NCBI GenBank assembly: GCA_008330645.1
Contig: VLTN01000030.1
Span: 361,194-425,193 of the forward strand
DNA from: Cafeteria roenbergensis
Lineage: Eukaryota > Sar > Bigyra > Bicosoecida > Cafeteriaceae
Direction: 5' to 3'
DNA: 64,000 nt
In this document: piece after piece, positions 1 through 64,000 of the stretch
How positions within the stretch are numbered: the stretch's first letter is position 1
Layout: the number at the start of each line of letters is the position of its first letter
Program-made: the position numbers and the translations under genes
The notes under the pieces: model-generated
What the model saw: only the letters and a program-made list of their open reading frames with translations
Database searches by the model: none
Told to the model about the DNA's origin: nothing

Positions 1-20
1 CGCTCACTCTGCCATCCCAG

Positions 21-1704
21 GTGCGGGCTTGTGCGGAGTTTCAGCACCTCCTGGACGGCGTCAGGCCCCATTCACGAGTGCTGGTGCTCAGCCGGGTGAT
101 GGTGTCCTCAGCTCTGCCGACGATCGACGGAGAGCCTCTTCGACCGTTGCTGGAGGTGTTCAAGGGTGGGCGACTGCTGTGGTCGAGCAAGCGTCACTTG
201 CCCATCACCCGCGAGGCGGTCGAAGCTGAGGCAACGGCTCACAGGCCGTCCGGGAGCTTCCCGCCCCTGGTCGGCTCTGCCGGATCAGCTGACAGCTCTG
301 CTGCGGCTGGCGTTGAGATGGGACCCGACTCCTTCAAAATGTCCGTTGGACTGCCGGTTCGCGGTGATTTGTTGCTCCGGTGCAGGCACCTGCCCAGCGA
401 AGGGGGCGCCCCCGTGACAGCTTTCCGCGTGTCGGTTCACGTTGGATACATCCCAGGCTTCGTGCTCCGCCTCGGCCGGTCGGGAGTCGACGTCTCGCCC
501 GGAGCGGACGCCTGGTGTGAGCCCTGTTCCGGCCACGCGCCAGCAAACGGCCTCATTGCTGATGCTGGGGCCCGAATCAGAGAGCGGGGTGTGGGGCAGT
601 TGTAGTTGCAGTTGCAGTTGTGATGACTCCACTGAGCTGCTTCCTCTGAAGGAGCAAGGGTGAACCCTGTCCGTTTGATTGTCCATCTCGTTGTTGTCGC
701 TTGCCTGTCACCCGTCCATCGCAGCCCCGGATACTCTCCTCGAGTTGACCTTTGCTGCGGCAGGAGCGGCCTCCCAGCGACTCGCGGATGACGTGGCCAC
801 CACTGGCGGCGCGAGCGTTGGCACGGCGGCAGAGCTGAAGCGTGGTGGCTCTGCCGACAGTGGCACGCTCCGCGCGGCTCTGCTGGCAGAGGAGGACGGA
901 TTTTGGGATAGCTCTGCCAGGAGTCGCTCTTCCAGCTCTGCCGACGCGTCTGGAACGGCACCAGCGGCAATGGTGGTTGAGAGCCACCATCACACCCGCT
1001 TCGGCATCGGCGACGATGATGACGATGACAACGACGACGGCGTTGCGTGTGGCGAAACCGCTGCTGCGGCCTCTCACGTGTCAGGTGCGGGCAGAGCCGG
1101 GCTCCGCTCTGCGCAGGCTGCGACGCGGGGTGCTGCCGCCGCCCTGGCCATCGCGGCCAGCGGCGACGCGTCAGACATCACGTCCGAGTCACGGGCCAGT
1201 CAGCCGCCGGTCACGCAACCGTCCGAAGGCAGCGCCACGGTCCCGGCCGAACCTGCTGCAGCGCCGGTTGCAGCGCCGGTTGCAGCGCCGGTTGCAGCGC
1301 CGGTTGCAGCGCCGGTTGCAGCGCCGGTTGCAGCGCCGGCTTCAGCGCCGGCTTCAGCGCCAGACCCGCCGGCCGATCCCGAGGGCGCTGATGAAGTGAC
1401 CCCTGAAAGCTCTGCTGCAGAGCCATCGGTCGCAGTCGCTTCTGCCGCGAGCAATGCGGGTACGACCGAGGACGCAAGGGGCGACGCTGGAGCCGGCGCG
1501 GCGACTGGCTCTGCCGAGAGTGACCCTGACGCAGACGACGTTGGCATGCCGGACGACGACCTTGATGCGGAGTTTGGTGCGGACTTTGTCCAGCCAGCAG
1601 CTGGGCTCGGCGCATCGGCAGCGTCTGCCGCGACGACGGCGGGGGCAGCAGATGACGGCGATCTCTCAGAGTTTGAGTCCTTCCTTGACGAGATGGGGAG
1701 CTGA
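21..1704 (+). CDS. PTEN/tensin-type C2 domain protein, 3' part (5' end outside window)
   Basis: C-terminal part of a PTEN-like (or tensin/auxilin-like) lipid phosphatase-family protein. Exon 21-516 opens directly after a pyrimidine-rich acceptor ending CCCAG at 20. It encodes a PTEN-type C2 domain: a LRPLLEVFKGG strand, LPVRGDLLLRC, then FRVSVHVGYIPG and LRLGRSGVD. The intron is 517-724 (GTGAGC...ATCGCAG). Splicing at phase 1 gives WSPDTLLELTF, which matches the last C2 strand of PTEN (FSPNF...), so the junction is well supported. Exon 725-1704 then encodes an Ala/Pro-rich acidic tail ending ESFLDEMGS. The tail holds about seven APVA units made by a 12-bp repeat. The phosphatase domain with its CX5R loop must lie left of the window, so catalytic activity cannot be judged. 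C2 domains of this type bind membrane lipid. Confidence 0.7.
1257..1371 (+). repeat. 12-bp minisatellite inside the PTEN-like gene
   Basis: Tandem GCGCCGGTTGCA units (about seven, the last two degenerate to GCGCCGGCTTCA) encode an (APVA)n stretch in the disordered tail. The unit is a multiple of three, so copy-number change keeps the frame. Confidence 0.9.
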
Positions 1705-2014
1705 TTGGCGCGTGACTCGCGGTTGACTGTGGTTGTAGGCTTTCCTGAGTGTGGGCGCAGCGCCGTCAGTCGACCATCACCGGCACATCATTATCAAATC
1801 GCTTTCGAGTCTCATGCCGCGTCCAACGGAACAATCAGTTGGTCGGGCAGAGCTGCGGGTGTCGCCGAGGCGTCACTCGTCGGTCAGCGGGCCACCAATC
1901 CCTCCACCCTGGTGCTGGCCCCATGCGCGGCTGGGCAGCGGCGCTACATTCAGCGCGGCTGGGCAGCGGGGCTGCAGAGCGATGGGGAGTCACGTACGAG
2001 CGTTGAATGCACAG
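1705..2014. other. intergenic, convergent genes
   Basis: About 310 bp between the 3' ends of two convergent genes. No further gene or RNA recognised. Confidence 0.5.
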
Positions 2015-2752
2015 CTATGGTTCGGAGTCAGCCTCCTCATCAGCAGAGCCGTCCGCACGCGACGCCGAATCCGGCCCCCCCTGCCGGTACTGTCGCTGCA
2101 AATCTCGCTTCTCGAGGGAATAGCATGAGCTGAACTGCTGCCAGCGGACCAGGTCGACCTCCCCAGGCTCCAGCGGCTCTGCGCCGTACACCTCCTGGTA
2201 GCAGCGCGGGCTGACGCATTCGTTGACGCAGTTGTCGTCCTCGTGTACGGGAATGCTGCCGCAGACCTGGGAGCGACAATTGCGCCGCCGAGACTGGATG
2301 CCGAGCATGGCGCGCTTGCGCTGCGTGCATCGCGGAGCAAAGGCCGACCAGGACATGGCGACGCGGTGAGGGGAGGGACGTGAGCGGTGCAGGCGCGCAA
2401 GGGTTGGGAGGCGTGCGCGCGAATTGTACGGAGGAAAGCCAGGCCAGCTCTTGCCGGGCTGAAGCAGTGTTGGCAGGTTGGCGCGGCCGCACACGGCGTA
2501 CCCTGCGCCCCCCATTCATGATCGGGGATGTTGAGAGCGCTGAAGGGCACACGCAGCAGGGGGGGCCGCGCTGTCGTTGCACGTCGCGCAGCAAGGCAAC
2601 TGCTCAAGCTGCACCGAGCTCACTGCTGTCACGGACCGTCGGGCAGAGACTGGCCCCAGCTCAGAGAGAAGGGCGATGAACGCTGCCAGAACGGCGACAA
2701 GCCGCAAGGCTGCTCGCCCTGCCATGGGCGGAGTGGAGTCGACGGTTGCCAT
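2015..2752 (-). CDS. small secreted cysteine-containing conserved protein (DUF4787-like)
   Basis: Two exons, 2752-2624 and 2320-2015, joined at phase 0 over a 303-nt intron (GTGAGC...CACGCAG). The product is about 144 residues. The N-terminus has a clear signal peptide (AALRLVAVLAAFIALLSEL then GPVSA). A second Met at 2725 lies immediately before the hydrophobic core and may be the true start. The mature part holds NCVNECVSPRCYQEVYG followed by PLEPGEVDLVRWQQFSSC, a pattern I recall from a small eukaryotic family of unknown function (DUF4787 in Pfam, from memory). It ends in an acidic, Ser/Glu-rich tail. The cysteines suggest disulfides in the secretory pathway. Function unknown; the family assignment is moderately sure. 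Confidence 0.65.
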
Positions 2753-3204
2753 CCGAGGCGACCTGCGGCTCTGCCGGCAGCGTCTCCCTGCGCCACCGAG
2801 ACTGCTGGAGACACCAACTGCTGCGGAAGATGGCCGCACGATCAGGCGTGTGACGGGCAGCTCGCGGATGCTGAGCCTCGGCAACTGGAACGCTGCATTT
2901 AGAGGCTCGTGCGCGCGCTGACGCGTCGGCTCCTTGAGCGGCGGAGCCGATCGTGGCCGACACGAGAGCGTCAGGACAGCAGCAGGCAGCAGGCCGAACC
3001 GCAAGCACGTCCTTGCAAAGCCTGAAGCGTGCGACACTCAAACGCACGCACGGCGACCCTCATTCGCCGCCATGACCACGCTCAAGCGTGAGCGCGCTGC
3101 CTTCGGTTCCCGCCGCCGCGAACAGCAGCTGGCAAAACCAACAGCCAAGGGGAGGGGCCGTCGCCCGAAAACAAACAAATAGCATAGCCTGGTGCGTCAT
3201 CGGG
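2753..3204. other. intergenic, 452 bp
   Basis: Lies upstream of the minus-strand secreted-protein gene and downstream of the next minus-strand gene, so it probably holds the promoter of the former. No motif I can name. Confidence 0.4.
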
Positions 3205-3989
3205 TCAGCTGCGCTGTTGGCCACCCTCTCCGCGCCGGGCCGCCGCCTCTCGGGCGGAGCTCTGGGCGATGGCCGCGGCAGACGCCGCAGCCCAATCGTC
3301 GGTGGATGGAGGTGGCTTGGCAGCCGCATGTGGGCTAGCCGCGTGAGGGCGGGCGGGGTCGCTGAGCGCTCTGCCAAGCGGCGAGTTCGCGCTGACGGTG
3401 CGAGAGGTGCCGCCGGACATCCAGTCAGCCACGGAGTACAGCCCCAGCCCGACCACGGTGAAGCCCACCCCGATCATGAAGTACTGCGGCGTAGAGAGCA
3501 AGGAGGCGGTGGGGGCGGGTGCGTTCGGCCGCGGCCTTGAGCTGCAGGCATCTCGGTACGCTACTCCCCGAACATCTGCGTGTGGGCAGTTGTCCACCGG
3601 CTGCCCATCCAGCAGCCGCGGGCGCGATGCCCCCCACGCACCGCGCAGGTGGCAGGGTGTGCCAGCTCGCCCGAGTCTGGTCGCGGGGTGCCTGGGTGCG
3701 CAACTCCTACGGCGTGTTGTGCGGCGATTGCCGCGGGCTCCTGGCGAACACCAGCGCTCACGGAGATCAAAACGTTTCCCAGTCCGGGGTTGGGCTGCCC
3801 GTTGATATCCCGCGCCCAGACCCGGGGAGGCGGCACATCCTGGGGGGTGCTCTGCGGGGTGATATGGCTGCCGGGCTTGCCGTCGGGTCCGGCCTCGGCC
3901 GCAAAGCCCCGCCTGGAGCGCGGACCGGCAGACACGCGTGCTCGGAACGCCGACCGGAGAGCGGGCACCGCCGTGGCCCTGCGGAGCAT
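3205..3989 (-). CDS. predicted mitochondrial single-span membrane protein
   Basis: Exons 3989-3762 and 3483-3205 join at phase 0 across a 278-nt intron (GTGAGC...GCCGCAG), giving about 168 residues. The start MLRRATAVPALRSAFRARV with a following RRGFAAEAG looks like a mitochondrial presequence with a cleavage site. After the intron comes one membrane segment, FMIGVGFTVVGLGLYSVADW (about residues 78-97). A low-complexity Ala/Pro tail follows, ending in basic and Gln residues. The proline-rich stretch before the membrane span and the overall size recall small accessory subunits of respiratory complexes, but I cannot assign a family. An upstream in-frame Met (MHILRFW...) exists; I prefer 3989 because the presequence starts there. 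Confidence 0.6.
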
Positions 3990-4405
3990 CGAGGCTATCG
4001 GCGAGTTGGCTCGACTGGGCCAGAACCGGAGAATGTGCATTGGTCGTGCTTGGCGCAAGGGGGAAGGCGCCGACTACGCAGCATTGCATAGTTTGTTCGG
4101 CGTTCGATGGCTCTGCCGCCGAATTGTCCCGTTTCTGCAGCAGTCGCAATCACGACGCGCTTGAAGCACCCCCCCCCCCCCCCTTCCGTGGAGGGGGTCT
4201 GGCGAGGCCGCTCTGCAAACACCACATCCCCAGTCTCGGCTCCAATCGCCGTCCCCCCTCGAGAGCGGCAATGAATGCGCTCCCGAGAGGTGCGTCGTCA
4301 GAAGCAGCCGTGCGCGAGCGGCGCGCCGCTCGGCATGACAACGCCCGCCACCCGCCGCGCAGCCGTCAAGGCATAGGCCGGCCGGCGAAGGCGCTGCCGC
4401 CGCCA
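3990..4405. other. intergenic with a C-homopolymer
   Basis: About 415 bp upstream of the mitochondrial-protein gene. It contains an uninterrupted run of about 16 C near 4169. Nothing else recognised. Confidence 0.5.
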
Positions 4406-5374
4406 TCACCGCTCGTCCTCGGCCAGGGGCGGCATCCTCCCCGCCCCCTGGGCGGCTGCCCGCCTCAGCGCATCAGCGATCGCGGCGCCACCGCCGCCGG
4501 ACGAAGCCTCGTCAGCCCCGGGTGCACCCGCCCGCGAGCTGGCGCCGGTGCCATGCTTGTCCGCCATCGCGCGCTCGTACTCGCTGCTGGGGGGCCCCGC
4601 CGACGGGTCCCGGGCCCTCGCCTCTCCGAGGCCCGACTCGTGATAGAGCCGGCGCTGCAGAGCCCGCCAGCGCCGCAGCTCCTCGGGAGACAGGTCCTCC
4701 TCCCGACGACCCATCCCAGCCACGGCCTCCACGCCCAGCAGCGGGGGACCCGCGGGGTCGAGCACTTTCCCGAGCCAGTGCGAAACCGCTCCTGCAAGCG
4801 CGAGCAAGCCCGTCTGCGGAGTCGCGAGCGGCGGGGGTGCAGGGGCAGCGGCGTCGCGAGGGTCTGGCCGAGGCCAGGGGCGGCAGGTGCTCGCCGGCGG
4901 GCGTGCGGGGAAGCGGAAGCAGCAAGCAGGTGAGTTGGGGCAGTGACTATGGCTCACAAATGCGGCCAGAGTCCACACGTCGAGTCGCTTCTGCTCCGGC
5001 GTCGGTTCGTCCACGCGCTGCGAGCTCCGGCGCTCCATCAAAGACGGGAGGGTGTACCCCGGGGCGGCAGCTGGCGGGGCTGCGCCACCCTTGTGCGCTG
5101 GAGACGAAGCCGACGCCTGTGACGGCGGTGCAGCACCGCCGCTGGTCGCAGTGGCCGATTCGGCCTTGGCCGCCGAGCCAGCCTTGGCAGGCGCCGGTGC
5201 TGTGGGGACTGTTGCTCGCGAAGTGGCCCTGTGGGATGCGGCCTGGGAAGCCGTGCCGGGCCGGCCAGCAGCAGCGCCGCGCGCTCCTGCGGTCGATTTG
5301 CCGCGAGCAATCACCGCTGCACGGCCACCCCGGCCCAAGGCCTGTGCTCCGCCGCGCCGCAGGGCAGCCAACAT
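4406..5374 (-). CDS. predicted mitochondrial single-span membrane protein, Ala-rich
   Basis: Exons 5374-4958 and 4813-4406 join at phase 0 over a 144-nt intron (GTGAGC...TCCGCAG), about 274 residues. The N-terminus MLAALRRGGAQALGRGGRA has presequence character. An Ala/Pro/Ser-rich linker follows. Splicing then creates a hydrophobic segment, WTLAAF joined to TGLLALAGAVSHWLG (about residues 134-154), which does not exist in the unspliced frame. This supports the intron. The C-terminal half carries LSPEELRRWRALQRRLYHESGL, a charged helix. No family recognised. It is divergent from the Maf gene with about 185 bp between the two starts, probably a shared promoter. Confidence 0.55.
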   Translation of the reverse strand: MLAALRRGGAQALGRGGRAAVIARGKSTAGARGAAAGRPGTASQAASHRATSRATVPTAPAPAKAGSAAKAESATATSGGAAPPSQASASSPAHKGGAAPPAAAPGYTLPSLMERRSSQRVDEPTPEQKRLDVWTLAAFVSHSHCPNSPACCFRFPARPPASTCRPWPRPDPRDAAAPAPPPLATPQTGLLALAGAVSHWLGKVLDPAGPPLLGVEAVAGMGRREEDLSPEELRRWRALQRRLYHESGLGEARARDPSAGPPSSEYERAMADKHGTGASSRAGAPGADEASSGGGGAAIADALRRAAAQGAGRMPPLAEDER

Positions 5375-5559
5375 TCGGTCGTCCCCTTTTTCTCTGCTGC
5401 GCAAGAGGGTCAGGTGTCGCACTGGCGGCTTCAGCAAGCCGCGCGGGAACACGCGAGGCAGAGCCAAGTCGGACCGCGAAATGCAACACACGCAGCCTGC
5501 TCCTCGCCGCGCCACAACGAAGCAGCGACTCCTACCGGGAGCAAACAGAATCTCGAAGC
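5375..5559. promoter_or_regulatory. short divergent intergenic region, likely bidirectional promoter
   Basis: 185 bp separate the start codons of the minus-strand mitochondrial-protein gene and the plus-strand Maf gene. No TATA box is visible. Promoter function is inferred from position only. Confidence 0.4.
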
Positions 5560-6998
5560 ATGGCTGCGCTCATTGCCGACGTGCTCCCGCGCCTGCGGGA
5601 GCTGGACATTGTGCTTGCGTCCACGTCGCCGCGCAGGTGAGAGGCCGACCGCCGCTTGCCGCAGCTCCGCCGCCGCTGTCGCAGCCCGCCTTGCACCCGT
5701 CACTCCGCCCCAATGAGCCACAGCCAACGTGTCTGCACTGTGGCATCCCTTTCGCTGCCGGTATCGGCGCACGGCCCTCAGAACAAGCAACTGTTGCCAG
5801 CGCCGCCCGCAGCGCCGTGGTCGGCCTCTCACCCCGCCCAGCGCCTCCCCTGTCCACAGCCCCCCGGTCCCGACCCCCTCCCGCCTCTCCTGCCTCCTCT
5901 ACACCCCCTGGCACTCGCAGAGCCGAGATCCTCCGAGCCATGGGCCTTCCGTTCACGCAGCGCGCCCCGCCCTTCGAGGAGGCTCTCGAGCACCGCCGCT
6001 TCGCATCGCCGGCCCACTACGTGGCGGCAAACGCGTGGGGCAAGGCGCTCTCCATCCTGGCAGAGCCGGCAGAGCCGGCAGAGCACGGCGAGAAGACAGG
6101 AAGGGGCACCGTCATCGTCGCGTCCGACACGGTGGTGGCTCTGCATCTGGATGACGTGGCCAGCGGGCAAGGCGGCGAGGCGGCTACCGCTGGACCGACA
6201 ACGACAGGGAACTCGGCGGATGCCGCCGCCGCCCCCGCCACAGCTTCCGCCGCTGCCGGTGCCGTTGACGCAGCCCCTGCCGCCACGGCCGCTGCCGGTG
6301 CCGAGGACGCCGCGGCCAGCGCCAGCTGGATGGAAGGGTTTCCTATGTGCGGCTCGGCACGCTCTGCGGAGGCGGGTGGCGGGTCTGATGCTCATCGAGG
6401 TGCGTGGGTGGTGCTTGAGAAGCCTGGCTCTGCCGACAGAGCCGTCGAGATGCTCAAGGCACTTCGCGGGAAGTCGCACTTTGTGTTCACTGCGGTTGCA
6501 GTTGCCTTTCGAGGCCAGGGGAGCGACGGCGCGTCGCTCGCGGAGGAGTCCCTCGCCGCGGCTGCAACCGCTCTGGGTCTCGGTGAACGGCTGCCAGGGT
6601 GGGAGGGTGCCTCGAGCGCCGGCCCTGGGCTCTGCCTGGGGACCACGACCGTGCCTGCGGCTGTGATGGAAGGATCGCCTGCCGCACACACGACCGTTGC
6701 CGCTGCTGGCGGCGCCGGCGGCGGCGGATCCGCTGGCGGCGCCGGCTGCTGTGTTTGCGTGCAGAGCTCGCGCGTGGAGTTTGTGAACTTCTCCGACGCC
6801 GCGGCGGAGGCCTATGCGGCTGGGGGCGAGCCGCTGGACAAGGCGGGCGGATACGCCGTGCAGGGGGCGGGCGGGTCGCTGGTGCGGTCGCTTGAGGGGG
6901 ACTTTCACGCTGTGATGGGGCTGCCGATGGCACTCACGGCCGCGATGCTGCGGCCGGCAGCTGCGCAAGCCGGCGGTCGCGGCTGCGGCGGCGAGTGA
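5560..6998 (+). CDS. Maf/ASMTL-type nucleotide pyrophosphatase
   Basis: Maf-family enzymes hydrolyse non-canonical or modified nucleoside triphosphates to monophosphate plus diphosphate. Exon 1 (5560-5636) reads ...DIVLASTSPRR and exon 2 (5921-6998) continues RAEILRAMGLPF. The intron (GTGAGA...CTCGCAG) splits an Arg codon and rebuilds the LASxSPRRxEIL signature exactly. Further signatures: VIVASDTVV (about residue 92), LEKP with LKALRGKSHFVFTAV (about 189-215), EPLDKAGGYAVQG (about 330) and a final VMGLP. Length is 384 residues against about 200 for most family members. The excess is an Ala/Thr/Gly-rich insertion of about 85 residues (about 100-185) between the SDT and LEKP motifs, plus Gly/Ala loops near 250-300. 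All recognisable signature residues are present, so it is probably active. Confidence 0.9.
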
Positions 6999-7394
6999 GC
7001 GGCCGCGATGCTGCTCGCTACAGCGCATGCAAGCGGGAAACGGAGCCTGCTGAGCGTCGCGCTACATATAAGCCATCGCGCAAGCATTCGGACTCGCACA
7101 CAGCAACTCGCGGTGCGGGGCTGCCGCCAACACTCGGCGCACCGCGGCCCGCCCAGCGCGTGTCCCCCAGCACCGCAGCGCCGCGTCTGAAGCCTTGCGC
7201 TCCCACGGGCAACCCGTCTTTGGAGCGGCAGTCGTCGCGGCTGCGCCTCGGTGCACTTGCTGGCGGCACTGCAATCGGCTCCGAGCGAGCCGACTCCCTC
7301 CCCCCTGCTTGCCTCGCCCACGTGCCCCCCCGCGGCCCCGTATCGACGGATCGGGACTGCAGTCGCCGCATAGCGGCCGTTGGCTGGCTTTAAT
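6999..7394. other. intergenic upstream of the kinesin gene
   Basis: About 400 bp. An ACATATAAGCC element near 7064 is TATA-like but lies some 330 bp before the kinesin ATG. No gene seen. Confidence 0.4.
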
Positions 7395-10300
7395 ATGGCT
7401 GCGGAGGCCGTGCGTGTGGTTGTGCGGGTCCGACCGCTGGCAGCGCCGTTGGCTGCCGGCGCGCAGTCTCCCGTGGTCACTGACAGGCGCAGCCACGCTG
7501 GGCTCCTGGGCGCCTCCCTCCTTCCGTTCGATGGCATCCTCGACGACAGGCCTGACCCGGATCAGGCAGGCGGCGGGCCTGGCCCTGTCGTCAGCACTGC
7601 AGCAGCCGACGGGCACTTGCCTGGGCTCGCCGGCCCGGCCTCGCCCGACCCGCCCCGCTGCCCCCAGGCCGCCACCTACGCCGCAACGGCTGGACCCCTC
7701 GTGCCGCGGTTTGTGGCGGGCGAGTGCTGCGCCTGTATCGCATACGGCGCCACGGGCGGCGGCAAGACTCACTCGCTGCTCGGCGCAGCGGCAGAGCTGG
7801 CCGGCGCAGCCGCGACACAAACGGCAGCACCGTCACCACCACCGTCACCACCAGTCCCGCCGGCAGAGCTGCAAACCCCCTCACCCCCCACCCTGCCGCC
7901 CCGCGCGGCGCCCCTGCCGCCAGAGGCGGGAATCCTTCCAAGGACGCTGGTCGACGTCTTCCGCTTGGTCGATCGCCTGCCACCTGCATGCAGGGCCGAG
8001 ACTGCTGTGCAGTTTGTGGAGGTGGCGGGCAGCGCCGTCATCGACCTGCTGGCAGAGCCGGAGGCGACTCAGCAGCGATGGGGAGCGAGTCCAAGGCCAG
8101 TCAAGCGCAAGTCACCAGCAGGTCTGCGCCTCCAAACTACCGGCTCAGGCATCGTGACGGTTAGGGGGGCCCTCTGGGCTGACGTCGGCGGCGCCGACGA
8201 GGCCCTCCGGACTCTGGCTCGCGGCACGCGAAACCGCCAAACCGGTGAAACCGCTGCGAATCGTGAGTCGAGCCGCACCCACGCCGTCTTCAGCTTGCGG
8301 CTCCGCAGGAAGCTTCGCGAGGGCGAAACCGCAGCCAGTGACCCCCGCACTCCGTCCAAGGCTTCGGCCGGCGCAGGGGACCCGACCCCTCCGTCAGGCC
8401 ACGTTGTTGAGTCGGTGTTTCGTTTCGCCGACCTGGCAGGATCGGAGGGTGTTCGTCGATCGTCGACGTCGGGCGAGCGACTCCGCGAGGGCATCGGGAT
8501 CAACTCCGGGCTCCTCGCCCTCGGCAAGGTGGTGGCAGCGCTGACGCACTCGCGAAGTGGCTCTGCTGGAAGTGGCTCTGCAGGGAATGGTTCTGCCAGG
8601 TCCCACGCGTGTGGTGGTGCGCGCATTCTCGGCACGCCGTCGGATGCCAAGCCTGCCACAAGTGACGTTGCCAGCGGGGACAGCGCGATGACTGGCGGGG
8701 GACTCGCCGGCGACTGCGCGTCGGACACCGCCAGCGGCAAGCCCCCAGTCGCTGCGCAATCTCCAGCAGGTCACGCTCCATCAGAAGCCAGTCTGTCGCC
8801 AATCCAGCGGCGGCTCGCCGCATTCCGCCGTCAGTTGGAGTCGTCCAGGCCAGCGGCCCCCCCCGCGTCGCCCAGCGATGCATCGGCCCGTGTGACTCGC
8901 CCGGTGCCAGGGGCGCCGCCCGCGGCTCTGCAGCAGACGTCGACGCTAGCGGGCGATGGCGTTGCGACGTCGCTTCCGGCCTCCGTCTCCGGCACATCTG
9001 CAGCCGGTCACGGCTCAGTCATTGGGATGTCTCCTCAGCCTCAGCGCTCAGGCATTGCCCCGTCGCCATCACGTGCCAGTCATGTCCCGTACCGCGACTC
9101 GCCACTGACCCGCCTCCTGCGCGACTGCCTCGGGGGAAGAGTGGTCGATGGCAGGCACGTATCCGCCCGGACCGTCATCCTGGCATGCATCTCCCCCGAC
9201 CCTGCCGACGCTGCGGAGGCAGGACCAACACTCCGCTTCGCGTCACGTGCCCGCGGAGTGTTGGTCCCCGTGCTGCGCGCGCAGCCAGTGGCCACGGTGC
9301 CGTCAGCGACGGTTTCGCCGGTCAAGCGCCATAAGAGTCGTTCCGCATCAGACGACCATCATCCACGAGTCTCGCGCGCGTCGGGAGAATCGGAATCTGA
9401 TGCGTCGATCGATATCGGCGACCACGACGATGGAGGCACTGGCCGTGAAACCGCTGCCGCTGGCTCTGCTGCTACAGCTGCCACCACCGTCACGGGGAAG
9501 AAAGCCAGTACAAAACTGACGTCGGCGCGAAACCGCGTGGCGGCCGGTGCTGCCAGCAGAGCCGCGGCGGCTCAGGCGTCGCCCCGACGACGACTACGCA
9601 CCGGCAGAGCTGCTGCAGCAGTGGAAGGATCGCCCGCCGCTTCAAGGTCCATGTACGTTGGTCGATCGCAAGCCGGCTCTGCCGGGGGCACCACTTCGCG
9701 ATCGAGATCCTTCGGCGGCGGACAGACTCGCAGCGCGGGGGCAGAGGCCGGTCACGGCGGCAGAGCCGGCCACGGCGGCAGAGCCGGAAGGGAAGGGCGA
9801 TCGACGCAGGTGAAGGCGTCCGTGCAGAGCCGCGGTCGCCACGAAAGACCCTCCGTGGGGAGCGCGGATGCGGCAGGGGGCGCCGCTGGGACGGGGAGCG
9901 ACCCGCTCGATTTGAGCGACGTGGAGGAAGTGAGCGACTCTGACTCTGAGCGGTTTCGCGAGGAGGCGGAGCGGGCAGCGGTCGCCGTCGCTCAGAACGC
10001 CTTTCTCAAGCAACGGGTGGCAGAGCTCGAGCGCCTCGTTTCGGAAGGATCTCCAGGCAGAGCCAAAGAACCGGAGTCAGGCAAGCAGCGCTCGCCATCC
10101 GACACGAGTCGCGATTCCATCAAGAGCCCATCAGCCGCGGTCATGGTGACGCGTGCGGCGTGGCAAACCCCGCAGCTCTCCCAGCTGGCTCGCGAGGCAG
10201 CGTGGCCCATGCGGTCAGAAGCCAGTCATGAGTCAATCAGGTCCCCATCGTTTGATGCCGTCGGGGCGGCTAGGGGCGCGACGGGTGGGCAAGCCGGTGC

Positions 10301-11771
10301 GGCGACGTCGGGCGATGGGCAGCTGACGTCGCCTCTGGGGTCGCCGTCCCGGCCTGTGCCGGCGGCAGCTGCTGCTGTCTTTCGACAGCGCTTTCGTCGT
10401 CACGTGACCATGGCGGCTCTGTCGCCGACGTCGGCTGGCCACGCCCCGGCTCCGTCAGCCGGCGGCGCTGCTGGCTCGGGCGGACTGCCAGCACACCGAC
10501 TGACACCCAGCGGTTTCGCGCCTGACTCTGCGCTTCCCGCTGACTTGGACTCTAGCATCGGGGAATACTTTGCCCGACAGACTCCGTCCGGCGCGCACTC
10601 GGCGAAACCTTGCGCCGGCGACGATCAGCCCTCTGATGCTGGCATCAGTGCCGGTGCTGGTGCTGCTGCTGGTGCCGACAGCGCCCCCAGCCGTGCCCCC
10701 GGGCTCCAAAGCAATTGTGAGGGGAAACCGAGCCTGTCGCCCGGTGAGGCGTCCGCGCTGTCGCCCGGTGAGGCGTCCGCGCTGTCGCCCGGTGAGGCGT
10801 CCGCGCTGTCGCCCGGTGAGGCGTCCGCGCTGTCGCCTGGGGTGGCCGAGGCTTGGGCTTCGGCTAATCTTGGCGCCGTGCCAACGTCGATGGATGAGGC
10901 GGTTTCGCGGCTCTTGGCAGCTTTGCAGACAGCAGCCGCTCTCAAGCAAGCTCTGCTGGCAGAGCAGCGACGAGTGACTCCCGGTCCAACGTCGTTGTCG
11001 CTCAGTGGCCCCGCCTCAACGGCTCCACCGCCGGCGGGAGCAGGTGCCGCGCCACGACGCCCCCGTGATACGGCAGTGACCCCCTCGGCCGCGGCTGCGA
11101 CGCCGCCCGCCGCCCCTCTGCTAGGCCCTGCGGTTGGCCCTCCGGCTAGGCACGCGCTATCGCATTCAGCGCAGGAATCGCAACGTCAACCGCGCCCTCG
11201 GCAGAACGTTGCGCCGCCCGTCGCGAAACCGAGCGTGCTGGCGTCTGTTTCGGCGGCAAGCCCTGCAGCCGGGCCTAGCAGAGTTGCTCCGTCGCCCACC
11301 CAGCAGCCGGGCGGCATGCGGTCGCGGCAGACCGCATCGAAGACGTCGGCGAGTCGGCTTGGAGCCAATCAAGGCCAGGTCACGCGTGTGTCTTCGCCCC
11401 ATCAAGGCAAGCGCGCGGATGATCCCAGTTCGACCGCCAGCGCCACCGGCGGTGTCTCGGCCGCGACGCGTGAGCGACCCACGGCTGACAGGCAAGAGGC
11501 TGCCGCCGAATCCGCCCAGCCGGCAGGCGCACCCCAGGCCCGCGCCCGGGGCGCCAAGGCGGCCGCCCCTCGTCGATCGCCGGCCCCTCGTCGATCGCCG
11601 GCCCCTCGTCGGCGCCCCGACCCGCTGGCGGGTGTCCACAACGTGATGTCGCTGGGAAAGGCTGCCATCAGCGGGCGCCGGCCCCGGCTGCAGGCTGCCA
11701 TGGCGCGGTCCCGGCTGGCGTCGCCCGACGCCGGGCCCCCGGCGGCCAGCGCCCGCGGCAAGGTGGGCTGA
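7395..11771 (+). CDS. kinesin-family motor protein with very long disordered tail
   Basis: Single-exon frame, 1458 residues from the ATG at 7395. The N-terminal motor carries VRVVVRVRPL, P-loop AYGATGGGKTHSLLG (about residue 118), switch I NRESSRTHAVFSL (about 289), switch II DLAGSEG (about 346) with GINSGLLALGKVVAALTH, then VPYRDSPLTRLLRDCLGG (about 565) and ILACISPDPADAAEAGPTLRFASRAR (about 595-620). The motor is spread over about 625 residues because of Ser/Ala/Gly-rich insertions, the largest at about 390-560. Behind it only one short coiled coil is visible (FREEAERAAVAVAQNAFLKQRVAELERL, about 853-880), so dimerisation is uncertain. The rest is Ser/Pro/Ala-rich with a four-to-five-fold LSPGEASA repeat and RRSPAP repeats near the basic C-terminus. 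The P-loop and switch residues needed for microtubule-stimulated ATPase are present. Subfamily not assigned. Confidence 0.93.
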   Translation: MAAEAVRVVVRVRPLAAPLAAGAQSPVVTDRRSHAGLLGASLLPFDGILDDRPDPDQAGGGPGPVVSTAAADGHLPGLAGPASPDPPRCPQAATYAATAGPLVPRFVAGECCACIAYGATGGGKTHSLLGAAAELAGAAATQTAAPSPPPSPPVPPAELQTPSPPTLPPRAAPLPPEAGILPRTLVDVFRLVDRLPPACRAETAVQFVEVAGSAVIDLLAEPEATQQRWGASPRPVKRKSPAGLRLQTTGSGIVTVRGALWADVGGADEALRTLARGTRNRQTGETAANRESSRTHAVFSLRLRRKLREGETAASDPRTPSKASAGAGDPTPPSGHVVESVFRFADLAGSEGVRRSSTSGERLREGIGINSGLLALGKVVAALTHSRSGSAGSGSAGNGSARSHACGGARILGTPSDAKPATSDVASGDSAMTGGGLAGDCASDTASGKPPVAAQSPAGHAPSEASLSPIQRRLAAFRRQLESSRPAAPPASPSDASARVTRPVPGAPPAALQQTSTLAGDGVATSLPASVSGTSAAGHGSVIGMSPQPQRSGIAPSPSRASHVPYRDSPLTRLLRDCLGGRVVDGRHVSARTVILACISPDPADAAEAGPTLRFASRARGVLVPVLRAQPVATVPSATVSPVKRHKSRSASDDHHPRVSRASGESESDASIDIGDHDDGGTGRETAAAGSAATAATTVTGKKASTKLTSARNRVAAGAASRAAAAQASPRRRLRTGRAAAAVEGSPAASRSMYVGRSQAGSAGGTTSRSRSFGGGQTRSAGAEAGHGGRAGHGGRAGREGRSTQVKASVQSRGRHERPSVGSADAAGGAAGTGSDPLDLSDVEEVSDSDSERFREEAERAAVAVAQNAFLKQRVAELERLVSEGSPGRAKEPESGKQRSPSDTSRDSIKSPSAAVMVTRAAWQTPQLSQLAREAAWPMRSEASHESIRSPSFDAVGAARGATGGQAGAATSGDGQLTSPLGSPSRPVPAAAAAVFRQRFRRHVTMAALSPTSAGHAPAPSAGGAAGSGGLPAHRLTPSGFAPDSALPADLDSSIGEYFARQTPSGAHSAKPCAGDDQPSDAGISAGAGAAAGADSAPSRAPGLQSNCEGKPSLSPGEASALSPGEASALSPGEASALSPGEASALSPGVAEAWASANLGAVPTSMDEAVSRLLAALQTAAALKQALLAEQRRVTPGPTSLSLSGPASTAPPPAGAGAAPRRPRDTAVTPSAAAATPPAAPLLGPAVGPPARHALSHSAQESQRQPRPRQNVAPPVAKPSVLASVSAASPAAGPSRVAPSPTQQPGGMRSRQTASKTSASRLGANQGQVTRVSSPHQGKRADDPSSTASATGGVSAATRERPTADRQEAAAESAQPAGAPQARARGAKAAAPRRSPAPRRSPAPRRRPDPLAGVHNVMSLGKAAISGRRPRLQAAMARSRLASPDAGPPAASARGKVG
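10734..10843 (+). repeat. 24-bp tandem repeat in the kinesin tail
   Basis: Four nearly perfect 24-bp units plus a partial unit encode LSPGEASA repeats. The unit is frame-preserving. Confidence 0.9.
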
Positions 11772-12161
11772 TGGTGACTGGCGCATGACTGGGACGCGCT
11801 GCTTGGCTGACTGGGTGCTAGTGACGGCGAGTGGTGGCTGGGCGTTGAGCGTGTTCCCGCGCGCACGCCGCTGGGCGACACGCGGCTGCCAGGCGGTAGG
11901 AAGGACGGGGGGGGAGGGGGGTGCCTTGGGGCGCTGCGAGAGGGGCGGGTGCCAACACTGACCCGATTAACTATGACGACTATGGACTTGCCAAATACTG
12001 CGCTGAATCACCCGCTCGTTGCAAGCTTGGCAGCGGCACCGCACACTTGCACACGCGTCTGCGCACCCTCGAAGCCCCGAGCAGCTGCCGAGAGCCCGCC
12101 GGCGAACGCGCAAGCTACTGACTCTGCCAACCCCACCAGCGGTCAGCAGGTCTGCGTTGCC
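11772..12161. other. intergenic, 390 bp
   Basis: Between the kinesin stop and the dynein light chain ATG. G-rich near 11906-11930. No gene recognised. Confidence 0.5.
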
Positions 12162-12807
12162 ATGGCCGACATGGGGCCAGAGGTGAGCGTTGAGGGCGCA
12201 ATGCAGCAGCCGCGCCCTGTGCCCAGCCCGTCCCGCGCCGCGCAGCAGCGCGCCTCTTCCCGCAGGCGCAGACCTGTGCAATATCGGCGCAAGCGCTCGC
12301 AACGCGGCTCCAAGCGCCCGCGGGCCTGCGCTTGAGGGGCGCAAGCGCTGCGCGGGCGCGGTCGAGAACCGGAGGCGCGTCCGTTGTCTCCACCGCCGCA
12401 AGCAACGCCGCCACCGTGCCCCCCCATCCCGCTCCCTATCGTCCCGCCCCTTCCCCGGCCTGCAGCTGGAGTTCATGGCGGAGGACGTGGAGACGGTGAT
12501 GAAGAACGCTGTTCAATCGACGCTGGGGATCGAATGCCCGTGGGTGCCCAGCAAGGTGAACGGCTGGACCGCGCAGATCGTCGAGCACTGCTTGAAGAGC
12601 CTCACGGCCCACAACAAGCGTTTCAAGTACGTGGTCACGTGCGTGCTGCAGCAGAAGGTCGGCGCCGGCATGCACACGGCCATGGCCACCGTCTGGGACG
12701 CCGGCTGCGACGCCCACTGCAAGGTCACCTCCGACCACGGGCAGCTCGAGTGCGTCTGCGCCGTTTACGGGCTGGCCATCAGCCCGACCAAGGACCCGCT
12801 TGCGTAG
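12162..12807 (+). CDS. DYNLT1: dynein light chain, Tctex1 (DYNLT) family
   Basis: Exon 1 (12162-12182) encodes MADMGPE. The intron 12183-12465 (GTGAGC...CTGCAG, phase 0) is followed by exon 2 (12466-12807), giving 120 residues, the normal family length. Family hallmarks: KVNGWTAQIVEHCLKSL, FKYVVTCVLQQKVGAGMHTA and a terminal YGLAIS, typical of Tctex1-type light chains that dimerise at the base of cytoplasmic or axonemal dynein and bind the intermediate chain. Residues 8-120 align without gaps as far as I can judge. The very short first exon was chosen because it gives an in-phase Met and a consensus donor. A start at the internal MAEDVE in exon 2 would also leave a complete domain. Confidence 0.92.
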
Positions 12808-13519
12808 GCCGAGCCCGGCGTCTGAGCTGCGGGGAGAGTAGCGGCGCGGGCCTCAGGCCGCTGCGACGGGTGCTGAAGCAGCCGCCGCTGCAGTTGCCGC
12901 AGCTGCGTTGCTCGACTCCCGAGGCTGAAGGAGCACCGCGGCGCTCGCGCAGCGGTCCGTCGGCAGCATAGTGCGACCTCGGTTCGAGTAGGCCTCGCGT
13001 GACGAGTCGGGGCGTGGGCGCGCCGCCGGAGGGCGCTGCTCGTGCGACTGGCCGGCCAGATGGGAGCGGCGCGGCTCGCCTCGCTTCCCAGCTCGCCCTG
13101 GTGCAATGCATGGAGCGTCGGGGGGCGGCAGCGTGGTGCCGTGTGCTGGCCCCTGCGCTTAGTTTGCGTGCCCCGCCCCGCGCTGGGCTGTGTCGGCTTG
13201 CGGCAATCTCTGATGCATTTGTTTGTCCCCCAAGCGCCCGTCGCATGCGCCAGTCCACCTCGCCGCCCCTGTCGAGGCCTCGTGGCACTGCCATGGCGAT
13301 GCAGATGCCCACCGCAACCCCGACCACACGCCTAAGCCGCGCCTCCGCCCGCGCGCGCCGCTGCCGCAACCAGCAAATGCAGCCGTGGCTCCCACACTCG
13401 GTTCGCTGCGGCTCTGCCCGCCGGCGCGGGCGGCACTTTGGGCTCCCCAGGCTGTCCAGCACGAGAAAGCCAGGCCAGCTCCAGCCGCAGCGACCAGCAA
13501 CGCACGAGTTTCAGCCGAG
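12808..13519. other. intergenic, 712 bp
   Basis: Open frames run through this stretch on both strands, as expected at this GC content, but none has a recognisable domain. No RNA gene seen. Confidence 0.4.
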
Positions 13520-15014
13520 ATGCCCACGGGGACGCCCATGGAGGCCCCGTTTCTCGTTGGGAACCGCACCGTGGGCCGGCTGGCCGCTGGCACGAACGAG
13601 GCCGCGGCCGGCGCCGTCAGCCACTTCGCCAAGCGCCAGCTGCAGAAGTTTGGGTGGAAAGAGTGAGGCTATTGCGCAGCGGGTGGGCCGGGACGGCGGC
13701 TGGGAAGGGCACCGGTGGCGCGGGCCGGAGCGTGTCCGCCGGCTGGTTTCCGTCGCGCTGCAAGCACGCCCCGCCACTGTTGCGCTGGCGGGCAGTGCCC
13801 TGCATCAGCCGCACTGAGCATGGCGGCGTGTGGATTGCTTCGGTGCCAGGCCGGCTGGGCAGCGGGGGCGAGGGCGTGCGCCGCGATGAGCGGGACTGAG
13901 GTTCGCGCTTGGCCACGCCAGCCCGATTGCGCGCCAGCGCCGCCTGGGTGCGACCGCAGAGGGGACGGTCTCGGCAAGGAGCGCCAGGGCAACGTCAAGC
14001 ACGTGGCGGTTTCGCGCAAGGACGACAGCCAGGGGGTGAGCCGACGGCTGCCGTGGCGTTGCCGATTGCGGCAGCTGCGGTTGCGGCTGCTGCGATGGCG
14101 GCTGCCGCTGCGGTTGCGCCTGCAGCTGCGGCTGCTACGCCGGCTGCAGCGGTGGGAGACTGGGGCGCCGGGTGGGCCGCGCAGGGCTTGCGTCGCGCGG
14201 CGGCCAGCGGTCACGGCGCAGTCACCAGGCGGTCGCCGAGCAGTCACCGCTCAGCGCCGCGGCTGGCTGACAGACTGCTGAGCGGAGCGCCTGCTAGGGG
14301 GGGGCTGGACCCTCGTCCGATGCGTGTGGGGCGGGGAGGGGGGGGGGGGGGCGGGCGCTTCGAATGGACACCGCTGTGCGCTGTGCAACCGCGACGCGCT
14401 GGCGTGTGGCCGTCCTGTGACTCGCTTGTGATGCTTCGCAGATTGGGTTCAGCCAGAACGGCGACTGGACGGATCAGTGGTGGTGGGGCAAGGGGTATGG
14501 CAGCTTCAAGGTGAAGGTGCGGCGGGACAGCGCGACGTCGGCGGACGTGTCGAGCGACGACAGCGACAGCGACAGCGACGGTGAGGGGGCGAGGGGGGGG
14601 CGCGAGGCCGCGGCTGTGGCGGCCGCGGGCGGCGCCCCGACGGACGAGGAGCTGCTCCGTATGTGCGGCGGCCGGCGCCTCGGCATGCGGGCGCGGGGGT
14701 CGCAACAGGGCAAGTGGAAGCGGGCAGAGGCGGCGGTGGCAGAGGCGGCGGCGGCGGCGCTCGCGGCGGCCGCTGGCGCGGACGACGACGACGAGGAGGC
14801 GCGGCGCGCTGCTCTCACGCTCGCCGCGTCGGGCGCCAGCCGCAAGCGGGCTAGGGACGAGGCGGGCGTGGCAGCCCCGTCTGAGCCGCCGGCGCGGCGC
14901 GCTGACGGACCCAGAGAACCTCTGCGCTTGCGTCTAGCGGGCGTGGTCACGTCGGCAGAGCTGCTCAAGCAGATGGGCGCAGCGGCGGCGCTGGCGGGAC
15001 GCGTCTCCACGTAG
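13520..15014 (+). CDS. GPATCH4: G-patch domain protein, GPATCH4-like nucleolar factor
   Basis: Three exons: 13520-13662, 13960-14035 and 14442-15014, giving 263 residues. Introns are GTGAGG...ACCGCAG (phase 2) and GTGAGC...TTCGCAG (phase 0). Splicing assembles a G-patch spanning all three exons: FAKRQLQKFGWK, then EGDGLGKERQG, then VSRKDDSQG joined to IGFSQNGDWTDQWWWGKGYG. The WW-containing segment after the G-patch, and APTDEELLRMCGGR further on, are the arrangement found in GPATCH4. An acidic Asp/Ser stretch, an Ala-rich coiled segment and a basic region follow. G-patch proteins recruit and activate DEAH-box helicases; GPATCH4 acts in the nucleolus. None of the three exons alone encodes a full domain, which supports the model. 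A start upstream of 13520 in the same frame is possible. Confidence 0.85.
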
Positions 15015-16184
15015 GCTGGCAGCGCCAGTGCATCTGCCAGAGCTGGCCGAGGCCGCAGCCGTGCGCCCGAGTCAGTCGCGGTGCGGCGGCGCAGGCGATG
15101 CGTGTGATGTGTCGGCGATTGCTTTTGCGTGAGGGCGAGTGCGTGCGGCCGAGCGGTGATCAGCAAAGACTTACGAGCTGGCCAAAGCGCAGAGTGCGCG
15201 ACGATGGCGTCTGGCGCGCCCAGCTGGCCGGAGCGCGGAACGTAGCTTGTAGGCCGATCAGCTGCTGTGACAATGGCATGGCTCTGCGCGAGGGGCTGGC
15301 TGCACAACGACACGAGCGGCTGCTGGGCGCGCGCACGAGGCGACGAGGGAGGCGTTGCAAGCGCCGTGTGTGGAAGCAGGTGGCGGTGGGCGCGCGCACG
15401 CAAAGAACAACACGTGGCACGCCAATGCAGCCAATCACGAGAACGCAGCGAGATTCAGCGGATTGGAGGCGCCCCGTGGCGATGCTCCCGATGTCAGAAC
15501 GAACGGAAGCCTGCACGAAGCATCGGGTTTCCTTTGCAAGCGTGGCTGGAGTTTCAGGGTCTTTTGCTAAATCAACATGTGTTTGAGACGCTGGACAGCT
15601 CTTTGCAAGGCAGATGTCAGTGTTGAGCACGCAGACCTGGCACAATGACGACAGAAGCAGAAGCAGATGATGTCGCGGGGCCAGCTCACCGTGCTTGCTT
15701 GGAGGGGAGAGAGCAACGGTGCAATGCTAGCAGGGCGAATCACAGAGCGATTCGTAAGGCGACTGCCGCACACGGCAATCCACAAGCCTGCAATACTGCG
15801 AGTATTGACACCAGGCGGAGCAGGCGACGCCAGGAAAGCCGGCCTGAAAGAGTCAATCAAAACAATGCCATGTGCCAACAGCGTCTCCGTCCTGCGATTG
15901 AGGCTTGCAGCCGGGTTCGCCTTGGTTGCGGTTCGTTCGGCGTCAGGCATGGCCGGTCTCCGCAATGCTCTCGTCCCGTGGTCGCTCGGCATGCACTGGC
16001 GTGCAACAGGAAGACCGGGCGCAACGCGCGCTGGCAAGCGCAGTTGGGTCTGCTCCCGTCCCCACGAAACCAGCGTTTTTGCGGTGTGGATGCCCGCGAT
16101 GCCGAAGGGCAGAGCCGCAGCACCTGTCTCCGGCAAGCGCTTCACACTGCGCGCCAAGCGCCGTGCTTTTGGCTTCGGGCAGCC
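15015..16184. other. 1.17-kb region without recognisable gene
   Basis: Noticeably less GC-rich around 15400-16050 than the flanking genes, with CAGCCAATCACGAG (CCAAT-box-like) near 15428. Open frames occur on both strands but none shows domain signatures. It may contain the promoter of the following gene. Confidence 0.4.
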
Positions 16185-18721
16185 ATGGCTGCGTTCGCGG
16201 AATACTGCTCTAGCGATGACGACAGCGGCTCTTCCGGCGACGAGGCGGCATCCGTGAGTGGGCGTGCATTGCTAGCGCCCGAAGTTTGCAGTCTTGCTCC
16301 GGAACGCCCTTCCGATGCCATTGCTCCGCAACTGGCTGGGTCACGCATGGCAGGCGTGTGCCGCCTTGTGGGTCGACGGGCGTCGATCGCGCAGGGGCGT
16401 GCGTGGCGTGAGCGGGGAGGCAAGAAGACTCCGGGCAACCTGCACCTGCTCGCTCCGCACGCCCGCTGGCGATCGCTGCCTCAGAAGCCGCGAGCAGCCC
16501 TGACAACTGCAAGCTCAGTAGCTGTCGGCTCTGGTCAGCGAATGCGTTTGGCTTGCGCGGTTCCTGCTGTCGCTGCCCGCCCCAGGCACAATGTTTCCCG
16601 CCGCTTCAATATTTGTTGCTTACCCCATCGCAGCCCCGCCCCGCTGGCGCCATAAATCCTCCCAGCCCGCGCTCGGTCCTGGCCTCAGCTAGCAATGCCG
16701 AAGCTCGGCCGCAGCAGGCGCCTTCTTCCTCCTCCTCCTCCGCGCCGGCCGCTGGTGCCTCCGGCCCAGCTGGTGCCGCTGGTGCCGCTGGTGCCGCTGG
16801 CTCTGCCGGTACTGATGCAGCGTCGCTTGAGGCGGGCGGAGAAGTCGCTCCGGGGTCTCGAAAGCGGCCCCGCGACAGGTCCCCGCTCGAAACCGCTCAG
16901 TGCGCTGCTTGCGGCGTCGTTGGCTGTCTCTACCGCTGTCCCGGCTGCGGCTCTGCCACCTGCTCTGCCGCGTGCTCTGCCGCGCACCGCGAAGCAACAG
17001 GCTGCTCGGGGCGGCGAAACCGCACTGCCCGCGTGGACATCAAGGCGATGGACGATCGCATGCTGCGAAGTGACCTCGCCTACCTGGATGACGTGGCGCG
17101 GGCAGCGGACAGCGCGCTGCGGAGACTTCGCCACTTTGGATCGGCAGTGCCGGGCAGAGCCGGGCCGGAGATCCTTCCAGTCTCGCGCACGCTGAACCGG
17201 AGCGCGCATCGACTTGCCGCTGCTGCTCGCTGGACTGGCGTGAGGCTGGCTCTGCAGGCGCCGGGCATGCGACGGAGGGACATCAACACCAGCTCTGCCG
17301 TGATGGTGCCGACGTCATCAGGCAGAGCACGATCGGCAGCGCAAAGTGCAGTGACCGGCTCTGCCGGGAAGTCAACGCCAACTGGGCAGAGCCAGGGAGG
17401 GCAGAGCCGCGTCGCTCCTGGCAGCGCTGAGGCATCTGGGGAGGCGGCTGCGGCTTCTCATTCGGCTGAAGGATCAGCTGTGGCGGGAGCGGCGTCTGCT
17501 GGTTCCACTGCGCCGGCAACTGCATCGGCCGCTGCATCGGCCGCTGCCCGCCACGGGTCTGACGCGGCTTTGACGGCGCAGGCCCATGGCGCGGTTTCGC
17601 CCGCAGTTGGCGATGCAGCTGCGGTTTCAGATGCTGGCCGGATCGATGAAGAGGGGTCTGGGGCTGGGGATCCAGCTGACGCGCCATCAGCTGACGCGCC
17701 ATCAGCTGACGCGCCATCAAGTTGTGGCGGTGCCACCGCTGGTGACGCTGGTGACGATGCCGGGACGGTTGCCAGCGGCGCTGCGAGCCCCACTGCCGCG
17801 GCGGCTCCACCGACTGGTGACGAGGCCACTCCGGCCGCGGCACCAGCGCCGGCCGCCGCGCCAGTCGTGCGCTGGCGGGCAGCGTGGGTGTGGCCGGACG
17901 CCAGGCCGCTGCCGCTGGTGATGGTGGATGAGGCTCTACCGGACACGTCGCGCGTATCGGCGCTGCTGCGGCGGCACCTGGAGCCCAGGGCTGACAACTA
18001 CGCCGTTCGACTTCAGCTGCAGGCGTACACGGAGAAGTGTGCAAATGTGGAAGGATCACTGGCAGAGCCGTCGAAGCAGAGCCTCGACTCGCCATGGGGC
18101 CCGGCGGCGGCAGTGACGGTGCTCCTGGCAGAGCCGCACGCAGTGAGCGGCAGAGCCGTGTTCCACGAGGTGGATGTGCAGGAGCGCGGCGAAACCGCGT
18201 CGACGTCGCCTCCCCCGCAGGCCGCCTCACGGCCTGGGTCCGGTGCGGAGTCACACGAGCGCGAGTTTGACCCGGCGGAGTTTCCGGCTCTGCCAGGCAG
18301 CCTTCGCGCGGCTCTGCAGGGCAGGCGCGTGGTGGAATACCCGACGCTGGTCGTGCTGCCGCGGGCGCTTTCGGAGGCGGAGCGACGCGGTCAGCTGACG
18401 CGAGCGACTCCAGGTGCCGGGGTGCCGGCGGGTCATGCCGCAGTCAGCGGCTCAGCGGGCGGCGAGGGGCAGAGCGACGAAGTGGGCCCGGCTCTGCTGG
18501 CGGCTATGGCGGCGGACTGGTACCCGCTGAGCGGCGAGGCGAGGGCGGCACCGGCCCCGGCGCCGGCCACTGGTGGGGCGGCGGGCGCTGGTGGGCGCGG
18601 TCGCGGTCGCGGGCGTGGTCGGGGACGGGGCCGGGGGCGCGGTGGCGGTCGCGGTGGCGGTCGCGGCAGGGGGCGCGGTGGCGGGCGCGGACGGGGCCGC
18701 GGTCGGGGCAGAGGCAACTGA
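16185..18721 (+). CDS. ZNHIT6: zf-HIT protein, box C/D snoRNA accumulation factor BCD1/ZNHIT6
   Basis: Exon 1 (16185-16253) encodes an acidic MAAFAEYCSSDDDSGSSG start. The intron 16254-16633 (GTGAGT...ATCGCAG, phase 0) leads to exon 2 (16634-18721), 718 residues in total. A HIT zinc finger begins at about residue 113: CAACGVVGCLYRCPGCGSA, then TCSAACSAAH and GCSGRRNRT, followed by DDRMLRSDLAYLDDVAR, the BCD1-specific extension. The C-terminal conserved block has FPALPGSLRAALQGRRVVEYPTLVV. BCD1 is an assembly factor for box C/D snoRNPs, which guide rRNA 2'-O-methylation. Two features are unusual: a long Ala/Ser/Gly-rich insertion (about residues 210-430) with a three-fold SADAP repeat, and a C-terminal RG/RGG domain of about 45 residues of the kind seen in fibrillarin. 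Confidence 0.88.
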
Positions 18722-19121
18722 TGCGGAGGTGATGGGCGGTTGATTGCGCCATGCCGGCACAGCGTGGCAAAAGCAGTTGTTCAGCTCCCGACGCGTGTTG
18801 CGACCAGCCGGGCCCGCCCACGCACACTCGCAGCAACAGCCCAGAGCGCCGGCCGCCGCAGCCAGATGCCGCCGCACGCAATGAGGGCAATCAGTCCAAT
18901 CACGCTGCAAAAAGGGTGACGTGGCCAGCTTGCAGGGGCGCGAGTGTGGCCGGCTTGCAGCGGCTGCGATTGCGTCAAGTGGCGTGACGCGACCGCATAC
19001 CGATCCGGCCGCCGGGGTTCATTGGCGATGCAACGGGCACTCATACCACGCAGGGGGGGGGGGGCCGCATGGGCGTCGAGGCCGGCCGGGCGTCGAGGCT
19101 GGCCGGGCCTGCATCGCTCGC
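18722..19121. other. intergenic, convergent genes, G-homopolymer
   Basis: 400 bp between two convergent stops. Contains a G run near 19051-19062. No gene seen. Confidence 0.5.
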
Positions 19122-20422
19122 TCACTTGCGCCTGCCCTGGCTGCCCGCAAGCAGCGTTGCGATGCGGATGAAGAGGTTGATTGAGTCGAGATAGATGCCG
19201 ATGCTCTGGCGATAGGGGTGGTACTGCTCCGTGGCGGTGCCGGTGGCCGCGGCCACCTCTGTGGGCGACGGCGTGTGCTTCGCGGTGTGAATGATCCTGG
19301 AGGTGTCATACAAAACAAACGCGCCGAACAGGCCGGTGCCTCCGTAGAGGCTTACGGCGGACAGCACCCCGCCAACGGCCGTAGTGGGGAAGATGGCGGA
19401 GCCGAGGCTGGCCACGACGACGAGTCCGAGGCCGATCGCGAGGGGCCCGCCCATTGAGAGGAAGCGGTCAGAGGGGCTGCTTGCAGCGACTGCAGAGAGC
19501 GCGCCGACGACAACGCCGGTGTAGAGGCCTGCTCGCAGGAGGATGGGCGCGCCCAGGGTGCCCATCACGCACAGCGGCACGGCGTTGGCGGTGGCGAAGG
19601 CGGTGAGAGCGGCGATGTTGCCCGCCGTGTTGCTTGCGTCCATCGAGTTAATGGCCATCACGCAGGCCACGCTAGAGGCCAGGCCCAGCCCCATCACCAC
19701 CCACGGGTTCACCGCCGCGATGGCGGAGACGGCGCCGGCGCGCCACAGCCCGGCTGCGACGAGGCCGGTGGCCGTGATGGTGTAGCCGAACGCCGCCATG
19801 GTCGCCGCGACGCGCTGCTGCACCAGCGGAGACCACGCGCTGCCGCCGAGGCCCAGGGTCTTGCCCAGGGCGGGGTTGCTCTGGAGATGGGCTGCAAGGG
19901 ACAGGCGGGGGCGGGAAGAGGCAGGCGGCCGCGTGGAGGGAGCGCTCGAGGCGGCGGCTGCGACGGAGTTCGCCGGAGTGTTCGGCGGAAGCCACCCCGA
20001 GCGCGGGCAGCGCGCCACGGGCCGCCCGGCTGCACCCGCGGGGACGCCGGCGGCTGAAATGACCACAGAGGCGCCGGGCGCGTGCCCCCGTGGCAGGCCT
20101 GTGCGGCTGCAACCGGGCGTCCATGAGTTTGGCGGCGCGAGCTTGCCGCGTCGGAACACGGCCTGGCTGTTCGCCGCAATCTCACTCAGGCCGCTCGGGC
20201 TTGCGGCCTCAACGTGGGCTCACCTCCCAGGGCGCCGAGGCCCACAACTCCGGCCGCTGCGCCCAGGCCGAGCGCGACGCGAGTCGGGGAAATGCGCACT
20301 GCGGGCGCGGTGCTCAGGCGGCGAACTCCCGTGGCGGCCAGCTCGGCGCGGGCTCCAGCGAACGGGGACACCCGAGCGGCGGCCATGCGGCGCGCTGCCA
20401 TCCGGGCGGATCCAATGATCAT
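19122..20422 (-). CDS. GHITM: mitochondrial BI-1 family membrane protein (GHITM/TMBIM5-like)
   Basis: Exons 20422-20224 and 19891-19122 join at phase 1 over a 332-nt intron (GTGAGC...CTTGCAG), 322 residues. The first exon has a basic, Arg/Ala-rich presequence and a first hydrophobic segment, VALGLGAAAGVVGLGALG. The second exon holds the multi-span Bax-inhibitor domain, including APILLRAGLYTGVVVGALS, SPSDRFLSMGGPLAIGLGLV, VASLGSAIFP, YGGTGLFGAFVLYDTSRII and a terminal IYLDSINLFIRIATLLAG. These match the inner-membrane GHITM/MICS1 branch, involved in cristae organisation, cytochrome c retention and proton-calcium exchange in animals. The minus-strand frame is also open for about 90 codons upstream of the chosen acceptor, but using the intron restores the normal spacing between the first and second membrane segments. 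Confidence 0.88.
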
Positions 20423-20599
20423 CGTTGCGGCGCGTGTGCGACGAGTGCCGGTGTGCGGGGCGGCGAATTGCGAGGCACATGCTCGGCGTCCGCTTGAGCT
20501 CTGCCGCCGGGTCGCAACTAGCCGCAACACGCAGCCTAGCCTCCGCGCAATTTTGGCGGGGCAACGCGCCCCCAGCGCCCCGGCGCGCGCCACGCGCCC

Positions 20600-21921
20600 T
20601 CAAGCCTTGGCCACCCGTTCGCGGATGGCGTCAGCAGCGGCCGCGTCCCTCGGCAACGCTGCTGGGTCCACGAAGCAAACCGCGAAACCGCCCTGCATGG
20701 TCCCCGGGAGGGGGCAGCCGCAGTCTGTCTTCACCTCGACGGCCTCATGCTCCTCCTCGACGCCTGCCGCCGTGACCACACGCGTGCGTAGCAGCGCCAG
20801 CTGGGGCGCGAGGTCCCGCATGGCTCTGCCGAGGGCCGCCGGCTCAAGCAGCAGGTGCACCCCCCCGCGAGTTTCCACCGCCCACGCCGCGCCCACGCCC
20901 GCGGCGTCCAGCAGCGACATGCAGGCGCCCACGGCGTCCTTGTCGTCCACGTCCAGCGTGCGCCACCGCGCCCTGCCGTGGACCGCGGTTTCGCGCTGCA
21001 CGGCAGCCAGGAACATTCTGTCGAGGCGGTGGCGGCTGGGGGCCTCCGCGGGGGACCCCTTTGCCGCCTTGGGGCTGGCGACCGCCGCGGCCAGGCGCCG
21101 CGCCTCGTCGGCCACGCGGGCGCCGTACTCGGCGGCGACGTCGGCGGCGGCGGAGCGGGGCGAGCGGGGGTTGGTGGTCGCGTACAGCGCCGCCGTGCCC
21201 ATGTCAACGGCCATCAGGCCGTCGTCATCGGCCGCGTCGGCGCGGTTTCGCGGCGCCCTGACCGTGTACGCGCCCGGTCGCGGGTCCAAGAGCCGCAGGG
21301 CACGCCTGGCGAGATCCTGCGGGCGGGAGCCGCCCTCGACCACCTGGCGGCCCAGCACGGCTGTGCAGGGCGCGCCGTACTTGGGCCGGGTCTGCGCGTG
21401 AACGGTGCCGGAAGCGGACGCGGCGAAGTGGGACGGGGGCGGGCTGCGGGTGGCTCCAGCCGGGGCCGAGGGCGTGCACGGCCGGCGCTGGCGACGGCTT
21501 GGATGGGCGCGCGCGGGCAGTTGGCCGATGTGCCCTCCCGATCGCTCGCTGGCGCTGCAACTGCCGCTGGCTTCCAACACGCCCCGCACGCATGCACCAT
21601 AGGCCCGAGAGAGCTGCCGTCGACGGCACCAGGAGCCACTTCGGCAGCGGGGGCGCGAGAAAATTCTGCACGCCGATGCGCGCAAGTTCGCACCTGGAGC
21701 CAGAGGATGGTGCAGCCCTCCTCGTCCGCCACAATGGACTTGGCGAAGAAGAGCATCTGCTGCACGTCGTGCACGAGCGACCCGCTGCTCGCAGCCAGCT
21801 CCAGCAGCGCGGGCGGCACCGGGCCCGCGGCAGCAGCAATTGCATCCGAGCTCAGCGGCACAAAGCGCGGCTTCAGGTCCAGGCTGCCTGCGTCCGCGGC
21901 AGCGGCAGCAGTTCCAGACAT
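20600..21921 (-). CDS. conserved protein of unassigned family, possible primase-polymerase-like motifs
   Basis: Exons 21921-21694 and 21391-20600 join at phase 0 over a 302-nt intron (GTGCGA...GCGCAG), 339 residues. The first exon reads ...GSLVHDVQQMLFFAKSIVADEEGCTILWLQ and the second starts TRPKYGAPCTAVLGRQVVEG. Later come YATTNPRSPRSA, WRTLDVDDKDAVGAC, VETRGGVHLLLEP and CPLPGTMQGGFAVCFVD. I do not know the family name. The DxD-like LDVDD followed by a GG-x-H segment on a hydrophobic strand recalls motifs I and II of archaeo-eukaryotic primase folds, but this is only a pattern resemblance. No presequence or membrane span. The single non-GTGAG donor among the plain genes makes the donor position a little less sure. 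Confidence 0.6.
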
Positions 21922-22332
21922 GAGCGGATGCGCGCACCACACGGGAAGCGGCCTGTGCACGCCTTCTCGGCGGAGTGGGAGCGAAGCGCGGGCGCGCTTG
22001 CGGCAACTCGCTGGCACTGACCCGCGGCAGAGCTCGCAGCATGGCCATAAACAAGCGCGAAATCACGCAGCGCGCCGCCCCACCCGTCGAGTGAGCGGTG
22101 CGCAACCGCAGTGGGACGCTGCGCATGCACAGGGCTGTGACGAGGCGGCTGTGCGGCAAGGACCAGCTGCAGCTCCCACCGAGGCACACAGCCGCACAGA
22201 GCAGACTCGGGCTCTGCCAGTTCAAGGAAACCCGCGCCCGCCGCCGGCAGCGCGCCGCAAGCACCGCACGAGCTGGGGCGAGGCTTGCAAGGGGGAGAGA
22301 ATCGTACCCCTTTGGACCTTCCCGTTGTCTTC
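21922..22332. promoter_or_regulatory. divergent intergenic region
   Basis: 411 bp between the starts of two divergent genes, probably carrying both promoters. Nothing else recognised. Confidence 0.35.
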
Positions 22333-24114
22333 ATGTTCGGCGCGGTCGCCGAGTGCTTGCCCAGCGCGGAGGGCGGCGCGTCGGCCGATCTGCGACTGCG
22401 GCTCGTGCCGCACCCGTCGGCCGGCTGGGAGGACGACCAGCTGTGCCCGTCCGCCACCATCGAGGCCGTCTCCGTGTGCCTGGTATCTTGCGTTGTGCCC
22501 ACCTCCGGCGTGCCGTACTGCCGCGCTGAAGCGCACGCGAGGCTGCCAGCCGACGAGCAGCGCGCCATCGGCCGGGCGCTCGGTGAGCACTTGCAGAGAA
22601 GCGCCTCCGGCTGCACCCGCCCCACCCTGCGTGCCATTGTCGGCTGCCAGCCCAGCGTCTCGTCTCGTCTCGTCCCCGCCCCAGGGGCGCGACCGCTCTC
22701 GGCGCTGCCGCCACCCCTCGCTCAAAGCCACAATCCCATCGCCCCCACCCCCCCACCCCCCCGCGCAACCGGTCTCTCCATCGCAGGGCGGGGCTCCCGT
22801 GCCGTCTGGGCATCGGATCGGCTGCCTGCGCTGCCGACGTCGGGCGTGATGACGGTCCACCCGGCAGAGCCCCCAGTCGCATGCAGAGCGACCCTGCCCC
22901 TGCCCCCCGCCTCGGCAGAGCCGGCCGCCGGCCCGCTCGGAAGCGCAGCTCTGCTTGCCCTGTGGCGCGTCCGCTGGAGCGCCGACCAGGCCGCCGACGT
23001 CGCGCCTTCGTCGATCGTCGGGTCGCTGATGTGGGTCATTGGGGCCGGCGACAGCGCCCCGGCCCGCCGATCAGAGGGCGTCATCGCCGTGGCAGTGCCC
23101 ACTTCGCGGCACAAGGAAGGCGTCGGTCGGAGTACCGATTTGCCGAAGCCAGCTGCTGAGGAGCCTGGGTCAGCTGACCGCCCGGGCTCTGCAGCGGGCG
23201 AAGGGGTCACTGGCGGGACGCGTCGCCCAGCGACAGCTGCGAGCCTTGCCGACGTCGACGCGGCGCTCGGGCTAGAGACCCGGTCGGGAGCGGCCGGACA
23301 CGCAGTTGAGGCCGCCCCGGCCGCCGGAAGCCGCGCCAGCAGCGCACTCGACAGCGGGGCCGGCGAAGAAGCCGCCAGCGACGGCGCGAAACCGCTGGTG
23401 GCGCGGCTGGCTGCGGGGGGCTTGCTGTGCCACGCGCGCGTGTGGCCGGCCAGCGGCCAGCTCCGGCCTGGCAGAGCAGTGCGGGGTGAGGTGTTGCTTG
23501 GCGGCGCGGAGGTGCCCTGCGAGGCTGCCAGCGCGGAGCTGGTGGCCGTTCACTGGCCTGGGACACCGAGACCGGAAGGATCGGCGCGGGGCCACTCCCC
23601 GGCAGAGCTGGCCGCCGCGGCCGCGGCGGGGCGGGAGTGTGCGGCGGCGGAGGCCGCTGCGCGCTTGGGCCATGCTGACGAGGCCGAGGCTGGCGGTGGG
23701 TGGCTCGACGACCCGGGGGCGGCCAGTGGCGTTGGCGACGATGCCGGTGACAGCGACGATGGCGGTGACAGCGACGGCGTCGGCGGCGACAGCGGCGGCA
23801 GCAGCAGCGGCGGCGTGAGGCCTGTTGCGGCTCCGCGCGGCGCCGTGACTGCGGTCGTTTCGTCGTGGGCATCGGGGCTGCGGCACGTGTCCTCAGCGGC
23901 GTTCAGCCTGCAGCTGCCGCCGTCGGCCGCCCCGAGCGGCGCCTGCGCCGGCGGCACCGTCGGTTACGCGCTCAAGCTGCGGCTGTGGCCGATGGCTGCG
24001 AGCCCCGTGAATTGGATGGTGCCGCTGACGGTGGGCCCGCGACAGGGTGAGGCGCTCAGAGTCGAGGCCAGTGAAACGGCCTTTGCGGTCGTGCCAGGAG
24101 TGGCGATTCACTGA
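22333..24114 (+). CDS. RGP1-like (Rab6 GEF complex partner) arrestin-fold protein
   Basis: Exons 22333-22582 and 22787-24114 join at phase 1 over a 204-nt intron (GTGAGC...ATCGCAG), 525 residues. The C-terminal 60 residues, SSAAFSLQLPPSAAPSG, GGTVGYALKLRLWP and PVNWMVPLTVGP, have the beta-sandwich pattern found at the end of RGP1: a strand, a TP/AP loop, a long strand, then W-x-(L/V)-P-(L/I)-x-V. The first exon has alternating beta strands (VAECLPSAEGG, ATIEAVSVCLVSCVV). RGP1 with RIC1 activates Rab6 at the Golgi. The middle (about 230-420) is low complexity with Asp/Gly/Ser runs. The assignment is tentative; another arrestin-domain protein is possible. An in-frame upstream extension lacks a better Met. 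Confidence 0.6.
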   Translation: MFGAVAECLPSAEGGASADLRLRLVPHPSAGWEDDQLCPSATIEAVSVCLVSCVVPTSGVPYCRAEAHARLPADEQRAIGRALGEHLQRSASGCTRPTLRAIVGCQPSVSSRLVPAPGARPLSALPPPLAQSHNPIAPTPPPPRATGLSIAGRGSRAVWASDRLPALPTSGVMTVHPAEPPVACRATLPLPPASAEPAAGPLGSAALLALWRVRWSADQAADVAPSSIVGSLMWVIGAGDSAPARRSEGVIAVAVPTSRHKEGVGRSTDLPKPAAEEPGSADRPGSAAGEGVTGGTRRPATAASLADVDAALGLETRSGAAGHAVEAAPAAGSRASSALDSGAGEEAASDGAKPLVARLAAGGLLCHARVWPASGQLRPGRAVRGEVLLGGAEVPCEAASAELVAVHWPGTPRPEGSARGHSPAELAAAAAAGRECAAAEAAARLGHADEAEAGGGWLDDPGAASGVGDDAGDSDDGGDSDGVGGDSGGSSSGGVRPVAAPRGAVTAVVSSWASGLRHVSSAAFSLQLPPSAAPSGACAGGTVGYALKLRLWPMAASPVNWMVPLTVGPRQGEALRVEASETAFAVVPGVAIH

Positions 24115-24720
24115 CGGGTCGGCCGTTTTCGTGCGTGCGTGCGTGTGTGCGTGCGTGCGTGTGTGTGTGTGTATGTGTTGGAGCAGCGGGCATTGGCTGG
24201 CGCGCCCGGGACGAATGTGCAAGCACGCGCGAATCACCGTTGACACGCCGAACCGCACACGTTGGGACAATGTTGCAAGCGCCACCGCGACGCCTGAGGA
24301 GCGAGCGCATGGTCATGCCTTGGCCAAGGGATCCAAGCGCTGCCGCAACCCGCCTCGTCGCTGCCAAGCAGCAGTGCGTGGAAACTGTGCATGGGCGACC
24401 CGCCCACAACTCTCCCGAGTGGGCACCAGGCCGCCGGCAGCGGTCTTGGCCTGGCTTCGGTTGACCCCCAACGCACGTGCGAAGCGTTTGCGTGCCGCGT
24501 GTTCATTTCGGGTCATTGAAGGCGCTCGAGAGAGGCAAGCCGTTCGTGCAAACGCAGCTGGTGGTTCACGCAATGCAAAGCTGGCCCAAGCGGCAGGCTG
24601 CCAGCCATTCAGTAGCGAGCAAAAAACGGCCCCGTCCGCAGGGAGGCTGTCGCGCCGGTCCGGATCTCGCCGCCGCAGCGCCGCGCAGCGCGGCGCAGAC
24701 CTCGCCAGACCGGCGGCGTG
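24115..24720. other. intergenic with GT-rich microsatellite
   Basis: About 600 bp between convergent genes. Apart from the microsatellite at its left edge no gene or RNA recognised. Confidence 0.5.
24131..24180. repeat. (GTGC/GT)n microsatellite
   Basis: Alternating GTGC and GT units ending in a pure GT run, just downstream of the RGP1-like gene. Confidence 0.9.
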
Positions 24721-26382
24721 TCACCTCCTGGGCCTCCTGTTCGAGGCCCCCCAGGTCACCGCGGTGTCGGAGGCGTCCACCGCCTGCGCCACGTGCCGCG
24801 CAAGCTGCCTGGGCCGCGGGGGCAGCTGCGGAATGGGCGCGAAGCCCGTTGCGCGGTGGTGCTGGGCCGCTGCGGCTCGGAGGCGGCGCGGGTCTTCGTG
24901 CGGCGCGCTCGAGGCGGCGCGGGGGGGGATCGGCGGCGGCGTGGCAGGGGCGGCGTCTGGAGGGGCAGCCAGCACCGCAGAGCCTGGGGCGGCGGCCGGC
25001 CCAGGAAAGGCGGCATCGGCAGAGGAGGCGGCGGCGGAGGAGGAGGAGGCGGAGGGGGCAGAGGCGGAGGCGGAGGCGCGGGGGGGAATGGTGAACGCGG
25101 AGACGGCGCGCTGGCGCGTCGGGCCGATTGCAAGGCTGGCTTCGCCGGCGCTGTGCTGGGTCAGGTCGAAGGGCGAGGCCGGGGAGCGGACGACGCTGGG
25201 GCGCGACAGCGGCGGTGTCGGGGCGGCCGCAGCGGAACTGGCGGTTGAGTCGACGGCAGAGTCGGAAGTGTCGGCTCCGATAATACGCGGGGGTCCCGTG
25301 GCGGGGTTGCCGGCCGCGGTCGGCGCCCCGGTCAAGGCCCGCGCCCAGCCCGGCTGGAACACGGACTTTGGCTGGCCAGAGGCGCCGCTGGCTGGGTTAC
25401 GAACGAGAACGACGGCGGTGCCAGGCGAGCCCGGCGCGCGGTGAGTGGCCGGCCTGACCGGCGTGGGGGCGTGAACGAACTGGGCGCTGCTGGCGGAGTG
25501 TCTCAGGCGCCGCGCCAGGCACACCGACGCGGCGATGACCGCCACGGACGAGACGGTGGCGAGCAGCGCAACGGACACCACTCCCGACGAGTCTGGACAC
25601 GCGTCGACGTCGGCGCTGGCGCTGAGGAGCAGTCCCGCGTAGGCGTCGCTGCGTGCCGGGTCGCACACGGCAAGCGCGAGCGGGCGCTCCAGGAGCAGCA
25701 CCTCCCCCCTGGAGTAGTTGAGGAACACGCAGCTGCTGTCTTGCAAGCAAGCGCTTAGCGCCTCAGGGCCGGAGGTGCCGCCGTCGCCGCAGGCGAACGA
25801 CAGCCCGCACAGCGAGCCCACGCAATGCGCGGACTTGATTGCCCCCACGATGGCGTTGGTCGTCCCCGTGCCGTCGCTGGCGCCCCAGGAGTAGCCCACG
25901 CGGTCCTGCGAGATGCACGCCCGAGTTACCGTGCTGTCATCCGCCCCCAGCACCACGAACCCACCCGTTGCGCGCCAGAAGCTGTTCGACGTTGCGCCTG
26001 TGCGCCCCAGCTGCTGCGAGGCAGGCGCAGGTCGCACGGGGGCCGACGAGCCGCACGCATGGCTTTGGGCGCTGGCGGCGCCGCGCGGGGCCGGCGTCGC
26101 AGATAGTGCAAGTGGCGGGCCGGGGCGTCGCACGCAAGCCGTCACCCCGCGTCTGGCAACCAGGGAGGGCTGTGCGGTCGACAGCTCTGCACCCCGCGCA
26201 GCCGGGGCCGGTCAGCACGGCCAGCGCGCACTCGGCTCGGCGCCGGCGAGGGCCGGTCAAATGTTTCCGATGCGCAAACGTGCAAGCTTGCGGCAAGCCC
26301 CAGGACGACGCCACCCGCTCACGAAAAGAACCAGCGTCACGAGAAACGCAGCGCCTGCCGCGGGCGGCCGCGGCAGGCGCAT
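24721..26382 (-). CDS. type I membrane protein with cysteine-rich ectodomain
   Basis: Exon 1 (26382-26323) encodes 20 residues with a signal core, AAGAAFLVTLVLF. The intron 26322-26014 (GTGAGC...CTCGCAG, phase 0) leads to exon 2 (26013-24721), 450 residues in total. The predicted ectodomain of about 145 residues has eight cysteines (SAHCVGSLCGLSFACGDGG, ALSACLQDSSC, AVCDPA, DACPDS) and one N-glycosylation sequon, NYS. One membrane span follows, VVSVALLATVSSVAVIAASV (about 165-184), then a basic stop-transfer and a cytoplasmic tail of about 260 residues rich in Ala, Ser and Pro with PPIPPR-type proline motifs. The tail could bind SH3-like domains. No family recognised; a surface receptor or adhesion role is a guess from topology. 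Confidence 0.6.
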
Positions 26383-27249
26383 GCGGCGCTCCACCCGAGC
26401 CTGGGGGCGCGCCGCAATGCACCGCGAGTGGCAGCGAATGTTGCCCGCGGCGACCGGCTCTGCCATGCGCTCGACCTGGGGACGGCCAGGCGCTCGCGGC
26501 GGGCCTCCCAGTGAGCTCGGCCAGCCACAGTGCGATGCACGCCGGTTCGGAGGCGAGCAGGACGGGGGCGGTTGTTGCGAAGCTCAGCTCGCTGAGCGGG
26601 CCGTGAAAGCGGTTGCCTTGCGAGGGGCCAGTTGTTGCCGGTTGCGTGCAGAGAGTGGCTCTCCCTGGCCGTCGGCCTCGCCGCCGACCGCTTCCTGCTG
26701 CACGTCAGCTGCCGGTGGTCATGCTTTCCCGGCGCGCGTGCCCATCGTCGCGCCGCCCCCTGAGCCTGGCCCAGGGGCGGAAAAAAGGGAATCGCGTCGG
26801 CGACGAACGCGACAGCGCTTCGCCGCGCGCGCTTGAGGCCAGAAGCCGCCCACTGACACCCGAGCCCCGAGTCAGTCCACCGGTGTTTGGTCTGCAGCGG
26901 TAGCCTTGGAGCTCGCCCGGGCCCCCTGCCAGCGCCTGTGGTGGCCTCCGAGGCTTGGGAGGCGTGTGGTGGCGAGACACGGGCGCAAGCACTCGCGGTG
27001 AGCGCGCGCCCGTCGGACCCAAGCACACAAACACACACAAACGCACGCATACACGCTCACACGCACACCCGTTGGACCAGTCAGGGACACGCGCACTCGC
27101 ATCCGCCTGCGAGCGAGCGCAAGCAGCCAGCCCGCGGCCCGGTGGTGGTGGCCGCCGCTGCCAGGGGCCGAGGCGGGCGCGCACCACGGCTGCACGGCCA
27201 CCGGGGCGGCATCGCCGGCTCGCGCTGTCATGCTGCGGCGTCCCCCCGC
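26383..27249. other. 867-bp intergenic region with CA-rich microsatellite
   Basis: Between the membrane-protein start and the UTP14 stop. An imperfect CA-rich tract lies at about 27025-27070. Open frames on both strands lack domains. Confidence 0.45.
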
Positions 27250-30200
27250 TCAGCGGAGGGCCGGGGCGGCGCGCGCAGTGGCCGACCGCCGCTTTCGCGC
27301 CTTGGCAGAGCCCTTGCCGTCGTCCCCCGCCGCGCCGCCGCGGGACGCCTTGAGGGCCCTCTTGGGGCCCTGGCCCATTGCCCGCTCCGACTTCTCGACG
27401 TCGCTGCGGCGCTTGGTCGCCTCCGCGTAGGTGGCCGGATCGAGCGAGAGGCCGGCCCTGGTGATGACCTCTGGGGCCGCCAGCGCCGCCGCCGCCGACT
27501 TGGTGTTCCAGTCCCGGCCCAGCGGCTGGCGGAGCGACCGCTCGTAGGCCGCCGCGCCCTTCTCCCACTTGGCCCCGTGCGGGTCGCCGCCGGCCTCCCG
27601 CCGGCCCTGGAACTGCACCGGCAGCATCTGCGGCTGGATCTGGTGCTTGGCCAGCTTCCGGTCGCGCCGCTCACTCAGCACCGTGTTGCGGCTGTGGGCG
27701 TCCAGCCGCCGGCCCAGCACCGACTTGCGCCGCTCCGCCACCCGCGCCTCCGCCTCCTTCCGCTGCCGCTTCATCCACTGCGGCTCTGCCGGAGCGCCCT
27801 TACCCGCCCACGCGCCCCAGCCGCTGGTGGGGCCGAGGATGTCGGCTGCGGACTTGTTCGTCGCCCGGGCGTGTTTCAGGGCTCGCCGGCCCAGCCCTGC
27901 CTCGGCCATCAGCTGCTGGTCAGCTGCCATCTCCGCATCCGCGCGCTTCTCCGCATCGAGCTCTGCCTCCGTGGCGCCCGTCCCGGCAAACGCACGGCGA
28001 ATCAGCTCCGCCTGCACTTTGGAACGGGACGGCGCGGCCGACTCTGCGTCGTCCGCCGGCCGCTGCCGCTTCGAGGGGCGAGCGCTCGCCGTGCCAGCCG
28101 CCTCCGCCGCGTCGGCGGAATGATTCGCCGATGCCGGCGCGGCCGCCGACGAGGAGGAGGAGGAGGAGGAGGCGCCCCGGCCGCCCCGCCGGCCGCGGCG
28201 CCGGCCGCTCTTGCCTGCGGCGGGTGCATCGGCCTTAGCGGCGGGTGGCCCGGCGGCAGCGGCGTCGCCGTCCGCACCACCGCCGCCCTGCGCGGTGTCG
28301 GGCCCGGGGGCTACCTCTGACGGGCTCTGCTCAGAGCGAGGCCGCTTGCGACCAGGAGACGACGTCTGCTTGGTGGGCTTCTGATGCTTTGCTGACTGCT
28401 GCGCTGTCAGGGCGGCCAGCGCCCCCGCGACGTCAATCACGCCATGCGAAGCTGACGAGGAGGAGGAGGAGGAGGAGGAGGCGGCGCCAAGCGCTGCCCC
28501 GGCGACGCGAGCCTTGGCCCCGGCCCGGCGCGCGGCGGCGGCGGCGCCACGGTCGCCCTTGGCCTCAGATCTGCCAGCAGCCGCCTCACGCATCCAGGGG
28601 TTGGCATCGTCGTCGTCGCTGCCGCCGCCGCCGCCGCCTCGCCCGCCAGCGGCGCCGGCAGCGTCGTCGTCCTCCGAAGCCTCGCCGTCGTTCGCGCCGC
28701 CCGAGGAGGCCGCGGCGCCAGCGCCGGCGCCCCTTGAAGCGGTCACTGGCTGCAGGCGGATGCCGCCCACGGTGCGAACCCGCTTCGATGACGTGGCCCT
28801 GCCAGCGGCGAGCAGCCCGCTGCCCGCCGCCACGGCTCTGTCGGCAGCCGCAGCGGCAGCCTTGGCCTCGGCGGCAGAGGCGGCGGACACGGGGGCCGCC
28901 CCGTCCCAGTCGTGACCCCGCGCCCCGGCCCGCCGCCGCCCGTCGGCAGAGCCATCGGCAGAGCCGCCCGCGCCCTCGTCGTCCTCGCCCTCGCCCTGGT
29001 CTTCGTCGCCGACGGCGTCAGCGTCTCGGTCTGCCGAGAGGATTGCCCCCAGCAGCGCCTGCCGCTCGCGCAGCGCGCTGGCGGCGGAGGCTGCAGCCCG
29101 CCCGGTCGCAGCGGCGCCCGGGGCAGCCTGGGCGGGGCCCATGCGCCGGCGCCCCTGCCGCTGCGCCGCTGCGCCGGCGGTTTCGCCGTCGCTGTGCGCG
29201 GCGTCGGCCATCAAATCCTCGTCGTCGGGGTTGACGCTGTCGCGGGGCGCCTCGCCGCTGAGGATACGCCGCTCCTCTGTCTGCAGGCTCCTGGCCAGGC
29301 GGCGGGCGGCGGATCGAGCCTCCTCCCTGGCGCGGCGGCCGGCTGCCCTCATGAAGGCCATGCCTGCCACGCCTGGGGCCGCCTCCGCCTCGGCCTCCTC
29401 CTCGGCCGCCAGCTCCGCCTCCGTCAGCATCGCGCCGTTGGCCGCCAGCAGGCCGACGTCGCGAAGGACGTTCACTCTGGCGCGGCGCACGTCAAGCAGA
29501 GCCGACGTCGCGTCGGGGCCGAGACCCGCAGCCTCGGCGTCGGCGGCAGCTGCTGCCTCGAGGGTGTCCGCCTCGGCGCGCCGCCGGGCCGCACGCGCCG
29601 CCCTGCCGCCGGCAGCGGCCGCGCCGTCCTCGTCGTCGCTGCTGGCATCGTCCTCGTCCTCGTCATCCTCGTCCTCGTCGTCGGCCGCCCCCGCCGCGGC
29701 GCGCACGCGTTTGCGCAGCTCGTCGGCCTCGCGCAGCGCCTCGAGCACCTCCGCCCGCTTCGCGCCGGCGCCGCAGTGCTGCGCCCCTGCCGCCCCCTCG
29801 CGCAGCACCCGGCGGACCCACTTGGACCCCCCCTCCGTGCGCAGCGTGGCCCGCGCCCGAGCAAAGTCCAGGGCCTCCTTCTCGTCCAGTTCAGCCGCGC
29901 GCTCGGGGTCCTCCTTCCGCAGGCGCTCGCGCTCCGCCGCCTCGGCCCGCTTCTCCGCCCGCTTCTTCACGCGGCGGTAGGACTTGCTCTTGCTCTTGTT
30001 GCTGCGCCGACGCTTCTCCTCCTCCCACAGCAGCACGGCCCGCAGCCGCTGCAGCCGGTCCTCACGGCGCTTCCGCTCGGCGGGGGTCTCCTCGCGCGCT
30101 GCCAGCAGCGACGCCGCCTCCGCCTCCGCCTGGGCGATGCCCGAAGCGTCGCTCACCCCGGCCGCGGCGAGGGCGGCAGCCATCTGCTGCTCCGCCGACG

Positions 30201-31383
30201 TCTCGGGCGCAAAGGAGCCTAGCAGCCCCGCGGTGGTGAGGCGCAGCCTGTCGCCGACGGGGGCCGCCTCCGCGACGAAGTTGATCTGCGCCGCGCGACG
30301 CTCCGCCCGCACGGCGCCCTCCCAGCGGCCTACGTGGTCGGACACCGCCTCGTACGCGGCCTGTCGCGCGGCGCGCTGCTGCACCGGCTTGGCGGACGGT
30401 GCCGTCAGCGCGGGGGCGGCGCGGCTGAGGCTGTCGGCTGCGCGGGCGAGGGCTGAGACGGCGCCGCTGCGGAGGAGGGCAGCGTCGCCCGACTTGGAGG
30501 CGCGCTTCCCGCCGCGGGCCGAGGCTGCGGCGGAGGAGGCGGAGGCCGAGCCAGTGCCATCGGCAGAATCGCTGTCGTCGCCTTCGTCGCTGTCGCCGTC
30601 ATCGTCGCTGTCGCCGTCGTCGGCGCCGTCAGTGTCGTCGTCGTCGCTGTCGTCGTCGGCGCGCAGCCCGGCCATCAGCGCGGCCACAGTGAGGCCCCCG
30701 CCTGTGGAGCGAGCGGCGGAGGCGAACTCGGCCTCCTCCGCCGCCTCGCCGGCCAGCCCAAGCGCCGCCCGCTTCCTGGCAGGCGTGGCGGCCAGCGCCG
30801 CAGCCTCGGCTGCCGCAGCGACGGCCTCGGCCTCCGCCCTCGCTGCCGCCCGCCGAGCCCGCCGAGAGCCCGCCGTTGCCGCCGCGCCCGCCGTCTGCTG
30901 CTGCTGCTGCTGCTCCTGGCGGGCGGTCGATGCGTCCAGCATGTCCATCAGCGTCACGGCGCCCTCCTCCTCGGCCAGGGCATCGTCGTCGATCTCGCTG
31001 TCCGGCACGTCGTCCCACTCCCCAGCCTCAGCGCCTTCTGCCGTGCGGCCAGCCCTGCCTGCGGCGGCGGACGAAGAGGCGCTCCGCGTCGTCGTCCGCC
31101 TCGTCCTGGCCGACGCCGCCGCCGCAGCGCCCAGCCGCGCGTCGTCGCCGTCGTCGCCCGACTCCTCACCGCTCTCCTCCCCGCCGCCAGCGCCGCGCCG
31201 GGCCGTCCACACCGCATCTACGGCTCTGCTCAGTCCGACGTCGTCGTCACCCATCGCCCCGTCCTCGTCGACCTCCTCGTCCATGCCGGCGCTGCGCACC
31301 TGGGCCCCGGACGGCGGCTCGTACTCAACGGGGCCGTCCTCGTCAGCGGCCTCCCCGGCATCCACCCTGCAGCGGTCGGACAA
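27250..31383 (-). CDS. UTP14: U3 snoRNP-associated ribosome biogenesis factor UTP14
   Basis: Single-exon frame of 1377 residues. UTP14 belongs to the small-subunit processome and activates the DEAH helicase Dhr1 that removes U3 snoRNA from pre-rRNA. Diagnostic blocks in order: acidic N-terminus with WDDVPDSEIDDD; KSKSYRRVKKRAEKRAEAAE (about residue 465) with WVRRVLREG; DDDANPWMREA (about 930); and the C-terminal GWGAWAGKG (about 1185), RNTVLSERRDRKLAKHQI, YERSLRQPLGRDWNTKSA and APEVITRAG. The normal length is about 770-900 residues; the excess is Ala, Asp and Ser low-complexity sequence between the blocks, including poly-Ser and poly-Gln runs. All conserved blocks are present and collinear, and no intron is needed. 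Confidence 0.92.
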   Translation of the reverse strand: MSDRCRVDAGEAADEDGPVEYEPPSGAQVRSAGMDEEVDEDGAMGDDDVGLSRAVDAVWTARRGAGGGEESGEESGDDGDDARLGAAAAASARTRRTTTRSASSSAAAGRAGRTAEGAEAGEWDDVPDSEIDDDALAEEEGAVTLMDMLDASTARQEQQQQQQTAGAAATAGSRRARRAAARAEAEAVAAAAEAAALAATPARKRAALGLAGEAAEEAEFASAARSTGGGLTVAALMAGLRADDDSDDDDTDGADDGDSDDDGDSDEGDDSDSADGTGSASASSAAASARGGKRASKSGDAALLRSGAVSALARAADSLSRAAPALTAPSAKPVQQRAARQAAYEAVSDHVGRWEGAVRAERRAAQINFVAEAAPVGDRLRLTTAGLLGSFAPETSAEQQMAAALAAAGVSDASGIAQAEAEAASLLAAREETPAERKRREDRLQRLRAVLLWEEEKRRRSNKSKSKSYRRVKKRAEKRAEAAERERLRKEDPERAAELDEKEALDFARARATLRTEGGSKWVRRVLREGAAGAQHCGAGAKRAEVLEALREADELRKRVRAAAGAADDEDEDDEDEDDASSDDEDGAAAAGGRAARAARRRAEADTLEAAAAADAEAAGLGPDATSALLDVRRARVNVLRDVGLLAANGAMLTEAELAAEEEAEAEAAPGVAGMAFMRAAGRRAREEARSAARRLARSLQTEERRILSGEAPRDSVNPDDEDLMADAAHSDGETAGAAAQRQGRRRMGPAQAAPGAAATGRAAASAASALRERQALLGAILSADRDADAVGDEDQGEGEDDEGAGGSADGSADGRRRAGARGHDWDGAAPVSAASAAEAKAAAAAADRAVAAGSGLLAAGRATSSKRVRTVGGIRLQPVTASRGAGAGAAASSGGANDGEASEDDDAAGAAGGRGGGGGGSDDDDANPWMREAAAGRSEAKGDRGAAAAARRAGAKARVAGAALGAASSSSSSSSSASHGVIDVAGALAALTAQQSAKHQKPTKQTSSPGRKRPRSEQSPSEVAPGPDTAQGGGGADGDAAAAGPPAAKADAPAAGKSGRRRGRRGGRGASSSSSSSSAAAPASANHSADAAEAAGTASARPSKRQRPADDAESAAPSRSKVQAELIRRAFAGTGATEAELDAEKRADAEMAADQQLMAEAGLGRRALKHARATNKSAADILGPTSGWGAWAGKGAPAEPQWMKRQRKEAEARVAERRKSVLGRRLDAHSRNTVLSERRDRKLAKHQIQPQMLPVQFQGRREAGGDPHGAKWEKGAAAYERSLRQPLGRDWNTKSAAAALAAPEVITRAGLSLDPATYAEATKRRSDVEKSERAMGQGPKRALKASRGGAAGDDGKGSAKARKRRSATARAAPALR

Positions 31384-33128
31384 AAGGGGTTCGCTCTCAC
31401 GCGGCTACGGGTGGCCACTTTGCGGAGCGAGTCGCGGCGAATTGCGCGGACAATGGGCCTCGAGAGGGATGCTGGGGCAGTGGGGGGGGGGGGTGCGAGA
31501 CAATGGGGCGAGGAGCTACGCGAAGGCCGGCCAGCCTCGAGCCGAGAGCCGACCCTCAGCCCCTGAAGGCATTTACCGCAGCGCGGGGCGCGCCCGCCGC
31601 CCGGTTGTACGTCTTGCGTTTGCCGGGGCTCTTGGCGGGCAGCTCCAAGCCGGGAGCGGAGCGCCAGACGCACGCTGGAGCAGCACGCTGGCCGGCCGGG
31701 CAAACAACGCAGGAGCGCGCTCAAGGGGGAACCAGCCGCCATCTGCCTCCCCTGGCGGGCGGTTCCCATGCACCATCAACGCCAGCCGAGCTCCGGCTGC
31801 TCGCCAACGAGGCGTCTAGTGGGGCGCCGTGCCGCACGCGAAGCTCCACCGCAAGCGCTCCTGATGGCAGACTAGCAATCGCGCGGACGGAGAGCCACGC
31901 CGACCGGCCAGCGGGGGGAGAGCGCTGACGCGCACTGACAACGCCTGTCCTGGCGCGATTGGGCGTCGCCTTGGCCCTGCGCAGGTCGACGTGCAGCTGG
32001 CGAAGCTCACCGACGCAGAGCCCTCATCCAGTCGCGGCCTTCGGCCGCCGCCTTGTCGCGCCCCTGCGCTGCTGGCCCCGCACCCGGTCCGGCGTTGCGC
32101 TGGGCCTTGCCCTTGCCCTTGGTTGCGCCTCGCTTTCCGCGAGCCATGGCGCTCTGTGCCGGAAAGTGCCGAATTGCAGTTTGCCGGCAGAGCCACTACG
32201 CTTGCGGCTTGCGAGCTGCCGGTCGCACAGCTGCCGCGCACGCCGCTGCATGCGCCGTCTTGCATCGGCGCCCGATGCCGCCAAGGCCACTGACGACGCT
32301 CCGCGCTCCAGCCCGCACGTCACGACGCTCACATAGCCGCGTTCGCGCGCAGCCGAGCCGCACGTCCGACTGCAGCGCTGGCCCACTCGAAGCCGTGGGC
32401 CACACACGTCTCGTCAACAAAGCAAGCTGGGGCGTGAACTTGCACTGCAACAGTCGCTGCGCGGAAGGTCACAGCACTGCCCGCGACCGATGGCCATGTT
32501 GGCCACGGCCGTCTCCCGGAAGCGGCGCCGGTGGCGCCGGGCCGCGCGCGCATGCCAGCTCTTTTTGCAGCGGAACGGCTGCCCGAGTGTGTGTGTGTGC
32601 GACATCGAGGTCCACTCAGCCGTGCGCTTGCGTGGGTTAGCGAGGAGCCGTGCATTAGCCCATGAGCTCAGGGGTGCGCCCGTCACAACGGCCGGCCGCA
32701 GTTGGCGCCTGAAGCGAGCTCCACTTGGCGCGGCTGCGGCCCGTGGAGGAACTTGTTGAAAGCGCACGCGGATCAGAACGAACCGCACTCGTGTGGGGGT
32801 GGCCACCACTGCGGAGCGCGCGTTGCAGCTGCCAGGCCGGGCGTGCAGCATGCAGTCGGCAAGCGGCGCCCTCGCTGTGGCTGACTCATCGGCTCTGCAC
32901 GCCGTGCGGTTTGCAAGCGGTCCAGCCGGCCTCGGAGAGCGCACCAGCCCCAGGTGCTCATCGCGTCTGCCCCTGTGCGCAGCTCACCATTCCGTTGTGG
33001 TGGTGGCACGCATCGCGGGGCACCGGGAGTCGACAAGACTCTGCAGAGCAGGTGCGTGGAGTCGGTCCCGGCGCGGGCCTGAGCCAATTGCGCGTCTTGG
33101 CGGCACTCCGCCAGCTCGCCACGCGGGC
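31384..33128. other. 1.75-kb region without recognisable gene
   Basis: Between the divergent UTP14 and ankyrin genes. G run near 31483-31492 and a short GT tract near 32586-32600. Open frames on both strands show no domain, and I could not build a spliced gene. It may hold both promoters. Confidence 0.4.
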
Positions 33129-35592
33129 ATGGACATGACCTACGAGGGAGAGTTTGCACAACATGAACTGGGGAAAGCGCTGCTTCAAGCGCTGAGGGCC
33201 GGAAACACTGACGAGGCCAAGAGGCTGGTCGAAGCGGGAGCACCAATCAACTGGATGGAAATGAACAAGGTCAGCGAGGGCCGTCGGGGCCCGCTGCCAT
33301 CTCGCCGCCGTGCGCATCGCTCCCGACTCTTGGCTGCCTGCATCTGTGTTTCCGTGTTGGGCCCGCCGGTCCAAGGCCTTCACTGAAAAACGTGACCAGC
33401 CCGAGGAATGCCGCGAGAGGCTTGCGACGCAGGCGCCCCAGAGCATAGGCCGACGAGCTTCCTGCAGCCGCCGGGTTGCATCGATTGATTCGCGAGTGTG
33501 TGCTGCCGCAGATTGCGGAGACGGCGCTGATGATCGCTGCCAGATGGGCAGACGAGGACACTGTACGCTGGTTGCTGGACCATGGCGCAGATGCTCGGGC
33601 AATGACCTTAGTGAGGCCAATCCAGGGGACGGCCTGCGATGGGGAAACGCGGGATTCGCCGGGCACATTGCGCACAGAGTTGAGATGCGATCAAGGCACG
33701 CTGACCAGCGGAGCAGTCCGCGGCGCGGCTTGGAGCATTGACAGAGCTCGCACCGCCCTGCGACTCGAGTGCATGAAGCCTCGCAGACTGGCGCCACAGT
33801 TGTGATGTACGCCATCGCATCGGGCCGCATTGACGTCGTGCGATTGATTATGGACAACGGTGCCCGTGTTGACTACAGAGTCGACGCGGTGAGGCTTGCC
33901 ATTGGACTGCGCCGCCGGGGGCAGCGCGGCGATGACGTCGAGCAAAGTATGGGCCGCGAACGCAACGTTGCCATCTGCTGGGCCCAGGCTCGCCTGCCGC
34001 CGAGAGGCGAGGCGGCAAGAGTGGTGAGGTGGCCAGTGCTCGCGTCTGACCTCGCGGCGGGATGTTGCACCGCAGGGCGATGATTCACCACTGATGTGGG
34101 CCGCATCGCGGGGTGACCTCGACATCGTGAAGTTTGTGCTGGACCATGGCGGCAGCGTGGAGACTAGGAACAAGGTGAGATTGTCACAGTCCTCTGTCCT
34201 GTGACCGCCAGCATCCGCACGGTGCAGACAATACGGAAGGCATAGGGCACGCAAACAGCGCGTCGGCATGATGGCGTTGGACTTCCTGGCCGCCGAGCGG
34301 CGAGGCGGCGAGCAGGGCGTGCTTGGCGATGCGCTGGTGAATCGAGCCCGAGTTGCGTGATCGCTCGCAGGACAACGAGACCGCGCTGCACTTTGCTGCT
34401 AAGGGCGGCAACATTGAGATTGTTCGACTGATGCTGGACCTTGGCCTCGTTGTGGATGCCGACAACCCAGTGAGGATGTCCATTGAAGGGCCTGCCAGGC
34501 AACACACCGCGACGGCATTCGCAGGCAGGGCCTCGGCCGCGGCGAATCGTTGCACGCTCACGAGCCGGGCGGCAAGGCAGCGACGTTGCGCGCCACTCCG
34601 CGCTGTCTTGTGACTTCCGGCGTCCGGCCTCGCAGAGCGGCGAAACAGTCCTTCATCGCGCGGCCATGTCGGGCAACGTGGACGTTGTTCAGCTGTGTCT
34701 GGACCGAGGTGCCGACCCGAACGCACCAACCGAAGTAAGGAAACAGCCATGGGCCCGCCATGCCACGGACCGCGACGGCATTCGCAGGCAGGGCCTCGGC
34801 CGCGGCGAGAAACTGCCGCGGCGAATCGTTGCACGCTCACGAGCCGGGCGGCAAGGCAGCGACGTTGCGCGCCTCTCTGCGCTGTCTTGTGACTTCCGGC
34901 GTCCGGCCTCGCAGAGCGGCGTCACAGTCCTTCATCGCGCGGCCATGTCGGGCAACGTGGACGTTGTTCAGCTGTGTCTGGACCGAGGTGCCGACCCGAA
35001 CGCACCAACCGAAGTAAGGAAACAGCCATGGGCCCGCCATGCCACGGACCGCGACGGCATTCGCAGGCAGGGCCTCGGCCGCGGCGAGAAACTGCCGCGG
35101 CGAATCGTTGCACGCTCACGAGCCGGGCGGCAAGGCAGCGACGTTGCGCGCCTCTCTGCGCTGTCTTGTGACTTCCGGCGTCCGGCCTCGCAGAGGGGCG
35201 TCACAGTCCTCCAACTCGTGGCAAAGCGTGGCTTTGCTGACGTGGCACAGGTGTTGCTGGACCACGGCGCCGACGTGAACGCCACTACCCGAGTGAGGAA
35301 ACCACAGTGGGCGTGACGTGCCACGGGCCACGACGACAGTTGCAAGCAGCGCCTGAGCCGTGGTGCGGGAAGCCGATGCAGGGTGGCCCGGTCACATTGG
35401 GCGGGTCGCCGAGAGAGGCCGACGACGGTGGGTTGGCTACCGGCTGCCAGCTCGCGGTGACCAATGGTCGCGCGCGCGCTGTGGGCATCGCAGTATGGAG
35501 GGACACCGCTCAGCTATGCCATTGGGGCACGACAACCAGAAATCGTGCGGCTGCTTCTTGCCCGTGGCGCCGACATGGTGCCCGAGTCGGAC
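33129..35592 (+). CDS. ankyrin-repeat protein, one repeat per exon (terminal exon unresolved)
   Basis: Nine exons: 33129-33269, 33512-33610, 33787-33888, 34076-34174, 34371-34469, 34636-34734, 34915-35013, 35194-35292 and 35494-35592. All junctions are phase 0; exon 3 is 102 nt and the seven others after exon 1 are exactly 99 nt, encoding one 33-residue ankyrin repeat each (e.g. ETALHFAAKGGNIEIVRLML, HRAAMSGNVDVVQLCLDRGA). Together they give 312 residues. Exon 1 carries a degenerate first helix pair (GKALLQALRAGNTDEAKRLV). Exons 6 and 7 are almost identical and sit in a 279-bp duplicated exon-intron unit. The final exon is uncertain: either 35752-35832 (acceptor ATGGCAG) or 35833-35883 (acceptor CTCTAG). 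Ankyrin repeats bind proteins; the partner is unknown. Confidence 0.8.
34471..35200 (+). repeat. 279-bp tandem duplication of an ankyrin exon plus intron
   Basis: The exon starts at 34636, 34915 and 35194 are spaced exactly 279 bp. The second intron copy and its flanks are almost identical to the first (both contain the same CACGAGCCGGGCGGCAAGGC segment before the acceptor). Exon 8 shares the acceptor side but diverges inside the repeat. Confidence 0.9.
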
Positions 35593-36974
35593 GTGAGCCC
35601 ACCGCCGTGCTCCTTTGGCATCGTTCGCCAATCTCTTGCTACTCTAGAATGCGCCTGCGCAAGCTGCCCGACGGGCCTTTCGCAGGCTCGCTGGGTGCCA
35701 GCAGTGCTTGCAGTCAGCGGCCGGCAGCCGTGGAGATGCCGCCGATGGCAGAGCTTTGAGGGGGGGGGGGGTCTGTCTCCACGTTTCGGGTCGCTCTCTG
35801 GCACAGTGTCCATGAGACGGAAGGCGCTCTAGAAAATCTATGCCGTGCACCACCCCGACGTCAAGCGTGTCGCAGATCGATGAAACAGCGCGGCAAAACC
35901 GCAGCTTCGACCAATTCAAGGCGATGAAGGCGATCGTCAGTGACTGCGAGCGAATCCAACGATGGCACCGTCGCCGCATCCTCGTCATTTGGGCACACTG
36001 AAGACTTCAAGTGTCGACGGGTGAACCGCGTTGCTCCTCAGCGTCAGCTCTCGAGGGACTGCGCACGTGGCTCGAGCCCGCGTGAGCTCGCCGGCGGTAC
36101 CCCGCGGAACGCACTGATGGTCACAAAGGTTCAGTCCGCTGCTTTCAACTTTGCACAAAAATTCCCGCCATTGGGTGTCGGAGGATGCGGGCTTTGGGCC
36201 CAAGCATACGCAACACTGCGCGAGTGCTTCCAATGCGTTACTCGATCACGATTCGCTCAAGATCGGATTGGCACAAGCGCACCTTCACAGAGATCTGCCG
36301 CCGGGCAGTCGCTCAGCTCAGCAGTCAATGGCGGGGCGCCGGGTTGCCCGACCTCGATTGCACACCACACGGAGAGCTGCCCAACTGGTGAGACACACAC
36401 CGAGGACGACAATCGTGTTCATCCGGACGTTGCTGCGCCATCTGCCTCCGAAACCAGTGCGGCTCGGTGAGCCTCAGACCAGCCCCCCGTCAATCGTTCG
36501 CTTCGTCCCGGAACCACGCTCGCGGCCTGCACGTCGTTCGCCGAATGCTTCACTCGGCGACCGGCTCCCGAGACAGCTCTGCAGCCAACCCGCCGCACCA
36601 GCGCGCCCGATGCGCGCACAAGGCTCACCCGCTCGCCTTGACAGGCAGGATTGTCTCAACTTGCACCTCGCAGTCGTCGCTTGGCACGCTCGGCGCTGAC
36701 TTTGCGCCCGCGCCGTCGGCCTGCGCTGCGAGCTTGCGACAGCCTCTGCATTGTTCAGGAAGCTGCGAGCCACCTGCCCGTCCGCTATCGTCTGGAGCCC
36801 CTGGCCCCGACCCCGCTTCCCAAGGCAAAGGACGCCTCAGTCACTTGCAATTGCCAGGCCAACCGCGCGCCAGGGGGCCTGAGTGCGCTGAGTCGCGCCA
36901 CTGGAGCATCGTCCTGCCGGAAAACGCTCCGCGCCACGGCCGCCTCGGCGCCCCGTATCGACCTCGCCTCGCAG
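35593..36974. other. 1.4-kb region holding the ankyrin gene's 3' end, otherwise unassigned
   Basis: Contains the possible terminal ankyrin exons. A G-homopolymer of about 10 lies at 35761. From about 35900 to 36970 the sequence is less GC-rich and has no recognisable gene. An open frame from 36651 leads into the next gene without an ATG before 36975. Confidence 0.4.
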
Positions 36975-37276
36975 ATGGACTCGCCCGCGCTCCAGGCTAG
37001 GCACCGCGTCGGTCCTCCAATCCAAACCAGCGCTGGTGGGGCGACCCGGTTCAGCGGGGGCAGCTGCCCAAGCCGGCTCTCGGACATGAGGCACGACGCC
37101 GACTTGGCGGCAGGCTTCGCCGTCCCGGGCCTGCGAGACGCCCCGGATGGCGAAGCTGCTCGCTGGCGCGCATGTACCGACGTGCCCACTTCGGCTGGTG
37201 CTGCATCTGGGGCGAACGCCGGCGACCAACCCGGTGCTGCCAGTGTCGCAGGCAACGAGTCCGCCTTCAGCGCCAC

Positions 37277-37316
<40 letters not shown>

Positions 37317-40223
37317 AGCGATGCCGATGACGACGAACAGGGTCTTTGCTCTGGCCGCTTCAGGGTCCGGCAGGATGGCGCGGGGCGTGGCGGCCGCCGT
37401 CGCCGCCTGGCCGCTTCGGACAGCGCCACCGCTGCAACGGACGCAACTCCAACCACGGCTGTCGCAGCTGCTGCGCCTAGTGCCCACACCATCACTGTGG
37501 GCACAGCGTCGTGCTCTAGCACTCGCTCCTGCGAGACAGCAGCCAGCCCCAGGCTCTCAACGGGGCTGGCTCCCGCAACCACCCCCCCCCCTGCGCCCAG
37601 CGGCGCGAGCGCGTGGCTGGCCCACGACCACGGCACGGCTTCCTTCGTGCCAGATGCATGCTGTGACCCTGTGGAGGGTGTCGAAGACACGGACGCGAGC
37701 GCTTCCAGGGGTGCTCAAGGCAACACGGGGAGCCAACACGCCAGCGACCGCGACAAGGCCGATGACCCAGTCCGTGACCCACTCCGCCGGCCCGGCCAGC
37801 AGCAGCAGCCGCAGCAGTCGCAGTCGCAGTCGCAGCCACGGACGAGAGACCCCTCGGCCTCGCCATCCAGGGCAGGGCCGGCTTCGGCGCGCGAGCGTCG
37901 TCCACAAGCGAGCACCGCCTCGCTCGTCAAGGCGGCATTGGCGCTGGTGCCGGATGCAGCGTCGCTCGTTGAGGAGTGTCGCGCCGAGTTGATGGCGACG
38001 ACCCAGGCGGAGTCGACACCCAATCAGGTGCGTAGCGCAGTCATGGGAAAGCTGCTCAAGCTGCTCAAGGACCAACATCGAGGCACAGCCGCATCTGGCT
38101 TGAGCAGCGACTGTGGCAGCCGCTGTCACGACGCCGACGCCGGCGCCAGTGCTGGGGTGTCGCTTGCAACGCTGGACAAGGAACACCACACGGCGCAGAC
38201 CCTGCTGGGCGGCTTTCGGAGGCTTGTGCAGGAGGCCCTCTCGCAGCTGCCCCGGCTGAAACGGGCGCTCGCAGCCGGCTCTGCGGACAAGGACAACACC
38301 AGCACCAGCGGCCACGGCAACGGGCGGGATGGGGCCCGATCTAGTCGCCTGCAGGCGCACCGGCGTGTCCGTGGCAAGCTGTCTCGGGGCGCGGAGCTGC
38401 ATGCTCTGCAGGCGGCGATTGACGTGGCCGCGGCAACACCCACAGAAAACCACAAAAAGCGGGCGATCATTCGCAGGCTTGCCACGCCAGTGCCAGCCCC
38501 CGTCCCTGCACCCGCTCCAGGGGCAGTCCCTGCGTCGGTAGCTCGTTCTGACAGCAACGCCTCGTCCGCTAGCGCCACCGCTGCTGGGCACACCGAAGGA
38601 CCTGCAACTTCCCCTCCCCCAGAGGCGTCGACGTGCGATGCAGGCGGACAGCCAGCCGGCGGCATTGGCGGTCCGGAAGCTGATGCTGGTGCCGAATCGG
38701 AGTCTGGCGCTCATGACCGCGATGCTTCCAGCCCCGACTTTCACGCCATGGACGAGGATTGGCAACCGTCGCGCCGGCGGCGCCCGACGCGGAGCCGTCG
38801 CCAAACTCGCTCCGCAGCCACGATCGGGACGATCGACCGTCACGCCAATGCTGGAACTGCCGCCAGGCGCTCAAGCCAGCGCATCTGCCGGCGGTCTGCC
38901 GGCCAAGCACACGCCCCCGCAGCAGGAGCCGCTCGCGCAGAAGGGCCCCAGGCCGCCGCGCAATCGACCACCGACGACGGCCATCACGCGGAGAGCGAAG
39001 CAGCGCCCGCAGCATCGCGGCCCAGCACGCTACGCTCAGCTGGTGGGGGCGGAGCCGGTGAGGCGGCAACGGCGGCCAGCGACGCCCGGCCCGCTGCGCA
39101 ACCAGCCTCGCTGCCGCTGGCTCTGGATCAGCAGCAGCTATCCTTCCGGCAGCTGATGGCAGAGCCTCCGGCAGCCTACAGCAGGCGCCTGACGCAAGCT
39201 GAGCAGCTGCAGTTGCAGCTGCTGTACCTCCACAACTCAAGCCTGCTGTCTCCCGGACAGCTCCCTCCGCCTGGCTCGTTGCCGCTTGCAGCCATGGGTT
39301 TGGGCGCTCTGGGACGCAATGCAGTCACTGCAACTGCAGCCCCGCTGGCTGCACCAGCAGCAGCTGCAAGGACCCAGGCCAGCCCCTCCACAGCCGACGC
39401 AGCAGCGGCAACGCGCGATGCGACGTTCCCAACAGCGTCTGCACCCGACACAACATCCGCGCCGCAGCCATCCAGCGCTCGCTCTTCATCGTCGCCAGGC
39501 TCTGCTGCAACAGCATCTGGGGCCGTCACACCCGCTGCCGGCACTTCCGTTGCAACAGCAACCGCTGCAACGGCACCAGTAGCCGCTGCTTCCGCAAGCC
39601 AAGGACTGCCGCTCTGCACCCCTGCTCCCACGCCGGCTCCAGCTGACTCGGCATCTGCGGTGGACGCCACGACAGCAGACGCCTCCTGGCAGGCACCACC
39701 TGTGGCGCCCGAGTCTGGCCCACTGTGCCCTGCTGCGCAAGCCGTGGCTCCGGCGCAGGCGGGGACGCCAGGGCCGTCAGGGCCAGCGACAGCGGGAGCA
39801 CCACCGGCAGTAGCCCCAGCAGTCGCTGCGTCGGCAGATGGCCCCCGAAGAGCCTTGAAGAGACCAGCCCCAGGCGCGGGCTTCGGGCGCGATGCTCCGC
39901 CCAAGCGACCTGCGCTCCAAGAGGTGCTCGACGCTGCAAGTTCTGGGGTCAGGGCCAAAAGCGGCATCTCCGCTGAAGCAGATGAAAGCGAACCACAGGA
40001 GCTGCTCCTGTCACTTCTCAGCGACGGCGCAGTTGACGGGGACACGTGCCGGTGGGCCGCGCGTCTGCTGATGGTCTTGGAAATGGGAGACGAGGAGCAA
40101 TGGACAACTGCCCGCTCCTTCGCGGTTGACGTCCTGACGCACGCCCGGAGCCTGTTTGAACGAGGAAAGGGGTCCTCCAAGGTAGCGGGCCACATCCGTG
40201 CGTGCCTTCCCTTGGCTGTGTGA
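36975..40223 (+). CDS. long low-complexity protein of unknown function
   Basis: Open frame of 1082 residues from the ATG at 36975; the frame is open further upstream from 36651 without another Met. ATG 36975 directly follows CTCGCAG, so it could instead be the beginning of a 3' exon. Visible features: a run of 12 Asp coded by GAC repeats (about 37276-37314), a Gln/Ser-rich stretch, a predicted helical region near 38200-38420 (LLGGFRRLVQEALSQLPRLKRAL, then GAELHALQAAIDVAAA), a basic RRRRPTRSRRQTRS patch compatible with nuclear import, and long Ala/Thr/Pro tracts. The last 60 residues (CRWAARLLMVLEM...WTTARSFAVDVLTHARSLF) form a compact helical segment. I do not recognise a family. A nuclear role is only suggested by composition. 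Confidence 0.5.
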
Positions 40224-40878
40224 GCAGCGTATACAAGCGAGGCTATAAAGAGCATCACAAGGCTTGTACAATCCGCCACGCGCTCGCAGAGCGCATGCGC
40301 GTCATCCGCAGCACTTTGGCACGCCGCGGCGACAACTGGCCTCATCGACCGGCTGCGCGCGGCGACATGTAGAGGGGGAGCGCGCGTCGGAGGCAGCCGC
40401 TGCGGTGATAGGCAGGGGAAGAACGAGAGCGAGCAGAACAACAAAGCTTAAGTCGAGGCGGCGCTCGCGCGGGCACGCAGCCACAAGCAGCATGCTGACC
40501 TGTATGGACGTTGAGAGGCCGCGTGCGGGTGCAAGACCGATGCTGACCAAACTGCTCGAGGTTCGGCGCGGCGGGGACCACAAGGAGTCGCCTGAGGGAC
40601 GGGAGGGAGGGGTCAAACGATGGAATCGAGCACACACACGCCACTCGGGGCGCGTGCGTGCGGCGGGTACGGGGAACGGCCGGTGAGCCGGACGCGGGCT
40701 CGAACTGATGCGCCCGCCCAGAGGGCGAGCTTGCGAGCGGGTCGGATGGCCCGCGCTTGCCGTGAAGCACAGTGGGCCCGGGGTTGTTTCGGTGACAGAG
40801 GGCGGCGGCCGCTCGGCTCGTGAGTACAGCAGCACCAGATCTTCATCACAAACAGACACTTGATGGGGAACAACCACA
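40224..40878. other. intergenic, convergent, 655 bp
   Basis: Between the stop of the disordered protein and the stop of the first glycosyltransferase-like gene. No gene or RNA recognised. Confidence 0.45.
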
Positions 40879-42429
40879 TCACGGTAGGATGCTCTTGTCA
40901 AGCACGCACGCCGTCGTATCCACCGACCTCAAGTCGAGCGTGTGCATCCACTTCTCCGTGACAAACTTGCCCGCGCGTGCCAGCGTGACCCAATCGATTG
41001 CCTGCTGCCAGACGGTGAAGTCGGGGTTGTACTGAACTAGTGCACCTCCTGCGTGCCACGCCTTGTGCGAGGCCACGAAAGTGTCGGTGGCGTGCACAAA
41101 CTTGTCTGCAGCTAGGCAGGAGAATGCGAAGTCAGCGCCATAGCAGTGGAACTCGCTCATTTTGGAGTCGAACTGCCCGGAGCTTCCACGGAGTGTCACG
41201 ATCATGGCCTCGTCAGGAACGAGACGCGCTTCTTGGGCCGATTCTTGCATTGGCAGCGAGAACGGAGTCATTCCAAACTCCAACCACTCGCCCCGGAAGG
41301 CCTGTCTGCCTTCTTGACGCACTCGCGCGCTCGCCATCGCAATGCCGCACCACGAGTGAGCGTCGACATCCGACCCGTTCAGGCGGTGCACTTGTTCGTA
41401 GATGGAGAGCTCGAAGTTGGGAAGGAGGTGAACGTCGTCATGAAGAAACACGACAATGTCGTTCGGCCGAATGGCCACGTTCCAATACCCTGACGCGTTC
41501 CCGGCCAGAGTGGACTTGCGAGCGGCATTGTATGCCGCGGGAATCCCAGTCAGGTGGCTGCGCTTGGCGTCCACGACCGTCCACCTGTGTCCGCCAGGCA
41601 ACACCGGGTCGACGTAGGCCGCCGACCGGAGCAGGTTCGAGCTTGCCATGACGACGTTTGTGCTCACGCTCACAAAGTGCAGCGGACCCCACAACCCTGC
41701 CAGCTCTATCACGCGACCAGCATCCTTCGGCCGCTCAATGACCAGGACCTCGGCATTGGTGGTGCTGGAGTCACGCTCGATGGACAGCGAGTAGCCGGAC
41801 CAACGCTCAGGGTCCGGAGCCACGCCAACCAAGTTCGCGCCAAAGGGAGTCTTCAGCAGTGAAGGCAATTGCAATGGACCACCCAGCTCTTTCACGCGGC
41901 TTGGGCTGGGGAGGTCCATGAGGAACACCGGGCTGCCGTCCTCGCCGAATATCCAACACGACCGTCCTTTGCCGGCGGCGTCGACTTCTCGGCAAGGCAG
42001 CAGCGTGCCGAATGCGGGTTGCTTGCTTCGGCTGGACTCGCCGTGCCCCGCTGCGTTGCGGGTCAGCCTGCAATCCGCGGCAGGCACACCGGGCTGAGCA
42101 CTGGAGCCCCACGACGCGCGCGTGGTGCAAACAACCGCAGAGGAAAGGTTTGGTCCTGCGAGTGCACGGCTCAACAGGTGCAGCGTCCGGAATCGTCCGC
42201 CTCCGCTGGCATGTCCGGCCAGGCGAGTGCATACCCAGCAGGCAGCACGTGCCACCCAGGCGCGGGGCAGCCTTGCGGCGCCGCGGCCGCGTTCTTCGAG
42301 ATGCTGGGGACAGACTCGCTCACCAGCAACGGCAGTCACGCAGAACAGTCCGGCGCTCAGGGCGGCGATGCTGGCCGCTAGAATGCCTGAGCGCCGACAG
42401 CAAGCCGGCTGCAAGTCGGCTGCTGTCAT
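40879..42429 (-). CDS. GT-A-type glycosyltransferase-like type II membrane protein, copy 1
   Basis: Single exon, 516 residues. The N-terminus has a short cytoplasmic part and a signal anchor (GILAASIAALSAGLFCVTAVAG), then a luminal stem. The catalytic-looking half contains SHLTGIPAAYNAARKSTLAG, then NDIVVFLHDDVHLLPNF, where HDDV occupies the place of the DxD metal-binding motif of GT-A enzymes. FHCYGADFAFSCLAADKFVHATDTFVASHKAWHAGG gives the downstream acidic and His residues. I therefore infer a Golgi sugar transferase; donor and acceptor are unknown. The neighbouring copy (43070-44623) is nearly identical in most of its length. NGSD and NASG sequons are present in both. Confidence 0.75.
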   Translation of the reverse strand: MTAADLQPACCRRSGILAASIAALSAGLFCVTAVAGERVCPQHLEERGRGAARLPRAWVARAACWVCTRLAGHASGGGRFRTLHLLSRALAGPNLSSAVVCTTRASWGSSAQPGVPAADCRLTRNAAGHGESSRSKQPAFGTLLPCREVDAAGKGRSCWIFGEDGSPVFLMDLPSPSRVKELGGPLQLPSLLKTPFGANLVGVAPDPERWSGYSLSIERDSSTTNAEVLVIERPKDAGRVIELAGLWGPLHFVSVSTNVVMASSNLLRSAAYVDPVLPGGHRWTVVDAKRSHLTGIPAAYNAARKSTLAGNASGYWNVAIRPNDIVVFLHDDVHLLPNFELSIYEQVHRLNGSDVDAHSWCGIAMASARVRQEGRQAFRGEWLEFGMTPFSLPMQESAQEARLVPDEAMIVTLRGSSGQFDSKMSEFHCYGADFAFSCLAADKFVHATDTFVASHKAWHAGGALVQYNPDFTVWQQAIDWVTLARAGKFVTEKWMHTLDLRSVDTTACVLDKSILP

Positions 42430-43069
42430 TTCAATGGTCTGTGATGCTCATCGGCCCCACTCGACGAGGGCGGCAAGTTCGGTAACCGGTTTGGTTCATA
42501 TTTGTCCGCAGACGTAGACTCTTCTCCGGCAGAGCAGACGAGCCATCTGGCATTGTCCCGACAGTCTCCTGGGCTACGCGGCTTCCCCACAGCGTGCTGG
42601 GGCTGCCCCCGGCGTGACCCAGAGGGTCCCGAGCTCAAGTCTGCCCGCCTGCGTTGGCGGCCAAGACAAGCAGCTCTCAGGCAAGGCGCGCGCAGCGTGC
42701 GCTGCGCTTTGCCTGCCGTGCCGTGCGAGCGTTCGCACAGCACTCCAGGGCCCGTTGCGGTCGGCTTTGAGGTTGTGTGAGAGCAATGCCGCATTCGTGA
42801 CCCACCCGCCCATCCCGCGGCAGGCTGGGAGGTGGCTTGCGAGGTTTCAGTGCCCCTGTGGGTGCAGACTCTGAGCAAGGCACTGCCACTCCCAGCCCGC
42901 TGGCGCCGGACACCTAACAGGTGCCCATTTGGCCACTGCTGGATGCGTGATCACCATTCCCTACAATCACACGCACCAGGGCGAATCGGAGGCGTTACCG
43001 GACAGATCTCAAGAAAGTACAGAGCGAGTCACGCGCCACTTGCCCGACATTAGCTGGGGAACAACCATA
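42430..43069. other. spacer between the two duplicated genes
   Basis: About 640 bp. The first roughly 60 bp beyond the start codon of copy 1 match the same position upstream of copy 2, and about 20 bp before 43070 match the sequence downstream of copy 1. The rest is unrelated, so the duplicated block ends close to the genes. No other gene seen. Confidence 0.6.
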
Positions 43070-44623
43070 TCACGGTAGGATGCTCTTGTCAAGCTCGCAC
43101 GCCGTCGTATCCACCGACCTCAAGTCGAGCGTGTGCATCCACTTCTCCGTGACAAACTTGCCCGCGCGTGCAATCGCGACCTGATCGACTGCCTGCCGCC
43201 AGACGGTGAAGTCGGGGTCGTACTGAACTAGTGCGCCTCCTGCGTGCCACGCCTTGTGCGAGGCCACGAAAGTGTCGGTGACATGCACAAACTTGTCTGC
43301 AGCTAGGCAGGAGAATGCGAAGTCAGCGCCATAACAGTGGAACTCGCTCATTTTGGAGTCGAACTGCCCGGAGCTTCCACGGAGTGTCACGATCATGGCC
43401 TCGTCGGGAACAAGACGCGCTTCTTGGGCCGATTCTTGCATTGGCTCCGAGAGCGGAGTCATTCCAAACTCCAACCACTCTCCGCGGGCAGCGGGCTGTT
43501 TACCCATCTCATGTTCTCGCACAGCCGCCATCGCAATGCCGCACCACGAGTGAGCGTCGACATCCGACCCGTTCAGGCGGTGCACTTGCTCGTAGATGGA
43601 GAGCTCGAAGTTGGGAAGGAGGTGAACGTCGTCATGAAGAAACACGACAATGTCGTTCGGCCGTGTTGCCACGTTCCAATACCCTGACGCGTTCCCGGCC
43701 AGAGTGGACTTGCGAGCGGCATTGTATGCCGCGGGAATCCCAGTCAGGTGGCTGCGCTTGGCGTCCACGACCGTCCACCTGTGTCCGCCAGGCAACACCG
43801 GGTCGACGTAGGCCGCCGACCGGAGCAGGTTCGAGCTTGCCATGACGACGTTTGTGCTCACGCTCACAAAGTGCAGCGGACCCCACAACCCTGCCAGCTC
43901 TATCACGCGACCGGCATCCTTCGGCCGCTCAATGACCAGGACCTCGGCATTGGTGGTGCTGGAGTCACGCTCGATGGACAGCGAGTAGCCGGACCAACGC
44001 TCAGGGTCCGGAGACGCGCGGACAGTCGCCGCGTCAAAGGGAGAGTCCACCTTTGCAGGCAGATGCAATGGACCACCCAGCTCTTTCACGCGGCTTGGGC
44101 TGGGGAGGTCCATGAGGAACACCGGGCTGCCGTCCTCGCCGAATATCCAACACGACCGTCCTCTGCCGGCGGCGTCGACTTCTCGGCAAGGCAGCAGCGT
44201 GCCGAATGCGGGTTGCTTGCTTCGGCTGGACTCGCCGTGCCCCGATGCGTTGCGGGTCAGCTTGCAATCCGCGGCAGGCACACCGGGCTGAGCACTGGAG
44301 CCCCACGACGCGCGCGTGGTGCGAACAACCGCAGAGGAAAGGTTTGGTCCTGCGAGTGCACGGCTCAACAGGTGCAGCGTCCGGAATCGTCCGCCCCCGC
44401 TGACATGAACGGCCAGGCGAGTGCATACCCAGCAGGCAGCACGTGCCACCCAGGCGCGGGGCAGCCTTGCGGCTCCGCGGCCGCGTTCCTCGAGATGCTG
44501 GGGACAGACTCGCTCACCAGCAACGACCGTCAAGAAGAACACCCCGGCGCTCAGGGCGGCGATGCTGGCCGCCAGAATGCCTGAGCGCCGACAGCAAGCC
44601 GGCTGCAAGTCGGCTGCTGTCAT
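43070..44623 (-). CDS. GT-A-type glycosyltransferase-like type II membrane protein, copy 2
   Basis: Single exon, 517 residues, with the same layout as copy 1 at 40879-42429: signal anchor, stem, NDIVVFLHDDVHLLPNF and the YGADFAFSCLAADK block. Most of the protein is identical to copy 1. Differences cluster in three windows: the anchor (VFFLTVVAG against LFCVTAVAG), a stem segment before DPERWSGYS (HLPAKVDSPFDAATVRAS against QLPSLLKTPFGANLVGVA) and a loop after CGIAMA (AVREHEMGKQPAARGEW against SARVRQEGRQAFRGEW). Both copies lack stops and keep the HDDV motif, so both look functional. Confidence 0.75.
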   Translation of the reverse strand: MTAADLQPACCRRSGILAASIAALSAGVFFLTVVAGERVCPQHLEERGRGAARLPRAWVARAACWVCTRLAVHVSGGGRFRTLHLLSRALAGPNLSSAVVRTTRASWGSSAQPGVPAADCKLTRNASGHGESSRSKQPAFGTLLPCREVDAAGRGRSCWIFGEDGSPVFLMDLPSPSRVKELGGPLHLPAKVDSPFDAATVRASPDPERWSGYSLSIERDSSTTNAEVLVIERPKDAGRVIELAGLWGPLHFVSVSTNVVMASSNLLRSAAYVDPVLPGGHRWTVVDAKRSHLTGIPAAYNAARKSTLAGNASGYWNVATRPNDIVVFLHDDVHLLPNFELSIYEQVHRLNGSDVDAHSWCGIAMAAVREHEMGKQPAARGEWLEFGMTPLSEPMQESAQEARLVPDEAMIVTLRGSSGQFDSKMSEFHCYGADFAFSCLAADKFVHVTDTFVASHKAWHAGGALVQYDPDFTVWRQAVDQVAIARAGKFVTEKWMHTLDLRSVDTTACELDKSILP

Positions 44624-44799
44624 TTCAATGGTCTGTGATGCTCATCGGCACGACTCGACGAGGGCGGCGAGCAGAGCAGCAAGTCCTAATAGCCTCGGAG
44701 AGCCGATGCAGCGACCGTGCCGGGACTCCTGGACTGGCTTGAACTTTGGGCCCGCAGCCGACCAGGTGACTGTGCGCCATGACCGCGCCAGGGGCGTGG

Positions 44800-47700
44800 C
44801 AGCATGGATGGCACCATCGCCACTAGAGGGTGGGCAAGGGCTCAAGGTCGATTTGACTGCAGACAGCATCGAATGCAATTCAACCCCAGAGCGAGAGACA
44901 CCGCCCCAGCTGAACTCGCCACGCCCACCCGGCCCGAGCAGTGGTTGCTGCGATGCGCACTTCGCGGCTTGCCGTGGCAACACGGGCCCGGCGATCGCCT
45001 CGAGACGGTGGGGCAGGGTTCGAGGTCGATTTGCCTGCAGACAGCATCGAATGCAAATGAACCCCAGAGCGAGAGACACCGCCCCAGCTGAACTCGCAAC
45101 GCCCACCCGGCCCGACCGCGTTGCTGCGATGCGCACTTCGCGGCTTGCCGTGGCAACACGGGCCCGGCGATCGCCTCAAGACGGCGGGGCAGGGTTCGAG
45201 GTCGATTTGACTGCAAACAGCATCGAATGCAAATGAACCCCAGAGCGAGAGACACCGCCCCAGCTGAATTCGCCACGCCCACCCGGCCCCAGCAGTGGTT
45301 GCTGCGATGCGCAGTTCACGGCTTGCCGTGGCAACATGGGCCCGGCGATCGCCTCGAGACGGTGGGGCAGGGTTCGAGGTCGATTTGACTGCAAACAGCA
45401 TCGAATGCAAATGAACCCCAGAGCGAGAGACACCGCCCCAGCTGAATTCACCACGCCCACCCGGCCCGAGCAGTGGTTGCTGCGATTCGCACTTCGCGGC
45501 TTGCCGTGGCAACATGGGCCCGGCGATCGCCTCGAGACGGCGGGCAGGGTTCGAGGTCGATTTGACTGCAAACAGCATCGAATGCAAATGAACCCCAGAG
45601 CGAGAGACACCGCCCCAGCTGAATTCACCACGCCCACCCGGCCCCAGCAGTGGTTGCTGCGATGCGCAGTTCGCGGCTTGCCGTGGCAACACGGGCCCGG
45701 CGATCGCCTCGAGACGGCGGGCAGGGTTCGAGGTCGATTTGACTGCAAACAGCATCGAATGCAAATGAACCCCAGAGCGAGAGACACCGCCCCAGCTGAA
45801 CTCGCAACGCCCACCCGGCCCGAGCAGTGGTTGCTTCGATGCGCAGTTCGCGGCTTGCCGTGGCAACACGGGCCCGGCGATCGCCTCGAGACGGTGGGGC
45901 AGGGTTCGAGGTCGATTTGACTGCAAACAGCATCGAATGCAAATGAACCCCAGAGCGAGAGACACCGCCCCAGCTGAATTCACCACGCCCACCCGGCCCG
46001 AGCAGTGGTTGCTGCGATGCGCAGTTCACGGCTTGCCGTGGCAACATGGGCCCGGCGATCGCCGCGAGACGGTGGGGCAGGGTTCGAGGTCGATTTGACT
46101 GCAAACAGCATCGAATGCAAATGAACCCTAGAGCGAGAGACACCGCCCCAGCTGAATTCGGCACGCCCACCCGGCCCGACCGCGTTGCTGCGATGCGCAC
46201 TTCGCGGCTTGCCGTGGCAACACGGGCCCGGCGATCGCCGCGAGACGGCGGGGCAGGGTTCGAGGTCGATTTGACTGCAAACAGCATCGAATGCAAATGA
46301 ACCCCAGAGCGAGAGACACCGCCCCAGCTGAATTCACCACGCCCACCCGGCCCCAGCAGTGGTTGCTGCGATGCGCAGTTCGCGGCTTGCCGTGGCAACA
46401 TGGGCCCGGCGATCGCCTCGAGACGGTGGGGCAGGGTTCGAGGTCGATTTGACTGCAAACAGCATCGAATGCAAATGAACCCTAGAGCGAGAGACACCGC
46501 CCCAGCTGAATTCGGCACGCCCACCCGGCCCGACCGCGTTGCTGCGATGCGCACTTCGCGGCTTGCCGTGGCAACACGGGCCCGGCGATCGCCTCGAGAC
46601 GGCGGGGCACGGTTCGAGGTCGATTTGACTGCAAACAGCATCGAATGCAAATGAACCCCAGAGCGAGAGACACCGCCCCAGCTGAATTCACCACGCCCAC
46701 CCGGCCCGAGCAGTGGTTGCTGCGATGCGCAGTTCACGGCTTGCCGTGGCAACATGGGCCCGGCGATCGCCGCGAGACGGTGGGGCAGGGTTCGAGGTCG
46801 ATTTGACTGCAAACAGCATCGAATGCAAATGAACCCTAGAGCGAGAGACACCGCCCCAGCTGAATTCACCACGCCCACCCGGCCCGAGCAGTGGTTGCTG
46901 CGATTCGCACTTCGCGGCTTGCCGTGGCAACACGGGCCCGGCGATCGCCTCGAGACGGCGGGCAGGGTTCGAGGTCGATTTGACTGCAAACAGCATCGAA
47001 TGCAATTGAACCCTAGAGCGAGAGACACCGCCCCAGCTGAATTCACCACGCCCACCCGGCCCCAGCAGTGGTTGCTGCGATGCGCAGTTCGCGGCTTGCC
47101 GTGGCAACATGGGCCCGGCGATCGCCTCGAGACGGCGGGCAGGGTTCGAGGTCGATTTGACTGCAAACAGCATCGAATGCAAATGAACCCCAGAGCGAGA
47201 GACACCGCCCCAGCTGAATTCACCACGCCCACCCGGCCCCAGCAGTGGTTGCTGCGATGCGCAGTTCGCGGCTTGCCGTGGCAACATGGGCCCGGCGATC
47301 GCCTCGAGACGGTGGGGCAGGGTTCGAGGTCGATTTGACTGCAAACAGCATCGAATGCAAATGAACCCTAGAGAGCGAGAGACACCGCCCCAGCTGAATT
47401 CGGCACGCCCACCCGGCCCGACCGCGTTGCTGCGATGCGCACTTCGCGGCTTGCCGTGGCAACACGGGCCCGGCGATCGCCGCGAGACGGTGGGGCAGGG
47501 TTCGAGGTCGATTTGACTGCAAACAGCATCGAATGCAAATGAACCCCAGAGCGAGAGACACCGCCCCAGCTGAATTCACCACGCCCACCCGGCCCCAGCA
47601 GTGGTTGCTGCGATGCGCAGTTCGCGGCTTGCCGTGGCAACATGGGCCCGGCGATCGCCGCGAGACGGTGGGGCAGGGTTCGAGGTCGATTTGACTGCAA

Positions 47701-50700
47701 ACAGCATCGAATGCAAATGAACCCTAGAGCGAGAGACACCGCCCCAGCTGAATTCACCACGCCCACCCGGCCCGAGCAGTGGTTGCTGCGATGCGCAGTT
47801 CACGGCTTGCCGTGGCAACATGGGCCCGGCGATCGCCTCGAGACGGTGGGGCAGGGTTCGAGGTCGATTTGACTGCAAACAGCATCGAATGCAAATGAAC
47901 CCCAGAGCGAGAGACACCGCCCCAGCTGAATTCACCACGCCCACCCGGCCCCAGCAGTGGTTGCTGCGATGCGCAGTTCGCGGCTTGCCGTGGCAACACG
48001 GGCCCGGCGATCGCCGCGAGACGGTGGGGCAGGGTTCGAGGTCGATTTGACTGCAAACAGCATCGAATGCAAATGAACCCCAGAGCGAGAGACACCGCCC
48101 CAGCTGAATTCACCACGCCCACCCGGCCCCAGCAGTGGTTGCTGCGATGCGCAGTTCGCGGCTTGCCGTGGCAACATGGGCCCGGCGATCGCCGCGAGAC
48201 GGTGGGGCAGGGTTCGAGGTCGATTTGACTGCAAACAGCATCGAATGCAAATGAACCCCAGAGCGAGAGACACCGCCCCAGCTGAATTCACCACGCCCCC
48301 CCGGCCCCAGCAGTGGTTGCTGCGATGCGCACTTCGCGACTTGCCGTGGCAACATGGGCCCGGCGATCGCCTCGAGACGGCGGGCAGGGTTCGAGGTCGA
48401 TTTGACTGCAAACAGCATCGAATGCAAATGAACCCCAGAGCGAGAGACACCGCCCCAGCTGAATTCACCACGCCCACCCGGCCCGAGCAGTGGTTGCTGC
48501 GATGCGCAGTTCGCGGCTTGCCGTGGCAACATGGGCCCGGCGATCGCCTCGAGACGGCGGGCAGGGTTCGAGGTCGATTTGACTGCAAACAGCATCGAAT
48601 GCATTTGAACCCCAGAGCGAGAGACACCGCCCCAGCTGAACTCGCCACGCCCACCCGGCCCGAGCAGTGGTTGCTGCGATGCGCACTTCGCGGCTTGCCG
48701 TGGCAACATGGGCCCGGCGATCGCCTCGAGACGGTGGGGCAGGGTTCGAGGTCGATTTGACTGCAAACAGCATCGAATGCAAATGAACCCTAGAGCGAGA
48801 GACACCGCCCCAGCTGAATTCACCACGCCCACCCGGCCCGAGCAGTGGTTGCTGCGATTCGCACTTCGCGGCTTGCCGTGGCAACATGGGCCCGGCGATC
48901 GCCTCGAGACGGTGGGGCAGGGTTCGAGGTCGATTTGACTGCAAACAGCATCGAATGCAATTGAACCCCAGAGCGAGAGACACCGCCCCAGCTGAATTCA
49001 CCACGCCCACCCGGCCCCAGCAGTGGTTGCTGCGATGCGCAGTTCGCGGCTTGCCGTGGCAACATGGGCCCGGCGATCGCCTCGAGACGGTGGGGCAGGG
49101 TTCGAGGTCGATTTGACTGCAAACAGCATCGAATGCAATTCAACCCCAGAGCGAGAGACACCGCCCCAGCTGAATTCACCACGCCCACCCGGCCCGAGCA
49201 GTGGTTGCTGCGATGCGCAGTTCGCGGCTTGCCGTGGCAACACGGGCCCGGCGATCGCCTCGAGACGGTGGGGCAGGGTTCGAGGTCGATTTGACTGCAA
49301 ACAGCATCGAATGCAAATGAACCCTAGAGCGAGAGACACCGCCCCAGCTGAATTCGGCACGCCCACCCGGCCCGACCGCGTTGCTGCGATGCGCACTTCG
49401 CGGCTTGCCGTGGCAACACGGGCCCGGCGATCGCCGCGAGACGGTGGGGCAGGGTTCGAGGTCGATTTGACTGCAAACAGCATCGAATGCAAATGAACCC
49501 CAGAGCGAGAGACACCGCCCCAGCTGAATTCACCACGCCCACCCGGCCCGAACGCGTTGCTGCAATGCGCACTTCGCGGCTTGCCGTGGCAACATGGGCC
49601 CGGCGATCGCCTCGAGACGGTGGGGCAGGGTTCGAGGTCGATTTGACTGCAAACAGCATCGAATGCAATTCAACCCCAAAGCGAGAGACACCGCCCCAGC
49701 TGAACTCGCCACGCCCACCCGGCCCGAACGCGTTGCTGCAATGCGCACTTCGCGGCTTGCCGTGGCAACACGGGCCCGGCGATCGCCGCGAGACGGTGGG
49801 GCAGGGTTCGAGGTCGATTTGACTGCAAACAGCATCGAATGCAAATGAACCCCAGAGCGAGAGACACCGCCCCAGCTGAATTCGCCACGCCCACCCGGCC
49901 CGAGCAGTGGTTGCTGCGATGCGCAGTTCGCGGCTTGCCGTGGCAACACGGGCCCGGCGATCGCCTCGAGACGGTGGGGCAGGGTTCGAGGTCGATTTGA
50001 CTGCAAACAGCATCGAATGCAAATGAACCCCAGAGCGAGAGACACCGCCCCAGCTGAATTCACCACGCCCACCCGGCCCGAGCAGTGGTTGCTGCGATTC
50101 GCACTTCACGGCTTGCCGTGACAACACGGGCCCGGCGATCGCCTCGAGACGGCGGGGCAGGGTTCGAGGTCGATTTGACTGCAAACAGCATCGAATGCAA
50201 ATGAACCCCAGAGCGAGAGACACCGCCCCAGCTGAATTCACCACGCCCACCCGGCCCCAGCAGTGGTTGCTGCGATGCGCAGTTCGCGGCTTGCCGTGGC
50301 AACATGGGCCCGGCGATCGCCGCGAGACGGTGGGGCAGGGTTCGAGGTCGATTTGACTGCAAACAGCATCGAATGCAATTCAACCCCAAAGCGAGAGACA
50401 CCGCCCCAGCTGAACTCGCCACGCCCACCCGGCCCGAACCGCGTTGCTGCAATGCGCACTTCGTGGCTTGCCGTGGCAACATGGGCCCGGCGATCGCCTC
50501 GAGACGGTGGGGCAGGGTTCGAGGTCGATTTGACTGCAAACAGCATCGAATGCAAATGAACCCTAGAGCGAGAGACACCGCCCCAGCTGAATTTGGCACG
50601 CCCACCCGGCCCGAGCAGTGGTTGCTGCGATGCGCAGTTCACGGCTTGCCGTGGCAACATGGGCCCGGCGATCGCCTCGAGACGGTGGGGCAGGGTTCGA

Positions 50701-52690
50701 GGTCGATTTGACTGCAGACAGCATCGAATGCAAATGAACCCTAGAGCGAGAGACACCGCCCCAGCTGAAATCACCACGCCCGCCCGGCCCGACCGCGTTG
50801 CTGCGATGCGCACTTCGCGGCTTGCCGTGGCAACACGGGCCCGGCGATCGCCTCGAGACGGCGGGGCAGGGTTCGAGGTCGATTTGACTGCAAAACAGCA
50901 TCGAATGCAAATGAACAAACCCAGAGCGAGAGACACCGCCCCAGCTGAATTCGATGCCACGCCCACCCGGCCCCAGCAGTGGTTGCTGCGATGCGCACTT
51001 CGCGGCTTGCCGTGGCAACACGGGCCCGGCGATCGCCTCGAGACGGTGGGGCAGGGTTCGAGGTCGATTTGACTGCAAACAGCATCGAATGCAAATGAAC
51101 CCTAGAGCGAGAGACACCGCCCCAGCTGAACTCACCACGCCCACCCGGCCCGAGCAGTGGTTGCTGCGATTCGCACTTCGCGGCTTGCCGTGGCAACATG
51201 GGCCCGGCGATCGCCTCGAGACGGTGGGGCAGGGTTCGAGGTCGATTTGACTGCAAACAGCATCGAATGCAAATGAACCCCAGAGCGAGAGACACCGCCC
51301 CAGCTGAATTCGCCACGCCCACCCGGCCCGAGCAGTGGTTGCTGCGATTCGCACTTCGCGGCTTGCCGTGGCAACATGGGCCCGGCGATCGCCTCGAGAC
51401 GGTGGGGCAGGGTTCGAGGTCGATTTGACTGCAGACAGCATCGAATGCAATTCAACCCCAGAGCGAGAGACACCGCCCCAGCTGAACTCGCAACGCCCAC
51501 CCGGCCCGACCGCGTTGCTGCGATGCGCACTTCGCGGCTTGCCGTGGCAACACGGGCCCGGCGATCGCCTCAAGACGGCGGGCAGGGTTCGAGGTCGATT
51601 TGACTGCAAACAGCATCGAATGCAAATGAACCCCAGAGCGAGAGACACCGCCCCAGCTGAATTCGCCACGCCCACCCGGCCCCAGCAGTGGTTGCTGCGA
51701 TGCGCAGTTCACGGCTTGCCGTGGCAACATGGGCCCGGCGATCGCCTCGAGACGGTGGGGCAGGGTTCGAGGTCGATTTGACTGCAAACAGCATCGAATG
51801 CAAATGAACCCTAGAGCGAGAGACACCGCCCCAGCTGAATTCACCACGCCCACCCGGCCCCAGCAGTGGTTGCTGCGATGCGCAGTTCGCGGCTTGCCGT
51901 GGCAACATGGGCCCGGCGATCGCCGCGAGACGGTGGGGCAGGGTTCGAGGTCGATTTGACTGCAAACAGCATCGAATGCAAATGAACCCCAGAGCGAGAG
52001 ACACCGCCCCAGCTGAACTCGCAACGCCCACCCGGCCCGAGCAGTGGTTGCTGCGATGCGCAGTTCACGGCTTGCCGTGACAACATGGGCCCGGCGATCG
52101 GTTCGAGACGGTGGGGCAGGGCTCAGGGTCGATTTGACTGCAAACAGCATCGAATGCAATTCAACCCCAGAGCGAGAGACACCGCCCCAGCTGAATTCAC
52201 CACGCCCACCCGGCCCCAGCAGTGGTTGCTGCGATGCGCAGTTCACGGCTTGCCGTGGCAACACGGGCCCGGCGATCGCCTCGAGACGGTGGGGCAGGGT
52301 TCGAGGTCGATTTGACTGCAGACAGCATCGAATGCAAATGAACCCCAGAGCGAGAGACACCGCCCCAGCTGAACTCGCAACGCCCACCCGGCCCGAGCAG
52401 TGGTTGCTGCGATGCGCAGTTCACGGCTTGCCGTGACAACATGGGCCCGGCGATCGGTTCGAGACGGTGGGGCAGGGCTCAGGGTCGATTTGACTGCAAA
52501 CAGCATCGAATGCAATTCAACCCCAGAGCGAGAGACACCGCCCCAGCTGAATTCACCACGCCCACCCGGCCCCAGCAGTGGTTGCTGCGATGCGCAGTTC
52601 ACGGCTTGCCGTGGCAACACGGGCCCGGCGATCGCCTCGAGACGGTGGGGCAGGGTTCGAGGTCGATTTGACTGCAAACAGCAACGAATG
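44800..52690. repeat. 178-bp satellite array, about 44 monomers
   Basis: Head-to-tail 177-178-bp units fill the stretch. Each unit contains GAATTC or GAACTC, CACGCCCACCCGGCCC, CTTGCCGTGGCAACA, GGGCCCGGCGATCGCC, GGGGCAGGGTTCGAGG and GCATCGAATGCAAATGAACC. Monomers differ mainly in a variable segment after CCCGGCCC (GAGCAGTGG, CCAGCAGTGG, GACCGCGTTG or GAACGCGTTG) and by a 1-bp loss (GACGGCGGGCAGG). The left edge (44800-44880) is degenerate, and the right edge ends inside GCAACGAATG at about 52690, where a retroelement 3' end follows. Long open frames cross the array on both strands only because the monomer lacks stops in several frames. A centromeric or subtelomeric satellite is likely from size and context. 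Confidence 0.95.
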
Positions 52691-53030
52691 AATGAACATC
52701 GTTGGGGGGGGGTCAAAGACTCGCGTCACCATACCACACTTTCGATTCACAGACTCACCAATCACCAATCCAGCAACTCCATCACCGATGAGTCACAAAC
52801 CGCGCCAAACCCACAATCCCAAGTCTCAAGTCCCAGATCCCTGCCATCACACCGCCACGAGTCGCCACTCAGCCGCCCCTGCTCACCGCATACGCTCCAC
52901 CTGCTGTCGCAGGTACTGCGTCTGCCCGATCAGCTGGGTCGCCAGTCCCTTGGCGATGACCTCGTTCAGCCTCGACAGCCAGCGAAAGGCCCAGCGCGCA
53001 CGCTCCCTCGGCCGGTCACCGAAGGCCGCG
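52691..53030 (-). mobile_element. 5'-truncated LINE copy A
   Basis: About 340 bp of the retroelement 3' end. The 3' terminus at the left is the complement of TGAACATCGTTGGGGGGG. The body holds the approximately 190-bp 3' UTR and the last roughly 50 codons of the element's ORF (ending ...GQTQYLRQQVERMR). Truncated at GAAGGCCG. Joined directly to the satellite on the left and to copy B on the right. Confidence 0.9.
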
Positions 53031-53372
53031 AATGAATGAACATCGTTGGGGGGGGTCAAAAACTCGCGTAACCATACCACACACTCGAGTCACAGACTCA
53101 CCAATCACCAATCCAGCAACTCCATCACCAATGAATCACAAACCGCGCCAAACCCACAATCCCAAGTCCCAAGCCCAGATCACTCCCATCACACTGCCTC
53201 GAGTCGCCACTCAGCCGCCCCTGCTCACCGCATACGCTCCACCTGCTGTCGCAGGTACTGCGTCTGCCCGATCAGCTGGGTCGCCAGTCCCTTGGCGATG
53301 ACCTCGTTCAGCCTCGACAGCCAGCGGAAGGCCCAGCGCGCACGCTCCCTCGGCCGGTCACCGAAGGCCGCG
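53031..53372 (-). mobile_element. 5'-truncated LINE copy B
   Basis: Nearly identical to copy A and truncated at the same nucleotide (GAAGGCCGCG followed by AATGAATGAACATCG). A and B together form a 342-bp tandem repeat, so B probably arose with A by local duplication rather than by independent insertion. Confidence 0.9.
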
Positions 53373-53864
53373 AATGAATGAACATCGTTGGGGGGGGTCA
53401 AAGACTCGCGTCACCATACCACACACTCGAGTCACAGACTCACCAATCACCAATCCAGCAACTCCATCACCAATGAATCACAAACCGCGCCAAACCCACA
53501 ATCCCAAGTCTCAAGTCCCAGATCACTCCCATCACACTGCCTCGAGTCGCCACTCAGCCGCCCCTGCTCACCGCATACGCTCCACCTGCTGCCGCAGGTA
53601 CTGCGTCTGCCCGATCAGCTGGGTCGCCAGTCCCTTGGCGATGACCTCGTTCAGCCTCGACAGCCAGCGGAAGGCCCAGCGCGCACGCTCCCTCGGCCGG
53701 TCACCGAAGGCCGTGTCCGCCACCTTCTTGAGGAAGGCGAAGGCCGCCGGTCCCATGCGTCCCGTGGTCGTGATGACGAAGGGCACAATGGAGCTCAAGT
53801 TGTCCTTTGTAGCTGAGCTCTTCTTGTACTCCCTCATCTTGTCATTCTCACGGCGCTCGAGAAT
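53373..53864 (-). mobile_element. 5'-truncated LINE copy C
   Basis: About 490 bp: 3' UTR plus roughly the last 100 codons of the element ORF (reaching back to LERRENDKMREYKK). Truncated at GCGCTCGAG and followed directly by the 3' end of copy D. Confidence 0.9.
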
Positions 53865-55160
53865 TGAATGAACATCGTTGGGGGGGGTCAAAAGCTCGCG
53901 TAACCATGCCACACACTCGATTCACAGACTCACCAATCACCAATCCAGCAACTCCATCACCGATGAGTCACAAACCGCGCCAAACCCACAATCCCAAGTC
54001 TCAAATCCCAGATCCCTGCCATCACACTGCCTCGAGTCGCCACTCAGCCGCCCCTGCTCACCGCATACGCTCCACCTGCTGCCGCAGGTACTGCGTCTGC
54101 CCGATCAGCTGGGTCGCCAGTCCCTTGGCGATGACCTCGTTCAGCCTCGACAGCCAGCGGAAGGCCCAGCGCGCACGCTCCCTCGGCCGGTCGCCGAAGG
54201 CCGTGTCCGCCACCTTCTTGAGGAAGGCGAAGGCCGCCGGTCCCATGCGTCCCGTGGTCGTGATGACGAAGGGCACAATGGAGCTCAAGTTGTCCTTTGT
54301 AGCTGAGCTCTTCTTGTACTCCCTCATCTTGTCGTTCTCACGGCGCTCGAGAAAGGCGTCCATGTTTTGCAGGCCCTGCGTCACGTAGGACTTGCTCACC
54401 GCCGAGGTGATCTGCACGTCGACGAGACAGGTGGTCTCGAAGTCGACGTGCACCCGCAGGTCCGGTCGCTTGCGCGCGGCCTCGCTGGACCCCGGCTGGG
54501 ACCCGAAGCGCGTCTGCCCGTCCTGCCAGCTGGAGGGCTCCACCACCGACTGCAGCCCCGCCGAGCGCACCGCCGCGTGCAGGACGTCGCGGACGTCGTT
54601 GTGCGCCCGAATGGTGGAGCCCTTGCCGCAGCGGCAGCGCGCCAGGTGATGCGCCACGCCGGAGACCCCGCCGATGTGGACGGTGCCTCTCGCGGTGGTG
54701 TCCCGCTGCACGCACGCGCAGTTGATCGACACGCCGTCTGGCACCACGTGGTCGGCCTCGGAGGCTCCGATGCGGTAGCGGGTGACCACCGCGAACTCCT
54801 CGTCTGTGAGCCCGCGGGGCCCCATCATCGTGTTGCGGAGCCAGTAGTGCGTTCCCGGCACGCACGCCTCTCGGAACGCGACCAGGTCGCTCATGACGCG
54901 GAACATGGCCGGGTCGTCGATGTTGGCGACACGCTTCTCCGGCGTGCCTTTGGCCAGCGCCTCGGCCCTGCAGCGTGCTGTGCAGGCCCTGCGCGCCTTG
55001 GCCAGACGGCGCAGGAAGACACACTCGTGCTTGATGCGCAGCATGTCGTCATGATGCAGCATCATCTTGCGCTGCCAGGGCGCCTCGGTCTGCTCGTTCG
55101 CCAGCCTCGTCACCCCGTCGCCGTACAGGCACTTGCGGAGCTTGGCCTTCAGGTCATCCG
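53865..55160 (-). mobile_element. 5'-truncated LINE copy D, about 1.3 kb
   Basis: 3' terminus at 53865 (complement of TGAATGAACATCG), 3' UTR to 54057, and an open C-terminal ORF upstream of it. Homology to copy H ends at about 55160, just before ELKAKLRKCLYGDG in the protein. Beyond that the sequence is unique. Confidence 0.88.
54058..55160 (-). CDS. LINE ORF fragment: C-terminal zinc-knuckle and nuclease-like domain (copy D)
   Basis: The last roughly 365 codons of the retroelement ORF, still free of stops and frameshifts. It includes SINCACVQRDTTARG, HHLARCRCGKGST (Cys/His cluster) and RPDLRVHVDFETTCLVDVQI, followed by the VPFVITTTGRMGPAAFAFL block. The frame continues upstream into non-element sequence to 55770 by chance, producing a chimeric 570-codon frame. 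Against copy H the substitutions are few, so insertion was recent. Without the reverse transcriptase it cannot mobilise itself. Confidence 0.75.
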
Positions 55161-56344
55161 ACAGCTGATGCTTGGAGGCAGGGGCGCGGGCGATCGTGCT
55201 CTGCGAGGTCTCGCATTGCCTGCCGATCCCAGGACGTGGTAGACCTCGTTTCTTCTGCCCGGCCCGTTGACGCCTCCGGAAGAACTGGATGCTTGCCTGC
55301 CCGCGAACTGAATCGCCTTGCCTGGCAGGCCCGAATGCGCGCCAATCGCCAAGGCCGAAACACGAGACGACTCTCCCCAATCGCGACGCCACGCCGCGCG
55401 CAATTCCCACTCCGTGCCCCGGGGAAGCTCGTGCCCCCGCGGCCTCTGTGCGCAAGGCCAAACCTCTTCCGTTTTCTGACCATCGCAGGACGCGTGGGTC
55501 TTGGCAGCACGCCGAGTCGTCGACTCCAGCCAACTGAAACCATGAGCCTCCACCAATCAATCCCATTGTTCGGTGCCTTCGGCCAGACATTGCTTGCTCA
55601 CCTTCCTCGGAAACAGGTGTGGCTGGGGTGAGCCGCGAAGCAACGCCAAAGACACGCAGCATCTCCCTCTCCCTGCTTTCTCGTCTGCTCCGCGGGGTGG
55701 TGGGCGAGCACCGCAAGCCGAGTGCTGGGCATAGACTGCACAGGTTCACGACAATGAGCTGATTGCCCACCCGAAACTCCTGGCCGCGACTCCCATGCTC
55801 AGGTGCGGGGCTTGCGGCAGCGGCGCCTCCGGCGAGGTTGCCTCCCCAGCCAGCGCGATTTCAGGGCCCTGGCCCCCGGTAGCTGCTGTGATGCAACACA
55901 GGTCTTGTAGGTGAGGGAGTGGGCGCTGGGGGGTGTGGGGCTGGAGCGGTCCTGGGGCGGTTGGAGAGCCTGCGCGACAGCGGCGGCAAGCAGCGTCTGT
56001 GCTTCGCAACGCCCGCCGAGCGCGTAAGCCACACTCGAGCACGATCACACCATGCGCCATGCACGGAAACAAGCATGGCCAAATCTGCGGGTCGACTGGG
56101 CGATGGCGGGCTGCAGGCGCGGCCCTGTTCGGCCGTGCGTTGTGTGTTTGCTCGTGGTTCTGCTGGCATAGTTGGCTCTGCTCTCGGCTGCATCGGGCAG
56201 AGCTGCAGGCCAGCAAAAAATCGTGACTACGGCGAACTTGCCGAACGCACTCGCCTTTGCTGCCCCCGCGGACTCCCAGGAGGCCGCCCGCGACGCTGAG
56301 AGGCCCACAGAGGGCAACCTTCTTCGCTTTTTGCCGAGCTTGCC
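55161..56344. other. 1.2-kb unique segment between LINE copy D and the NTPase gene
   Basis: No element homology, no recognisable gene. It probably includes the promoter of the plus-strand NTPase-nuclease gene and the pre-insertion flank of copy D. Confidence 0.4.
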
Positions 56345-59300
56345 ATGCTGGCGCGGGGCTTACGGGGCGCAGGGCGGGCGTCGCGGGCTGTACTGCCCGC
56401 ATGCGCGCGGACAGCCGATGCGGTTCGGCAGCATTGCCTCAAGCCAGTCGCCGTCCTGAGCGGCGCAGGCGAGCCCCTGTGCCGCACCCTTTGGAGCGCA
56501 GGTTTCTTGGTGCTTCAGGACAGCACGGGCGGCGCGCGGCCCGTCCTGGTGCGCCCTCTGAGCTCCGCGGCGTCGGAGACTGACTCCCACCCGTTGTCGA
56601 CTGACGCCGAGCGGTGGGCTGACAACCACCTGCCCAGAGAATCTGCAAGGCGCGACGCCGTTGGTCTGGCTCTGGGAGCACTCTCGCTTTCCTCCGTCTC
56701 GCCGACGGACGCTCGAGCGCGGGTGGAGCTCGGGCAAGACTTTTTTCTGTTCGTTCTGGAAATGGCTGCCATCAAGGGGCTCCGCTCTGACGACAACGCG
56801 GACATCGTCGAGCTGCTTGGAAGGCTCGGCACCGCCAGCATGGAGCTCGCCCACTGCACCGACATCGACGCGGTGCTTCACCATGCCGGAGTGACTCTGG
56901 CCATGCCCGGCGGCGAGGCGCAGCTGGCCAAGTGGCACCGGCTGGGCCACCTGCAGTCCGTGGCGGGAGGCTTCGCGGAGGTCATGGCCAAGCCATCCAC
57001 CATCGCCACAGTGGAGACGCACGCCAAGAAGCTGCTCTTGGAGGCCAAGCGCGAGGCCGAGGAGAAGGCCGAGAAGGAAAAGCGCGAGGCCGCAGAGCAG
57101 GAACTCCGGCTTGTTCCAGCTCGTAGGCTGTTTCTGGAGTTGGACCGCCACTTAATGGTCATCGACGGACGGCAAGGCCAAGCTCTCTTGGATGTGCTCA
57201 TCCTAAGAGTTCAGGCAGCGCTGGTCAGCAGGCTGCCAGCCGACAGCCCGATGATGGCTGATCTGCCATCGAACGTCGTTCACCTCAGCCGGCGGCTCAA
57301 GCAGCGGTCAGTCGATAACGCCTGCAAGCTAGCAGAGGATGCCGAAGCTGCAGTCCCTCAGGAGGACCTGTCCCGAGCTGCCCTCGAGGCCGTGGCGGAG
57401 CGCCTGGTAGTCAAGTTCAAATCGTGGGATGACCCCAGTTGGCTGGCATGTCAACCCGCGCTTTTTGATATCCTTCACTGCACGGCAACGACATGTCCGC
57501 CGGTGTTCTTGACTGCACAGGACAGGCATGCCGATGCCGCGAAGAGCCACCTGCCTGACGTTTACTTCAGGAGGCGCACAGAGCCTAGGGGCTCTTGGAT
57601 CAGCGAAGCATTCAGTTGCGCGAGGCCGAGTCCACCAGGCAACTCTTTCCTTTTCACGGGACCCCGTGGCGCTGGCAAGACGCAGACGCTGCTCTCGATG
57701 GGTTTCGCCAACGCATTCTTGGGAGCCGCTCACGGCGAACAGCGAAGCACTGTGATTGTGTTGCGGCCAACAGACACCCTGGAGCAGACGGACGACAGCC
57801 TTGGTGTCGAGCAATCGGACCTCGCAAGCCGCATCGTTGAAGCTGCAGCCCGAGATCCGAGCAACGTGGTGTGGAGAGCCATGCTTCGGCTGGGGTACCT
57901 CGACGCTCACCTGGGTGGTAAGTCTGGGCTTGAGGTCGCCACAGAGCGCATGGAGACGATGACAAGCATCCCTTGGACTGCCATTGGCCAGGACGACAGA
58001 GCCGCGTTCGGAGACATGCTCGACGGGCACAAGCGGTCTCCCAAGATCAGCATGACCCTGTGCTTCGACGAGAGCCAGAACTACTACGTTGACCGCCGCG
58101 TCCACCGCAAGTTTACCCGCTTTGTGGAGGACCATTACGAATCGAACATCCCGATGCGGATTGTGATCACTGGCAGCTCGGCCCTTCTTCCCCGCCTCAT
58201 TCGCGGATCGGCGCATGATGAACTGTTGACGCAGCGCCTCAACGCGCACAGTGTCGCCGTCCGCGAGAGCGGCGTGAGTGCGCCAGAATTTGCGGTCGCA
58301 GCGGCACCCGGATCCTCGTTCAGCTCGTTCGGGCACGCATTCAACATGAGTAAGATGAGAACCGTCACTACGATCCCCTATCTCGAGGAATCCGAGGGTC
58401 TGGCCTTCCTACGGACGTCCCAGCGGCAGCACTCCGCGGAGTTGACGCGCTTCATGGAAACCTTGCCCGAGTCGGACGTTGAGGCCAAGGCGATGATCGC
58501 GCCCTTGGTGGCGGCATCCAACGGCAACCCACGAGCTTTCCTTCAGATGAAGTGGAGCGCGGTAGTCGAAGGTGGTCTTGAGAAAGCGGCCGAAGCTGCC
58601 ATCAATGATCAGTATCGACGTTTCCGGGAGCTTGTTGCCGCTGCCAAGCCCGTCCCCGAACGCCTGGTCCTCCTAAAGGCAGTCGGGCTGGCCTTTCTCG
58701 GGAAGCTCAAGCCGGAGGTATCCGGCTCAAGCACCGGGCGCACGAAAGCAGGCGGAATGCCAGTGCAACAGTCGAGCTCGATCGTCGATTCGTCGTCCGG
58801 CTTCGTAACACCGCTCTCGCTATTGAGCGCTGCGCTGTCAGCGTCGCAGCGGCTCTTTGGCAAGGACGCTGCGCACACCAAGGAGCTGGAGGGCTTCATG
58901 TCACACTCCAGCAGCAGCGGCAGCACGGCATTGGCAGGTGATGACTTCGAAGCTGCGGCAGACTTTTGGCTTGAAGTCGGCTTCTTTCGGGGCCGGACTA
59001 GCGCACGTTCGCTCGTTCTGCCCGGCGAAGTGTGGACCTCCTTTGCCGTGCAGCTCGTTCTTGCCGGATCTGCTCTCACCTCGGTTGAGTTGATGGCCCT
59101 GATCAGCCCTTCAAGGCAGGGTCTGAGCGACCACTTCGAGCGCTTGCTCGCGGCCGAGCTGCTCCACAGTGGTTTCCAGGCGTTCGTGTCGGCTTGCATG
59201 GCCAGGTTTGCGCCAGGGCACGAGTGCTCCGGTAGGCTGAAGGAGCGGCTTGCCGCGACAGCCTCGACGGATGGCGCCGCTGCTGAACTGGTCAGCCATC

Positions 59301-60016
59301 GCCATGTCGCCAAGGATGGAGAGACGCTTTCGTCGCCGCCACCCTTGGAGCCAATCATGGTGTGGGGAGGCACAAGCAAGGATCCCAAAGTTGTGGCGGC
59401 TGACAAGGACGATGAGCCGATCAAGCCGTGGCAGCTCCTCAAGCATCGGCACGACTGGGGCGGCGTGGATGTCATGGTTGTGTTTGCGGTCAAGGATTGT
59501 GTTTACGTCCTTTTGCTCCAGTCCAAGGCACGTGAGCCTTCGCTGTCCGGTAAGCCAAAGGAGATGTCGGCAGCAGCGGCGGCGAAGTTGCAGACTGCCA
59601 TGTTCAACATGGCTACGAAGCTGCGGAGTGCCGTCGTTCCAAGTCCTGATCCCGGCAAGGCCTGGAGCGACATCCCCGGCAAGCGGTCGCTGATAGCCAG
59701 AATCATGGACAATGACATTGCCAAGGGATGCACCGAAATGGTCGTGTGCTCGTCTGTCATCACCACGAAGCTCATCAAGGAGGCCAGAACAGGCTGCGAC
59801 ACCGACCTGTTCAGCATTCCCGAGTCACCGGAGACCTTCCTTCTCGAAGAAGGCGAGCCAAGCGCCACTGGCAGCGCCGCAGCGAAGTCACGGAGCGTCC
59901 AGGTGTGGGACCTGCGGCTGCCTGCAGACAGCCTGGTGCTGCGAAAGTTGATGACGAAGGATATGGAAGATGCGTTGAGTGTGTGTGGGATTGAGCTGCC
60001 CGACAGCGCCGAATGA
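56345..60016 (+). CDS. P-loop NTPase with C-terminal PD-(D/E)XK-like domain (Crinkler/RHS-like)
   Basis: Single exon, 1223 residues. Layout: Arg/Ala-rich N-terminus; helical region; charged coiled coil (THAKKLLLEAKREAEEKAE, about 225-260); P-loop GPRGAGKTQTLL (about 438); Walker B TLCFDESQ (about 570); a sensor-like RIVITGSSALLPRL (about 605); a long helical part; and a C-terminal domain with WGGVDVMVVFAVKDCVYVLLLQSKAR (about 1037-1060), where D and QSK sit as in the D...(E/Q)xK core of restriction-endonuclease folds. An STAND/AAA-like NTPase followed by such a nuclease is the pairing described for trypanosome retrotransposon-hot-spot proteins and for Crinkler-type proteins of oomycetes and other eukaryotes. 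It lies between two groups of truncated LINE copies in opposite orientation to them, and has no stops or frameshifts. Base and codon use are less extreme than in the left-hand genes. Confidence 0.7.
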   Translation: MLARGLRGAGRASRAVLPACARTADAVRQHCLKPVAVLSGAGEPLCRTLWSAGFLVLQDSTGGARPVLVRPLSSAASETDSHPLSTDAERWADNHLPRESARRDAVGLALGALSLSSVSPTDARARVELGQDFFLFVLEMAAIKGLRSDDNADIVELLGRLGTASMELAHCTDIDAVLHHAGVTLAMPGGEAQLAKWHRLGHLQSVAGGFAEVMAKPSTIATVETHAKKLLLEAKREAEEKAEKEKREAAEQELRLVPARRLFLELDRHLMVIDGRQGQALLDVLILRVQAALVSRLPADSPMMADLPSNVVHLSRRLKQRSVDNACKLAEDAEAAVPQEDLSRAALEAVAERLVVKFKSWDDPSWLACQPALFDILHCTATTCPPVFLTAQDRHADAAKSHLPDVYFRRRTEPRGSWISEAFSCARPSPPGNSFLFTGPRGAGKTQTLLSMGFANAFLGAAHGEQRSTVIVLRPTDTLEQTDDSLGVEQSDLASRIVEAAARDPSNVVWRAMLRLGYLDAHLGGKSGLEVATERMETMTSIPWTAIGQDDRAAFGDMLDGHKRSPKISMTLCFDESQNYYVDRRVHRKFTRFVEDHYESNIPMRIVITGSSALLPRLIRGSAHDELLTQRLNAHSVAVRESGVSAPEFAVAAAPGSSFSSFGHAFNMSKMRTVTTIPYLEESEGLAFLRTSQRQHSAELTRFMETLPESDVEAKAMIAPLVAASNGNPRAFLQMKWSAVVEGGLEKAAEAAINDQYRRFRELVAAAKPVPERLVLLKAVGLAFLGKLKPEVSGSSTGRTKAGGMPVQQSSSIVDSSSGFVTPLSLLSAALSASQRLFGKDAAHTKELEGFMSHSSSSGSTALAGDDFEAAADFWLEVGFFRGRTSARSLVLPGEVWTSFAVQLVLAGSALTSVELMALISPSRQGLSDHFERLLAAELLHSGFQAFVSACMARFAPGHECSGRLKERLAATASTDGAAAELVSHRHVAKDGETLSSPPPLEPIMVWGGTSKDPKVVAADKDDEPIKPWQLLKHRHDWGGVDVMVVFAVKDCVYVLLLQSKAREPSLSGKPKEMSAAAAAKLQTAMFNMATKLRSAVVPSPDPGKAWSDIPGKRSLIARIMDNDIAKGCTEMVVCSSVITTKLIKEARTGCDTDLFSIPESPETFLLEEGEPSATGSAAAKSRSVQVWDLRLPADSLVLRKLMTKDMEDALSVCGIELPDSAE

Positions 60017-60047
60017 ACATCTGGAAGTGATCGAAAGATAGGCTGGT

Positions 60048-60410
60048 TGAACATCGTTGGGGGGGGTCGAAAACTCGCGTCACCATACCACACACTCGAT
60101 TCACAGACTCACCAATCACCAATCCAGCAACTCCATCACCGATGAATCACAAACCGCGCCAAACCCACAATCCCAAGTCTCAAGTCCCAGACCACTCCCA
60201 TCACACTGCCTCGAGTCGCCAATCAGCCGCCCCTGCTCACCGCAAACGCTCCACCTGCTGCCGCAGGTACTGCGTCTGCCCGATCAGCTGGGTCGCCAGT
60301 CCCTTGGCGATGACCTCGTTCAGCCTCGACAGCCAGCGGAAGGCCCAGCGCGCACGCTCCCTCGGCCGGTCGCCGAAGGCCGTGTCCGCCACCTTCTTGA
60401 GGAAGGCGAA
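60048..60410 (-). mobile_element. 5'-truncated LINE copy E
   Basis: 3' end TGAACATCGTTGG (plus-strand view) about 31 bp after the NTPase stop. Carries the 3' UTR and about 58 codons, truncated at TTGAGGAAGGC. Confidence 0.9.
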
Positions 60411-60417
60411 TGAGAAT

Positions 60418-60579
60418 GAATGAACATCGTTGGGGGGGGTCAAGAACTCACGTAACCATACCACACACTCGATTCACAGACTCACCAATCACCAATCCAG
60501 CAACTCCATCACCGATGAATCACAAACCGCGCCAAACCCACAATCCCAAGTCTCAAGGTCCCTGCCATCACACTGCCTG
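60418..60579 (-). mobile_element. 5'-truncated LINE copy F, 3' UTR only
   Basis: About 160 bp: only the 3' UTR, with a small internal change (TCTCAAGGTCCCTGCC, lacking the CCCAGAT segment). Truncated at CACTGCC and followed directly by copy G. Confidence 0.88.
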
Positions 60580-60939
60580 TGAACATCGTTGGGGGGGGTC
60601 GAAAACTCGCGTAACCATACCACACACTCGATTCACAGACTCATCAAAAACCAATCCAGCAACTCCATCACCGATGAATCACAAACCGCTCCAAACCCGC
60701 AATCCCAAGTCTCAAGTCCCAGATCACTCCCATCACACTGCCTCGAGTCGTCACTCAGCCGCCCCTGCTCACCGCAAACGCTCCACCTGCTGTCGCAGGT
60801 ACTGCGTCTGCCCGATCAGCTGGGTCGCCAGTCCCTTGGCGATGACCTCGTTCAGCCTCGACAGCCAGCGAAAGGCCCAGCGCGCACGCTCCCTCGGCCG
60901 GTCGCCGAAGGCCGTGTCCGCCACCTTCTTGAGGAAGGC
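60580..60939 (-). mobile_element. 5'-truncated LINE copy G
   Basis: About 360 bp with the same truncation point as copy E (TTGAGGAAGGC). Between its end and the 3' terminus of copy H lies the hexamer TTAGGG (60940-60945). Confidence 0.88.
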
Positions 60940-61134
60940 TTAGGGTGAACATCGTTGGGGGGGGTCGAAAACTCGCGTAACCATACCACACACTCGATTC
61001 ACAGACTCACCAATCACCAATCCAGCAACTCCATCACCAATGAGTCACAAACCGCGCCAAACCCACAATCCCAAGTCTCAAATCCCAGATCCCTGCCATC
61101 ACACTGCCTCGAGTCGCCACTCAGCCGCCCCTGC

Positions 61135-63132
61135 TCACCGCAAACGCTCCACCTGCTGTCGCAGGTACTGCGTCTGCCCGATCAGCTGGGTCGCCAGTCC
61201 CTTGGCGATGACCTCGTTCAGCCTCGACAGCCAGCGGAAGGCCCAGCGCGCACGCTCCCTCGGCCGGTCGCCGAAGGCCGTGTCCGCCACCTTCTTGAGG
61301 AAGGCGAAGGCCGCCGGTCCCATGCGTCCCGTGGTCGTGATGACGAAGGGCACAATGGAGCTCAAGTTGTCCTTTGTAGCTGAGCTCTTCTTGTACTCCC
61401 TCATCTTGTCATTCTCACGGCGCTCGAGAAAGGCGTCCATGTTCTGCAGGCCCTGCGTCACGTAGGACTTGCTCACCGCCGAGGTGATCTGCACGTCGAC
61501 GAGACGGGTGGTCTCGAAGTCGACGTGCACCCGCAGGTCCGGACGCTTGCGCGCGGCCTCGCTGGAGCCCGGCTGGGACCCGAAGCGCGCCTGACCGTCC
61601 TGCCAGCTGGAGGGCTCCACCACCGACTGCAGCCCCGCCGAGCGTACCGCCGCGTGCAGGACGTCGCGGACGTCGTTGTGCGCCCGGATGGTGGAGCCCT
61701 TGCCGCAGCGGCAACGCGCCAGGTGGTGTGCCACGCCGGAGACCCCGCCGATGTGGACGGTGCCTCTCGCGGTGGTGTCTCGCTGCATGCACGCGCAGTT
61801 GATCGACACGCCGTCCGGCACCACGTGGTCGGCCTCGGAGGCTCCGATGCGGTAGCGTTCCACCACCGCGAACTCCTCGTCTGTGAGCCCGCGGGGTCCC
61901 ATCATCGTGTTGCGGAGCCAGTAGTGTGTTCCCGGCACGCATGCCTCCCGGAACGCGACCAGGTCGCTCATGACGCGTAGCATGGCCGGGTCGTCGATGT
62001 TGGCGACACGCTTCTCCGTCGTGCCCTTGGCCAGCGCCTCGGCCCTGCAGCGTGCTGTGCAGGCCCTGCGCGCCTTGGCCAGCCGGCGCAGGAAGGCGCA
62101 CTCGTGCTTGATGCGCAGCATGTCATCGTGGTGCAGCACCATCTTGCGCTGCCAGGGCGCCTCGGTCTGCTCGTTCGCCCGCGCTGTCACCCCGTCGCCG
62201 TACAGGCACTTGCGGAGCTTGGCCTTCAGCTCGCCCGGCAGCTTACCCAGGGTGTCGGGCAAGAAGCCCTCGAACCCTGTCGCTGCGGCCAGGCAGCGGG
62301 CTCCCTTGCATGCCCTGATGAACTCCTCCACCAGGTTTGCAGTTGCCTCCATGTCATCCGACGACTCGTCGTCAGATCTGAGCTCCATCATCGCCTCCAG
62401 CGCCAGCTCCTCGATCTCGGCGCGCAGCTCTTCCAGGCCCTCGACAGCCCCCGCGATGTCCGACCTCCACACGTGCGCCAGCTGGTAGCGCTTCTTCACC
62501 CTGGCGTCATGAAGGTCGGCCTCCTTGCCCACGACGCAGTCCTTGTCCGGCCTGAAGTACCGTGCCTCGGTGCAGGCGTCCTTGTACTCCTTGCTGTCCC
62601 GCTCGTAGTCCCGGTAGGCTCCCTTGGCGACCTCCTCGCATCGCAGCAGGATGTCGCCCACCTCCTTGGTCGCATCGCTGCGGTCTGAGCGCTTCAGCGA
62701 GCTCCTCACGAGTTTCTTGAGCGAGATGCCCTTCCAGTTGGGGTCGTTGCCGTCCGCGTCCGCGTCGGGTCCGTCCCTGGCCAACCCGATCGCCGGCGTT
62801 CGCCTGACCGAGTAGACCTGTGCCGCATCCGCTCTCGGCTGTGCGGCATCAGATGTCTCTTGGCCGGTTGGAGCGCCAGCCGCACTAGCTGCCGCTGCGC
62901 CGCCGCCGCTCGTCGTCATCTCGGTCGCCGCTCCCGCCGCGCTGGCGGCAGCCGCACCTCCGCCGACCGTCTGGCCTCCGCTTGTCGGTGTTGGCTGATG
63001 CCCCGGTTCAGCCGCTCCCCCCGTACCGCTGACGAGCCAGCCGTCCAGCGTACCTGCAAGCTGCTGCCCGTGCGCCGGCCCCTCCTCGCAGTCCTCCTTG
63101 GACTCGCTCTCTCCGACCGCCGGGTGGTCCAC
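61135..63132 (-). CDS. LINE ORF, C-terminal part with Cys/His cluster and restriction-like endonuclease-like domain (copy H)
   Basis: Open for 665 codons counting from a Met at 63132, which is unlikely to be the real start because element homology continues upstream. Order: Gly/Ala-rich linker; charged helical region (EVAKGAYRDYERDSKEYKDA, ELRAEIEELALEAMMEL); basic KLRKCLYGDGV segment; SINCACMQRDTTARG with HHLARCRCGKGSTIRAHNDV (zinc-binding candidate); RPDLRVHVDFETTRLVDVQITS (about residue 530), resembling the RPD...D core of restriction-like endonucleases found C-terminal to the reverse transcriptase in site-specific non-LTR elements; then EYKKSS and VPFVITTTGRMGPAAFAFL. No YxDD or other reverse-transcriptase motif in this part. 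Truncated copies A-G match its end. Confidence 0.7.
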   Translation of the reverse strand: MDHPAVGESESKEDCEEGPAHGQQLAGTLDGWLVSGTGGAAEPGHQPTPTSGGQTVGGGAAAASAAGAATEMTTSGGGAAAASAAGAPTGQETSDAAQPRADAAQVYSVRRTPAIGLARDGPDADADGNDPNWKGISLKKLVRSSLKRSDRSDATKEVGDILLRCEEVAKGAYRDYERDSKEYKDACTEARYFRPDKDCVVGKEADLHDARVKKRYQLAHVWRSDIAGAVEGLEELRAEIEELALEAMMELRSDDESSDDMEATANLVEEFIRACKGARCLAAATGFEGFLPDTLGKLPGELKAKLRKCLYGDGVTARANEQTEAPWQRKMVLHHDDMLRIKHECAFLRRLAKARRACTARCRAEALAKGTTEKRVANIDDPAMLRVMSDLVAFREACVPGTHYWLRNTMMGPRGLTDEEFAVVERYRIGASEADHVVPDGVSINCACMQRDTTARGTVHIGGVSGVAHHLARCRCGKGSTIRAHNDVRDVLHAAVRSAGLQSVVEPSSWQDGQARFGSQPGSSEAARKRPDLRVHVDFETTRLVDVQITSAVSKSYVTQGLQNMDAFLERRENDKMREYKKSSATKDNLSSIVPFVITTTGRMGPAAFAFLKKVADTAFGDRPRERARWAFRWLSRLNEVIAKGLATQLIGQTQYLRQQVERLR

Positions 63133-64000
63133 CCACGGCGTGCGCCCGCTGCAGCAGCCGCCGCACCCGACTCATCCTCCGCTTCCGCCTCGCCGGCGTT
63201 GGCTGGTCCCGCTCCGGCACCACTCCCCGACGCCGCTCGCCTCCGCCTCCACCAGTGCCGGGTCCGTCGAGGGCCTCCTCCGGCGGTGGTGCCATCTCGA
63301 ACCGCCCTTTCCGCATGTCCCGAACGGCCTCGATGAAGCCCGCTGTCGCCTCGAAGCGGAACTGCGCCACGCCAGGCAGGCCCATGCCCCCGGCTTTGCA
63401 GCCCTTGCTCAGCATCTTTGCCAGCCTCATCTGAGCGTAGCCTCCCTTCTTCAAGGCCGGGTTGGACGCTGCCGATGCGAGCCGAGTCACACCGTCGGCT
63501 TCCCGGCCCAGGAGCGCCCACCACGCTTCCGCCTTGCGTGCTCGTCCGGCAGCCCCCGAACAAGCGCCTCGATGGCCTTGGACATGGCCTCACGGAAGCC
63601 GTCCTCGTCACCGTGCACATCTCGTCCGAGAGCGCGTGGCCGATCGCATCCAGCTCCGTCTTGTGCGCCACCGCTGACAGGTTGGCCAGCAGCGCCGCAT
63701 GGAACACCGCCAGCTCCTGGCCCGCCGCCGCACCCGCTGCTCTGTGCAGGTAGCTGAACTTCTGGCCCACCACCGACAGCAGCAGGTGGTGCGCCCGCTT
63801 GAGCCGCAGACCTCGATGCCCGCGAGCAGGCGCTCCGCGCGGCCGGCCCGAACTCCTTCTCCAGTCGCTTCATCGAGTGCTCTAGTGCCACCTCCGGCGG
63901 GAGTTCCTCCCCTACAGGACACTGCAGCACCGCCACGCTCCGTTCGGTGAGGTGGCACCCCTCCAGCACCGAGGGTGGGGACCCTGGATCGTCCCTACTC
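63133..64000 (-). pseudogene. upstream part of LINE copy H ORF, frame-disrupted
   Basis: Going leftwards from the edge, coding-like segments appear in successive frames: GCHLTERSVAVLQCPVGEEL, then VVGQKFSYLHRAAGAAAGQE with LAVFHAALLANLSAVAHKTE, then DEDGFREAMSKAIEALVRGL, then ALKKGGYAQMRLAKMLSKGC with GGMGLPGVAQFRFEATAGFI. The Q-x-SYL-R and GG(M/L)GL blocks are the usual region between reverse transcriptase and C-terminal domains in non-LTR elements. Several frame changes within about 800 bp suggest a decayed copy or sequencing indels in homopolymers. I cannot tell which. Confidence 0.55.

Follow-up and report, generated by a model that had tools for sequence, protein, structure and literature searches.

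A head-to-tail array of a non-LTR retrotransposon at a contig end of Cafeteria roenbergensis, a candidate retrotransposon-built chromosome end

Chromosome ends built by retrotransposons are known from few lineages, and the head-to-tail LINE copies at the right side of a 64,000-nucleotide stretch of Cafeteria roenbergensis DNA (the window, taken from contig C30) raise the question of whether this organism possesses such ends. In this study, we consider it highly probable (roughly 80%) that the array forms the end portion of a chromosome and grew as RNA of one non-LTR element was reverse-transcribed, again and again, with the chromosome's free 3' end as primer. As a marine flagellate that is available in culture, has been sequenced in four strains and hosts both the giant virus CroV and the mavirus virophage, Cafeteria would offer a convenient new example. 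The alternative of a plastid-bearing alga was rejected, as no match to the chlorophyll-binding family was obtained and the cyanobacterial control was positive.

When the window was aligned with the longest copy encountered (7363 bp, from contig C28), eight segments (A to H) of one non-LTR retrotransposon were recovered. All are minus-strand, and they form two blocks, A to D (52693-55166) and E to H (60048-64000), lying 4.9 kb apart (Table 1). Every segment extends to the last base of the reference (ref 7363) with a variable 5' truncation, and identities to the reference range from 92.1 to 97.9%; the alignment thereby confirmed the eight-copy array with a common 3' terminus that an earlier note on this DNA had described. 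Because copies A and B are truncated at a single common point, one of them probably arose from the other by tandem duplication, which would leave at most seven independent events.

Table 1. Features at the right side of the window (ref, position in the C28 reference copy; percentages are identities to it)
Feature	Positions	Strand	Remarks
Satellite	44816..52697		178-bp unit, alternating at about 356 bp; copy A joined to satellite
Copy A	52693..53028	-	ref 7029-7363, 95.8%; 3' part of element, abuts satellite
Copy B	53037..53370	-	ref 7029-7363, 96.1%; truncation point as in A
Copy C	53379..53863	-	ref 6879-7363, 97.9%
Copy D	53869..55166	-	ref 6063-7363, 97.3%; includes endonuclease-like C-terminus
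Open frame, 1238 codons	56300..60016	+	weak AAA_14 match; between the two copy blocks
Copy E	60048..60410	-	ref 7001-7363, 96.7%
Copy F	60421..60578	-	ref 7200-7363, 92.1%
Copy G	60580..60939	-	ref 7004-7363, 94.7%
TTAGGG	60940..60945	+	between broken end of G and 3' end of H, reading toward contig end; direct reading
Copy H	60946..64000	-	ref 4303-7363, 97.6%; contig end cuts H before reverse transcriptase
ORF, C-terminal 339 codons in copy H	61135..62151	-	endonuclease-like motifs RAHN, RPD, D, KMREY

The right edge of the window is the exact end of contig C30 (425193 bp), and similar placement was observed across the genome. Among the matches listed in three match lists, the 5' side of the element pointed toward the nearest contig end in 80/82, 37/40 and 31/34, or, when contigs shorter than 100 kb are set aside, in 74/75, 26/26 and 23/24, though many of these matches come from shared arrays, within which they cannot count as independent. 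Counted by copy-bearing contig ends, with contig ends serving as a proxy for chromosome ends, 55 of 58 among the matches listed had the 3' ends facing inward, which is the head-to-tail arrangement that characterizes telomeric retrotransposons; mixed orientation was found in none of the 24 stretches checked. Clustering at contig ends with inward 3' ends had been proposed as a test in the earlier note, against which copies scattered in both orientations would have spoken, and it is the former pattern that the matches examined display. The array at the right end of C85 and a 134-bp remnant (87%) at the left end of C10 depart from the rule, and copies were absent from three (C2, C5 and C6) of the six large contig starts outside the first match list. 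No true chromosome terminus was seen among the contig ends; C30 and C31 terminate at an identical base of the element, so that in both the assembly broke off within an array.

It could be argued that interstitial arrays in chromosome arms break the assembly and make the terminal place only apparent, since contigs do end inside arrays, repeats generally gather at contig ends, and the C85 array is bordered on its 5' side by other DNA. Interstitial breaks should, however, expose both orientations about equally often, in contrast to the single orientation that prevails here, and we regard this explanation as very improbable. Even less credible, to the point of being nearly negligible, are centromere-type clusters as formed by Zepp of Coccomyxa/Chlorella, a LINE whose clusters were first described at a chromosome end. 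A broken centromere would indeed leave LINE clusters at contig ends, but Zepp clusters are characterized, in an excerpt of the source, as nested, mostly internal and numbering about one to a chromosome (PMC3446292), whereas the Cafeteria copies are not nested, and seven large contigs (C1, C3, C7, C14, C17, C30 and C31) harbor inverted arrays at both ends, which is not expected from one internal cluster per chromosome. The placement of the copies suggests that genuine chromosome ends correspond to many of the contig ends in the published assembly.

In the 24 stretches, 87 segments were counted: 74 extend to the 3' terminus, 7 run off the edge of their stretch and 6 are others. Insertion of one copy into another was observed in none of the 87, supporting addition at the end rather than into existing copies. 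An extra A precedes TGAACATCG at 46 of 57 junctions (9.3 expected), and TGAA occurs at 19 of the 57 (0.1 expected); these additional bases are from the tail of the element. The lack of nesting together with these junction signatures fits addition at free ends and, along with orientation and contig-end place, favors the earlier proposal that the right side of the window is chromosome-distal and that the element extends or decorates ends. It is unlikely that the arrays spread mainly by inter-end recombination and tandem duplication with rare retrotransposition, for 57 of the 63 junctions found are distinct and the truncation points in the 24 stretches are scattered; such events would nevertheless explain the repeated breakpoints (A/B, two copies on C3, three on C4, several on C22 and repeats on C55), the junction common to C76 and C32, and the copy-D truncation point that C30 shares with C76 together with the neighbouring open frame. 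In favor of growth at the end, copies are joined at two different truncation points on one flank common to C30, C76 and C32.

The element is a non-LTR retrotransposon (LINE), with a reverse transcriptase, no long terminal repeats, and a common 3' end with 5' truncation. The reverse transcriptase matched RVT_1 (E 3.7e-20), the NCBIfam match to group II intron reverse transcriptases (E 9.4e-10) is far below the family cut-off, and the closest solved relatives are R2 (E 3.4e-5 to 1.4e-4), with LINE-1 next (2.3e-4). Taking C-terminal residues of the RH, PD, D and KX2KY type after a CCHC knuckle as the mark of the R2 class, we identified RAHN, RPD, D and KMREY motifs, the full set being present in 25 of 34 copies, copy D included, with a pattern made for this protein; the spacing of the CCHC knuckle differs from the published one. 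The C-terminus returned no profile match and no relevant match against solved structures. The putative restriction-like endonuclease would give the element R2-class anatomy, not that of HeT-A. Coding differences were mostly silent (pooled pN/pS 0.18).

These endonuclease-like motifs point to nicking instead of priming at a bare end, and they lend some weight to a possible, though doubtful, course of events of the MoTeR/FoTeR kind, in which telomerase-made TTAGGG-type repeats close to the end are nicked by the endonuclease, the element enters them by target-primed reverse transcription, later distal repeat loss bares the arrays, and telomerase stays the main maintainer. In agreement with this, TTAGGG is found right at the junction in 2 of 60 cases (0.06 expected) and any of its rotations in 5 of 60 (0.55 expected; one on the opposite strand), and the C14 junction carries GGGTTAGGGTTAGATTTAGG. 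Against it, at least 54 of the 60 junctions lack a telomere-like word in either set tested together with TTAGGG, whereas FoTeR 3' ends adjoin 3-7 TAACCC copies; the Cafeteria copies mostly adjoin copies or other DNA directly. No telomere array was found either: two or more tandem TTAGGG or TTTAGGG, or three TTAGG units, were absent from the sequence stretches scanned, and (TTAGGG)3 with up to 2 mismatches gave one interior match on C48 against 15 for the reversed control pattern. CTAACCCTAACC occurred twice (at the C14 junction and at C30:171787) against one control match. Of the telomere repeats that the earlier note had suggested looking for beside the copies, a few TTAGGG-type bits were obtained but no array. 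TGGAAATGATCGAAATCTAGGGC, present beside several junctions, was rejected as a target, being dispersed at no fewer than 54 places listed, and G-quadruplex motifs displayed no strand bias, with zero on either strand, which counts rather against growth at the free end.

Under growth at the free end, the primer would be the 3' end of the chromosome, be it bare, worn back or tipped with a few TTAGGG-type bases, and first-strand DNA would begin at the 3' terminus of the element, usually with an extra A or TGAA copied from a UUCA-type tail. An early stop of synthesis or later erosion of the end would then yield a 5'-truncated copy, which may itself prime the next addition. From this anatomy we infer an extension of living chromosome ends: a natural end would be the primer, the process would still be active, and it would contribute to the upkeep of chromosome length alongside telomerase or in its place. 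As regards telomerase, PF12009 and PF21399 were without match in a genome search lacking a valid positive control. An interior reverse transcriptase on C12, considered and rejected as a telomerase candidate, is by eye of the DIRS/Ngaro kind, and it is not single-copy because its region is 98.8% alike over 1379 bases to a C85 stretch. A bolder and rather improbable proposal is that Cafeteria has lost or hardly uses telomerase repeats, its ends being maintained mainly by an R2-class retrotransposon whose short UUCA-repeat RNA tail aligns to the chromosome 3' end like a telomerase template. If true, this would be an independent replacement of the Drosophila type in a free-living stramenopile, with an enzyme of a site-specific class turned to end extension.

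The best reading is that the element works like HeT-A with an enzyme of the R2/GilM/MoTeR type, as its motifs would have it, and represents a familiar kind of element in a lineage new to it. In Giardia, GilM and GilT have a restriction-like endonuclease and form head-to-tail arrays. Like the Cafeteria element, they are described, in an excerpt of the source, as telomere-region LINEs with reverse transcription directed toward the chromosome end (PMC10999387), but they belong to another lineage, and Giardia has telomere repeats and telomerase, neither of which was found in Cafeteria in a search without control. In the part of the literature on MoTeR/FoTeR of fungi considered here (PMC12857005), LINEs of chromosome ends possess a restriction-like endonuclease domain and have tandem repeats upstream; the Cafeteria element resembles them in its place, in the tandem repeats and, putatively, in the endonuclease. 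HeT-A, TART and TAHRE of Drosophila are similar in their head-to-tail arrays with 3' ends facing the centromere, as one section of a published account has it (PMC10088271), and in their variably truncated copies; the Cafeteria system differs in its R2-class endonuclease-like motifs, in consisting of one element with its own reverse transcriptase, and in its few TTAGGG bits. Membership in this family (Jockey clade) was rejected on the different host and the R2-like motifs. R2 itself, the best solved relative of the reverse transcriptase and alike in the order of C-terminal motifs, resides in ribosomal DNA, a target that the Cafeteria element does not have. With this system one could study whether telomeric retrotransposons exist side by side with telomerase or whether one supplants the other, and by what means an R2-class enzyme can prime on a chromosome end.

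The order of genes, satellite and elements was read in the earlier note as leading from interior to end; the satellite is, however, private to the C30 end, with 23 matches within the satellite array and one more (67 bp, 79%) at C30:337837, from two candidates scored. Being present on C30 alone, it was rejected as a general subtelomere repeat. The open frame between the two copy blocks has relatives at other contig ends.

The window covers bases 361194-425193 of contig C30 of the Cafeteria roenbergensis assembly and ends on its right with the contig itself, which is 425193 bases long. The earlier note had described eight minus-strand copies (A to H) of one non-LTR retrotransposon with a common 3' terminus, and alignment to the longest copy seen, the 7363-bp reference on contig C28, confirmed this, as each segment reaches the last base of the element; copies A and B also share an identical truncation point. 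Our data support the interpretation of the array as HeT-A-like addition at a chromosome end. Among the matches listed when the complete genome (36.3 Mb, 167 contigs) was searched three times, the 5' side faced the nearest contig end in 80/82, 37/40 and 31/34, where the first search scored 40 of 250 candidates, the second 40 of 66 and the third the best 34 of 65. Since matches within one array are not independent, a count by contig ends is fairer: at least 58 ends carry copies (seven of the 58 entered by hand), and 55 of the 58 have the 3' ends inward, so that the predicted clustering at scaffold ends in this orientation was borne out. Inverted arrays occupy both ends of seven large contigs, and of six large contig starts absent from the first search's listed matches (C1, C2, C5, C6, C8 and C9; 10 kb each), three hold copies and three have none. 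Repeats of any kind accumulate at contig ends, where assemblers stop, but breaks in interstitial arrays would yield both orientations.

The exceptions are the right end of C85 and the left ends of C107 and C10. All matches on the 40-kb C107 run in one direction, some lying closer to the opposite end, and C10 carries a 134-bp remnant (87%) oriented against the rule. The C85 array has its 3' ends outward and adjoins an Ngaro-like element on its 5' side, with no further copy in the 13.5 kb beyond, which points to an interstitial array, a one-time chromosome end or an assembly error.

With reference to how the copies are joined, 74 of 87 segments in 24 stretches (excluding matches that end inside the 5' repeats) end at the 3' terminus, and seven are cut by stretch limits. 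Among the six others, C14 has two remnants and C22 one, C11 contributes an overlapping pair and C83 a small piece that is rearranged, and a C1 copy is split by 527 bases foreign to the element. Not one of the 87 is split by a second copy, the feature expected of nested insertion. At 57 distinct junctions, where the 3' terminus of one copy meets the preceding DNA, the end-ward strand reads broken copy or other DNA, a short insert, then TGAACATCG. At the 38 junctions whose flank was placed in the element the insert measures 0 to 35 bases, and in one case one base is shared; these lengths are upper bounds, since flank matching allowed no mismatch. Compared with random places in the same stretches, A directly precedes TGAACATCG at 46/57 junctions (9.3 expected) and TGAA at 19/57 (0.1 expected), an excess from which we infer that the RNA may carry a tail of UUCA repeats as template of the first DNA bases.

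In the reference, 19.3 units of a 72-bp repeat form a 5' array, followed by one long open frame (1823 codons, counted from an ATG picked by eye); the 3' region is short. The reference is cut at the next junction, and its 5' limit need not be the element's true 5' end. The frame contains a reverse transcriptase domain (RVT_1, E 3.7e-20), whose closest solved structures are R2 proteins, with LINE-1 ORF2 next. Its C-terminus displays RAHN, RPD, a later D and KMREY in that order, complete in 25 of 34 copies and partial in nine, like residues published for LINE restriction-like endonucleases (PMC5678591). Neither a profile nor a structure match was found for this C-terminus, which is a putative endonuclease by its motifs. 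A codon-wise comparison of 23 long segments against the reference shows mainly silent differences (pN/pS 0.06-0.31 each; pooled 0.18, including four self-matches of 5' repeats), and no stop codon occurs when gapped codons are excluded. Small indels are frequent (3-23 gap letters per segment) and 5/34 C-terminal stretches contain a stop when read without alignment, so some copies lack an open frame. This pattern indicates that the copies derive from recently constrained masters.

In the simplest account, the chromosome's own 3' end would prime reverse transcription, the mechanism reviewed for HeT-A, TART and TAHRE (PMC4700185). The TTAGGG bits and the endonuclease-like motifs would also be compatible with nicking within short telomere repeats, in the style of MoTeR and FoTeR (PMC12857005). 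TTAGGG lies within 40 bases of 2/60 distinct junctions (0.06 expected; no case opposite), in any rotation at 5/60 (0.55 expected; one on the opposite strand), and a wider telomere-word set, picked after the junctions had been seen, at 6/60 (0.17 expected; none opposite). A C14 junction carries GGGTTAGGGTTAGATTTAGG and C7 starts with ACCCTAACCTAACCCAACC. Given these bits, an activity producing TTAGGG-type DNA probably exists or existed. The telomere repeats sought beside the copies were found as bits at few junctions and not as arrays: (TTAGGG)3 with two mismatches matched at one interior site, compared with 15 sites for the control pattern. The telomerase profiles PF12009 and PF21399 had no match in a search run without a positive-control genome. 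A word search for "telomer" gave no hit in the main text of the BVI genome paper (PMC6972860), and neither "telomer" nor "non-LTR" was found in the main text of the paper that treats virophages in these genomes (PMC8547959; two occurrences of "telomer" are indexed for its file). Among the 20 papers listed for Cafeteria and telomere terms, no title deals with Cafeteria telomeres.

Among known systems, Giardia GilM/GilT seem closest in kind (PMC10999387), and Zepp, nested and mostly internal (PMC3446292), is a poor match. The label "HeT-A-like element" is better replaced by an element of probable R2-class anatomy, judged by its motifs, that would act in the manner of HeT-A.

Copies D and E are separated by 4.9 kb containing a long plus-strand frame with a weak AAA_14 profile match. 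Its relatives come from stretches at other contig ends, and a subtelomeric gene family is possible; fungal telomere-linked helicases occupy a similar chromosomal place. Three contigs (C30, C76 and C32) have the flank past the frame in common. The copy that follows begins after GGAAGTGATCGAAAGATAGGCTGGT on C30, whereas on C76 and C32 its junction lies 12-15 bases further back and carries a GAATGAA tail; two additions onto one eroding end explain this simply.

Positions of the features in the window and on other contigs
Feature	Location	Strand	Remark
279-bp unit	window 34536-35210		2.4 repeats, 98% matches
7.9-kb satellite	window 44816-52697		found on C30 only
Copies A-D	window 52693-55166	-
Long frame	window 56300-60016	+
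Copies E-H	window 60048-64000	-
TTAGGG	window 60940-60945	+	near junction
Relative of frame region	C76		97.4% over 2970 bases
Relative of frame region	C32		97.8% over 268 bases
Relative of frame region	C11		86.5% over 807 bases
Relative of frame region	C4		80.5% over 483 bases
Right-end array	C85:84500-101936
Low-GC stretch	C1:1520500-1525500		past an element copy
TGGAAATGATCGAAATCTAGGGC (examples)	C85:92598 and 97990; C10:467-7787; C6:796506		both orientations

No chlorophyll-binding family was found in the genome, which fits a heterotroph. The low-GC stretch on C1 reads like a virophage-type integration. The motif TGGAAATGATCGAAATCTAGGGC occurs in at least 54 places, including several junction flanks and both sides of the Ngaro-like element on C85.
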